From contig JAVXUO010001489.1 of assembly GCA_033065855.1 (NCBI GenBank), positions 434,001 through 498,000 on the forward strand: DNA of 64,000 nucleotides, read 5' to 3'. The DNA comes from Escallonia rubra (Eukaryota > Streptophyta > Magnoliopsida > Escalloniales > Escalloniaceae). The translations under genes were made by a program, and so were the position numbers. This document shows, piece by piece, positions 1 to 64,000 of the stretch. Within the stretch, counting starts at the first letter, position 1; each line of letters opens with the position of its first letter. The notes under the pieces were generated by a model. That model saw only the letters and a program-made list of their open reading frames with translations, did no database searches and was not told the origin of the DNA.

Positions 1-316
1 AAATCAGACACACAAACAAAGGCACACATCAGATTTCCTCCATCCCCTACCCTCTCAACACATATGTGGACATCGAGAATATATTTGTTTGATGAAATTG
101 AGGATTAGATAAGGGGATTTGCAGAAGTCGAAGAGGACGGTGGAGATTAAGGGAGGGGTGAGAGTCGCCCGCCAATTGTTTGATAAAATGTCGCTTAGAA
201 GATTTGATGAGTGAGTTGTGTGTAAGTTTAAGGTTAGGAGGGTGTGATGGTCATGATACAAGTTTTATTCTGCCAAAAAAAAAGTAACTAGATGCAACTG
301 TTTTTGTCCGATTGTA

Positions 317-598
317 TCAATGTTCAACTACTGTGCAAACATCTGCCACCAATTCAACAAGTGAAGTTTCTCTAACTTTTTTGGTTAACCATTTGACTGT
401 AAAGGTAAAAAGTTTCGTTTGGAAACCCATTTCGGTTATACCTAGAAATATTTTATGTTCCATGTGACTGTCACGTTCGTGCATTTTGTCGAACAGTTTG
501 TGGGCATAGTTTAAAGATTTGGATTTGATTAGTTTATCGATGGCTCTCTTGCATGAATAAACCTTGTTGTTAGTATTTGTTTCCCAATAAGAGTCCAA
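317..598 (-). pseudogene. Decayed pentatricopeptide-repeat (PPR) gene piece
   Basis: A 93-codon open stretch on the minus strand contains a segment reading LNYAHKLFDKMHERD, which fits the signature of a plant PLS-class PPR motif (a 'LDYALKLFDKMPERD'-like core). The flanking sequence does not continue as PPR repeats in any frame for any useful length. Intact PPR proteins normally have ten or more repeats and several hundred residues, so this is at best one repeat of a dead copy. PPR proteins bind organellar RNA; nothing suggests that this remnant is made. The call rests on one motif and could be a chance resemblance. Confidence 0.4.
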
Positions 599-1721
599 GT
601 TCAGTAAGAGAGAAGAGAAGAGTGTGGAATAGATATGAGTTCGAGCTTGGGATTAAGAAATGTTATGATTCGGACAAAGCATAACCATTTTCTGCTCTGC
701 ATAGCTCATAATTCGGAGTTTGCATAGACACTACGGTCCCTCTATCGCGGGGGGAGCAAGGGGGATGTGGGGGAGGGGGTGCAAGTACTTTTGGAGAGAA
801 ATCTGTTATCAGAGGGGAAAGGAAGGCCTTGACAACTGAATATCTACATAAATTGACGAGTATTTTTACATAACCGTATTTATATTTTTGCATAACATGA
901 CTTGTTTCAATTCTTACATAACACAAATTGGGGGAGGGTAATTTGGGAAGACCAAATTAAATGATTTCAAAAAATTCCCTTTTTTTTAAGTCAACCCCTT
1001 TTTCAGAAATCTATAAAACTCACCCCACTTTTTCTTAACTTTTCAAATATAACCCATATTTCACAAATATTTATTCCCAAAATCTCTCATTTCATAATTT
1101 TCCCGACTTTTATCTATGTGTCACTAATTATGCTTTTGTCACTTTTGTGTCCAAGTTTCTATCTAGGCAGACATTTATTCTGGGTAAAGATCATGGTCAT
1201 CACTTGCCTGGTGCTATAATAGATTCCTTTACCTCTTCACCTGCCTTTCTCTTTCACCAAAGAATCTATCAAATTTCATCCAACAAAATTGTAAAGTTAG
1301 ACTTTAAGTGATAAAAGTTTAGTGGGGTGTAATTGTTTTTTACTTTTCATCCCATAATCACATCTACAACCAAAGATATGCATAGCAAAGAAGTGCCATT
1401 TACAATTTCGTGAGTAGCATTACTTCTACCATGCTTTCTTTTTTTGAAAAGATCATGTTGGATTTTCTAAGTTGAACTTGGCATTGCTTGCCTTGTCGCT
1501 TTTGCTATTCATATATTGGCTTAATTGCATCTTTAATCATGAAAATTGATGATATATATGATGACGGGCATTACAATATAAAGTAAGTGTCTATCGTTAC
1601 ACGTGAAGCCTGAAATTTCAACCTTCTTTGAGGGTTTTGTAATATTATACTCTTTTTTGCTCCATGATTATTTTTTTGATGTGAAGTATCCGTAAAAATA
1701 TCGGGTGAAGCTCATCAGAAA
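599..1721. other. Intergenic, no gene seen
   Basis: AT-rich sequence with homopolymer runs and a G-rich stretch near 745-790. A short minus-strand open frame over the G-rich part has no recognisable protein features. I see no gene, RNA or bounded repeat here. Confidence 0.6.
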
Positions 1722-3020
1722 CAGGGGCGGAACTGTAGCATGGCCGGGGGGGGGGGGGGGGGGGGGCACGGCACCCTCCAATTTTTTGGATTTGTTTTTA
1801 GTTATTGATAATAATACTCACATTTCACATATTTACGAAAATGCCATTATATCGTAACTAATTAATTAGGGTTTCATTTGTTGTATTATTTATTTTTTGT
1901 GTCATCGGCAATGATATGTTTCTTCGTTCTCATTCTTCTTTCTTCCAAATCTCAAATTTCAAATTTTCGGATTACCAAAAAAACACGAATTGATCAAGAT
2001 GAGTTCTTTTGTTTATAGTTTAATTCTTGGAGTATTAACAAATTCAATAGTTACGCTCATTATAGTATTAACGTATTCAATTGTTACGCTATTTCAATAG
2101 TTACGCTATTCATTAGTTTAATTCTTATATTATTAATGTATTCAATAGTTACGAAAAAATACGAACTAAGCAATTTATTATGCATTTAACGTATTCAATA
2201 GTTGCGCTAATTATAATATGCTTATTTTTGTAGATGGGGAAGTCAAAGTCACACACAATTGGTTAGTTCTTTCAAACAAAAAATGTTAGCTGTAGTAATG
2301 TTGATGAACTTAAACCTTCTTCATTCTTTTATGTTAGCCATCAATTTTTTTTATGTCTTTTTGGCGCCCCCGACAGGGGCGGAGCCCAAGGATGACCAGG
2401 GGGGGCCATGGTCCCCCCCCCCCCCCCCCATCCCACACACACACCAAAAGTTTGAGAATTTTTTTTTAGTTATTTTATGTTTAAAATATTTACTAACATG
2501 CCACAATTTTAAATATTAAATGTATTAGATTTCATTTTGTAATGTTTTTTACTTTTTGTGTCACAAGCCGTCGTAATTTTTATCTTTCTTGTTCCCTTGT
2601 TCATTTTCATTCTTCCAAATTCTAAATCTCCAGATTTTAAAGTAAACACTAATATATCAAAGTTAGATTTTTTTTTTCTTTTTTAATTTAAATTCTTATA
2701 GTATGTTAACTTATACGTGACTATTGTCATCATACAATTGATAATCGCACTAATAATACCTATTGTATACGAGCAAAGTTTCTTTCATGCAAGATTAGTA
2801 GTTTGTTGTTGACTAACTTTACAAGTTAAATGAATCACTATAAATAATTAAATTATACGATTATTAGTCAAATTGAGCAATCTATTTTGCATTTAACGTA
2901 TTCAATCGTGACGCGAATTCTTTATGTTAACCGTTAATTTTCTTTTTATGACATTTTGGTCCCCCCCGGTTGAACATTTTGGATCCGCCCCCCCGATTAA
3001 ACTTTCTGGATCCGCTCCTG
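1722..3020. mobile_element. hAT-like non-autonomous transposon (outer copy)
   Basis: The element starts with caggggcggaac and ends with ggatccgctcctg. These are imperfect terminal inverted repeats of about 12 bp with the CAGGGGCGGA type of end known from the hAT superfamily. It is flanked by a perfect 8-bp direct repeat, atcagaaa (1714-1721 and 3021-3028), the target-site length expected of hAT elements. The interior is AT-rich with runs of G or C just inside the ends and no transposase reading frame, so it is non-autonomous. A second copy of the same family is inserted inside it (see 2374-2990). Confidence 0.85.
2374..2990. mobile_element. hAT-like non-autonomous transposon nested in its own family
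   Basis: A second caggggcgga end begins at 2374. The matching end, ggatccgc followed by a C run, lies near 2981-2990. The flanks gcccccga (2366-2373) and ccccccga (2989-2996) form an 8-bp duplication with one mismatch; the C run makes the exact right edge uncertain. Removing the insert rejoins the outer element into a right end (a 'tttttggcgcccccgattaaac' type sequence interrupted here) that parallels the inner right end, which shows that both copies belong to one family. There is no coding capacity. Confidence 0.75.
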
Positions 3021-3028
3021 ATCAGAAA

Positions 3029-3631
3029 CATTGGGTGAAGCTCGTTAAACCTCTGTATTGTGTATTATTATCTCGTCATTTTCATCTTTGATCGCCATCG
3101 CCGCTGCGTTTTCGTAACAACTTGCCGAAACAAATGATAAGCCGCCTCCTTCCCGGCACTCCAACTTTACACACGCATGAGAAATGATCGGAGCAGAGTG
3201 GATGGAGGAGAAACCGACAAAAACATGCATACTATACAACGAGACTTGGTACCAGTACAAGGAATCATGAAAGCTTCCGCATGAGTCGAGGAATCCAAGT
3301 AGAATAAGTAGAGTTTCCCTGTGCATGCACTGACCAGCCCAGCGGCCGTGGATTCGTGTATCTTTTGCCTCTGCTTACGAATAAACAATGATATGAATGG
3401 AAGGCTAAGGTTTTGCCACAAACGTTAGTCAAAAAGAGCTGGTAAAAGCATCATTTAGGGTTTGGGTGAACATTGAAATCCCAGAATCCGATAGTTGGTA
3501 AAGAATATTTAGTCCTAAGACTAGATATTCTTTCTAATTTAATATTGGAAAGTTGGTAATTTAAAGATCTCATCCTGCTCTAACCCAATCATTTTAGATT
3601 AGTATTAAGCAAGAAAAAGTAGTTTTGAAAA
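3029..3631. other. Intergenic, no gene seen
   Basis: Two overlapping minus-strand open frames (3045-3421) have a protein-like composition, but I recognise no domain in either. They may be remnants of one gene with a frame change. No start, promoter or splice structure supports a gene. Confidence 0.4.
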
Positions 3632-5075
3632 GAGTTAATTACGCCATTGACCATTGAACTTGTAGGCAAATTTCATTTTGACCATTGGACATCAAATTGT
3701 GTCAAAGTGACCACTGATCTTTTAATTTTGTTCCAATAAGGTTATTCCGTTGAATTGAGCCTACCGGCGTCCCGTTAATTCCTTTTAGTGAGAGGTAAAT
3801 ACGTCAATTTGCATGGACATCAATTTACTTCTTTTTTTTTCTTCTTTTCTATTCTTCTTTTTCTTCTCCAATTTTTCTTCCTCCATTGCTCACTTACCCA
3901 CCACCACGTTCAATGTCTTTGAAATATGACCATTGTCGGGTAGTAAAGAAAGAAAGAAATCGCCGGAGTGGGAGATGGTCATGTCCTCCTCACCGACCCC
4001 AAAGAAGGTGGCTCTGTCACTAAGCAGGCCGGCAGAGAGGGCACCAAGAAACCGAATAGACCAGTGATCTCCCTTTCCAAGTGTGAAATCTCGCTTGCAA
4101 AGAGGGGTGAGAGAGATGTCATCGGAGATCGAAAGGTTGAGCAGATCGATGGAGATTCCTCCTTTGCCGTGACGGCGCCTGGCGGAGAGGTGGCGGAGGC
4201 GGTGGTTGGCGAGAGCTTGAAGAACGACGTGAGAGCTTACCAGGTTAATGGTCACATGAAAGCCAAGTTGGACCCTTTGGGTTTGGAAGAAAGAGAGATT
4301 CCTAATGATTTAGACCCTGCTCTTTATGGGTTCACTGAAGCTGATCTTGATCGTGAATTCTTCCTGGGTGTGTGAAGGATGTCTGGGTTTTTATCTGAGA
4401 ATCGTCCTGTGCAAACCCTTAGAGCGATATTGACCCGGCTTGAGCAGGCTTATTGCGGAAGCATTGGTTATGAGTACATGCACATTGTTGATCGTGAGAA
4501 GTGTAATTGGTTGAGAGAGAAGATTGAGACTCCGACGCCGATACAATACAATCGGCAACGTCGCGAGGTTATTCTTGACAGGGGTATGTGGAGTACTCAG
4601 TTTGAGAACTTTTTGGCCACAAAGTGGATTGCAGCCAAGAGGTTTGGCCTTGAAGGTTGTGAGACCTTGATTCCTGGCATGAAAGTGATGTTTGATCGGT
4701 CGGTAGATCTTGGGGTTGAGACCATTGTCATTGGAATGTCTCACAGAGGAAGATTGAATGTTCTGGGTAATGTTGTTAGGAAGCCACTACGCTAGATCTT
4801 TAGTGAGTTCAGCGGTGGCACAAAGCCTGTGGATGAAGTTGGGCTATACACAGGAACATGCGATGATGAAGGACAGAGAGAGAGAGAGAAATTTATTGAG
4901 GGACGGATTTGCCCCTAAATTAAACGACTTAACGGACTTAGATTTGACCGAATCTAACAGAGTGACTTAATTGAGCGCAATTGAAGAGTCCAATGGTCAC
5001 TTTGACACAAATTGATGTCCAGTGGTCAAAATGAAATTTGCCTAATAGTTCAATGGTCAATGGTGTAATTAACTC
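3632..5075. mobile_element. Mutator-like element (Pack-MULE type) carrying host gene sequence
   Basis: Long terminal inverted repeats start with gagttaattacgccattgac on the left. The right end, read in reverse, starts gagttaattacaccattgac. Similarity runs for about 90 bp strongly (3632-3720 against 4985-5075) and more weakly for a further 100 bp. The flanks are ttttgaaaa (3623-3631) and ttttgaaca (5076-5084), a 9-bp target-site duplication with one mismatch, the length typical of Mutator-like elements. No transposase is present. The interior carries a piece of the 2-oxoglutarate dehydrogenase E1 gene (4214-4860) and an unidentified GC-richer stretch (about 3890-4210). Long TIRs, 9-bp duplication and captured exon sequence together fit a Pack-MULE. 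Confidence 0.88.
4214..4870 (+). pseudogene. Captured, broken fragment of 2-oxoglutarate dehydrogenase E1
   Basis: Translation gives VRAYQVNGHMKAKLDPLGL, YGFTEADLDREFFLGV, LTRLEQAYCGSIGYEYMHI, ETPTPIQYNR, STQFENFLATKW, GMSHRGRLNVLGNVVRKPLR and IFSEFSGGTKPVDEVG. This is the N-terminal thiamine-enzyme region of plant mitochondrial 2-oxoglutarate dehydrogenase E1, which decarboxylates 2-oxoglutarate in the TCA cycle. Only about 200 of roughly 1,000 residues are present. In-frame stops fall where the family has a tryptophan (near 4374) and a glutamine (near 4794), and similarity is lost near 4850. No intron is visible in the piece. It lies wholly between Mutator-like TIRs, so I read it as transduplicated gene sequence. 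It is not a functional enzyme gene. Confidence 0.9.
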
Positions 5076-5084
5076 TTTTGAACA

Positions 5085-6990
5085 TGTTCCATCAAGAAGA
5101 ATGGCTCAATTTTTTCCGAAAAAGCCCAAAAAACGTCACATTGTAATGTACAGAGATTCCTATCTAATCAAAGCGTTGCAATCAATACATATTTTTTTAA
5201 TTTCAACCCCGGCCTGATCGTAAAAATAACCTACAGCTCCTCGTATAGTAACAATAAATGGTCGCTAAATACGTTTAGTAACTTGTATTATTGACACTAC
5301 GAGTAATGCTGCTAAAAATTGTCTTAAAAACGTTTTCAAATAAGCCACTAACAACCCTTTTTTTAACGACAATTGATTATCACGGTATAGGATGGTTGTA
5401 CGCTGTCTATATATACTACCGGGATTGCCGCTAAAATCTTTCGGATTTTCAACTCCGGATTTACATGAACTTTATTTTTTCGGGTTGCAAATATCTTCAA
5501 GTGTGCCTACTTTAATTAGTTCATAAGTTGGGCTTCAAAAAATCTAGCGGCACTTACAGAAGTAACTACTCTTATAGTGGAGGTGTAACTGTCGCAAAAG
5601 CAGCCGACCTCGTGAGGATGTAATACATACACCCTACTTTGCGAAGGGTTGAAGGAGACCACACTTGAGGGAAGATAGCTTTTTGATTCGCATAGCTTTC
5701 AAAGATTCAACGGATGGTTATCTTGGATGAAATAATTGCCAATTGATGGACGTGAATCAAACTCAAAAGGGCCAAAGTGCGGGCTCTCAAGGGATGAACT
5801 GGCCACATAAACCAAGAGCCATCAAAGGTGCGGCCCCGGCAATCATTCAGAACCAAACCAACATACCCTCCTATAACTTGATCCCACGGAACTAAGTGCA
5901 ACTTATGTTAGAGGTGAATTACTAACACCAAAATCTGCCTCTTGTTGTAATTTTTCTACTTCAGAATTAGGTTTAACACGCATTGAATACATGAGGTATT
6001 AGAGCCGTTCTGGTGTGGTTTCAATGAAATTAGGTTTCGGAGACACAGACAACGTCTGTGCAAAAAACAAATTATAATTTTGCTATGTGAATTCATATAA
6101 AAAATCGTAATGTCACAATAAATAGTATTGCAAATCAACGGATGGGTTCGAGAGGGGGGAAGAGAAAATGGATTATATATAGCTACAAATGGATGGAAGG
6201 ATAGGTAGGTTGTGGGGCTAGAAAGCAAGAGACGATTAGCAGGTTAGGTTTTTATTTAAATTACTTAAATGTCCGATGCTAAATTTCAGGGATGGAGAGA
6301 ATGATTCTAAAAATAAAAAATGGCTACGATAGAAAGTTAAAAAAAAAAATTACCATAAAGGTGCTCTTCCTTTAAAATAGTATAGATGGTAAAAAAATCA
6401 AAATGATTTGGAACAAGCTTTTAGTGTTACTTTACAATTTTTTTTTATAGAAGAATTGTGTTTATAACAAAACAACCGAAACACAAACATTAAACCTTAT
6501 GGTCCGTGCAAATTGTACAAACAAAATAGTAAATCATAAACGGAAGTAAAGTTTAAGAGAGTCTTAAATGTCAACGGAGAGAGAGATAAGATTAAATGTC
6601 TATTTCTAGAGAATTTGTCTCCGTATCTAAAATTATGAAAACGACTTTGAATTTGTTGCAATTCGTGATTTTAGGAAGGAAATAGTTATTTTTACATCTT
6701 CTTTATGTTCTATGGTTATAAATTTATATTTTATCGCCAATGTACTATTGAATGACTTAGATAATTTAGAGCATGAAATAGGACATAGAGGGTGAAAATA
6801 GAAGCCGAGTAAACGGCTTCTACGTAGTCGACAATCTTTTACTTTTCAGTTACTTCTTGTAAATTCGATCTCAAAACAAATCTTGGTATATATTTTTAAC
6901 TTCTATTAAAAGTAAAAATAAAAAAAACACAGTCAAGACTGTGGACCTCTCTACAAAAAGTGTCCGAAGACTTTTGTTTGACTAAAACCC
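5085..6990. other. Intergenic; possible LINE RNase H remnant on minus strand
   Basis: Minus-strand codons at about 5710-5900 read GGYVGLVLNDCRGRTFDGS followed by HPLRARTLALLSLIHV. The layout resembles the RNase H-like domain at the end of plant LINE polyproteins (a 'GG.G.VIRD..G....G' stretch followed by 'AEALAL'). It is short, lacks the acidic residues I would need to be sure, and has no continuation. Around 5250-5420 there are scattered 'gtcgctaa' and 'gctgctaaaaa' motifs like those near the ends of some CACTA elements, but no ends were found. No gene is seen in the remainder. Confidence 0.35.
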
Positions 6991-7052
6991 AACCCACCAA
7001 TTTTTCCTCTTCCCCTTTTTGACTTCTTTCTACCCTTACTTTCCACCCTCTT

Positions 7053-7058
7053 TATAAG
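7053..7058 (+). promoter_or_regulatory. TATA-like box of the amino acid permease gene
   Basis: The tataag in a ctctttataagctcg context lies 118 bp before the ATG at 7176. A GA microsatellite (about 7121-7140) sits in the presumed 5' leader. The assignment is by position and motif only. Confidence 0.5.
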
Positions 7059-7175
7059 CTCGCCTTCGTTAAACATTTTCAATTAACTACAACTCCAAGT
7101 TCTCATAAAGGAGGCACGCGGAGAGAGAGAGAGAGAGAAAGTGAGTGTGGTTACTGCACAAAACTGAAGGTAGAG

Positions 7176-10100
7176 ATGTCTAAAGAGTACCAGAAGAACA
7201 GCATGTACGTGGAAAAATCCACAGAAACACTGGAGAATGGTGGACTCGAGAAGAACTTTGACGACGATGGTCGCCCGAAAAGAACTGGTACGTATTCTTA
7301 ACCATACAGACGATAACTGACCTGTGGCATCCATGGACTCGTAGTTCTTTCTGCATTTTATCTCTTCCTTCTCATTGTGTACTTTGGTCTTGCTTGCAGG
7401 AACTTTGCTCACTGCAAGTGCACATATCATAACTGCTGTGATTGGCTCCGGCGTGCTGTCCCTAGCGTGGGCTATAGCACAGCTGGGTTGGGTGGCTGGG
7501 CCTGCTGTTCTCATGGCCTTCTCTTTCATCACCTACTTCACTTCCACCTTGCTTGCCGACTGTTACAGGTCTCCTGACCCTGTCTCGGGCAAGCGAAATT
7601 ACACCTACATGGACGTTGTCAGATCGCATTTAGGTGAACTTTGCAGAAACTAACTCAAACCTCCTCATTTATCTTGAACCTTTGTTGATAGCTGGTAGGG
7701 TACATGTTGTTGTAACCTCATAGCATCACTCGCTCTTAAAGATGGGCCTGAAGAGCATGTCTCTTGGAAAGAGAACTGTTCTGCAGCTAGGCATAAGTTT
7801 ACGTAAGTTTCAAGTTTTACTTAGAACCCACAAAAATTTGCCTTTTAAAGTGCAGAAAGAGGCTACAACTTGAGCCAGGCGTGCGTGTGTTTTTTTAAGC
7901 AATTTGCATTAATTAAAATTAATCACTACAATATAAAGACAATATTCAATCGGGTATCCCTAAAAAATAAGAGACACTCGCAGTAAGACAGATGGTCCCA
8001 AAAATGGCCAGCGCAACCTTCAAGGAATTGAAAGCAAGATAAAAACATACGGCGCGCATGTTTGTGGGTGGGTGTGTGTTTTTGTCTTTGAAATTTGTAG
8101 TCAATTCAAAATCTGAAATGGCAAGTCTTGAAAGCTTCATGTATTGATGGGGATTTGGCCTTTTATTTTCTCAGGGGGTTTCAAGGTCCAGCTATGTGGA
8201 CTAGCTCAGTACGCGAATCTTGTAGGGGTAACAGTTGGCTACACAATTACTGCGTCCATCAGTATGGTGTGAGTAAACAATTCGACCCACCTTTTCTAGA
8301 CTATGATTTCTTTGAAAATTTTCTTCTTCTTTCACCCCACCCACCCCACCCCACCCAGTGTAATTTTATGACTTATTGATCAGGGCTGTGAAGAAGTCAA
8401 ACTGTTACCACGAGCATGGACATCATGAGAAGTGCAAAATATCAAACATTCCGTTCATGATCATCTTTGCCGCCATTCAGCTGGTTCTGAGTCAAATCCC
8501 AAACTTCCACAAGCTTTCATGGCTCTCAATCCTAGCAGCTGTAATGTCTTTCGCCTACTCTTCCATAGGCCTCGGTCTCTCAATAGCCAAAATCGCAGGT
8601 ACGCGACATCCCAGGGCATGTTATGCCACACAATTAAGAACACTCAAGTCCCAAAGCATGCATAAACAAAAGGGATCTCTAAACCCTATAAGATAACTGT
8701 ATACAGGTTTATTTGGCAGTACAAAACTTTCATTCGTTAGTTATGAGGTTTTTGTCGCCCAATAATGCACCCGATATATACTGCAGTTTTACCTGCAGAT
8801 GATCTAGACAATTAGAATTTACTAGAACAAAGTTTGTCCTTTTACTTTGAAATTTGACTGGCCTAACGTTTGAAGATGTGTTCCATGAAACTTGTGTCAA
8901 GGTGGTGGACATGCAAGGACAAGTCTAACAGGGGTGACAGTTGGGGTGGACGTGTCAGGATCAGAGAAGGTGTGGACAACCTTTCAAGCCATTGGAGACA
9001 TTGCCTTTGCTTATGCCTACTCGACTGTCCTCATTGAAATACAGGCAAAATCCTATCTCTTCTCCTATTACTTCATGCCGACAGTCTAGCTACTTCTTGT
9101 AACCATATACACCAAGTTTACGCGTGTTTATAGATCATATTAAGTAAACGGTTGCTCTAAAAGCTCCAACGATTTGCACGCCAGAGGAAATTTATTTTTT
9201 ACGGCTTGAGATTTTAGAATAACTGATAAATGGACCAATCAATACCCCGCATGCAAGCAAATTTTTTGTGCTTTCTTGGCAACCCCCAGTTTCTCCATAT
9301 CTTGAGCAAGAACCTGAATGTGATTAGCTTGTTACATACTTGAAATGTGTGCCGCCGTAATAAGTGAAGGTTGAAAATTTATAATTGTGTATAGATGTTC
9401 GGTCGCATGTCATCGATCTATACAAGTTGAACTGGTTTTGCTTACGTGTCTGCCCTGAAAGCAGACCAATGACAAAGATTCTGGGTGAGAGAGATAGGAA
9501 TGATGTAGTATAAGGTCGGCTCGTACTATTAATTAATAGAGAGCACAGTTGCACGCAGCCAGTGTCTTCATACTCCAAACATTAAATAAGAGATGGCGTA
9601 ACATGGTATGTTTTGTTCTGATTGGAAGTCCTGATTTTCGTGCGGGAAACCGAAAATGCAAAATCCCAATGAATATTTTAGCCCTCTGATCTGCGGAAAG
9701 TGACAAATGTATTTGGTCCAGACTCGCGTGCCTCCATGTGCATGCACTGACTTGATAAGGACCTCGGTCTGAAATTAAAAGCAATATCAATTGAATGGAA
9801 ATATTTCGGATTAAAAGCAGTAAAGACATCTTAAACGATAATTTTTAGCAGCACATTATTAACGTCGCTAATCAAGAGTCACTTTATTATTTGCCGCTAT
9901 TAGTATTGCACGCTCTTCCCACGACTCGTGTTTTAGTTAAATTTATCATAAATGAATTACATAACCAGAATTTCCTTGATTAGGCCGAACACACTAGAAT
10001 TTATGTGACTGAGTAACCAACACGTGTGACCCTTACATAATTTTATAATTTAGCACAAGATGCCTTCCAAGTTTTATATACGGAGTATTATCATTTCAAA

Positions 10101-11768
10101 TTTGCTAGTCTAGGCAATGGGGCTACAAAAGATTCCTCATGGACCATGAGTTGATGGACCACAGACTTTCATGTGTTTGGGCCATCGAAAGTGCAATAGG
10201 CCTTTTCCAGGAATAGAAGCCCACCAATAAGATCTTGATTCCTTTTTCTTTTTTTCATCCACCATCCTTTTTGTGTTGTACTGTTACCACCTCATTTTTG
10301 ATATTATCAATGGTGTCACATCTTAGAGACTACAAGTGGGTTTGATTTGATTCTTGGGGTCACCTCAAGAAGACCATATGATCATCTACTGTTTGTACAA
10401 ACAGTCGTTTGGCAATTTTGACTCTTTTGGTGGTGGATGGATGGATGGTCCAACTCGGTAGGGCCTAAGCCTCTAAGCCACGATCTGCAAAAGTAACATA
10501 TTTGGGCATATAAACAAGCAAAATTCGGACCACAACCCCAATATATAGGGCTATCGATGGATCTACCTAGATAAGGTAGAAGCTGGTCTGCAAAAGCAAC
10601 AAATGTGAGCTTACATACAAGGGTGATGCAGAATCAAGAAAATTGCAGGAGATTTGCCAAAACTATAATCGTTAGGCAGGGGAATCGGTATTGATCAATA
10701 GACATACCACCTACTAGGTTGATAACAATTTAGCAGTTTTACTGTACTTCTCTTCCTTTGGTCAGTAGATTATAGAGCAAAATACACTGCTCAAACTTTG
10801 AAATTTATTTTCTTCCTCAAATTACTTCTTAACTCTTCACTGATCGAAATAGTTAACCCTATGCGAGGTTATATTTTGTGTGTTGGGAGACTACTTTCGA
10901 TTTCATTCGAAATCATAGACCTAATTATCTCATCAGGACACGATGATGAACGGGATAACCCTTGACAAGGGGGAAAAAGAAGACCAATTAATGCATGCCT
11001 TAAAGCTTTAAACCCAGTTGATCTGAACCATGTTCAATTGCAGAACACGCTGAGATCACACCCTCCAGAGAACAAAGTAATGAAGAGGGCCTCCCTTTTT
11101 GGCGTCTCCACCACCACCTTATTCTACGTCCTCTGCGGTTGCGCAGGCTACGCAGCATTCGGAAACGACGCACCGGGCAACTTTCTCACTGGTTTTGGTT
11201 TCTACGAACCATTTTGGCTTATCGACTTTGCTAATGTCTGCATCGCAATCCACCTCATTGGTGCTTACCAGGTAAACAACTAGTACACAGAAGAGTCCTC
11301 CTTCATTTCACCTACTTTGTCTCTAACTTGACAGCCATATACCCGCAGGTGTTCGCCCAACCCCTATTCGGCTTCGTAGAGACCTATTGCGGCGAGCGCT
11401 GGCCAGAAAGCGAATTCATCACTACCGAACACGTCGTCAAAGTTCCATGTTGCGGAGAGTTTAGCATCAACCTCTTTAGGTTGATGTGGAGGTCGGCCTA
11501 CGTTATACTGACAGCAGTGACAGCCATGATTTTGCCATTCTTCAATGCTTTCTTGGGATTGATCGGGGCAGCCTCGTTTTATCCATTAACTGTGTATTTC
11601 CCCATAGAGATGTACATTCGCCAGGCAAATATCCCCAAGTACTCTTTCACATGGACATGGTTGAAAATACTGAGTTGGGTTTGCCTAGTAGTATCACTCG
11701 TTGCCGCCGCCGGTTCTCTACAGGGCCTGGCCAGTGAGCTCAAGACTTACAAGCCCTTCAAAACTTAG
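7176..11768 (+). CDS. Amino acid permease (AAP family), seven exons
   Basis: Proton-coupled amino acid import carrier of the plasma membrane, AAP branch of the AAAP family. Exons by splice signals and family alignment: 7176-7287, 7400-7633, 8175-8268, 8384-8598, 8902-9044, 11044-11271, 11349-11768. Together they make 1,446 nt and 481 residues, the usual AAP length. The N-terminus is hydrophilic (MSKEYQKNSM). The first membrane segments follow in exon 2 with TASAHIITAVIGSGVLSLAW, the family's most conserved block. Later hallmarks are YTITASISMVAVKKSNC, AFAYAYSTVLIEIQ, GCAGYAAFG and FYPLTVYFPIEMYI. About eleven hydrophobic segments are visible. All introns are GT-AG except intron 5, which has a GC donor at 9045 (cag|gcaaaa) and is also the longest, about 2.0 kb. 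The reading frame stays open throughout, so the gene looks functional. Which AAP paralogue it is cannot be fixed by eye. Confidence 0.94.
9045..11043 (+). other. Long GC-AG intron 5 of the permease gene
   Basis: A 2.0-kb intron with donor GC and acceptor tgcag. The other introns of this gene are 77-541 bp. Sequence near 9830-9910 (aatttttagcagcac, gtcgctaat, gccgctattag) resembles motifs at 5250-5420 and 13300-13345, which may be scattered pieces of one repeat family. No ORF of note is present. Confidence 0.8.
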
Positions 11769-14700
11769 AATTCAATATGCACCCCAAGTTTGCCTGTGCC
11801 CCCTCGAAGCTGCTTCAGCCTTTGTCGAAGGGCAGGGCATGCTGTCATGAACTGTACTATAAGCTTTTAAAGTTGTATATTAGTTTAGTCAAAAGTCAAA
11901 ATAACTATGACAATATGATAGTTATTAATCATAGGTTTTTGGCATAAATTGTGTAATGATTCCAATAAGGTTTTTTATAGACAAGTCTTGACATGATTAT
12001 CAAAGTGCAACCTTGCCATCTACCAAAATATATGTTTTATCATACAGAAAGTTTATCATAAACGGACTACTTTCCCTCTTAAGTTTCTCTTCTCAAAACG
12101 TAGAAGTTACATTATAAATGAACAAGGTAAAGTTGGAAGGAAGTGAAACATGATAAACAGCAAATAATAAGGACTCCAACTAACGCCCAGACAGAGCGTA
12201 GAAAACCACAAACTATAATAAGGTAGCCTCCAAAACAGTTTTTTTTTTCCTTCTTCTTCAATTTTAGAAATCAGTTTTCAAAATTGGGCTGTTTTTAAAA
12301 ACTCTATTTTAGAGTTTCCAGTTTTGATTTTTTCTTTTTTTTTTCCTCCCTTGAGATCCACATATCAACTTTTTTTGAAAACATTTTATGTCTCTTCTTC
12401 TCTTCAATCTTCATTACCAACACCTCGAGAATACCGAACCACCAACAATGCCAACCACCATACTAATTGACCGCCACCACCAATGATCACCACTCCCGAA
12501 TACCAAACTACAAACGCTGCCAACCACCACAATCACTAACTGTTGATTTGCCACGACCATTGATCAACACACCCGAACACCCACGAACACTGCCAACCAT
12601 GATAGCCACTGATAACCACAACCTCCACCACTAACCAATACTGCCTAACACCAAATTCTCTAACATGGGTCACCACGATGGCACCACCACTCCTCTAAAC
12701 CCAAATCACCATAATACCGACCACCATTGTCCGTAAAACAAACACCTCTAAAAGATTTCATCCATCGATTATCCTTAGTATATTCGATTTGCGAAAACAA
12801 ATTCTAAACCAATCAAATCATTCACCTAATCAAACTCCAATCAAACCAATAAAGCCCTAATTCGCAAGATAGTGTGTTATTGCCATGGCAGTAGTTAGAC
12901 GGTGGTAGATGAGATGTGTTGGTCGTGGTGGTTGGCTTCTAGTTATTAAACATATGAGCTTAAAAGAAAGTATTGGAAAATGAAAGAAAAAGGGAGAAAA
13001 AAAATAACAAAACAAAAGTAAAAAACCAAATATGCAAAACTGTATCAAACAACTCAACAGTTTTGTAAAAACTAGAAAACTCAAAAAAGATTTGGTTTTA
13101 GTTTTGATTTTTTTGAAAACAAAAACTGAAATGGGTTCCAAAACCAGCCTAAAATTTCAAACTGAAAGTAAAATGGGACAAAAGAATAACTAGTGTAAAT
13201 CATTAGAAAGAAAACTTAGAGACCCCAAAATAGCGAATCATTTCATCCATCATATGCCCCCATATTGAAATTTCACTTCCATTTACTTTAGGCTACAATT
13301 TCACATTTTGCCGCTAATGTTACGCTAATTCGCTATTAGCGAGAATATATTACCATTGAGCTATAAATAAAGTGCACTTACCAAAACCGCTTTCATTTTC
13401 GTACTTTCCAATCAAGAGAGTCCTTCGGATTAAGCTGGCCTCCGTTATGAAGTGCAAATACCAAAAACCACTTTCATTTTTGTACTTTCCAATCTCGAGA
13501 GTCCTTCGGGAAGGATGAATCGCTCCCTGAAAAGTAGTATGAGATCACCAACCCTGATCTCCCGAGCTGACAAGTAGTACACCACGCATGTATCTACACT
13601 ATCAGATGCTGACCACTATCAAACCAAGTTACACATGGGAAAAGCTAGCACTAACATACAGATCATTGCAATAAAAAAACACACAGCTCGTCTTCAACTG
13701 TGGGTAGAGACCGAACTCGTAGTCCACCATTCACGTTGTACAAAAAAGCATGCGTGTGCCGCCTGGGATGTCAGACCCCATGCAAGATCATGTTGTTGAG
13801 CCCCGCTTCGTGAAATATTTACAGCATGTGCATCTGAACTAACTTTACACAAGTAAAAAAAAATAGTGGCTACATACAGCGGAATATAACTATTCTCCAA
13901 GATCTGGGGGGAGATAACGTTAGGATGTAAACCTTGGCACGCATGGAAAAAGAGCCGGGACAAAGTGTCTACTTAACTGAATATTTTGACAAAATTAACC
14001 TTACTTCATACTTTAGAAGAAAATATATGTTTCGTTCCCTTTGTGAGCTACTATGTGTAATTATATGCCAAACGAAATGAATTCGTTCTGACTACGGTCA
14101 ATTCTTTTTTATAGATGATTAAATTGAAATATGATGACTATTACTTAAATAAATTACCAAGTATTAAGTCTACTCATTCTTTCATTCATGTTTTTGACCA
14201 GGTAAACTATTTCTTTAGAAATTACAGTTAACGAGAAAACAAAGATTTTGAAAAAGCTCATAGTTTCCTTTTGTACCAGCCGAGTCTTTTGCACTTGCTA
14301 GCATCTTAGCTGGCCATTTGATTATCAGTTCTTCTTGCGATCACCAATGATACATGAATTGTTTCAATATAGTAGTTTCAACATACTTAACGTACTGTTT
14401 TCTGCACCTTGAATAAGGTGGTTACCAAAACTTAATAGTTATACGAGATGATTAACTTATCGAATATCAATTATGAGCGCGTTGAAGGCACTTCAACACA
14501 TGATAGAAGCTTTTTAAAAACTTACCAGGTACCAATTTCCGATATATGTAAGATCGAAATTAGTCCATATGGAGCAACAAAAATTATTTCGGCTGCAACT
14601 GCAATGTTCAGACAAGCTCTCCATTGGAGCTTGAGCTTGATTTCTTACTACCAAAACGAATATGAACGCACAACACCGAGTTCTTTGCGACCCTAGAAAC

Positions 14701-15157
14701 GTAATAGCACAGGAAACCAATAATTTGTTCATCAAAGTTCAGTCAACCAGTCCAATTATGCATGTCAAGAACACTGTGTTTTCTCAGTTTTACCATTTTC
14801 TCGCCACTAGTACAGTTTGATTGCCCAAATAACCTCCAAGATATTCCTATCGGAATTTAGGTTTCTTGAATCAAGGAAGCTGCAAAACAGAAGGCTTGCA
14901 ATTCCACTCACCAACCCCTTCAGCTGAGATTTTTAGCAGGGTAAAAATGCAATCTTTAGCTGGCTTAGCAAGCTCTGAACAGAAGAAACCAAGTGCGGTA
15001 CATTAATTAAACCTTCCTAGAATCCAAAAATATGAAATTGATATTCGAAACTACAACATAAATGTATGGTAAACATGATTCAAGGTGAATATAGGCATGC
15101 TCCGGCTAGTGCAGCGACTAAGAGAAGAATATATAAGCATTACCTCCGCATGAAAGA
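11769..15157. other. Intergenic between permease and KH genes (convergent)
   Basis: Both neighbouring genes end towards this stretch. It holds their 3' UTRs, an AT-rich block at about 12220-13160 with 'ttttagttttgatttt'-like low-complexity ends and CCACCA-rich filling (possibly a decayed transposon without readable ends), and an 80-bp tandem duplication at 13371-13508. I see no coding gene. Confidence 0.6.
13371..13508. repeat. 80-bp tandem duplication, two diverged copies
   Basis: The block from agtgcacttaccaaaaccgc through gagagtccttcgg (13371-13427) returns at 13451-13508 with about 10% changes. The period is 80 bp. Confidence 0.8.
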
Positions 15158-18100
15158 TCAAGGAGCTCCCGTCTCGCTAATTACAAATGCTTGTATCAGA
15201 CTCTGCGCAGCATGGGTCTGCTCAGGCGTCCCAGATATTATGATCACAGTTTCTTTTGCTCCAGGTTGTGGGTCAGTAATGGTGATTTTTGCATCAGAAA
15301 TCTGAAAGAGTGAGAGCCATATCAAATTGCTAACCCTCTGAAACACTTGGGATTTACCAAGTAAGAAGTATCATGACTGTTGATTGCGCGGAACACCACA
15401 ATCCCACCAAGAGGGGAAGAGCAGGTGAGGGAGGGAGAAAAGAAACACTTGGGCCAAAAATTCTTCTACATCATATATAGACATATTTATTTATTGGGAT
15501 AATTACAGCAAAGTCCCGAGGTTAGGGTGAAATTACAGGTGTGTCCATTAGTTTGGACAAATTCCACTTATGTCCGTTGACCAAACCGAATCTTAAAAAA
15601 ACCTAATGGTTTTAAGAAAATGACTTTATTGCCCTTGAGTTAGAAGGTTATTTTCTTTCAAATGCCATTACCTCATCTCCTCTTCTTTCTTTTCCTTTTT
15701 CTCTTCATTCGTTCTCCCCTCTCCATTGGCCCTTGCCAGCCACTAGAGCAAATAAGAGAACCTACAGCGAATGAACTTAAAGAACCACAAATTTTGACCG
15801 GATAGTAAACCTTTGTGTCTGGCTATGTCTATTGATGTGCATAAAGAACCCACACTACAAGTGGGGTCAGAAGAAGGGCCTGCCGGCGTGGTAGGGTGTG
15901 GGAAGGCACTGTCGGCGGTGGGTGTGCGACTTGAAGACCGACCCTACTCCCTTACGCCCCGGGCTCTGATGACCCGACCCATTTCTTTTCTCTCCCCTCT
16001 CTCTCTCTCGCTTCAGGGTTTGGGACGACCGGTGGAAATGAGATGGTGAGGAAGTGAAATACGGTTTGAGAGAGAGAGAGAGAGGGTTGCCGAGGGCGTG
16101 GGTGTGGGAAGGGACAACCGGCGGCGTGGGTGTGGGAGGGGACTGCCAGCGAGGTGGGGTATGGGATGGGCCTGCCGGCCTGCCGGCGTGGTGGAGTGGG
16201 GAGAGGCTACCGGCGGCGTGGGCAAGGGAGGGGGCTGCCGGCGGCGCAGGGCGAGGAGGGGGCTGCTGGCGGTGATTTAAGATGTGGAGAAATATTATTT
16301 TCTCTTAGGGTTTCTAAAGACATTTGCAGAGAGAAACCCAGCTTTTTTTGAAAATTAGGTATTTAACCCTAATTAAATAATTAAGGTTTGAGATTTTTGC
16401 AAAGTAATATATCATGTATATACCCCCTCCGTCCCACACAATTTCATCAACTCTTTTTTTTTGCACGCTAATTAAGGATTTAAGTGATATATTGTGTGTT
16501 TTATGTTCTATCCTTTAGAGAGAAGAGGGAAAGAAAGTAGGTTAGAAGAGAGAAAATGAGTTAGTAGAGTGTTAAATGTGGAGATACAAATGAATAAAAA
16601 AGTGTAAGAAAGTGGAACAGGGAGAAAAAAATTAGTTAATGGAGATTTAAATGTGGAGAGAGAAATAGAATAAAAAAAGTGTAAAAAGGGTAAATATGTA
16701 AAACTACCTACAGAATCTTTCTAAATTTGGAAATGAGCAATTTTTGTGAGATGGCCCAGAAAGAAAAATTGATCAAATTATGTTGGACAGAAGGAGTACA
16801 ATATAAGGGTAGTATTGACATTTAGAAAATACGCATGGATGACATCAGCCAAAAAGTACATTCTTTTAACAGACCGAGACGAATGGATACGGCAGATACA
16901 TTTTCAAGTTTGGTCACGGTATGTTACATTTTGAAACTTAGTGTCCTTGACTGTAATTTCACCCTAACCTCAGGGACTTTGCTGTAATTATCCCTTATTT
17001 ATTCCGGGGAAAGCACATATTAGTAAGGCCTAAAGCCAGACAATTACTTGTGGGCATTCCCATAAATAACGATTTGTTTTCGTACATTTTCAACTTTCAA
17101 GAAGATTCATGCGAGTGCAAGCAAGCCAAAACTCACCTACGAACATTTAACAAGAACAAAACCTCGATGTAACGCGTAGAACATGGTGGCAGGTAAGTTG
17201 GGATATAAAACTATGTTACAATCCCTATTCCCTAGCTGATCCCCAATAAATTTGGCCTAAAAAACAATGCACCATGAACAGATACGAGATTTCTCAAGCA
17301 CACAGATCCTCAGAAGAGTTTAATCCCAGATGGCATCAAGCTCACAGACCCTTAAAAGGGACAGAACAGTCACTCAAAGTCTCAGACCACGTATAATGAG
17401 GCATATAGAAGTTTCATAGGTAGATTGTGTTCTGCTGCAATATCGTACATTGGAGCTCTTTCTTTGCAAAAAGATCATAAACATACCTCACGGATTTGTC
17501 TCAGACATCCACCATCCTCTCCATAAATAGCAGGAACAACAGAACGAGGAATAACGACTTCCACAGTGGTGTTTGTGATAATAGCTGGGTGGCTTCCACT
17601 GCAGAGATATGAAAAAAATGTATGAATAAGGTCAGGCAAGTGACTTGACACTAAGAAGATTTTTATTTGAGGAACTCCCCCATATGATACAACTTCAGGT
17701 GCATTTTTATGTGAATATGTACACATCAAAAAGATAATCTGCAACTTACTAACCCTCCAAATCCACCAATTCGTCGTTGAGGGACTCCTGCATAATCTGG
17801 AAAGCCTATAGGGCCACCACCTTCATTTAGTCCCTGCAAGCCAATTCAAGAAGGATAAAAATATCAGCAATATGTATAGCACAATCTATTTTTAACATCT
17901 GCCAGAACTGCACAAAGTGTTCCCCCACCAAGAAAAGTCTTCGTTATTCTTCCAAACTATCATTCATTGCAAACATTGACCCAAACAGCAACCGTGCAAA
18001 GCACCTTATACCCACCACACAGAACACCCAAGATGTGCAGAAATGATGAGTACGGAAGAGCATTTGATATGAAAATTGGCTCCATGAACAATGAAACAAT

Positions 18101-20803
18101 ACCTGCGGGCCCCATGGTGACGAAGATGGCATTCTTTCAGAAATATGAGGAGGGAAGCCTGGTCTGTGGATATTGTGCAGGAAAGGAGGGCGATCATCGT
18201 GTGGATGAAAACCACCATGTGGAGGATGGGCATCAAACTTGTGAAATGACGGGCCTAGACTGGAATACATTCCAGGGGGCGAAAGTTCCCTCCTTCCCAT
18301 ATATGGAGGAAATGGAGGTAGTTGATCTGGAAACGCGGGATTTGAGTTGATGGAAGGAAATGCGTCACGGAAAAAATGGTTGCGCAGCCTAGCAGTTATC
18401 TGCAAAAGAGCATCTTGAACTGTTTCAAGTTCTCCATTTATCTGTCAACAAAGAATTATTGTAAGTAGCACACAAAGCAACACAAGGGTATGGAAACCGC
18501 TAGGTAAGAATACCGATATGCAAAATAGCACATCAATTATATTGCTTAATAGATTTATCATAGTCCAACCAACAACATCGGCATGCAAAAGCACAGTAAA
18601 GCAACCAACCTGAATCACTTCTTCCATTTCTGAGACGCACTTCGGAAATTGATCTTTCCCTAGAATGCGAATATAAGCCCCTGTTGACTTCCTCATTTCG
18701 GCTATAATAGAACCACCCTTGCCAAGGAGACATCCAATTTGACTGGAGGAGACAACAACTTTTGCTATCACAGTCTTCTCCTTGCTCTCGGGTGTAGCCC
18801 TTACTATCCTTGACTGTACACGAAGAACTGCATCCTGTGCAGCAGATATCCTATCATCTGGGTGCTGCACTAATTGACTTAAATATCAGAATTCATTTCT
18901 TGAAATATAGGAACACCACATATACGGAACAAGAGAATGCAGAATGGAAAAGCTTAACACAACAATGGAAGGATGAAGTGCCAAATCATACCGCTGGACC
19001 AGATATAACAATTATGCGATCCTCTGAGCCAGGTACGGGATCGAGAACTTTAATCTCACATCCACTCTCATGCTGTAGCGCCTTCACTATAGTTCCTCCC
19101 TTTCCAATTACACCCCCTACCTTCTCATCAGGGCATAATAACCGAAAGATCAGAATATCCTGAGAAAGATTCATACGTCCAGGAATACCACTTTCATTAC
19201 GAGGCCCAGCAGCATAAGGTGCACCTTGGAAATGATAGTTTGGTGGCGGGAATGCCTCTAGCCTGGAGGAAGGATGGCCCAAGGATTGAGATGATGGCCC
19301 ACTAGGATTGTCAGAGAGAGAATCATTGTCCCGAGAAGGATTCTCTAAAATCTGTTGAGAAACAGATTGAAGAGCTTTCCTAACTGCATCCACGCCCCCA
19401 GACATCTGCAACAATGTTCGGGAAGACAATAGGCGATATAAGCCCTATGCAAGAGCGAATAAGGAGAAATATAAAACTCTAGAACAGTACTGGAGCCAGG
19501 AGGCAACACAAGGTTGTTCTATTGTGATCTGGAGGTCACGAGTTTTTGAATCGCGGGAATTATTGTAAGGCTGTGTGCATCAGCCCTCTTCAGACCACGC
19601 AATGATGGGAGCCTTTGCACAAGGGGCACCCAGCTCTAACGATATCAGGATAGTCGTTTATCTGAACTCCACTGTACATAACTAGGTAACTTCAATTACG
19701 TAACACCAAGTCAAAGCCTTGATGGACACTCAAACCAATGGACCTGGCACAATCACCTAGAAAAATTATCCTAATAGTGGATATAAGTACAAGGCCCGAG
19801 AACAGCATAAGTAATATACCACTATCATAAAGCATCAGTTTTACATAGGATTTTTTAGTTCATAATTTCCTGCACATAACTTTTTTCCTTTTTTAAGAAA
19901 GAAATCTTATTCTTCCAAATAGAGGATCAAAAAAATCATTCTTGCTTAAATCTCATTTCAACAACCTCCTAAGCAGGATGTGTAATTTAAAAGTGAAACC
20001 AGAACTGGACCGTGAGAATACGGTATAATTTCCTTTTTTTGGGGGGGTAACTGAACAAAGTATACCTTCATCATTGATAAATGACACAATGGAAGTACCT
20101 GAACCAATTCATCAGAAGACGATGCACAAGCAGGTAATTTGTCTCTAGGAAGAATTCGAATCTGTGCCCCACTTTCAGAAGCCATTTGTTTAATTACACT
20201 GCCACCTTTTCCCAAAAGGCTGCCCACTTGACTAGAAAGCACAAGCAACCTTACGACAGTTGTGGAAGGCTTGTCACCCTCTTCATCCCCTCCATCCATC
20301 TCTGATTCTCCCTCAACCATTCTTTCAAACACAAGTAATAGAGCTTTTTGAACGGAAGAACTTCCCTTTTCAGCTTGTGAATCTTCCAGAGGAACAGATT
20401 GCTTATCTTCATCATCCTCACCCTTTTCAGTTGCATCGTCAACCTCTACAGTGGCATTAGTTTCTTCATCATCGTCTTTGCTTTGCTCACTGCCAACTCC
20501 ATTCTCTCTATCTGATCCTACAATGATAATTACTCTCTCATCACATCCCGGGACAGTTTCCTCAACCCTGACCTTGGCACCAGTTTCCTGACGTATTTGT
20601 GATATTATTGTGCCACCTTTTCCGATAACACTGCCAGTTTTGGAAGCAGCACAGAGCAAGCGAAAAACTGTGGTTCCAGGTGGGATATCCAATGATGTAT
20701 TTTGTGACGAATAAGCTGACAGCTTCTGCCACTTCCCTTTTCCATTCGGCTCTGTAAGGCCCCGATCATATGGTCTCTTTGAAGGTGTCAACTGAATTGA
20801 CAT
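15158..20803 (-). CDS. KH domain RNA-binding protein with five KH domains
   Basis: RNA-binding protein of the plant poly(C)-binding/HEN4-like KH class, closest in layout to the Arabidopsis At4g18375 type. Exons in transcript order: 20803-20099, 19405-18992, 18864-18610, 18441-18103, 17833-17754, 17598-17487, 15301-15158. They give 682 residues in an unbroken frame, and every junction has GT-AG. KH1 is near residues 45-95, KH2 182-240, KH3 318-373 and KH4 405-460. Each carries the RNA-binding loop (GKGG at about 61, 198, 336, 421). KH5 (about 598-680) has GEDG in that position and is split between exons 6 and 7. An acidic linker (about 108-145) separates KH1 and KH2; a proline/histidine/glycine-rich linker (about 480-580) precedes KH5. 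Likely roles are splicing, 3'-end choice or mRNA fate in the nucleus, by analogy with HEN4, FLK and RCF3. The start follows a plausible acceptor, so a 5' UTR intron is likely. Several introns host transposons. Confidence 0.94.
15496..16994. mobile_element. Mutator-like non-autonomous element in the last KH intron
   Basis: The left end reads gggataattacagcaaagtc. The right end in reverse complement reads the same for its first 20 bases, and similarity continues for about 45 bp (through 'gaggttagggtgaaattacag'-like sequence). It is flanked by a perfect 9-bp direct repeat, ttatttatt (15487-15495 and 16995-17003). It is 1,499 bp long with no transposase. The interior includes a GC-rich block (about 15840-16270) built from degenerate 'ggcgtgggtgtgggaggggctgccggcg'-type repeats, and a nested Stowaway MITE (16423-16796). 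It lies inside intron 6 of the KH gene, between the exons that code the two halves of KH5. Confidence 0.92.
16423..16796. mobile_element. Stowaway-like MITE nested in the Mutator-like element
   Basis: The left end ccccctccgtcccacacaat and the right end (reverse complement ctccttctgtccaacataat) are imperfect inverted repeats of about 28 bp of the CTCCCTCCGTCCC type known from plant Tc1/mariner MITEs. TA dinucleotides flank both ends (16421-16422, 16797-16798). It is 374 bp, AT-rich and non-coding. Confidence 0.85.
19495..19645 (+). mobile_element. Au-like SINE in intron 1 of the KH gene
   Basis: The order of elements (a gatctggaggtcacgagttt B-box-like region, then gaatcgcggga, then taaggctgtgtgcatcagcc, cagaccacgcaatgatggga, gcctttgcacaaggggc) matches the Au SINE family widespread in flowering plants. 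The copy is in reverse orientation to the KH gene and has several substitutions, so it is not recent. Confidence 0.75.
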
Positions 20804-20826
20804 GTTCCCAGAAATAATGAAACCCT
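20804..20826 (-). other. Likely 5' UTR exon end just before the KH start codon
   Basis: On the minus strand a pyrimidine-poor but usable acceptor (gttcatacag) ends about 23 bases before the ATG. With the candidate leader exon at 24418-24545 it suggests a 5' UTR intron of about 3.6 kb. This is inference from splice motifs. Confidence 0.4.
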
Positions 20827-21059
20827 GTATGAACTGGTATTCTCAAAAACAATGCCACATTTTAACAAATCATGAAAATAAATCTAAAGGTAATGACAGC
20901 GAAAGAAATATAACTACAAGTAATAATCAACCATGCCAAAAACAGGGAGCTTGTCATGTGCACAAAAGATTGTCATGTCACATACACAAAAGATAATCAT
21001 GTCATGTATGCAAAAAGTTATCGATTGCCTATCTGCAAACAATGAAAAGCTCTCTATAA

Positions 21060-22690
21060 GTCAAAAGGAAATCCACCAAGCTAAGACCTAACTCCTAAGT
21101 GACCATTTAGTAGAGCAAGAGCAAGCGACAGAGCAGGAGCAACCTCACAAAAGTTAAAAGTTAGAAGCACTTATCGTTGAGACCACCGTGAGAGTATCTA
21201 CACATGAATATCTATACAAATCATAATGGCATTTGGGGGCTGATGAACAGGCCCAATCAAGTCAAATGGATCATTATTTATAAGGAATTGTTTGCTCAAT
21301 CTAGAACTCAAATTTTCAAGAAGACGAGCCAAGCTTGTGTTACACAATGTTGTGAGCACAATTAGTTCACAGCCCTATGAAATGTATGACCATCACTCCT
21401 CCTCACTCCAGATTTTTGTGCATAAACAGTGCCCACCCTTTCTCATATATAACAACTAACCTTAACTACAGACCTCACTACAGGTTCTAAATTCACAATT
21501 GCCGCATCATAAGACAGAGTGATACGTTTACATAAATAGATATATAGACATAGAGAAAGAGGGACAGAATATTTATATTCTCATATTTTAAGCTCAAACA
21601 ACCAGTTAAGGCAGTGAGGTGCCATTCCTCTTACTTTCTCTGATATCACGTTGACAAACTTACTTGCTTTCTTCGGCCTAAGTCTGAACACACAATTGCG
21701 CCACAGCGAATTATAAACTCTGTTTCTTAGTAGTATGCTTATTTAGCATTTTTACAGCAGATACATGAAAACTAGTACTTTGTGTATCTTAAAGGAGAAA
21801 GTCAAACTTCTATGATAAAAAAAATGAAACTTTTTTCTTGATGAGTAAATGTATTATAAACACTAAATCCGCTCGAGTAGAGTGAAACCATGTACAAGGA
21901 ACTAAAAAGAAATGCCACAAAAGCTCCTCTAGAAACAAAGAAACTGGGGCCTCAAAACATAACGACGAGTTAGCTCCCACTGGAAAATCTTCAAGGAACT
22001 CCAAAAAAGACTAAAAAATGCGGGAAAATTTGTGTTAATCTAAAAGCAACGCAGACTTTAAAAGGATTGGTTAAGACAGAATGCTGTTAACTCCTCGTTC
22101 TCGAGACACCGCCTATTGCGCTCTCCCAAATAACCAAATCAATCAAATAGGAGCCAAAAACCCCACCATCATCTCGCTTCATGAGGGACAGCTGTAGAAC
22201 CCCCCAACCCCACCACAAAAGCAATCAACAACACAAACAGTCTTAGGCATCACCCAGTTGATCCAAAACAGAGCAAAGAGCAGACACTAGGCAGAGAAAA
22301 TGTCCTTTGACATGACATGGCAGGGCTCTCATAATCAGAGATAATTGAAACCTCGTAGCCATCGTTAAGAGGATCAAACTATACTACTATGGAAAATGAG
22401 ACACCGTGCCTCCTTAGTGTACGGTTTAGGTTATTAGGCTTCAAAAACCCCTAGCACCAAGAAGTACTCTAGAACCTCCCTTACCAGGAGGAGTAAAAGT
22501 ACTCTGACACCTGTAGACCACGTCTACAGACCAAACAAAATTATAATAACTTGAAGAACAATGGTGACAATTTTTGTTCAATCGATATCCTAAGCTTGTC
22601 GAAATAAGACTCATTCCGTCTCACCCATTGAGACTGCAAAATCCTATAACAGATTTCGGCACATTTAAATACTGAATCGGACGCAAATAG
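21060..22690. other. Probable 5' UTR intron sequence of the KH gene, no gene seen
   Basis: AT-rich sequence without coding features. Short direct repeats built on 'cacaaaagattgtcatgtca' occur at 20955-21020, just before this stretch. Nothing else is recognisable. Confidence 0.5.
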
Positions 22691-22691
22691 C

Positions 22692-24080
22692 CTAAGTAGC
22701 ACGGACACCGCGTCCGGCGTCCCACACCGACACCGACTGGGACACCGGACACCACAATTTCCAAAAAACTAGATTTTGGACACCGAAGGACACCGCTGAA
22801 TTTTTTTTATATATTGTATATATATATAGTCATTAAATATCAAATACATTCTACATCTAAAATAGTAAACAATAATCAATAACCACAAAACAAGCAACTC
22901 AAATAAAAGTCATACGTAAAAACATGGTACATAACATAAAAAGTACTTCACTACTCAACTCTTACTAAGTCATGCAAACAGGTAACAGAAACAGGGAATG
23001 CGCCCTCTTCTTCACCGCACAAACAGAAACAGAAACAGGGAACTCTTGCAAAGTCATAAGAAATTACTTCACTGCTTAAATCTTACAGAGTCACACAACT
23101 ATTATCTCTTCCCTTCGACCAAGGGCTCAATTTACATCCCTTCGACCAAGGGCTCAAATGTACCGAAACGAGAGAGAGATGAGAGAGAAAGAAGGAGACC
23201 TCAGTAAAGAAAGAAAAAAATAGATGAGAGATAAAGACAAAGAAACCTGTTGCTGGAATCCGGCGACGGCGGCGAGATTCTCCGGCGACCAGTTTGGATG
23301 GGTCGTCCGCTTCGTTCTCTTCTCTTGACGCCGCAGGAAGAAGACTCAGAAGACAACGGTCATGGGTCGATCTAATTAGGGCTTCCTTAAAGTTTATTTC
23401 TAAAAGAGCTCCAAAATTGACAATTATTACGCTCAAAAATAAGTTTGAAATTTTGTATTTTGACCTCGTATGTTTCGATACTTCTTCATGAAGTGTCATA
23501 AGAGAAAGACACTTACGAAGCAATGAATGGACAAAATTTTCACAATATTCACTAAAATTCTCTACACATGTTTCTTCTGCATAAGAGATAATTCTAAAGA
23601 TTTAGATGGAAACTCTAGAAAGCTAAGAAAACTTATAAATATCTAGTTACTATTGTATATATTTTTAGAGACGGAATGTAGACCGTAAAATCAAATGTAT
23701 CCCCACCGTCTATTGAGGAGGTGGAATAGTATAAATAGTTAAGGTCTCGCTTGGCCAAGGCATAGACTGATCCAAGCATTGTATCTTTTTCCAACCAATA
23801 TAGTTAATATCATTCTCTCAAACTCTTATTTTCTTTTGTTCATTTGCTCTTAACATTGCCCAGCTCAAGGGATTGACTGACTTAGCATGCAAGCGGCAAT
23901 TTGATTTAGTTAAGTGTCGCACGGTTGACTTAGGAACATCTTTAGTGCCGAAACATGTTGTATTTCGAATTAAAAAAATAAAAAAATTCGGACACCGCTG
24001 AGAGGTGTCGGTGAGGTGTTAGGGTATCGGCAGGTATCAGACATCATACCTCACCCCATATGAGTGTTGCTGCTTCCTAC
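22692..24080. mobile_element. Inverted-repeat element (Mutator-like or hAT-like) upstream of the KH gene
   Basis: The direct repeat caaatagc occurs at 22684-22691 and again at 24081-24088. Just inside lie ctaagtagcacgg on the left and, in reverse complement, gtaggaagcagcaacac on the right. Both ends continue into clusters of 'gacaccg' motifs (22701-22795 and 23988-24050). The repeats are imperfect, so the superfamily is uncertain. The inside holds a short GC-richer minus-strand open stretch (about 23230-23390) with a codon-like look (ASREENEADDPSKLVAGES), possibly captured exon sequence, and an AT-rich part. Confidence 0.55.
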
Positions 24081-24417
24081 CAAATAGCAATAGTAGATTA
24101 AAGGATACAGTCTGCCAAGTCAAGCTAGAGCAAAACGAACGAGTAAAGTCGATGTTTATACGCAAGAAGTCAAATCGGAAAAAAAATCCACCAAAATCAA
24201 TGGAGTTAGAAGGTAAAAATGCACTGCACAGTCACAGCCAAAGCAATGCAAACAAAAATTCATGCCAGAGTTTCAATTATGGGCATAAACTGAGTTTTAG
24301 ATTAGCAATGAAGCATAGCGAAAAACAACAAAGTTTTTAATAAACATATATGGATGTAGATATATTTAGAGAGAGAGTTTATTTGACATGTAATTTTACG
24401 AATGACAGGTGACTTAC

Positions 24418-24545
24418 AGTATCACTTGTCAATGAATTTGAATGTTCCCCTTTCGATTTCAGTAGAGCTCTTGGGAATTTTGGTAAATTTCACTTTGTCG
24501 CACGAACGAGAGGGAAGTGCAAAGTGCAACCCTCAAATATTAGGG
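24418..24545 (-). other. Candidate first (non-coding) exon of the KH gene
   Basis: On the minus strand the stretch starts near 'aaaccctaatatttgagggt', a sequence typical of plant transcript starts, and ends at act|gtaagt (donor at 24417-24416), a consensus donor. It contains no ATG-initiated frame of note. It would join to the acceptor 23 bases before the KH ATG. There is no direct proof. Confidence 0.4.
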
Positions 24546-25940
24546 TTTTAAATGGATGCCTCTAGATGCGGGGTGGGTCGGTATATGGGTTTAGGACGCA
24601 TATGGCCCGGTTCAAACGGTTCATTATTTTTTTTCTTCATAGGCACTTACGTTACCTTTTTAATTTGTTTACACAAAAACTAATTTCTACCCTTTGTTTG
24701 TTGCAAAAATATTGAAATTTATCATTTAAGCACATTTTTTTGGAATAAGAAGGCGGAAAAAAAACTTATAAGATAGTAAAAATTGTATCTCCCTATTGTT
24801 GTGTTTGTGTATGGAAACAACATATACTTGAGTAAAAGCGTATAGTGTATGATGAAACTAAAATTGTATGTATGGTCATAACGTCCTATTGTTTTTCGTG
24901 TTTATGGAATGTTTATTGGTGTGTAAGTAGCATATATATGAGAAAAGAGGGATGAATTTGTAAAGCAATACCTCTTTAAGATGAACAGCGTGAATTAGAA
25001 AGCTAAGAGGTATTCTATATCGCTACACGTGGCTCTTGCAATTAAGTGCTTGGATTTTATCGCTAAACAGTTTTCCATGTTAGAGACGTCATAAATTTAT
25101 CAGAAACTCTAGGATAAGATATTCCAGCCACGTAGGAGAATGACTTTCTAGAAGTTGTTAGTGATACATTGAAGGAAGATGATAATCTCATTCTTGCTCA
25201 TATTTTAGAGTAACCCACTCCAATAGGACCGTTAGTGGTTTTCAATAATGACATTGCCTAATTGTATAGTGATTGAATTCGCCTTAAGTGTGAGATTATC
25301 AATTTTCAATGTTAAGAACATAAAAGCTTTATCTCGCTAGGCTCCCATCTTTGTTTCGATGCCCCTTTGCCTTCTTTTAGAGACTAGTTTCACCACAGTA
25401 ATTGCTTCAGCAACTTTAAGAACATATGTGAATCAAGTGGACAAGTTGTATATTTAACTAAATTGTTTATTTTATACCTTTTCACGTGTTGTCTTCTTCT
25501 TGTCAGTTGCATGTTTCACTCCAAACACGTCAACGGTTACATTCCTGGTTAGGAAACAAATAATGGACCAGGTGGCATACTACTCAAATTAATGCATCAA
25601 TTACTGTTCTATAAAAAATCCTTGTTCAAAGGATGTAAAGTTCCATTTACATCGTAAAGAAATACCATCATTAGTTACATGTGTTCAACGTTTTGTAAGA
25701 AAAGACAAGTATGCAAGAGCTTATCAAATATTACTTGTCATGTTATGTCGTGACACAAGCCTCAAATCCTTCCCACGTCCCATATCAATCATTAAACTCA
25801 TTGTATACTGTCTGGATGTACTATAATCATGATATGACACGTAGCAACTCTAACTGTTAACACGAGCTTCTCTTTAATTAACTCCACTGACAAGTTGGTG
25901 GATAATCCTTGTTGGTGAGTGAGGTTATGGAGGGTAAACG
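24546..25940. other. Intergenic, no gene seen
   Basis: AT-rich sequence with no open frames of coding character. It includes the presumed promoter of the minus-strand KH gene near 24550-24750. Confidence 0.6.
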
Positions 25941-25949
25941 CGGGAATCA

Positions 25950-26570
25950 TGGTTTTATGGTCCCCAAGAAGATTCAGAAGTCTCGTGGATCTTATTAGTT
26001 TATGAAAGTTAATAAGAGTTGGTAATCTTTCGCAAGTGACGTTTGCTTTGAAGTTGGGGTTGAAGCTAGCATGCTTTATTGGTTGGACATTTGGTGTGGC
26101 AATAAGGAGCTTTACAAAACATTCTTATGAGTTATTCCACTTGGCTAGCGATAAAAATCCGTTGGTCAATGAGAAATTGTCTTTGCATAAAGCAAGCCAC
26201 CCTGAGGAACCAAAGCAAGTTTCAGATAATTTTGTAGCCCTTGTTTATAGTACATAACCGATGAATATGAATTCATGATGGGTTGCTCAGAGGATGTTAA
26301 GAAGTTTTTTTTGTTGGGGTTTTTAAGGCCGTTAAGTCATCCTCTTGGAATGTGTTTTGGAAATCCTTGACATCCATATATATTTTTTTCTTTTTTTTTA
26401 ATGGCGGGAAGCTACCACAATTTTTATTGTCGACTGGCAATAATTTGTAGGGAACAAAGTTAGGTGTTTTTTATGTAAACTCTGACAAGGAGTCAATGGC
26501 TCATATTATTTGCGATTTCTGTTGGCCAAGGATCTTTTGGATTTTGTGGTTTGCATATGTGAATTAGCCA
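25950..26570 (+). mobile_element. LINE remnant (end of reverse transcriptase ORF)
   Basis: In one frame (about 26080-26130) the sequence reads WLDIWCGNKELYKTF; in another (about 26140) it reads LFHLASDKNPLVNEK; at about 26478-26552 it reads NSDKESMAHIICDFCWPRIF. These match, in order, the region after the reverse transcriptase and the zinc-binding (zf-RVT) segment of plant L1-type LINEs ('FW.D.W.G...L...FP.LF.LA..K...V' and 'C..C....E...HL...C..A...W'). At least one frame change and several stops separate them, so it is a dead fragment without the 3' tail. Confidence 0.7.
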
Positions 26571-26589
26571 AATGGTGCCATGCTCAGAG

Positions 26590-27340
26590 GCACGCTTTTG
26601 AATGACCGTAATGACCTAGTTCACTGGTCTACCATCAGACGAGGCCACCCTTAAAATGGTTAGTCAATCCTCTTCTAATACACAACTAATGCGTGATCTC
26701 CATCCACTCAAGTACACTACAAGTGTTAGATCTAACAATCTACCTTTACTGGGACCCAACATCCTCGTTATCACACTTTTAGTACCCAAAGGTCGCACTC
26801 TGGGATATCGCTAGTATAGTAAGGTTTGGTCTAATACTATCCATAACGACTTGTGTTCGTGGCCCCACCACATGACAAAGTCTCGTATGTAAACACTTAA
26901 AAAGTTCATGAGCATTGTCTTTTAAGGTCAACACCATAACATCCCACATCTGATGTGGGTATATCATCCCACATCTGATGTGGGTATATCACAATATTTC
27001 ACTCTCGTGTCTAAGCATCTCCCCAAAGGTAATCCCAATCATGCATAGCCCGCAATTTTACTCTCTAAACAATTGTAGCATAAACTTGACTAATACATTA
27101 ATTATTTCGGTCATCATCCTGACGTGAGATATACTTGGACTTGCATTTGCTTCCCTTAACCATCAACAACTCGATTAGATATCTCAAACCAAACTTTTGA
27201 TAGTCAAATCTGATACCACATGCAATAACCTGGTTCTACGATCCCATCACTGAACTATACACCCCCCAAATGACTACCTAGCTAATAACTATTTATGAGT
27301 TCATTAGTAGTGTCTTATAAAGCTAGTCTCCCATGATCCC
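26590..27340. repeat. Repeat-like stretch with a duplicated hairpin motif
   Basis: The 25-bp unit atcccacatctgatgtgggt plus atatc occurs twice in tandem at 26941-26990. Each copy contains a perfect hairpin, cccacatc/gatgtggg, with a one-base loop. 'cccacatc...gatgtggg' palindromes are common near the ends of plant LTR elements, but I found no paired ends, so the surrounding family stays unassigned. Confidence 0.45.
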
Positions 27341-27885
27341 ACATGCATCATGAATATCGTAGACATTGTATCTATTTAAGAGAGAAACGTGATGGGTTTC
27401 GATCCCCTTGTGCTTGTGTTAGTGTTTTTGGAATAAGAATGCTAGGGCCTTGGAGGATCGTAGAGTTACTATTAGTTAAGCTCAAGGCTATCTTGTCTTT
27501 TATTTTTTTTCCAGGGCACTATTAAGTTACATAGAGACCTCTGTAGATATCATGAACAATCTTGATGTGTATAGACTGTTGATGGTTTTTCTGTATCAAG
27601 TTTGTCCTATTTGGCAATTTATGTCAACATTTCATTGCTTATACCGTATATGAACAACCTAACCACGTGTTAGAAGTTGTGTTTAAAACTGAAAAAAATT
27701 GGAATTAATCTTTGAATATTAAGGAATCTACAATTATAATTGTCAAAGATAAATGGATGTTGCCAAAGGGAAGCTCATTGTTGCAACCAAAACAAGGAAG
27801 TTTTTAGTCGATCGAAATAGACTGTGCGATTGTGTTTATGAGCTCTAAAAAGCTTTTTAATGAGTACTGACGAGCTTGTATTTAA

Positions 27886-28391
27886 ATTGTGAATAATGTT
27901 TGAGTTCAACTACGGTTCATTTGTCTAATGAGCTCTTGCTCTTGCTTCAGCTTTAGCAATTAGCCAAATAAGCAAGTCTCTCGAGCTTTAGACGACCCAG
28001 CTTTGCAAAGTTGCTCAACAATTTGCTTACAACCTATTTGCAAGGGAAACCATTGTCATGCCCAAACCATTTCATACTTACATATATCCTTTGTATTCTT
28101 GCATGTAAAAAACAGTTCTCGGACTACAAGCCTCAATATTGTGAATAATGTTTGAGTTCAACTACAGTTTATTTGTCTAATGAGCTATTGATCTTGCTTC
28201 AGCTTTAGCAATTAGCCAAATAAGCAAGTCTCTCGAGCTTTAGACGACCCAACTTTGCAAAGTTGCTCAACAATTTGCTTACAACCTATTTGCAAGGGAA
28301 ACCATTGTCATGCCCAAACCATTTCATACTTACATATATCCTTTGTATTTGTTGCATGCAAAAAACAGTTCTCGGACTACAAGCCTCAATA
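27886..28391. repeat. 252-bp tandem duplication, two near-identical copies
   Basis: Copy 1 (27886-28137) and copy 2 (28138-28391) both run from attgtgaataatgtttgagt through gttctcggactacaagcctc. They differ at only about ten positions, so the duplication is fairly recent. There is no coding content. Confidence 0.92.
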
Positions 28392-30060
28392 CTTGTTTTA
28401 ATGTTCCAAAAACTCAGTAAAATGAGAAAAAATAAGAGCAGTAGTGATGGAAAATGAGGTGAAATGACAGAGTTGTGTAACATTTTGAGCATGTATCAGT
28501 GAAGGCATTAAGGTGCGTGGTGTTTCCTTTTTAGTTCTTTCTCCTACTTATATTATTGATTTCCTGCATAGAAACTTAATTTTCTACGCAAAACAGGAGC
28601 TCCTACATACCATACACTTCATCAAGAGGCCTCTTCAACCCACCTCTTAACATACATATTCCATATACTCATCCATACTCTTTCAATGGTCATTTACAAT
28701 GAATATATTGGCCTTTTTGAACGTTATATATTGCACCTCTAGGAAACCCTGCTTAGCAAATGAAAGACAGCAGGCGAAAACATTTATTTTTCACATCCAA
28801 ACTAAGAACCAGAGGACTTGGAGTGTAAGGGTATGAAACTCGAATGAAAAGAAAAACATAAAAGCAATAAAGTTCGTTCGTGTGTTATAGAGAATTATGA
28901 AGTATTTCATATCAAGATGAAGCCTCTTGATAACAATATATCGAAATAAGTCGCTTGGAAGGAACTTTATTGACTAGATAAGCAAATCAGACTTTTGCAC
29001 TGCAATCATAGTGCACCAGCGAGAGAATAATGTCATCGGCCTTTTTTATAGCTAAATAAATTGCCACTACCATGTTAGTTGGGGTGATTCCATACCGTAT
29101 TGAGCGATACATTTTTTAGACCCGGTCAAATTCTAATGTTTCTTGGAAATTAATATATTGTTGAATAAAGTAGGTCACTAGCTAAAGTACCAAAGCTATA
29201 TTTTACCTTAAAAAGTATTAATGTTACAACTTTTCAAAGTGACAGTGCCTTTTATCTAGTCAGAAGATGGTGGAAAATCAAGCTTTTTTTTAAAGTGAAA
29301 ATCTCTTTCACTTAATCGTATACAAACAAGGATCAAAATTACAAGATTACAAGGCCCTCTAGGAAAACAAAGAAAGCAGAATAAAGCTATCTTTTGGGCA
29401 TCTTGTAATCTAACTAAAGTCCAGACAACATATATTGAATTATATGCATCAAAAGAGAAAGTCAAAAGTTTCCCTAGCTTCCCACATAGACTTCGCAAAA
29501 TAAAAAGGCTAAAAATCTTTGGCCCCTTTAAGGATTCTTTGAATTGATTAGCCTCGACGCAATTGGGAATAATATTAGCAATCTGATAAAGTTTCTCTAA
29601 TGTACAATATCTCTATTTTAACAGTTCTAATAGTTAAAAATTGTCTCGAAAATATATTCCCAATTTTGTCAAGAAAATATTGCTACAAACTCGTGTCTTT
29701 TAAAGGTATTATATTAGAGGAAATGCGTTGTACGACAGAAAACTCTAGTCTTTAAAAATTCATGCAAAAATTTTTAAACTTACACAAAAATATAAAAAAA
29801 AAAAGTAAAAAAGTGGATTTTCCTTTGGGCCAAAGAAATCTAACAAGAAATCCACAAGCCCAATAAAAAACACCAAACACCATTATTATTATTATTAATG
29901 ACAAAAAGATTCAAACTTAACACCCAAGTTAGTCAAGCAAACACGTAACCACAGTTCCCAACTCTTCAGTCAAATTACTACTGTACCCTTCATCCACCGA
30001 GGCTAAAAAATTTAGTCTACGACTTATGGAAGGACTAAAATGACATTCTACTTCCTACTC
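28392..30060. other. Intergenic upstream of the SRO gene, no gene seen
   Basis: AT-rich sequence. A minus-strand open stretch at 29256-29498 has no known domain and overlaps poly-T/A runs. The last few hundred bases are presumably the SRO promoter. Confidence 0.55.
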
Positions 30061-30068
30061 GAGTTCTC

Positions 30069-30076
30069 TATATATA
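30069..30076 (+). promoter_or_regulatory. TATA box of the SRO gene
   Basis: The tatatata in ctctatatatagcg lies 96 bp before the start codon at 30172, leaving a leader of about 65 bases. Confidence 0.65.
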
Positions 30077-30171
30077 GCGAAGCGGCATAGCCGTTCGATT
30101 TCTAGAAGCTCCGTTGTCTGTAAAGAAGATTACAGATATTTTGGAGCTTCTCGAAGTTAGGAATTTGGGCA

Positions 30172-31944
30172 ATGAATTCAACATCGGTGATGACGAGGAA
30201 CGATCAGGATCATGTACAGAGAAACGATGCAGATAAAGTTAGGGTTAGGGTTACGCCGAGGATTGGCTCCTCCTCGGCATCTCCGCCGCGGACTCGGGCG
30301 CCGGCGTGCCTATACGCGCGGCTGATGATGGAGAACTACTCGACCTTCAAGGCGAGCGGCGAGCCGGCCCGGTTCATGCGGTACGAGGACGGGTCGTGGG
30401 TCGACTTCCCTGGCGAGGCGATGGGCCCGGTGCGGTCTGGTTTCTTGGAGGGCAAGACAGTCGTTGAGGTCGAACTCGACGGCTCGACATGTCTTATTGA
30501 CTTTGCCCGCATGCTGGAGTTTGACTTGGGCTACGGAGGTCAGCGGTCCGTTGCTTGGATTGATGTTAACGGCAAGTGCTTCTTCCCCAAGACCTTCGTC
30601 GGTTCCAGTGTCGGTGATGGTCCGAAAATGACGGAAAATCGGGGTTCCGGATCCGTCTCCGAGTATCCGAAGATCCAAATCGAGATACGAATTGAGGATA
30701 ACTTGGATCCGATTCCGACCCCGAACCCAAACAAAAGAAAGCGAGATATGTTGGGATGTGTAATCGACGAGGAGAGTTCCTCGAGCGAGAAGCGGCAGGT
30801 GGTGGTCGCGGAATCTGGGCCGGCCACATGGCAGAAGGTGAGGCGGCTGAAGGAAGCGGAGAAGCCGTATGTGATGGTTAGGAACCTGTTTTTGGGCTGG
30901 CTAGGGGCGGTGGAGCCGGCGTGTAGCGGCGCCATTACCGCGATCTGGCAGTGTACCCGACCAGGCCCGCTGGACAAGGCTAGGTTCGAGGTTTTTAAGA
31001 AGCAGATGGAGATTACCAAGGCTGTTAGAGGGGATCCCAACGTGACATTCGCCTGGCACGCCACGTCGGCAGACGGGGTCGCAAGCATTTTGAGTCATGG
31101 GTTTGGGTTGACCAACAGTAGTCAGAATGGTATCTACTTATCCCCAGCTCGTTCAGGCCACAAAAGGTATCAAAATTTTCATTATGTTGTTAATCTTGTT
31201 TGGTTTGGATTATCAATGCTGTTAGTGTTGGGTGATAATGCAGCTTGATTCGAATTCATAATGATCGGTATCGTTTTTTTTTTAGTGCGATTATATTGGA
31301 GGAGGATGATAAAGGTGAAAAGCATGTTATATTGTGTCGGGTTATATTGGGCAAGTGCGAGAAAGTTGCGGTGGGGTCGAGGCAGTTGTATCCGTCGGGG
31401 AAGGAGTATGACACTGGTGTGGACGATATAAATAATCCCAAGTTGTACGTGGTGTGGGGTGCGAATATGAACACTCACATTCTGCCCGAGTGTGTTGTGA
31501 GCTACAAATTGGCTTCTAGTGTGACAGGTGAGAAATCTGCTTTGTTGCTTTGAGTTTTTGTATTTGGTTTGCAAAGATAATTATAGATGTCTGTCTGTCC
31601 TTTTTACTTAAGGTACGGGCCAGTTGAATGGAATCAATGGTTCATCGGCTTTGAAGTGGATGCCAAATGCAACAAATAAGTTGACTGCCGAGCTATTTTC
31701 CAATCTGAGTGACTCCCTTCCATCGCCAAAAGTGCAGGATTTTCATATTCTGTGCAGTAAATACAAAGTAAAATAGCCTTAGTTTGAATGTTGGCTTTGC
31801 ACTTACTTGGTTTCACTGTTGATTCAATTTTCTTTAACCGTGTTGCAGGACGGGAAAGTGGCAAAAAATGATTTCATGCAAGGGTTGCGGTCAATTGTTG
31901 GGGACGAGAAGCTGCGCTCAGCAATGCGGGAAATTCGTGGCTGA
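30172..31944 (+). CDS. RCD1/SRO family protein (WWE, PARP-like, RST domains)
   Basis: Plant-specific SRO protein, a nuclear scaffold that binds transcription factors in stress and hormone signalling; the PARP-like domain is catalytically inactive in the known members. Exons: 30172-31166, 31286-31527, 31613-31767, 31849-31944; 1,488 nt, 495 residues, unbroken, all GT-AG. A WWE domain covers about residues 50-145 (KASGEPARFMRYEDGSWVDF, VAWIDVNGKCFFP). A basic PNKRKR near 186 may be a nuclear localisation signal. The PARP-like domain covers about 232-410 (VTFAWHATSADGVASILSHG, NGIYLSPARSGH, KLYVVWGANMNTHILPECVV). An RST domain at about 425-495 (WMPNATNKLTAELFSNL to LRSAMREIRG) is the interaction module. 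The WWE domain groups it with RCD1/SRO1 rather than the short SRO2-SRO5 proteins, though it is shorter than RCD1 (589 residues). Exon 1 is much richer in GC than its surroundings. Confidence 0.94.
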
Positions 31945-34900
31945 GAATGAGGTTTTTCAAGTTTTTGTTTACAGTCGGAAGAATTTAGAAATGTTTAGTA
32001 TCATGATTATCCATATCCATATCTTAGAACAGAGTTAAAGAAGACATCACAGATGCGGTAGAAGAAGACTATCTTTCTTTTTTAGGTATATTTCTCTTTT
32101 TGGTGTAAAAGACCCAATCAATTGTAGTGGCCATGGTTCAAGTTAAATTTGGAAGAATGTCTTTTGTTAGAAAGAATGCGCATATCTTTTCGTCGATGCT
32201 TGAAAGCTGTTCTAAACATAATTTTGTGTTGATGGTAGTAATCCTAGGCCACCGTGGCATCTACCTCATTCTGAATCTCCTTCCTAAATCTCTCTACACT
32301 CTCAGTCAACGTGCTAGTACATGTCTGCATGTTAGAGTGGGGGGTGGAGAGATGGCGTAGCCAGCGTATGAACAAAGTTATGAGCATGGATGCAGCTGCT
32401 CCATTCGTTTAATTGTGAAAACTGGAGTAACATGAATCTGCCATCTTAAGAGTTATGGATAAACAAATCGCCGCAAACGAAGGATCTCCTTACAGGTATA
32501 AGGAGGAGTGAGTGCTTTTAGTGGAAAAACAAGGTAATGGTTCGGTAACCACTGTTTCAAACTACCGTCAAGTTAACGACCTTGGTATAAAGATTGTTGT
32601 ACGGACACGTTACATTGTCAATTTTGGATTTATATCATTGGCCATGTTATTATACAAAATTTGTGCGTGTACGTCTGGATTCGGGACCAGAGTGAATATA
32701 GTATCTACCTAATGAAGACATCTCGTGTGTTGCCAAGAATCCTTTTCACAATGATTTACTTCTCTTCAATTTCACCGGCTCGAAACAGACATACAAGGTT
32801 TAGTCAACTGGAACAGGCAATCATGATCTTGACTTGATTTAGCTTTAGTTGTCGGACTATCAGATCGTCCTTTTTTGTTGAGTATTGAGTTGGACCTAGC
32901 TCTTCAGTTTTAAAGAATGGCCTCAAAATGTAGTTTCTTTGACCCCAAGCATCTCCATATTGCTTTGCCAGTGAGCAAGTAACAGCAATTTCACTTGCAT
33001 TCCTGGCTTTACTTCAGAAGTAGCTGTTCAGACAATAGCTCATGTAAGGAAGAACTCTAATTTAGGGCTACGGATGCTTATTTCCAGTGTGTGCATTTTC
33101 AACAAGTTAATGATGTGCCCGCTTGCTATGATTGTTTTCCCATAGATCTTCGTGTGAAAAGACAAGTGCGGGCCTTTTAATATTTATTACGGTATTGGAA
33201 CGCGCCAAATCCCTTTTCGTGATATTTTGTAGCACAATTTACTGCCCCTCTTTGTTAAATTTGGAGAAACGTGTGCAACAGTTTTGGTCTGCTTTCTATT
33301 TTCTTTATACTAATTCCCTTGTTAAAGTGACGAGTTTACTAGCTTAGTTGCTCGAACTGGGTTGGGTAGTGGGAGCAGGAAAAAAGGCAAGGTTCGAGAC
33401 CAGGGAGTGTCACTTTGTCTTGGTCTGAAAGAGGTTGCAACTTTGGGGAGCAAGGTTTTGGATAGGAGTGTCAGTAGTTGGATTTTTCCTGCAACTAAGG
33501 TTACTTATTTGAACCGAAAGTTGAATAACAGCTTGAGTGTTAGATGTTACGGTGTTTTTCTATATGAATCATGCATTCTAGACCTGCTTTTCACAAGGGA
33601 GAATTCTGATGCTTAGGTTATACATCTTGGAGATAATATAGAGTGGTACAGTTTTGGTTAAAGCTTTTAGAATACGAAGGGCTGCATTCAATGTTCTTAT
33701 ATGCTTCACCATAGTTATCTGAGTTTGTCGGCATTTTGCGTGCAATTTCTGGGTGGTTGGCTGGTTCATAGGCTATTAATATCCCCATTAATTGCTCAAG
33801 ACTTCATATACTAACACCTTGTTAGTAAAATGATAAGCTTCTTACAAATTTCAACTGAAAGATGACTTAATTGCTCACCCATCAGTCAAAATGCTTATCT
33901 GCAGACTCTAGTTCAGTTGAACTCACATTTTGATAGGTTATCTCCTTTTCTTATGGAATCTTTTAAAATTTTAGAGTTTCTGATCCTCTCTTCCTTTTTT
34001 CCCCCTTAGAGTATGCTTGACTTGGAATAGATGCAGCTTTTTGTGGGCCAGAGTCGAGCAATCCTTACAGTGTCGCTTGCGGGATAATGACAATCTGTTT
34101 TGTACTCTACCAAAACCCTGATGACCAACCGCACACTGTTAAACCATTTCATGTTTTCTGTATCTACTTTCCTTAAATTTCTGTTCTGGGTGGATTCAAC
34201 TGGCAAAGAGATCTTGTCGGGATTCTGACAGTAAAATATACCTAATAGGCATCTTTTGAAGGCCTATCCAATCTCCCCATTAGATGTGAAGCAGATCATT
34301 GCGTTCTTTGTTAAAGATTCTGACTTTTAGTGGTCTTCGGTGTATTTTCTTGGCTGGTTCTGTATTATACTCGAGATTCTTTTTTGGTAATACAGATTTT
34401 GTTATTAAGCAAAAAAAATTAATGCTTTCATTCTTGAACATTTGTATATCATCTATGGACACTCTTCCCGTTTTTGTCCGTCATAGATATTTGGTATTAC
34501 CGTCTAGTTTGGCATGTAATACATGATAAAACATACTTAAAAGGTATTTCAAAAAGAAGAAGAAGAAGAAAAGACTGCCACATCATACTTTTTGTCATAA
34601 AGACAGTCATACCCCTGGACTGTTTAATGGATTCCACCGTCCGTCAGTCTTTGGATTGATTTGGTTAAAAATGGTACTTTAGGTACTCATTTGGTTAATT
34701 TGAAATGTTGGATCCTTAAGCTATACTGGAGTGATACTTTAGGGTATAGTTTTGGGATTAGCCCCAAAAAGAAAGATTATAGATGTCTGTGAAAGCTTAT
34801 TCATGCACGTTTTTGCGGCGCAAACATGTTCCATGCATAGTGTGGATAGTGTTTCAACGTTCCAAAATTCTACTGCTCATTTGATTTGCACATGATTGTA

Positions 34901-35690
34901 GTTCCACACACTTTGTTGACCACCTTCCTGAAGTAAATTGTCCCCTAGCCACCAAATTGGCCTTTGTTTTAGCAAGAAATACTGTGTTGATTCTGAAAGT
35001 GTGTTCCTTTCTTTAAGGTTGTTTCAAAATTCGGCTGCTCATCCCATCAGTGTACATGAGTCTCGTTGTAAACACTGCTAAAAAGCTGAGCAAAGTGGCT
35101 CTTCGCTGCCAACTTGTTCTTTGTATTAGCAAGAAACGCAAGTTTTGAATCTGGATATATTGAGATTTGAGATGATAAGAGAGGGGGGTTGTTGTGGGGT
35201 GTGACCGTACTTGGTAATGCTTTATTCACCTAGTGGCAGATGACGAGTCTCTTGAAAGGAGGGAAAAAGCCCGATTGGCAAATTTTGCTTTCCTTGGAAG
35301 ATTGCTGGTTGAGAAGCTCATGCTTGCCTTGGTTTAACTGTCCCCACTCGTTTGGTGTTGAAATTTGTGCTTTTATGTTGATTTTTTACTATTTTAGTTT
35401 GATGTTCTCGATGCTATTGATGGTAACAATTACGTACCCTTTTACAGTGTAATCCTTCTTATTTTGTAGGAGCGAAATCATTCTCTTTGCTCGCATGCCT
35501 TTTTGGGAATTGTTGTTTCAGTTATCATTTTTAGGTTATTTGGTGGTTTCTACTCTTAGCTGTTACACAAATTAGTTGAAACCTTTTGTATGTACACCAC
35601 AATTTGAATTGCAAAGGTGTGTTTTTGGGCCTGGATTCCGCGTGCGGGGTGGTGGGGGTGCAGAGTTTTAGAGTTTGTTTGGAGAATTTT
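31945..35690. other. 3' flank of SRO gene and intergenic stretch, no gene seen
   Basis: AT-rich sequence. Two diverged copies of a roughly 165-bp segment occur at about 34855-34990 and 35025-35150 (shared: ttagcaagaaa, ttctttg/tttgttt tracts, and a 'caaaattc.gctgctcat' start). No ORF shows recognisable protein features. Confidence 0.55.
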
Positions 35691-35691
35691 T

Positions 35692-38640
35692 TTGTTAGAG
35701 AGGCGCTGGTGTATGCAAAAGAAAGAAAGAAGCGATGAATGCGGTTTCCATAAATGCTTCTCCCCTTTCTTTGTCACTAGAGTCTCATTGAAGAGAATCA
35801 TGCCTCTAAAGACGAGGTTATGGTTACTCGTGTTCGCTTTTTTGAGTGTGTATTATGGATCGGGGGAAGGTGTGTGATGTTGCTCATGGTGCAAGATCTT
35901 AGCATACTTTCTGAAGGTCTTGCATGTGCGCACACATGTTGACAACGTCAAGTAACCTTTGTCGTATGACCAACATGCTCATATATGATCTTTAGGATAC
36001 TGATACATTACACATAGCGAATCTTCAGATTTTTGTATCAGGTGGAGTAGGAGGTATGTATATAAGGATGTATACATGTATGCGCGGATGTATTTTCCAG
36101 GCAATGTACGGGTAATATGAAGTGTAGAATCTCAACCGGTGGTAAGTAATTCACATCTATTAATTGGATTACTAAAGCATGCTAACTGACTAAAGCATAA
36201 GTTATTGGAATTTTTTCATTTTGGTGTTTTGTTTCCCCTATGACCACGACATTATGGAAAAATGCAGCTGTTACAGAACAGCTTCTCTCTTAAAAAGTAT
36301 AGAGAATACATTCATTGCACATGATTTGCGCAACTCAAAAATGGCAAACTAAACACCAGTGCTCATCCTTGCATGTAGCTCAATGTTGATTTATCGAGCA
36401 GCTTCCGGCAATCAGGGATTTGTTTTGAGATTCTTCCAGGATGTTTTACTTGGGTTATGCAGGAACATTGGCCATGCTTCAAATGCACCACATTGGGGGG
36501 CTTAGATGAGGCCTACGGCTGGCTGCACATCACTGTAATAAGCACCTTCATACCATGAGAGACTAAAGATAAGCTTTTTGGTTCTTTTGCGGTCCATGTT
36601 TGGAGAATGATGTGAATGCCTCATACATACCTTCTTTCAACCTAAGGTGGTAGGTGCTGTAGCATGCAGGTTTATTGGTGTTCTGTGTTCATTCTACCAA
36701 GATGGTATCGCTGGAAATGGAGGTGATGCAGAAAAGTATGCAAGTGTCTTAGGGAGAGAGAGTTGAAGTAGCCAGGTATCTCTAAAACTTGATTACAAAA
36801 AGGTTTCTTGTCGGAGGATTTGCTGTCACGGTCATTTTTTTCTCTACTATCCAAAAATAAGGTTAATTCTTTGAACCTTCACAACATATTCCATTCTCCT
36901 TTTAGTTGAGTGGATCGGACATGTTCCCCCAGATAGACAAACTCAACCACAAAAGAAATAGTGCCAGTTTTCACTTCCCAACGCCATTCAATCATGTCCG
37001 ATTTGTATAGCTGGTTATGCTTTGGATCTAATCCATTAAGTCATTCTAAGTTGTCACTACTCTACCCTCTCAGTCTTGGTTTTTTTAATACCAAATGCTC
37101 TCACGCTTTTGCTTTTGTGCCCACTCTCGCTTGCCGACCAACGATTTAGTATACCTAATGAAAACCTTGTAAATATGTTTGATTCTGGAGAAAACGTGAT
37201 TTTCGTCTTTTTTGTAAAATTTCACGATTACATATACGCAATATTATGGTACTGCGCGCAACCTAATTGCACTATTACAAAGCGATCCATTTGTATGGTC
37301 CCAGATTATGCATAAAAAATTACCATAAAAAGAAAGGTGGAGAATTGTCACAAATCATACATACTTTGAAAGGCTGTGTCAAGTGAGGTGGACTTCTTAC
37401 TGGACACTGTCGGACAGTTTCGAGTTTCATACAATTTGTAATAAAGGTTATGCACGAGTCTTTTTTTTTTCTTTCTTTCTATTTTAGGTATGAAGCTGCA
37501 TGCTATTTAACCCCTGTGACATCTTCTTGTAGCCTTGACGTAGGGGTTATGCATGAGTTTCCTTCATGTTGAATATAAGACTACTTCAAAAAACTAATGC
37601 TAGTAGGTATAGGTGGATTAAAATTTCTCTATTTGTTTCTTAATGAGTTTCTATTTGGCATATTATAAGCGTAAGGCCTTCTAGGCTTTTCAATGTTTTT
37701 GCCATGGTGGATTAAAATTTCTCTATTTGTTTCTTAATGAGTTTCTATGTGGCATGTTATAAGCGTAAGGCCTTCTAGGCTTTTCAATGTTTTTGCCATG
37801 GAAGGGTAACAAAATATCAATGTTGTAGTTTGTTGCTGAAGAGAATTATAGTGATGCAAATGCTTACCCAACAAGTCCTTGCACTAACCGAGCTGAATTT
37901 CGAGTCGCAACACATTTTTAGAAACAAGCTGATTCCTGCAGTCGTATCGTTCAAGATTAGCCTGTGCACCTCACTACAATGACCTTGGCATGTCATGTTT
38001 CTCGACCATTTGATAAGGTAGGGTCCTAGTTCCGTAGTTCGGGTTATACTGCATAAAATGAGTAAACAAAAAACTGCATTTCGCTTTCAAACAACAGCCA
38101 ATTGTCTACTTGATAGCTGCCGCGAAGACATTGACCCCCAAATAAATGTTCGGCTAAGGAAAATATCCCAAGTCAAGCGTCATCATTAGTTCCTACGAAT
38201 TGTACCACTTTATTTTATTTCATTTCTGGTCATCCTAGTTAGCCGACTCCTATACTCGACAATGGTTTTCAAAATTAGTAAACCGGTCTATTGTCATGTA
38301 ATGGGATAAACGGATATTATGAAATGGCCAGAGTGCCGATAGAGATATTACGAAATTGATCTATTTCATCAAATTTGCGTAATTATAACAGAATGATTGG
38401 AACGCTCCACGCGCAATAAGTGCAAGTATGGCACGTTTTCCTCATGGTTTAACCTAACATGTCAAAAAATCATTAAGCCAAGAACTTTTGGAGCAGCCGT
38501 GTCCACCGAGATCAAATTATGGACTCATCACTATCATAGCATGTTTCAATTGCATTGTACTCCCAAAGGGTGGAGATATGTGTTCGTGCATCTCATTGGC
38601 AGCTCAAACTGGCTTCTACTCCATGTCCAGAGCAGTTATC
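35692..38640. repeat. Segmental tandem duplication, unit 1 (about 2.95 kb)
   Basis: The unit starts at ttgttagagaggcgctggtg and ends near ccatgtccagagcagttatc. Its landmarks recur in unit 2 in the same order: a gaaagaaagaa block; gatgttgctcatggtgcaag (35877 against 38820); tagctcaatgttgatttatc (36377 against 39302); gttcccccagatagacaa (36922 against 39793); and tacaatgaccttggcatgtc (37975 against 41250). No coding frame is conserved between units, so it is non-coding or long dead. Confidence 0.9.
37612..37801. repeat. 94-bp tandem duplication inside unit 1
   Basis: Two copies of a 94-bp block run from ggtggattaaaatttctcta to gcttttcaatgtttttgcca (37612 and 37706) and differ at two or three bases. 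Unit 2 has only a single, decayed counterpart near 40970-41040, so this duplication arose after the larger one. Confidence 0.9.
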
Positions 38641-41600
38641 TTGTTAGGGAAGCACTCATGCACGTAAAAGAAAGAAAGAAAGAACCGCTGAATGTGGTTC
38701 CTGTAAATGCTTTTGCCCTTTCTTTGTCGATAGAGTTGCATTGAAGAGAATCGTACCTCGGTTATGTTTACTCGTGTTGGCTTTTTTGCTTGTGTATCAT
38801 GGATCCAGGGGGGGGATTGTGATGTTGCTCATGGTGCAAGAAATTAGCATACTTTCTGATGGTCTTGCATGTGCAAAGTTGACAATGTCAAGTAACCTTG
38901 TGTTATGAGTATGTTCACGTCTTGTGATTTTTAGGATACTGATAAGTTGCACAAAGCAAATCTTCAAATTCTTGTACTCTAACAGGTGGAGTACGAGGTA
39001 TGCGCGCATGTATGCACGTATGTATTTTCCAGGTAATGTGCGGGCAATATGAATGTAGAATCTCAACCAGTGGTTAGTAATTTGAATCTATAAAGGGGAT
39101 CACTAAAGCATGCTAACTGGGTAAAGCATAAGTTGTTGGAATCTTTTCATTTTGGTGTTTTCTTACTCCTATAACTTCGACATTATGGAGAAATGCAGCT
39201 GTTACAGCTTTTCTCATAACAAGTATAGAGAATATGTTCATTGCACATGACTTGCGCAAATCAAAATTGGCAACCTAAACACTAGTGCTCATCCTTGCAT
39301 GTAGCTCAATGCTGATTTATCGAGCAGCCTCCGGCAATCAGGGATTTGTTTTGAGATTGTTCCGGGATTCTACGGCTGACTGCACATCACCATTATAAGC
39401 ACCTTCATACCATAAGAAACTGAAAGATGAGCTTTTTGGTTCTTTTGCAGTCCATACATATTTGGAGAATAATGTGAATGCCTCATATTTATCTTCTTTG
39501 ATCCTAAGGTGTTAGGTGCTGTAGCAATTAGCATGCAGGTTTATTGGTGTTCTATGTTCATTCTACCAAGATGGCATCTCTAGAAATGGAGGAGATGCAG
39601 AAAAGCATGCAAGTCTCTTGGGGAGAGAGATTTGAAGTAGCCAGGAATCTCTAGAACTTGGATTACAGAAAGGATTTTCGTGGAGGATTCGCTGTCATAT
39701 TCAGTTTTTTCCCTACTATTCCAAAAGAGAGTTGATTCTTTGAACCTTCACAAGGTACGTCTATTCTCCTTTTAGTTGAGTGGATCGGACATGTTCCCCC
39801 GGATAGACAAGGACATGTTCCCCCGGATAGACAAGCTCAACCACAAAATATGTAGTGCCAGTTTTCACTTCCTAACGTCATTCAATTATGTCCGATTTGT
39901 ATAACTAATTATGCTCTGGATCTTATACATTAAATTATTCTACATTGTTAATTCTCCATCCTCTCGGTCTTCATTTTTTATTACCAAATGCTTTCGCGCT
40001 TTCGCTTTTGTGCCCACTCTTGCTTGCCGACCAAAGAATTTAGGCCCCGTTTGACGGAACTTTTTTTTCCAATTTTTTTTTTCAGTTTTGAAAATTGGAA
40101 AAAAAGTCGCGTTTGGTAACCATTTTTTTTTCTTCAGTTTAAAAAATCAGTTTTTAAACTGAAGAAGAAAAAAAACTCCAAAAATGAGTTTTTGGAGTTT
40201 TTTTTTCCAGCTTTAGGTTTTTTTTTTAGACCACCACCACCCTCCCAGCGTCGGCAGCAACCACTGGCGACTACCGCCGGCCACTGTCGTCGGCAACCTC
40301 TGGCGACTGCCGGTGCCGGTGGCGACCACCGTCGGCGGCCAGCGACCACCTCTGGTCGCCGGCAGCCACCGCCACTGCAAACCACCACAAAAAAAAAATT
40401 TAACTTAAAATAAAAACTGGGTTATCAAACACAAAATATATATATATATATCAAAATAAAAATAGGGTTATCAAACATCAACTTGTTTTTGTAAAAAAAA
40501 AAAATTAAGCTACTCTTTAATTTTTTTTTTCCCAAAAACTGAAAACCAAATTTTTTTTTGTCAAACAGAGCCTTAGATTCTTAATGAAAACATTGTAGAT
40601 ATATTTGATTACCTAGAAAATGCTATATTTGTCGTTTGTCTAAAATTTTGCGGATAACATATACGCAATATAATGGTACTGCGCACAACCAAATTGCACT
40701 ATTGTGAAGTCCACTCATTTTTATGGTCCCAGATAGATTATGCATCAAAAATTATCATAGAAAGAAAGGTGGAGAAATGTCACAACTCATGTGTCACATT
40801 GGAAGGTTGTGTCAAGTGAGCTGGACTTCTTACTTGACGCTGTCCGACAGTTTCGAGTCTCGTACAACTTGTAATTAAGGTTATGCATGATTTTAATTTT
40901 TTTTTCTTTTTCGGGTAGGAAACTGCATGCTATTAAATTTAAATGCGTGAACACGTATGTATGGGGTATTTAATTTTCCCTCCTTGTTTCCTTATGAGTT
41001 TCTAACTGGCATATTACGAACGTAAGTCTAGATTTTCAAAGTCCCCCCCTTCCCCCTCCCCCCAGCGAAAGGGTAACAAAATATCGACATTGTAGTTTGT
41101 TGGCGAAGATAATTTTAGTTATGCAAATGTAAAATTATAAATTATCCTGCACAAACCTGAGGTGAACCTCAAGAGTTGCAACACATTTTAAGAAACGAGG
41201 AGATTCTCGCGTCGTATCGTTCAAGATTGGCCTGTGCACCTCAATACAATGACCTTGGCATGTCATGTTTCTCGAGTACTTGATAAGGTAGGGTACTAGT
41301 TGGGCCTATACTCCATAAAATTTCTATAAACAAAAAACTGCATCTGGGGTTGCTTTCAAACCGTAGCCAATTGTCTACTCGATAGCTCCCACGAAGACGT
41401 TGACCCCCAAGTAAATCTTGGTCTATCAAAAAATATCCCAAGTCAAGCGTCACCATTGGTCCCTATAAATTGAACCGCTTTTTTACATTATTTCGTTTCC
41501 GGACATCTTAGCTAGTCGACTCCTGTACTAAGATGAGACGAGTGTTTTCAAAATTAGGAAATTTGGTGTCTTGTCAAGTAACAGAAGGAATGATTATTAT

Positions 41601-41945
41601 GAAATAGTCCGAGTGTCGATAGAGCTATTGTGAAATTGATCTGTTTTATCAAATTGGCGTAATTGTAACAGAATAATTGGACGGCTCCACGAGCAAATAA
41701 GTGCAAGTATGGCACGTTTACCTCATGGTTTAACTTTAACCTAACATGTGAAGAGATCATTAAGCCAGCACTCGTGGAGCAGCCATGTCCACTGAGATCA
41801 AATTATGGACCCATCACTATCATTGCATGTTTTCATTGCCTTGTTCTCCACAAAGCCAGACAAAGGTGGAGATATGCCTTCGTGCATCTCATTGTCATGT
41901 CAAACTTTAGCTTGCACTCCATAGTCCATATCCAGAGTGCAGTTG
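38641..41945. repeat. Segmental tandem duplication, unit 2 (about 3.3 kb)
   Basis: The unit directly follows unit 1 in the same orientation and has the same landmarks. Divergence is clear (roughly one difference in eight to ten bases by eye, plus indels). It is longer mainly because of the Harbinger-like MITE at 40043-40572 and a 24-bp local duplication (ggacatgttcccccggatag unit, 39787-39834). Confidence 0.9.
40043..40572. mobile_element. PIF/Harbinger (Tourist-like) MITE in unit 2
   Basis: The left end ggccccgtttgacggaactt and the right end (reverse complement ggctctgtttgacaaaaaaa) are inverted repeats, flanked by the 3-bp duplication tta (40040-40042 and 40573-40575), as expected of Harbinger-type elements. 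The matching place in unit 1 (about 37145-37150, cgatttagtata) carries a single tta and no insert. The interior is low-complexity T/A plus a GC-rich CCACC/CGGCGG block that opens frames on both strands but codes nothing recognisable. Confidence 0.88.
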
Positions 41946-43800
41946 TTTTTTTTGAATAAAGGCCGAGATTTCAATCTCATTCTCGGTCGACTGAAACAGT
42001 ATAAGATGCGTTATTTTGTTAAAGTAATGTTCATTGTGAATCATTATTTTTTTCCCTCTTTTTGAAGGAAACTAAAAATATTGATGAAGGACGAAAAGAG
42101 CTTTTTTTTAGACCATCGAATGAAAAAAAATATTTTGAGCTAAAGGAACGGAAATAAAGAAGAAACGTAAGTGTATAAAGGTTTGACAACCGCGTGTATG
42201 CAAGAGAGTTCTCCTCTAGGTCTCACGAATTTTAATCGAAACTACTCTACGAGTCTTGTACTTTGACTAGCAAGTCAATTCTCAAGCCTCAATGCTTTGA
42301 TTATTAAAGAAAGAGAAAATAGCTATCTTCAAGTCTTGACAACACGAAAGCATAACTAAATTTCATTGCACGAACTACAAGCTTGTTGTGTATATATATA
42401 GTTGCTTCTAATGTTTTCATGCACTCCTCGATGAGTGATGAGAAAATTCTATAAAACTTGTATAGTCAACTTGACATTTTCAAGTCTTATCCATTTCCAA
42501 CCTAATTCCTCCAAATTTGGTACCTAACCATTTCTAAAGTGTTTCCGTAACAGTTAGCAATCCTATATATTGTGCTCTTATAGGTGGTGAAGTGGTTGAT
42601 TATCAAACAAGTGGGCACATAAACCCATTTTGCCTGCCAAAACCTAAGATTTTAAAAAAAAAAAATTCTTACTACAAAATGTAAGGTATGTCTCTCCCTT
42701 CTTTATTAATTTTAGTATTCTACTAATTGTCTCTCTCCCTCTTTTATTACTCGTATCGTACACCATAATAATTAAATACGTAACTTTGCACAAAAAAGAG
42801 AGATCCTTAGAACTATTAACACCTATTGATATTACAACTATCAAAACCTGACCGAGAACGCTAAGGAAGTGCTGAAGTAACCATTTCATCATTCACCTAA
42901 ACTTCTTTGATTTTTTTTTTTTTAAATTTTGAGTTGAAGTAAAACGTGGATAGTCTTCTTTTTCCGTTTCTACTCGCACCTGATTCACAAAATATACATG
43001 TTAGCCGTATAAAAGTACATAAAATCACCAACTGAGTTGGCGAGAGTAGGTCAAGTGTATCCGACGTCAACGACTACTTAATTAGTGATGCAAAGCATAA
43101 GAATGAGAAAATGTGACGAGTCTTCCTGTGCTACTACCCTTCCTTTTTCCCTAGATTGTGAACCATACAACGATTCATCCTATTGCAGTTAAAGAGAGTA
43201 GTCTCGTGCAACCGTAGGTACTCCTAGTGGTCTCACTAATCAAAAGTGGTCCATAACAAGAAGGAGATGGGACTGACTTAGAAATTTGGTAAGAGAAAAA
43301 TGGAATGGGATATCGAAAAAGAAAGGGCAGAAGCAGGGTTGAGGAATTGGTTGACTCATTAGGCTCATGACCTGATGGTTGCAGGTTTGAATCACGCCGT
43401 CGCTTAAGGAAGAGTGATTGAAGACGCCTTAATAACTAATACAAGAAGCTGAGAAAAAGATGAGTGAAAATCTCGAGCTGCCTTTACCAGCATTCCTAGT
43501 TCCAACAACAACTAACCAATCATTTCGGTGAGGGATGCCATCTAATACAATGCGACGTGATAGGGATTTTTGATCCTTACGACATAAGAAATTTCTACAC
43601 GTTTAATATTCAAATAACAGTCTAATCGTTAAAACGATATAAATTTTTATTCTCGACACTGTAACGGCTGTTGCCAAAACATTAGAGCTACAGTCCAAAT
43701 CGGGAATTAAAACACCGTAGTGTAGGACACGTCAGGTAGCGTGTTGAATAGTCGCGTCCACAAACCAAATTGATTACAATTAGTAACAAAATAAATCACC
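41946..43800. other. Intergenic upstream of the ITPK gene, no gene seen
   Basis: AT-rich sequence apart from a possible SINE at 43336-43470. The last 200 bases are the presumed ITPK promoter. Confidence 0.6.
43336..43470 (+). mobile_element. Possible tRNA-derived SINE
   Basis: Sequence at 43341-43363 (gaggaattggttgactcatt) can serve as a pol III A box. The ggtttgaatcac at 43384-43395 is close to the B box GGTTCGANTCC, spaced about 35 bp on, as in tRNA-derived SINEs. I could not define the 3' tail or flanking duplications. Confidence 0.4.
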
Positions 43801-43808
43801 TCTACGGC

Positions 43809-43818
43809 TATATAAATA
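43809..43818 (+). promoter_or_regulatory. TATA box of the ITPK gene
   Basis: The tatataaata in ggctatataaatacc lies 270 bp before the chosen ATG, which implies a 5' leader of about 235 bases. Confidence 0.7.
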
Positions 43819-44078
43819 CCAACTGCACACGCGCACCATCACATTTATCAATTCACTCTCTTTTCAGCTGTCCTTCTCTTCGCTCTGCTTCCTCTCTGTA
43901 ACACCTGTAACCGACTCCCCCTCTTTCCACTCCATTTCCCCAATCCCATCGTGAATTCGGTTCCAACGAGAGAGAAAAGCCCCCCAGATACAAGCTTCGT
44001 GCTGTGGAAATTACAGTTCTCGATCAATCTGAGTGATTTGAAGGTGATTGGAGTGGTTTTTAGGGTTCTCGCTTCTCG

Positions 44079-47000
44079 ATGAGGTTGATGGAGGAAATTG
44101 CGCGTCAGAAAGACGGAGATAGAGACGAAGAGGTTGTGTCGATTGGGGGTGGGTTGCCGCAGCACGTGAAGGTGGTGATTGTTGGTTATGCCCTCACTTC
44201 TAAGAAGATCAAGAGCTTTTTGCAGCCCAAGCTTGAAGGCCTCGCTAGGTAATTTCCATTTTTAAATTCATCGCCAAGCTCGAAACTAGCAGATACGTTT
44301 TTCTCATTTTGTGTCAAAAAAGTTGGAGAATTTGTTGATTCTTGATGATTTCCAATCATTTTACTCCCTCCGTGTCCTGATTTTTCGTCTCGTTGTACTC
44401 AAATTGTGATTATTTATCAAATAAACGTTGTTGTTTATATGTTCCAATTCTTGTAAGAAGTTAAAGGGGACAAAATTGTGGAACGGTGGGAGTATCTGTA
44501 GTACTTTGGGTACTGATTTTGATCTGGTTGTAAAGTTGATTTAGTTTCTGTTTGGATGAGTGCTTGGAGGTGTTGATTATTTTTTTCATGTGATCTTGGT
44601 TGTGAATATTCCACCTCTAATGTATATTGTGGCCAATAGCGAAAGAATATCTTGGAATCTTACGAGGCTACTTCCTGAACCTGTTAATAGTTGTATGCGA
44701 TATTCTTTTTTTTTTTGTGATTCGATTTGTCTGTATCCTTAAAAAAAAAAAAATCTTAGTCTGCACTGGTTGTTCACAGTTGGCGTGAGATAATCAACAT
44801 AATGACCCTGGTCTTACTTTGATTGAGAGTCAGCACGAAAAAGAGGGGCGAAATTGTCTTACTGGCTCGTTTTTTTTTCTTGAAATGTGATTACAAAATA
44901 GAGAAAGAAGAAGAAGTTAAATGGTTATCTATTTTGTTCTCGCCAGCTACTATTCTCATGCCGTTGACTCTATGCGTTGTAGATTTTAGTTTGACATTAT
45001 GTCCATTGATCATTATTTGGATGACTGCTTTCAGTCTTTATTGGGCCATTGGGCCTCCGTCTCTGTTTCAATTTGGTGTCTAATGGAACATGCATCAAAT
45101 GATTACATGCCCATTGTCGTTCTTTTCCACTTGCCTTGGTCAATGGGCCATAGAATTTCCTTTTTGTAGCAGTCATCCTAGAAGTAAGTCCAATATCTGG
45201 TATAGACTTTAGTTTCTCTTTTTTCTGGGGCACAAGTCTTGTCACTGTTTTGGTGGCTTCTTAGATATTACTCCCTCCGTCCATAAAAATTGATCGTTTT
45301 TGGGCTGCCCCAAAAAATTGTTCACTTTCCAAATTAAGAAGGACTCCGCTGTTGTTTTTCCATTTCTTCCCTTTATCTTCTTTTCTTTTTACTCACTTTC
45401 TTTTTTCCTCATTTAATCCCTCCACCAATCTGCAATTTCTCTCTCCTTTGTTGTCTCCTCTCTCACCATCTACTGATGCCTCCACCGTGCCACCAACATC
45501 TTCATCCTGACCAACCACCGTTAACGTCTGCTTCAACCATCACCATTGTCTTCTTCGACCCAGCACAACCACCACCCTATCACTTCCTTCAACCACCACC
45601 AGTATTGCCGCTACACCATCCTCCGAGACCCCACCAAGGCACCAACAAATCGTCTCCTATCAACCGCCACCGTTTTTCGACCTCCATCACTTCATGAAGA
45701 TGACAATGGACTTCAAGATGACAATAATTCTGATTTAAGTTTCTTAGTCTAATTTAAAAGGTTTTTAAGGTTGGACTCAGATTTGGTTCCATCACCCAAA
45801 AAAAAATGATTACAACTCAGATTTGGTTCCTCGATTCCATCTAAAGCTGATTGAGGGTGTCTCTTGACAATATTGGGGGGAAAGGGAGAGAGGAGGCAGG
45901 GAAGGGAACAAGAGAACAGAGGAGGAGGGGGGAGGGGACAAGAGAGAAAAAAAGGAGCTGGGTATTCTGCAGACAAAAAGTGAATGAAAAAAAAAACACT
46001 AAAAGAGCATCCAAGGGTATTTTAGGAAACTAAACATTTTTGACCAAATTTCTTGAACTTTGTGCAAGTCAAATGTGTGCAACTTTTGTGGTACAGAGGG
46101 AGTACTTATGAAGCCCATCAAAATAGCATTGATGTTAAAGTCATAATGTGCATGCTTAGATTGTTATTTTCTTTCTAGAAATCTTATCTAGGACTATTTG
46201 AATCCAAAGTAAGATGTCAAGGGGAGTTTTTTAATTCTTACTTGGACATTAATCGCTACTTGGAATTTGATGTGTTTAAGGTCAACTGTATTTTTACATC
46301 TATATTGTTCTCTCTCGGCTGTGCTAGGATTCTGGCTAACTCTTACTTTCTTCTCCTGGGCAGGAATAAAGGGATACTCTTTGTTGCGATTGACCAGAGC
46401 CGGCCCCTTTCAGATCAAGGTCCTTTTGACATAGTGTTGCATAAGGTTAGTAGAGATGATATGTAATATTTCCACTTACATAAGCATCACTATCTGTAGG
46501 TCCATTCACTGTGGTGCTCTCATGTGTCAATGTTTACTCTGCTATTTTTATGAAGAAACTATAACTGACAGAAATATTCCTTTGGACATGGTAATGCAGT
46601 TATCAGGAAGGGAATGGGGGCAGATTCTTGAGGTTAGTATATCTACAACATCATTTTTTATTTTTCGTAGACACTGTTAGTATTCTTCAACTCGCTGATG
46701 CTCATGGCACAAGCATTTAGTTACTGTACTGTCGATGTTATTGTGTGGTATAGCTTATGTATGCGGGAGCAGCATGCATTAACAGTGACTGGTGGGTAAA
46801 AGCTATCTTGTTGCTTAAAACTTATTTCCATGTGACACAACTTGCAGAAATCTTGCTCTTTCTTCCGTCATGTATCATGACCCGATAATTGAGGTTGACG
46901 CCTCAAGATTCGAGCAAGTGAGGAGCTTTCTCATTCTATGGACAATCTTGCAGAATTGCACAGGTTTTCTTTAACAATTTTTCATAAAGGATTATTTTCC

Positions 47001-50000
47001 TTAAAATGGGTGCGTTTCTCCGGGCCACAATGCTAACCCTATTATCTTACTAGCTAACATGATTTTAATTGGAGTTTCCTTACACCATTTGTTCCTTAGG
47101 TTTCTATACCATATATAAAAGAGAATGGTTCTTTTAGTGTAACACCACCTTTGGAGTTACATAGCTATGTATCTAGAATGGAGACACTTGGCACTATGAG
47201 AAAATTCTTAAAAATTAACAAAAAATAAGAATATTAAATAGTAAATAACTACCTTAAAGACATGGCTGGTTTTCACATTTTAAAACACTTATATATCATG
47301 CCTGATATTTTAACAACTTTTAATTAACAACTTTATTTTTGCACGCGCATCGTGGGTGCCACAAAAACTAGCATTGGTTATTTAAATGTAGTAACAAGAA
47401 TAACAACTCATACAGTTAAGCTCAAGCTATTGCCATATAGATGAGAAATTAAGCACCCCAAGACACAAACCTGGGTTTATTCAGATTACAATTGGAGATA
47501 ACCCAACTAATGCATATCCTCATTGGCATGAATACAAGGAATGTTCGTCCACCATGGCTTTGGCACTCACCATCTTGTCCGCTAACAGATCATCAGCTGG
47601 TTAAGTACTTGACCCTAACGATGCAACAGTTTTTCTCTCTCCAATTAACATAGATGACAACAGCTAGGGAGAGTTTTACCGAGTTCGTCCCTCAAGTCTC
47701 TACCAGAAAAAATAGAGATTGAGTAAGACAGTAAGTCATTTAAAGCCATTCCAGAGCTTCTCTACTACAATGTTTTCTCCAAACACCTCGGGTAAACCCT
47801 CTGCGGAGTATGGACATTGAAAGTAGATGATAAGTGGTCTCCCGGCGAGCATTTAATTGGACATAACTATCCTCTCATCAATGACACTCTTGCTTTGAAG
47901 TTTTGTTTTATCCTACATTTTTTAGCATGATGTTGTGTGTCTTCTAATTATTGTTCTTCGCTCGCTTCTCCAAGAATTTAATAAAATTCCTAATCCAGGG
48001 GAAAAAGGAAAAAACACATTAAATCTGGCCTCTTAAAAAAAAAGAAACTTATTGGTGCTGTTTAAGTATTCTGCTCCCTTTATCTACCTAAATAAATGAC
48101 CTCGTCAGTTCTATTGGCTTATGTGCTGTGGACCATGATCGGATATTTTTGTTTTACGATACAGCATGCTCACCTTATTTTTCTGCATTTTTGTAGGATT
48201 ATCGGAAAATGCATCCTGAAGTCACGGTCCTTGATCCCCCAGATGCCATACAACATGTACACAATCGGCAGTACATGCTCCAGGATGTTGCCGACCTGAA
48301 CTTGTCTGATGCCTATGGTAATTAACGTACTATTTTCTTCTTTCTCTAGGATGTGTGGAGAGTTCTTGGTTCCTTGAAAGCTTTCCTGCATGCATTTAGT
48401 CCTTGTTACTGATGTAAAGTTGATGGTCTTTTCCAACAATTGTGCAGGTAAAGTTGGTGTTCCAAGACAACTGGTGATAAAAAAAGACCCATCCTCTATT
48501 CCCGATGCTGTTAGCAAAGCCGGCCTGATGCTTCCTCTTGGTATGTTTACATTTCGCAAATGAGCTTCTACAGTGTAAGTTTGAAGAGTACACACTACTC
48601 CTGCAGCTTTACTAGCCATTGATATTTCAAGTACACTGCAGTCTTAGGTGTTGTCCATAATATGCTGTTGCGTCATGTTGAATCCCTGAATGAGATTTCT
48701 TCAATTTGTTCCAGTTGCGAAGCCCTTGCTTGTAGATGGAAGTGCAAAGTCACATCAGCATTCACTGGCTTATGACCAATACTCTCTCCAGAAGCTAGAA
48801 CCACCTCTTGTGCTTCAGGAATTTGTTAACCATGGTACGGGAGTTTTAACCACTGAAATGCGTTTATAATCCTATCAGCTAGCAATACAAATTATCTAAG
48901 GTCCATTTTGTTATATAAGCTTGTAATCATTGCATTTTGACGTCGTACTATCATGTTACCAGAAATAGGGAACCACAAGACAGAATCTGCATGTTGGACA
49001 ATTAAATGGCTTAGGTAAAAGTATCCTCAAATCATTACCTGAACAGATCCAAACAAGTTTCTGATTGGCATTCACCTAGTGTAAATATTGGATTAAAGGC
49101 CATTCTAAATCTGCAGTTACTCCTATATTTCACTTAAATCCCGGTTTTGACATGCTAGTTCAAAGTCGATATGAATGACTTGATGCAACTACAATGTTTT
49201 CTATGCAAAATTGTTGCATGACATTGGGGATTACAAGTGACATACTTGTACGGTTCCTTTGGCTATCGCCTTGTTCTAGCCGGCCCCAGTATCGGTGCTT
49301 TTTTATGGATCACCATTTCAAGTGATGAGAGCCCCAGTATCGGTGCTTTGGACTTGAAAATTGTCAATCATTGCTGCTGCGTGTTCTCTGGTATATTTAG
49401 TGAATCTTGAAATGCCTTTGTTTTTTTGGTTGTAGGAGGTGTCCTCTTCAAGGTTTATATTGTTGGGGAAGCAATAAAGGTCGTCCGGCGGTTTTCTTTA
49501 CCTGATGTTAGCAAGCGTGAGCTGTCAAAAAATGCCGGTGTATTCCGCTTCCCAAGGGTTTCTTGTGCTGCAGCATCTGCCGATGACGCAGATCTTGATC
49601 CATGTGTTGCAGGTAGGGTCATTCTCCCATCCCCACCCTCACCCTCGCCCCCAACCCCCCCAGGCCACCTCGCATCAAAAGAAGCAGAAAAGGTTTCCTA
49701 AGAGTACTTCTTCCTGGCCCTTCTTTCGGTGCTGGTTTTCATTTGGGCTTGAGGGTGCGTGTGCATCTCTTTACTGGAGCGTAGTTAGTGCTGGCTGGTG
49801 GTGGCACTTGAGCCTCCTTGCCCGATTATAGTGCTGGCTGATGCAATTGGCCCATGAAGTTGTGTTTGACTATCCTTTAAAACATAAGGTAGGAACTTAC
49901 AGTTCTTTTATCCTTCTTCCATGCAGAGCTTCCTCCACGGCCTTTACTTGAGAGGCTTGCAAGGGAACTTCGTCGTCGTCTGGTATTTTTACTGCTTTTT

Positions 50001-50405
50001 TTTTTTTTTTTTTCATATTTTGCAACGGCACCCACCAAAACAGTGTCACATTTTTATCACTTGTTCTTTGTTATGTTCATTCATTTTCTTGATCGTCATT
50101 CGTATCCTTGTTCCGTAGGGTCTTCGTCTATTCAATTTGGATATTATTCGAGAACATGGAACTCGAGATCGCTTTTACGTCATTGACATAAACTATTTTC
50201 CTGGTAATTTGTGATGACCTTTTCCCGTACAAGTAGTTCTGCGGGCCCACATTCATTTTAGCCTTGGATTGACCGACCTACTTCTTGTGATATACTTACA
50301 TTTTGTTTCACTGCTTCAGGATATGGAAAAATGCCAGAATATGAGCATATATTCACGGACTTCCTTCTGAGCCTGGGGCAGAGTAAGTACAAGAAACGGT
50401 GCTAG
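44079..50405 (+). CDS. ITPK1: Inositol-tetrakisphosphate 1-kinase (ITPK1-like), ten exons
   Basis: ATP-grasp kinase that phosphorylates inositol tri- and tetrakisphosphates on the way to phytate (InsP6); plant ITPK1 can also make InsP7. Exons: 44079-44248, 46364-46445, 46600-46632, 48197-48317, 48448-48540, 48715-48834, 49436-49612, 49927-49982, 50119-50203, 50320-50405. All are GT-AG, with 1,023 nt coding for 340 residues. Exon 3 is only 33 nt. Family blocks in order: [104 protein letters not shown] and the metal-binding [20 protein letters not shown]. The sequence resembles ITPK1 more than ITPK3 ([20 protein letters not shown]). The start gives MRLMEEIA; a second ATG three codons on is equally possible. 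The frame is unbroken. Introns hold several small transposons. Confidence 0.95.
44364..44492. mobile_element. Stowaway-like MITE in ITPK intron 1 (short)
   Basis: Ends ctccctccgtgtcctgattt and (reverse complement) ctcccaccgttccacaattt, flanked by TA on both sides (44362-44363, 44493-44494). It is 129 bp and non-coding. Confidence 0.7.
45271..46102. mobile_element. Stowaway-like element in ITPK intron 1 (long)
   Basis: Ends ctccctccgtccataaaaat and (reverse complement) ctccctctgtaccacaaaag, with TA at 45269-45270 and 46103-46104. At 832 bp it is long for a Stowaway MITE. The interior has a CCACCA/CAACCA-rich stretch (45475-45690) and a GA-rich stretch (45875-45960) that open frames but show no protein features. 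Confidence 0.65.
47103..47371. mobile_element. Helitron-like fragment in ITPK intron 3
   Basis: It begins tctataccatatataaaaga and ends with gcacgcgcatcgtgggtgcc, acaaaaactag. TC start, a GC-rich short hairpin about ten bases from the end, and a CTAG end are the marks of non-autonomous plant Helitrons. The host A|T insertion site is not clear, so the copy is degraded or the call is wrong. Confidence 0.5.
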
Positions 50406-53400
50406 TGCATTCTCAAGAGCCACCTTATTAACGAAGCCGCGCACAATAATTGGAATGTTGTCATCCCCAACAAGTCCATGCAGGAAAGGATTGCATGCGT
50501 ATATGGGCTGCATCATCTCCCATGGTGGCTGGCATGCATGCGAAAGTGCGCGAGACCCCAACCATCGGTTTCTGTTATTGCTGGGGACTTCAGTGGAAAT
50601 GGGTAGAAAACTATCTGCATTCGATGGTCCCGTTAACAATTCAAGGTCTTTAACTTTGGAGGTCTCATCTTGTTTTAAATTTATTCATTTATTTAGGTGT
50701 TTCCTTTTCTTTCTTTCCTTGGTTTTTTTTTTTTGTGGGGGGGGGCGGGGAGTGTCGGAGTGTCAAGTGCAGCAGTTTGAGTTGTATGCGTCCCTCCAAC
50801 ATGCACCCCAAAACTTGTACATTCTTTATAAAGTTCACCTTGTACATTATTGCTGACCTAAATCTTTTTTGTTTCATTTTTAGTGTAATGTGATGGTGTT
50901 GGGAAAATTGTTGGGAAATGGAAACGAAAAATGCTTCGAGGCGTATCTGAAGACACTTTCTTTAGAACGTTATATGTCCCCACTCAAGAAAGAGTGCGCG
51001 TTAATGGGTTGCAGACAAATTCGTTCTCAGGATATAATAAAGCCTGAGAAGAACTGCGACTAGTAATATCGAAGATCTTCGGAATATCTTTGTGAAAGAA
51101 TAGTAAATAAATTTTGGGAGACTTAAGAGAGCAATCTGAAATTTTTAGCAAACAAATTTTCTGTATGTGTAAGCAATTCCGGAAGTCTGTTAAAAAAAAA
51201 AAAGAACTCTGTTTCTGAAAATATGGACAGTATATATATCCATCATATGCAGCGTCAGGTTATGAAGGGGCATAACACCTCTTACGACCGTTGCGCAGCC
51301 AACGGTCAAAATGATAGTTGCACGAGACAGTGACAAACTCCACGTTGTCGACTTGTCTTCAGTCATTTCTTCAATCTGATGTAGGCATATAGGTAAGACA
51401 AACCCACCTCTTCAACAGGTGACGGTTGGTTTCTAAAGATTCAAGGGAAAATTGCGGTGGTTTGGGGTTTTTGCAAAAAAATCCTCGTTGTTACAAAAAT
51501 TGCAAAGGAGCAAAAAGTGTTACAACCGTTAGTCGACCCAAGTTGCAAACCCTAACCCTAGCCACCAACCAAAACCCTAGCCGCCACCCTCACCCAGCCC
51601 CATCCACTGCCACCACCGCCCATCCTAGATCTACAATTTTGCTTACAGCCCAGTCCATGAGTCGCGGTCAAGTCCAGCCGCCGCCATCTGTGATTGAAAC
51701 CCCAAATTGCAATTGAAACCCTAGATCGCAATGTTTCAAATCAGACGTCGAGCATGGCTGGTGCAGAGCAGTTCGACTGTGACTATGGAAATGAGAGCTA
51801 AAGCATTCAAAGGGCAGGTTCGAGTGGTGGCAATGCCGCTCAAGAATTCTGGTGTAAACACAAGGGTATACACCGAAATTGTTGCTTTACAATCTGCCAA
51901 CATTATGAATGATTCAAATGGAAAACGCACACTTATATTAACCGTTGGCTTTACCAATCTGCCAACATTAGAAATGAAGTCAAAGAATTAGAAAGCTCTC
52001 TAAAGTGGATTAAAGTAATCAAATAACCCATGAGATTTATATGTAAATCTCAACAGATGGAAGTCTGGCAAGCACTCTACCTCGTCCTGTGATGAGCATC
52101 TACGGGTGGCTTTTTCCAAGTAGTAAGTTGGTTTTGGTAGTGAAGTTTGAAGGAGTAACCAGCCCAAAACCAAAAACGCTGCTCGGCGTTACGTTTCCAA
52201 CTCAATGTGAGAGTACAAGGAACATAATCTGAAGATTCGACGCTTTCAAGAGTCTACCAACAGATGGAACTTAACTGTTAGAAGCCACCTAGCAAGTAAA
52301 CACCCACCATTGACCATGGCTGCCTAGATTTTATGAGCCTCGGCCTTACCTTGAAAACTGCCCATTACATCGAACCAAAGTTCTCAATCCCCGATACCTT
52401 TGCAAAGCTTTTACCTTGACGAGTTATTCACATTAACAGGTTATATTGCGAATAACACAATACCCTAAAATCTGTCGCAGCATCTGAAGGGAAATTGTAG
52501 TAGTTTTATTGACGTGTAGATGATACATCAGGCTTCACTTACAGAAAGAGTGCTACTTGTTTAAGGCATCACAAAGTCACTGAATCCCACCCGGACATAC
52601 TTAGAGCAAGCTTGTCTAACAGGTTTTCATTTGAGTCCCACAATTGACGAGTTTCCAAATGAGCAAACATTCCTAACAGTAGCTTCCAACCCAGTCAGAG
52701 CAAACCAAGATGCAGTCGTTATGCAACCCCTTTCCCACAAAGTTCATGACCTCAGGAACTCTAGACTCAAAGTAAGTCGACCCTCCCACAAACGTCTCGC
52801 AAGTATAATTATTTAGGAGAATGCTCAAAGACAATGTGATTAATCTGTCCGCCATGCGTGTAGATAGAAATGATATTGGTCCTCCAGAGTATCATCAAGC
52901 TGGGGTAGATTTATTAAAGGAGCAGCCAAGAAGAAAACTAAAACATCTCGAGGGTGGGGAGTCCTCGACATGCAAGTCCCAATTGGTTGTTTCACTTGCC
53001 GCCTAACCTTGACAAGCATTGGATCTGCCAAGTCGGAGAGCCAACCCCACCCTAATTTGCCTAATCAAATAAGCGATATTCATTCCCCAAGCCTCACTCA
53101 GTCAAGCCTCTTCATTAGGTAATCAAGCTCTAAGAGGCCTCTAGCTTAGCTCCTTTATCTCGGGCAGCCTCTAATCAAGCTACCACAAGACGCCTTCATA
53201 TTCAACTCGCTGGAAATCTCGCTGATCTAATACTAATTGTTTCATAGCCAGAAGCTCTTACGGCTCATGTTCCTCAGGAAGCATGACTGACATAGCATAA
53301 GCTTGAATGAGGTCATCAGGCTTTGCACGTTATCTCTGCTTAGCGCGCTCTCTCCCCCTTTCTATCTTTCGGGAATATTATCAAACAGTTGGTACGCAAG

Positions 53401-53548
53401 ATAAAGAATCCTCATGAGCACAATTATGTTGCATTTCATTTGATGCATTCATTCAGGTAGCATGATACCTAGAACGTCATTAAACTAAGTCTCGAGCATA
53501 AATATAATAGTACAAAAAAAAAACAGAACGAATCATCAAAAGCGATTA
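50406..53548. other. Between ITPK and PSRP6 genes, no gene seen
   Basis: ITPK 3' UTR followed by AT-rich sequence. Open frames at 51426-51716 and 51731-51991 have no known domain. The first is rich in proline and alanine codons around 'accctaaccctagccaccaacc', a low-complexity run. The PSRP6 3' UTR occupies the last few hundred bases. Confidence 0.55.
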
Positions 53549-53890
53549 CTATTCGGCTGTGAGAGGCACCGGAGGAGAGGAAGCTTCGACAACAGTCTCA
53601 TCAGTGACGAGAGTCCACTCGGGAGGTAGCTGGGGGAGGGGAGGGTAGACGGCGGGCCCGCGGCGGACGTCCCACGGCTGCGTCTTGCGCGGCCGCGTCT
53701 TCCGGTGGTGCGCCGTCGCCTTCTTCTGCGGCCGCGACGAGCTCTCGATCACAAGCCCGAAGCCGCCAGAGCCGCTGTCCACTCTTGGCGGCGCTGCCTT
53801 CGTCGCACCGCCGCCGGTTCTCGACGGCGGGAGGGAGGGAGGCTGTGGTACGACGGCGATCCTGGTGCCGAAAATTGCAGAGACCGACAT
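53549..53890 (-). CDS. PSRP6: Plastid ribosomal protein PSRP6 (50S protein 6, chloroplastic)
   Basis: Plastid-specific protein of the chloroplast 50S ribosomal subunit (bL38c). Single exon, 113 residues, close to the Arabidopsis length. The chosen start gives MSVSAIFGTRIAVV, nearly the Arabidopsis N-terminus; an in-frame ATG 34 codons upstream (53992) is ignored for that reason. Residues 1 to about 55 are rich in S, P, R and A and should be the transit peptide. The mature part contains the family core SSRPQKKATAHHRKTRPRK followed by TQPWDVRRGPAVYPPLPQLP and PEWTLVT. A longer open frame on the same strand (53601-54068) is out of register and gives no family match. GC content is much higher than in the surroundings. 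No intron or defect is seen. Confidence 0.9.
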   Translation of the reverse strand: MSVSAIFGTRIAVVPQPPSLPPSRTGGGATKAAPPRVDSGSGGFGLVIESSSRPQKKATAHHRKTRPRKTQPWDVRRGPAVYPPLPQLPPEWTLVTDETVVEASSPPVPLTAE

Positions 53891-54068
53891 TTCTTGCGAA
53901 ATTAGTGCGTGAAATGGGCGGGTGGGCTCGCTTTGCTGCAAATTGTTCGGCGATGATAGATGATAGAAGTTGAGCCTGTCTGGACCTTTCAAGTGGGATT
54001 ACGTACATGGAATCTGAAGCTCGATGGATACGCTGTCGTTTAGATCCCTCAACTCGTGCCTTATCCAT

Positions 54069-54900
54069 TCAACTATTTTTAGTTAGTGTATGTTATATGC
54101 TACTACTATTTCTTTGTGTTTACAAAGGAAATTAACAACTAAACATGGCAGTAAGCGACCCGTCAACACCGTCATCATGTAATGCTCCTAACAATTCAGG
54201 GGGTTGGTCGAGGTAAACAAAACCCTCTTATTATTTTGAATCTAATTTGGCGAGCATATCATCATAGTGGTTGCATTCTCTCAAAACGTGTGATGTATTA
54301 ACTGTCGCAACGAGTAAAAAACGACAGTCCTTTATCAAATTAGTCAACGGGTGAAATTGGTTTACATGTCTTTCGGATATAATCTGTTTGACGTAGGGGA
54401 GTTAGTCTGCTTCGTGGCGCCGAGTAGATTTTTGTCTCTGATGTATCTTTAGGTTTTTAACAATAGTTTGACCACGGTGCGTCATGTCATATTAAATAAC
54501 AACAGTTGAGGACCCACATTCGAAGTAAACCCTTTGTGAGTTTGCAGTAAGTGAAAGAGAGGACGAGTTTATAATGAATTTCGTGTGTATTGTTTCGGTA
54601 GGTCATCGTCGGTAAGCTAGTGTGTGGTGACTTAAACGGTCCGATCCAAATTGTTATCTTCAATCCAACCTATAACTTGATATGCTAATAGACATCCTCA
54701 AAAGATCAGGATCAAAGTAAACATTCTCTCCTTAAGGTCTCGATCGAAGATAAAGGGTTCGGTCAAAATTCTTTTACTATTTGCTTGATGTTGCTGGTGG
54801 CTAAAATGTAAAAGTTGATATATCTATATTTACGTCGTTATCCATATTGGGATCATATGATGGGCTTGTTCTTATTTTAGATTTGACCAATTTAATGAAC
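54069..54900. other. Intergenic, upstream of PSRP6, no gene seen
   Basis: AT-rich sequence without open frames of note. It contains the PSRP6 promoter (minus strand) and runs into the left part of the retrotransposon region. Confidence 0.5.
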
Positions 54901-55416
54901 TACCCCTTAAGGTTTCTGTACTTAACTCTTGATTGGGACCGCCGCTAGGAAATGAGCCTGCAAAATAGAAACACAGAGTGACCACCGGGGATGTTCCGGT
55001 GGAGGCGGCTCCGATGCTAAAGTCAGAACAACGCTACTAGGGTAGTGCTAGTGTGTTAACTTGTCCGTATACTTGAGGATCTGCCCAATATATAGGTCAT
55101 CTCTAGACTCCTCTCTTCTTTAGAACTCTTTTCTGACTGATCCTCTTGTAGAAGAGCCATGTTAGGACTCTCCCTTTAGCACTTGAGTCCTTAACGACTT
55201 CTATCACCTCTCTTAGGTTCAATCCCGATACAGATTCGTTAGTCCACTCAGAGTCAAACATGCCACGTGTCATTAGTCGGTTGGGCGGATATATTTAGCC
55301 ATATCATAATGCCCCCTGTCTTTGACGATTCCCTCAAGTGAACAGTTAAAGACATACAGTGTAGAAAATCGACCAAAAACCGTTCAGCCATTAATTTTCC
55401 ATGTATGTTGTTCAGA

Positions 55417-55450
55417 TAACATTTTGAGTGTTTCAACACTCAAAATGTTA
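55417..55450. repeat. 34-bp perfect palindrome at the edge of the 13-bp array
   Basis: taacattttgagtgtt and its exact reverse complement are separated by two bases (tc). The palindrome directly abuts the left start of the tandem array. It lies in the presumed 3' end region of the retrotransposon. Confidence 0.9.
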
Positions 55451-55454
55451 TGTT

Positions 55455-56205
55455 CGGGCGATCTTGGTCGGACGTTCTGGTCGGGACATCTGGTCGGGGA
55501 TCCTGCTCGGGAGGCCTGGTCGGGCATCCTGCTCGGGATCTCTGGTCGGGGATCCTGCTCGGGATCTCTGGTCGGGGATCCTGCTCGGGATCTCTGGTCG
55601 GGCATCCTGCTCGGGATCTCTGGTCGGGGATCCTGTTCGGGAGGCCTGGTCGGGCGTCCTGCTCGGGATCTCTGGTCGGGGATCCTGCCCGGGAGGCCTG
55701 GACGTGCATCCTGCTCGGGAGACTTGGCCGGACGTCTTGCTCGAGATCTCTGGTCGGCGTCCTGGTCGGGATCTCTGATCGGAGATCCTGCTCGGGAGAC
55801 CTGGTCGGGATGTCTGGTCGGGGATTCTGCTCGGTAGACCTGGTCGGGCATCCTGCTCGGGATGTCTGGTCGGGCAATCTGCTGGGGCAATCTAGTCCGG
55901 CACTATGCTCGGATTGTGCTTGGGCACTCTGCTCGGATTGTGCACGAGCACTCTGCACGGGGATTCTGCACGGGCACTCTGCACGGGCATTCTGCTCGGG
56001 CACTCTGCTCGGGCATTCTGCTTGGGAACTCTGGACGGGCACTCTGCTCGGGCACTCTGCTCGGGCACTCTGCTCGGGCACTCTGCACGGGCACTCTGCT
56101 CGGGCACTCTGCTCGGGCACTCTGCTTGGGCACTCTGCTCGGGCACTCTGCACGGGCACTGTGCTCGGGCACTCTGCACGGGCACTCTGCTCGGGCACTA
56201 CCACG
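55455..56205. repeat. Tandem array of a 13-bp unit with higher-order structure
   Basis: About 750 bp are built from a 13-bp unit close to tcgggcactctgc. In the left half (to about 55890) units alternate, tcgggatctctgg with tcggggatcctgc, giving a 26-bp higher-order period. In the right half the simpler tcgggcactctgc or cacgggcactctg form repeats almost singly. Because 13 is not a multiple of 3 and the unit has no stop in any phase, long open frames appear on both strands; these are not genes. Confidence 0.92.
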
Positions 56206-56355
56206 TGGCGGGAATCGAAACAGTTGTAACGTTCCTTTAGCCGCCAAAATTGTGGCGGTTTAATTTTGAATTTCAAAATTAAATACTCTGGGAAACGCGC
56301 CAGACGTGAATTAAATGTTGCCGCCTTTACAATGGCGGTTACTCCAACTCTTATC

Positions 56356-56365
56356 TATATATATT
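56356..56365 (+). promoter_or_regulatory. TATA-like box before the antisense gene
   Basis: The tatatatatt in ctctatctatatatatttgg context lies about 150 bp right of the 13-bp array and about 400 bp before the first long open frame of the antisense gene. It is the best candidate for that gene's own promoter. Function is unproven. Confidence 0.4.
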
Positions 56366-56499
56366 TGGAGCTCATCTCCTCATTTGCCCCCTGCTACTCA
56401 CTCTATCTCTGTTCGGCTCATCTCTAACAAGTAAGTTCTTCTTCTCATTTTCCTGGTCGGCGCATATCTATATCCCTTTAGTAGCTCTAAATATCGTAG

Positions 56500-58493
56500 A
56501 GTCTGTCTAGAATATGTGTTCATCGACTTCAAGTAGGTCTTAGTCACCTTCGAGTAGTTCAACAGAAAACGATTTAGAAAGTGATTCAGAAAGTAGATCC
56601 TCACAAGTAGGTACTTCAACTCATAACAGCCAAGTAGGAACTTCTGCTCCCCAAACCAGCACTTCGTTTCCCCATATAGATGATGCTCTTGGGGAAATCA
56701 AAGATGAAGCTGAAGATAAGTTTGATGAAGACACTTGGTTCGCCGCAGATGAGAAGAGGAACAAGATGTCAAAAGAAAGCATAGTCAAGCTTTTGGAAGA
56801 ATATCCTTTGCCTCCTCCTTTCTCTGCTCGGGTTCCTGCACTCCAAGAGCCTGCCAACTATGGTACGGACTTGGAAACCAGTGTCTACGAAGGCCAGATT
56901 AAGTCTGGCTATAGAATCCCAATGCACCCCTTTGCCGTCGCCTTTTTCAACCACTATAAAATGGCGCCAGGTCAACTTGTGCCCAACGGGTGGAGGAAGC
57001 TAGTTGGCTTGATTTACCTTGTGCAGACCTCAGGGTATCCAGTGACGGTCCATGACTTCATGAGGTTATACCTTGAGGTATGCTTTGTAAAGAATGTGGC
57101 CAAATGTGTTGGCTGGTATTACATTCACAACCGGATCAGAGTGATAAAGGGGGGTCCCAAATCTAACAAAGGTTGGCACTCCCGATACTTCTTCATTCAG
57201 CGGCCAAGCGGCAAATGGGAGTTCCCAAGAAAGTGGAACGGTTTCTGTAAAGATTACGAAAAGAAGGGCTTTCTGGCTCCCAATGCTATGACAAAGAAAC
57301 TACTTGATCACATAAAGAGGAGGGGTGTTCTCAATATTGATGAACCCCTTACAGATCAAGAGATGCAGCATGCGGGGCTCATTCCTCCTGCCCCCGCTAT
57401 GCCTGTTCCTCCAACTCCTGTTTTAGAACCTCGAATTGTTTCGAAGCCTAAGACTCGAGAACTGGCGATAGGAACATCGTCTTCTAGTACTCCAAGTCTA
57501 GGTAGAGTCTGAAGCCATGTTTATATATTTCTGTTCTTTCTTTTTGTGAACAAGTTATCTAACTCGGTTTCTTTTGTTTTCTTACAGAAATGGCTGTGCA
57601 AAAGGTGACTTTATAGGATTGCTGCAAAAGGCTTTGAAGGGGAAAAGGAAGGAGAGCACGGGGGAAGGTTCTTCTCCTCATGTAAAAAGGCTTCGCGCTC
57701 ATATTCCTCCTCTTGTGGTTGAGGATATTTTCATCGACAAAGATCCAATCTTTCGTCCCCGATGGACCATTAAGAGAGGGGACTCGGGAATGCCCCACTC
57801 GCACGTCTCCGCTCAACACTTAGCTCATGGGGTGTTGCCAAGTGATAAACTTATCTTGGAAAACCAGCCTCATGAGGCCTTTGCTATGGCGCACGTCCAA
57901 GTTGCTTACAACGTAATTTGAATTACTTTACCCTTTTTTTTTGGGTTGTTACTTAAACTCTCCCCGTCCTTCTGACACATAATTCGTTTTCATCTCTCTC
58001 TTATTTTCAGGCTTACTGCTATAACAGCCAAATGCAGGACAGGTTCGCTATGGTGATGGATGTGGCTCGCAACGCCGAAACTGACAAGAGAGTAGCTGAA
58101 GGCAAGGCTGACAAACTTGACAAGGAGGTCAAGAACCTCAAGACGGAGAATGCTGATCTGCTTACTAAACTCGGTCGTCTTGAAAAAAGATGTGAGAAAC
58201 TAAGGCATGAAAAGGCCGAGATCGGGAATAAGGCAATCCAGGCATTCCTTGATGGTACTGCTGGCGATGAATGGCTCCGGAAGCGGACAGAAGATGGGCT
58301 TTCCATCTTTCAAGAGGGCTTCCAGAAAGCCAAGGAGTTAACGGTGGCCAAATATCCGAGCCTTTTCTTGGAAGACGTTGTGGTGCCCAGCTTTGACTCG
58401 CCATCGGGGGAAACTGCTGCACCTACTGAAGCTGGAGATGCTATTTCTCCTGGGGAGAAAAGTGTCCGATCCGGGAATACTCCTGCGTCTTAG
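56500..58493 (+). CDS. Extra antisense gene of the Tat-type retrotransposon
   Basis: Plus-strand coding region opposite in direction to the element's pol. The longest part (about 56766-57512) contains IKSGYRIPMHPFAVAFFNHY, MAPGQLVPNGWRKLVGLIYL, GWYYIHNRIRVIKGGPKSNK and GWHSRYFFIQRPSGKWEFP. This is a conserved plant protein type found in very many copies as the additional ORF of Tat-lineage gypsy elements and often annotated as 'putative plant transposon protein'; its role is unknown. Further plus-strand coding-like stretches follow near 57590-57920 and 58030-58493. The last is rich in K, E, L and A in a heptad-like pattern and should form a coiled coil. It is part of a fossil element, and I do not propose a joined product. 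Confidence 0.7.
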
Positions 58494-58658
58494 GGCAATT
58501 TATGATTATTCTTCTGTCCGTTTTGTAATTCCCATTTGATGTTCCCTCAGTACTATTATTGCCTCAGAGGCTTGCAAATGGAAACATTTTTGTTTACCCC
58601 TTGAGGGGTTTTGTTTTTGCAATCGTGTTTTGAATCTTTCACTTTTTGCTTTATTTTT

Positions 58659-59057
58659 ACTTTGACGCGAACCCTTATCGTCAGCTAAGGGCTAGCAAAG
58701 AAGCCTCGCAATCGCGCTCGGTCACGTTTCGAATTAACAAAACAGGGTGGGGCGACGATCTCTCACATGGTTTTGCCGTTTCTCGGGCTAGAACTAAGTC
58801 TAGACCGTGTTAGGTAAGACTTGTGTCTTACCCTATCACATTGGGTGATATTTTGTTTTTACTTTGACGCGAACCCTTATCGTCAGCTAAGGGCTGGCAA
58901 AGAAGCCTCGCACTCACGCTTGGCCATGTTTCGAATTAACAAAACAGGGTAGGGCGACGATCTCCCACATGGTTTTGCCGTTTCTCGGGCTAGAACTAAA
59001 GCTAGACCGTGTTAGGTAAGACTTGTGTCTTACCCTATCACATTGGGTGATACTTTG
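58659..59057. repeat. 202-bp tandem duplication between pol and the antisense gene
   Basis: The block starting actttgacgcgaacccttat and ending near accctatcacattgggtgat occurs at 58659-58860 and again at 58861-59057, with roughly 5% differences. It lies in the non-coding gap of the retrotransposon between the two converging coding regions. Confidence 0.93.
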
Positions 59058-59379
59058 CTTGAGCAACATTCATTGTTTCACTTAATCGAGCAGTCTGTTC
59101 GGGCAGTCTGCTCGGATATTGAATGTACGTCGTTCTTGGGAACATGAATATCGTCAACTGAATTAACCAATGATCGTTATGCTAATGTAAGCAATACCTC
59201 TTTCACACAATAATTAAGATGTTAATATTGGGTAGACGAAACGATATACTTCAAACTGCAGCTGAATTTTCTTATAACGGAAACACTTCATCTCTACTCT
59301 CCAACTATGTTCTATGCCACTTTCCTCCACAACCAAAAAAAGAAAAAGTCTTCGCTTTTCCTCAAGATTCTACTGGTAG

Positions 59380-60400
59380 TATTTCCTCAAGTTGTCAGCA
59401 TTCCATGTTCGCGGGATCGCCTCTCCTGAAAGTGTTTCCAATGAATAAGGGCCTGGCCTAAGCACCTTCGATATCTTGTAAGGTCCTTCCCAGTTTTGCG
59501 ACAACTTCCCCACAGCTGCCTTAGGGTTTGAAACTTCCAATTTTCTGAGGACTAGATCGCCAACTCTAAATATCTTCATTCGGACATTTCGATTGTAGAA
59601 TCTTGCAACTCGTTGTTTTGTTGAAATCATCCGATCTAAGGCTTGGGCTCGCACATCATCTAATAGATCCAGATTCCCTCTGAGATTCTCTTCGTTTTCT
59701 GCCTCCGAAAATTGCAACACTCGAACCGTTGGGAGGCCCACTTCTAAGGGTAGCAGCGCCTCTGTACCGAAAGACAGGAGAAATGGTGTCTCGCCTGTCA
59801 CAGAATGGGGTGTTGTGCGGTATGCCCAAAGTACCTTAGGAAGCTCATCAACCCATGCCCCCTTCGCATCGTCCAGCTTTCTTTTCAACCCTTGAAGGAT
59901 TGAGCGATTCATGTTCTCTGTCTGTCCATTGGATTGGGGATGAGCGACCGACGTAAAACGGAGATCAATAGAGAGACCTTCACAAAAGCTTCGAAAGTTT
60001 GAATTGTCGAATTGCTTCCCATTATCAGTGATCAGGACCTTTGGAACCCCAAAGCGGCAGACAACGTTCTTCCAGAAGAACTCTTCGCATTTCGATGCCG
60101 TTATGGTGGCCAACGATTCGGCCTCAGTCCATTTTGTGAAGTAGTCGATGGCGACTATCACAAAATGCCTTTGCCCGGTAGCCATCGGAAATGGGCCCAA
60201 AATATCCATTCCCCACATTGCAAACGGAATTGGGGAAGTCAAGATACTAAGGGGTGCCGCCGGCGTGTGCGTGAGCGGGGCAAATTTTTGACAGCGGTCA
60301 CATCTTTTTGTGAACTTGATCGCCTCTCTCTGCATACCTGGCCAATAATAACCTTGCCGCAAGATTTTGTGCGCCAGGTTTCTTCCCCCAAGTGTTGTTC
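59380..60400 (-). mobile_element. Integrase part of the Tat-type element
   Basis: Zinc-binding HHCC region (GYYWPGMQREAIKFTKRCDR) followed by the DDE core: GMDILGPFP, VLITDNGKQFD and NGQTENMNRSILQGLK. A tail segment reads RVGDLVLRKLEVSNPK and NWEGPYKISKVL. This order is the Ty3/gypsy integrase. Confidence 0.93.
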
Positions 60401-60699
60401 GCAAATCCCTTCATGGACCTCCTGTAATGCATGGTCCGCCTATCGAGGGTTTAAGCACTTTAGGTATGGCAGGCTAAAAGCCTTCTTGTATAGCATCCCG
60501 TCTACAAGAGCAAACCGAGCAGCTTTAGCACGTAAATTGCGCGNTTTGATTTTCTCTAACGGTAACACTCCCGAGACGAGGTACTGAATAATTGGGTCCA
60601 TCCAGCAAGGTTCATGTTCTATTACATCCACCTCCTTTGAGAGCTGGATACTTCTTTCTTGGAGGAACTCAATGTATACTGCCCTGTTTAATTTCGAAA

Positions 60700-61400
60700 T
60701 GTCTTCGGAAGTCAGTCTTGACAGTGAGTCTGCTTGGGCATTTTGGTCTCGCGGTATGTGGCGGATGGCGAAATTTTTGAACTTAGCAGCTTCCGTTTTC
60801 ACGGCTTGGAGGTACTGGGCCATTCTATCATCTTTCGCCCCATATTCTCCCAAGATATGATTCACAACTAATTGAGAATCATTATGGACGGAAAGAGAAT
60901 CAACTTTGAGAGAGTGTGCCAACCTTATTCCTGCTAGGAGCGCCTCGTACTCAGCTTCATTGTTTGATGCCTGGAAATTGAAGCGGAGGGCGTACTCAAT
61001 CACAAACTTTTCAGGGCTGATAAGTATAAGCCCGGCTCCGCTACTTCCTACCTTGGAAGAGCCGTCAACATAAAGGAGCCAAGGATCCGAAACTTCTGAA
61101 AGAATCAACTGCGGGGGGTTCTCCGGTATTGTGCACTCAACAACAAAATCTGATAAGGCTTGAGCCTTAATTGCTGTACGGGGTTGATACCGAATATCAA
61201 ACTCGCCCAGTTCCACCGACCAGTTTACCAACCTCTCCGACGCATCAGGATTTTGGAGAAGCTTACCCAATGGTTGATCAGTCAAGCCAACGGTGGTGTG
61301 CGACTGGAAATATGGTCTCAATTTCCTCGCCGAAGTGACAAGGGCTAGGGCCACCTTGTCTATTCGAGGGTACCTCGTTTCCACGTCCTGTAAGACCTTG
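60700..61400 (-). mobile_element. Two RNase H parts of the Tat-type element
   Basis: The end of the usual gypsy RNase H is seen in ETRYPRIDKVALALVTSARK and FDIRYQPRTAIKAQALSDF. It is followed by a second, complete-looking RNase H with LYVDGSSKVGSSGAGLILIS, NNEAEYEALLAGIRLA, DSQLVVNHILGEY and DQNAQADSLSRL. A second RNase H is a feature of the Tat lineage. Confidence 0.88.
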
Positions 61401-61449
61401 CTCATGTAATAAACAGGTCTTTGCTTGCCTTCTTCCTCTCGGATTAAAA

Positions 61450-62450
61450 CATGCTTACCGCTACTTCACTAACCGGTAGGTATAAGAATAGGTCTTCGCC
61501 AGTAACCGGTTTTGTAAGGAGCGGCGGGGACGACACGTCTTGATTCCATTCTTCAAATGACCTCTGGCATTCTTCGGTCCACTCGAAATCTTTCGCCATC
61601 CTGATAGCTTTATAAAAGGTGAGGCGTTTTTCGACTGACTTGGACATGAACCTTCCTAAAGCCGCCACTCGTCCTCTAAGCTCGTGAACCTGCTTGATTG
61701 TCTTAGGCGACTTCATGGCATGAATATCGCCTATCTTTTCTAGGTTTGCTTCGATACCTCGTTGAGATACCACGAATCATAATATCTTCCCTGATGCTAC
61801 GCCAAACGCACACTTGAGCGGGTTTAGTTTCATGTTATAAGCTCTCAGGATGTCGAAGGTTTCCTTGAGGTCTTCCACATGAGCCTCGGCTTCCACACTC
61901 TTGACCAGCATGTCATCCACGTATACCTCCATGTTTCTCCCAATTGAGTCGTGGAAGATCATGTTAACGAGGCGCTGATAAGTTGCCCCCGCATTCTTGA
62001 GTCCGAAAGGCATGACTTTATAACAATATAATCCCCGTTCTGTAATAAAGGAGGTCTTGGGGATATCATCTACGCACATCTTTATCTGGTTGTACCCAGA
62101 ATACGCATCCATGAAACTTAACAGCTCATGACCCGAAGTTGCATCAATCAAAATGTCAATTCGAGGTAGCGGGTAGCTGTCTTTTGGGCAAGCCTTGTTG
62201 AGGTCAGTGAAGTCGATGCATATCCTCCAATGGTCGCTCGACTTCGGTACCATCACAACAATGGCGACCCAATCAGGATACGATATATCCTCAATGAATC
62301 CTGCTGTCAATAACTTGTCAACTTCTTCTTCGATTTTCACTTGTCTTTCAGGAGCGAATGTCCTCTTCTTTTGCTTGACCGGCTTCTTGAGTGGGTCAAC
62401 ATTCAATTTATGGGTGATCACTTCGGGATCAATCCCAGGCATCTCGTATG
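61450..62450 (-). mobile_element. Reverse transcriptase part of the Tat-type element
   Basis: Signature segments: FIEDISYPDWVAIVVMVPKS, WRICIDFTDLNKACPKDSYP, LSFMDAYSGYNQIKM, TYQRLVNMIF and the active-site block MEVYVDDMLVKS. The order is typical of Ty3/gypsy reverse transcriptase. Confidence 0.93.
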
Positions 62451-62549
62451 CCGTCCAGGCGAAGATATCTGAGTAGCGCCTTAATAAATCCACAAGCTTT
62501 AGCTTGAGTTTGTCTGACAGTTCGGTTCCTACCCTTACTGTCTTCTTTT

Positions 62550-64000
62550 GAGTTCCCGGATATAATTCGATATGAATAAGGTCTTCAGCGGGCTTGCCTC
62601 TCTCGACTTTGGTCTCATCCCTCAAATCCTCTATCATGAGGGTTTCTTTGGCTTTGTTTTGGCATGATGCCATGTAGCACTGCCGAGCCAACACCTGGTC
62701 TCCCTTTACTTCCCCAACTCCATTCTCCGTGGGGAATTTCATTTTCATGTGGTATGTTGATACCACCGCCTTTAATTGGTTTAACGCTGTTCGCCCCAAA
62801 ATTGCATTATAGGCCGAAGGAACGCGTACCACCACGAAGTCTAACATCAGCTTAGCTTGGGTCGGAGGGGCACCCACGGTTACGGGTAATGTAATAATTC
62901 CCTCGCAAGCAACAGGATGGTTAGAAAAACCGTATAGGGGCGGATATATCTTCCGTAAGCGCTCGGTTGTGATGTGGATTTTTTGAGCTGCTTCATAAAA
63001 AAGTACTTCAGCCCAGCTCCCATTGTCTACAAGGATTCTCTTCATGTCGAAGTTCCCTACCCGGAGTGTAACAACTAGGGGGTCGTCATGAGGTGTTCTC
63101 GTGTCTCCCACATCGTCATCAGAGAAGGATATTGTTGGGGCCGGTTCTATCTTCTGCTTCTTAACCGACGGCCCCATAGTTGTGAGGACTTCTCTTGCGT
63201 AAGCTTTTCGTCCATGTCCGGAAGAACCTCCTGCGGCGATTCCTCCCGAGATAGTATGGATGACACCCGCATTTTCTTGCGCTTCTTCTCTTCCTGCTAA
63301 AGGAGTGGCTTCCCTTTTTTCATTCCTTCGATTGACATACCCTCGCAAGTGTCCGCGTTTGATAAGAGCCTCTATAGCACGCTTGAGCGATTCACACTTG
63401 TCGGTAGTGTGGCCATGGTCGGTGTGGTAACGGCACCATAAATTCCTATCTCTCTGACTGGGCGCCGATCTCATCATGTCTGGTCTTTCCAGTATCTCTT
63501 TATCCTTTATCTCATGAAGAATCTGCGATGGTCTTGCAGTCAATGGCGTCAGATTATTCATGTCGAACATCTCTTTGGGGCGCCTTTCGTCCCTTCTTGA
63601 ACGCTTAGAACCCTGTCCACCTCTTGGACTATTTTCTCGAGCTCTCTTTTCTTGCTCTTGTCCTTTGTGGGTTTCTAAGTACTCTTCGGCCTGGATGTAC
63701 TTGTTGGCTTTATCCAACAAGGCGCTCATGCTTCCGGGGGGGCTCTTATTTACCGCAAATGCAAATTTGGTTGTAGGACGAAGCCCGCGCATAAAAGCCG
63801 TGTACTTTACCGACTCATCAAGGTTATCTATTTCTAATGTCGCCGCATTGAAGCGTCCCAAATACCGCGACAAGGATTCGTTCCTTTCCTGGACCACGTT
63901 GAGAAGACTTGCTGAATTCTTCCTCCGAGTTCGGCTGCTCACAAAATGTTTCTGAAACAAGTCAGACAGCTGGGCGAAAGAATGGATGGTCCTGGGTCGC
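62550..64000 (-). mobile_element. Gag and protease parts of the Tat-type element
   Basis: Gag is entered at the right edge (NESLSRYLGRFNAATLEID). A zinc-knuckle-like stretch reads WCRYHTDHGHTTDKCESLKR near 63400. The aspartic protease site region MKRILVDNGSWAEVLFYE lies near 63000, followed by the family block AYNAILGRTALNQLKAVVST. Gag continues beyond the window. Confidence 0.88.

What the first reader, a model, noticed from the sequence alone, without database searches (positions are those of the whole stretch)
3623..5084. Pack-MULE that captured a piece of 2-oxoglutarate dehydrogenase E1
Seen: TIRs of about 90 bp beginning gagttaattac, a 9-bp flanking duplication (one mismatch), and between them about 200 codons of the E1 subunit with two in-frame stops. 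Known: Mutator-like elements acquire host gene fragments (Pack-MULEs). The captured piece shows no intron across about 600 bp, so either one large exon or a spliced copy was taken up. A second interior block (3890-4210) of unknown origin may make it a chimera.
Basis: partly seen in the sequence, partly recalled or inferred. Interest (0 to 1): 0.75.

Follow-up and report, generated by a model that had tools for sequence, protein, structure and literature searches.

The report
Pack-MULE carrying a broken OGDH-E1 fragment
What looks like a short plant jumping gene of the Mutator type carries a broken, intron-free piece of a gene for a core respiratory enzyme; elements of this sort are well known in plants, so this looks like an ordinary new example.

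Summary
A 1,444-bp element (3632-5075) has inverted ends beginning GAGTTAATTAC. The outer 87 bp match at 79 of 87, and a weaker match runs on to about 175 bp. It is flanked by TTTTGAAAA / TTTTGAACA, matching at 8 of 9 bases. An ungapped scan found no other inverted pair of 40 nt or more in the 64 kb. Inside lie 4229-4864, about 212 codons of 2-oxoglutarate dehydrogenase E1 in one frame, with two in-frame stops and no frameshift. The interior block 3890-4228 is GC-rich and has no relative in the libraries searched. Its best coding frame is that of E1 (3 of 1000 shuffles reach the score), which mildly supports a chimera. Each end carries three TGACCAYTGRWC motifs at identical offsets (17, 48, 77), the only six in the window. 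Best reading: a non-autonomous Pack-MULE with a decayed, probably chimeric cargo, about 2.1 kb upstream of an amino-acid transporter gene. No host genome is held, so the parent gene, exon borders, copy number and small RNAs could not be tested. New member of a known kind; low interest.

The parts
3623..3631 (.). 5' copy of the 9-bp target-site duplication, TTTTGAAAA
   Evidence: 8 of 9 match with 5076-5084; 0.00027 for random pairs
3632..3741 (+). 5' terminal inverted repeat (first 87 bp best conserved; decaying homology to about 3806)
3648..3719 (+). three TGACCAYTGRWC motifs at 3648, 3679 and 3708 (offsets 17, 48, 77 from the end)
   Evidence: six matches in the whole window, all in the two TIRs; pattern written after seeing the TIRs
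3827..3890 (+). pyrimidine-rich CTT tract inside the 5' end, resembling a plant 5' UTR (resemblance recalled, not tested)
   Evidence: read directly
3890..4228 (+). GC-rich block of unknown origin; open from 3947 in the same frame as E1
   Evidence: GC 0.534; for 3947-4228 the best of six frames in codon score is the E1 frame, 3 of 1000 shuffles reach it; no Pfam or NCBIfam match, PDB matches outside E1 at E 0.45 or worse, none antisense
4229..4864 (+). fragment of the 2-oxoglutarate dehydrogenase E1 gene, VRAYQ... to ...YTGTCD, in-frame stops at 4373 (TGA) and 4793 (TAG), no frameshift, no intron in the frame
   Evidence: the last nine codons (4838-4864) rest on inspection against the GTGD motif of a homologue printed
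4865..4900 (+). junction with an (AG)n run between the E1 fragment and the 3' TIR
   Evidence: read directly
4966..5075 (-). 3' terminal inverted repeat, with the same three motifs at the same offsets (decaying homology inward to about 4901)
5076..5084 (.). 3' copy of the 9-bp target-site duplication, TTTTGAACA

Best explanation
A non-autonomous Mutator-like element that took up a piece of the host's gene for mitochondrial 2-oxoglutarate dehydrogenase E1, probably next to a piece of a second coding sequence (a Pack-MULE), and was inserted here by a MULE transposase supplied by another element. Shown: the ends, the flanking duplication, the E1 identity, the two stops, no transposase domain in the frames tested. 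Inferred: that the host is a plant, movement as one unit, capture at the DNA level from a large exon, transposase binding at the repeated TIR motifs, no protein product. Any effect today would be through RNA: transcription from a TIR promoter and small RNAs matching E1. I put such an effect at about 15 to 20 percent and dead cargo as more likely.
For: TIRs and duplication; no other inverted pair of 40 nt or more in an ungapped scan of the window; E1 homology over residues 6-214 of mitochondrial OGDH chain 7wgr_A, E 1.8e-52, with X at the two stops; no Pfam transposase in 14 of 22 stop-to-stop frames of 40 aa or more overlapping the element; cargo GC 0.458 and 0.534 against 0.345 and 0.364 in the TIRs, in line with reported capture of GC-rich sequence (passages of PMC4858842, and PMC8277862). 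Tomato Pack-MULEs are reported most abundant at 1000-1200 bp, and PM-ZIBP-1 has the duplication TTTTAAATT and 87% TIR identity (passages of PMC3310237).
Against: The parental gene was not seen. No second copy of this TIR family was found, but only the window and one 19-base exact pattern in viral contigs could be searched. The short terminal motif GTTAATTAC with up to one mismatch occurs 20 times in the window, as chance predicts (19.8), so it tells nothing by itself. The duplication has one mismatch and is near-palindromic. TIR divergence cannot date the insertion, since the ends of one MULE may differ from the start (recalled).
Confidence: 0.92

Rival explanations
1. A variant of the best explanation: the cargo came from a spliced E1 messenger, so that reverse-transcribed DNA was used as filler, or a MULE formed around a retrocopy.
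For: The E1 frame runs 636 bp without an intron.
Against: No poly-A and no recognised UTR next to the E1 piece; both ends of the piece are internal to the gene. A single large exon explains the same thing and needs no RNA step. Exon borders in the host are unknown.
Confidence: 0.08
2. Not a captured fragment: an E1 pseudogene that was there first, flanked by chance or by two separate MULE ends.
For: Only one copy is known; the E1 piece is decayed.
Against: The TIRs match from the first base with motifs at identical offsets, a 9-bp duplication abuts both ends, and the E1 similarity stops inside the ends on both sides.
Confidence: 0.03
3. A variant of the best explanation: a MULE-derived chimeric gene that is still used, in which the block and E1 form one translated reading frame (3947-4372, 142 codons).
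For: Open frame through the junction, with codon bias in that frame.
Against: No ATG in that open frame upstream of the E1 part (the first M is that of NGHM); a stop at 4373; sense-strand open frames as long as that of the block arise in 117 of 1000 shuffles; the piece alone lacks the rest of the enzyme.
Confidence: 0.04

Closest known systems
Pack-MULEs of plants (first described in rice by Jiang et al. 2004, recalled and seen only in a reference list; PMC3310237, passages seen)
   Same: TIRs of about 100 bp or more, 9-bp duplication, non-autonomous, gene-fragment cargo, size near 1-1.5 kb
   Different: Cargo gene (OGDH E1): no paper in the open library holds both 'Pack-MULE' and 'oxoglutarate dehydrogenase'; host and parent unknown
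Tomato PM-ZIBP Pack-MULE family (PMC3310237, passages seen)
   Same: PM-ZIBP-1 has a single pair of TIRs, 87% TIR identity, an AT-rich 9-bp duplication and a captured gene fragment; repeated motifs are reported inside its TIR
   Different: Different captured gene; 13 of its 14 copies have tandem TIRs, not seen here; copy number here unknown
Pack-TIR elements of animals (PMC8277862, passages seen)
   Same: Duplicated sequence between TIRs; gap filling or replication-fork template switching proposed as origin
   Different: Animal hosts; not limited to Mutator-like elements

Membership tests
Mutator-like elements (MULE, TIR type) | long TIRs, typically 100-500 bp (passage of PMC3310237) | tested here: met
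   95 of 110 aligned, E 3e-34; weaker homology to about 175
Mutator-like elements (MULE, TIR type) | 9-11 bp target-site duplication with at most 2 mismatches (criterion in PMC3310237) | tested here: met
   9 bp, one mismatch
Mutator-like elements (MULE, TIR type) | mobilised by a MULE (MURA-type) transposase | not testable with these tools
   no host genome held; no transposase domain found inside the element in the 14 of 22 frames tested
Mutator-like elements (MULE, TIR type) | belongs to a repeated TIR family in the host | tested here: inconclusive
   no other copy in the 64 kb window; genome not held
Pack-MULE | carries a fragment of a cellular, non-transposon gene | tested here: met
   OGDH E1, E 1.8e-52 to mitochondrial chain 7wgr_A
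Pack-MULE | parental copy elsewhere in the genome, not associated with TIR elements (practice described in PMC8277862) | not testable with these tools
   no host genome held
Processed pseudogene / retrocopy | intronless, poly-A tail, extends to the 3' end of the messenger (definition recalled) | tested here: not met
   intronless in frame, but no poly-A after the piece and both ends lie inside the E1 gene

The most novel reading that the evidence does not exclude
The E1 piece was captured from spliced RNA, so that a DNA transposon took up a reverse-transcribed gene fragment and joined it in frame to a second coding piece.
Probability: 0.06. Interest if true: 0.5.

Novelty: new member of a known kind. 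Interest (0 to 1): 0.2.

Why it matters
It adds one clear example, with a central metabolic enzyme as the source, to a well-known class of gene-capturing transposon. The three-fold TIR motif gives a concrete candidate for transposase binding in this TIR family. If the host's E1 gene turned out to have an intron inside the captured stretch, the example would bear on the open question of how Pack-MULEs pick up their cargo.

Tried and rejected
Host genome search: no genome is held. Exact 19-base pattern from the 3' TIR in viral contigs, in hope of plant contaminants: 0 matches. Terminal motif GTTAATTAC in the window: 20 sites with up to one mismatch, 19.8 expected; the one exact site outside the element, at 48318, was not followed further. 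E1 query in viral contigs: 5 candidate stretches, none a relative. E1 query in genome contigs: 40 candidate stretches, 11 relatives, all 11 titled as bacteria, 40-47% identity, no plant contaminant and so no exon borders. Papers with AT3G55410 (gene name recalled), exons and 2-oxoglutarate dehydrogenase: 0. Paper searches were seen as listings; of the papers listed I opened PMC3310237, PMC8277862, PMC13317346 and PMC4858842, and saw passages only. No tRNA and no Rfam match in the window. Origin of block 3890-4228: no Pfam, NCBIfam or antisense PDB match; sense PDB matches outside the E1 part were weak, E 0.45 or worse. Antisense coding in the block: 112 codons open, but 140 of 1000 shuffles reach that and its antisense codon scores are negative. 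Length of the open frame as evidence of coding: rejected (117 of 1000 shuffles; both strands at once 22 of 1000). Dating the insertion from TIR divergence: rejected, since the two ends of one MULE need not start identical (recalled). A 21-bp match of the AG run to 7120-7140 was taken as simple repeat.

Full report
What was checked. The finding names 3623-5084. The element proper is 3632-5075 (1,444 bp), and the named interval adds exactly the two 9-bp flanking copies. The outer 87 bp of the two ends match at 79 of 87 with no gap, and BLASTN aligns 95 of 110 at E 3e-34. The best shuffled pair of 260-bp ends scores 31 against 149 observed, over 500 shuffles. Homology continues weakly inward to about 175 bp (58 of 90 columns for 88-175; 0 of 500 shuffles reach the global score of 111-175; for 111-260 the local score is 28 against a shuffle maximum of 26). 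An ungapped scan of the whole window for inverted repeats of 40 nt or more, copies up to 12 kb apart, returns this pair only. As a further control, the ends of 1,252 stretches of 1,444 bp, taken every 50 bp along the window and including those overlapping the element, were aligned in the same way: three score above 30 and all three start at 3601-3701, within the element's own ends.

The flanking duplication is TTTTGAAAA / TTTTGAACA, 8 of 9, a level that random 9-mer pairs from the rest of the window reach at a rate of 0.00027. Because the 9-mer is nearly palindromic, it also looks like an outward extension of the inverted repeat (one search reports arms from 3625). The start at GAG is the one that leaves a duplication.

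Cargo. In the frame starting at 4229 the sequence reads 216 codons to 4876 with two stops (TGA 4373, TAG 4793) and no frameshift. The 139 codons between the stops match OGDH E1 chains in the Protein Data Bank (15 distinct sequences at E 0.001 or better, DHKTD1 among the weakest, best 1.3e-40) and TIGR00239 (4.2e-44). With X at the stops, the piece aligns from query residue 1 to 203 with residues 6-214 of mitochondrial OGDH chain 7wgr_A, E 1.8e-52. Query residues 204-212 are assigned by inspection, from the GTGD of a homologue printed. Pfam E1_dh alone is weak (0.096, below its cut-off), and its match starts near the beginning of that profile, so the piece covers mainly the region before the domain. 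Both ends of the E1 piece are internal to the gene.

No transposase. Of the 22 stop-to-stop frames of 40 aa or more that overlap the element, 14 were scanned against Pfam, one of them only in part. None matched a transposase; the only family reported was E1_dh.

The unknown block. 3890-4228 has GC 0.534, against 0.398 and 0.344 in the 500-bp flanks and 0.345 and 0.364 in the TIRs. With codon usage trained on four other coding stretches of the window (862 codons, E1 left out), the best of six frames for 3947-4228 is the frame of E1; the other five score below zero, and 3 of 1000 shuffles reach the best score. The E1 piece itself gives 8 of 1000 by the same test. The stretch was chosen as the part open in that frame, which favours that frame a little. 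So the block is about as coding-like as E1 and in the same frame. This favours a chimera of two coding pieces, but the test is small and the source was not found. Stop-free length alone is not evidence (117 of 1000 shuffles). No ATG precedes the E1 part in that open frame, so I do not propose a protein.

A detail not in the finding: each TIR carries TGACCAYTGRWC three times at offsets 17, 48 and 77 from the end, identical in the two TIRs, and the six sites are all that the window has. The pattern was written after seeing the TIRs, so the count is descriptive. Spacings of 31 and 29 bp are near three helical turns. The maize transposase MURA is reported to bind a conserved motif of about 32 bp in the TIR (passage of PMC3310237), so these repeats are a reasonable guess for a binding array; nothing here tests it.

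Mechanism (inferred). A MULE with AT-rich ends acquired a piece of E1 and probably of a second coding sequence, then moved here using a transposase made elsewhere, duplicating 9 bp. Gap filling and template switching are proposed capture routes (passages of PMC8277862); the window cannot tell them apart. Two stops in the piece, with the frame otherwise kept, say that it is not used as E1. Reported consequences of such cargo are chimeric transcripts and small RNAs that can silence the donor gene (passages of PMC13317346; seen for other elements and hosts).

Limits. No call names the host: that it is a plant is inferred from the element type, the neighbouring genes and recall of plant E1 proteins. 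Attempts to reach a plant E1 gene through other collections failed. The absence of 'Pack-MULE' together with 'oxoglutarate dehydrogenase' in print rests on one search of the open library and says nothing about supplementary tables, where such captures would be listed.

Verdict. It is an ordinary Pack-MULE with a decayed, probably chimeric cargo.

Noticed in passing
3648-3719 and 4988-5059: Three 12-bp TGACCAYTGRWC motifs per TIR at identical offsets 17, 48 and 77; no other site in the 64 kb.
   Followed up: partly
7023-11765 (+): Amino-acid transporter gene (Pfam Aa_trans in 7345-7650 and 11235-11765); by inspection its first ATG may be near 7176, about 2.1 kb downstream of the element and on the same strand as the E1 piece.
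   Followed up: partly
17947-20842 (-): KH-domain protein gene; two KH_1 stretches in 19961-20842; the frame 17947-18444 gave no Pfam match and may or may not belong to it.
   Followed up: no
30124-31245 (+): WWE-domain protein (WWE_5, 6.5e-24), probably RCD1/SRO-like (that label is recalled).
   Followed up: no
55310-56354: Repetitive tract open in several frames on both strands, giving long repetitive open frames; looks like a minisatellite, not tested.
   Followed up: no
59373-63999 (-): Retrotransposon with gag, reverse transcriptase and integrase matches, probably gypsy type, open to the window end; a 'Transposase_28, putative gypsy type transposon' match lies at 56544-57509 (+).
   Followed up: no
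3814-3826: TGGACATCAATTT, 13 bp inside the 5' end, exactly complementary to a piece of the 3' TIR at 5009-5021 (pair I5); perhaps a trace of a rearranged or tandem end, perhaps chance.
   Followed up: no
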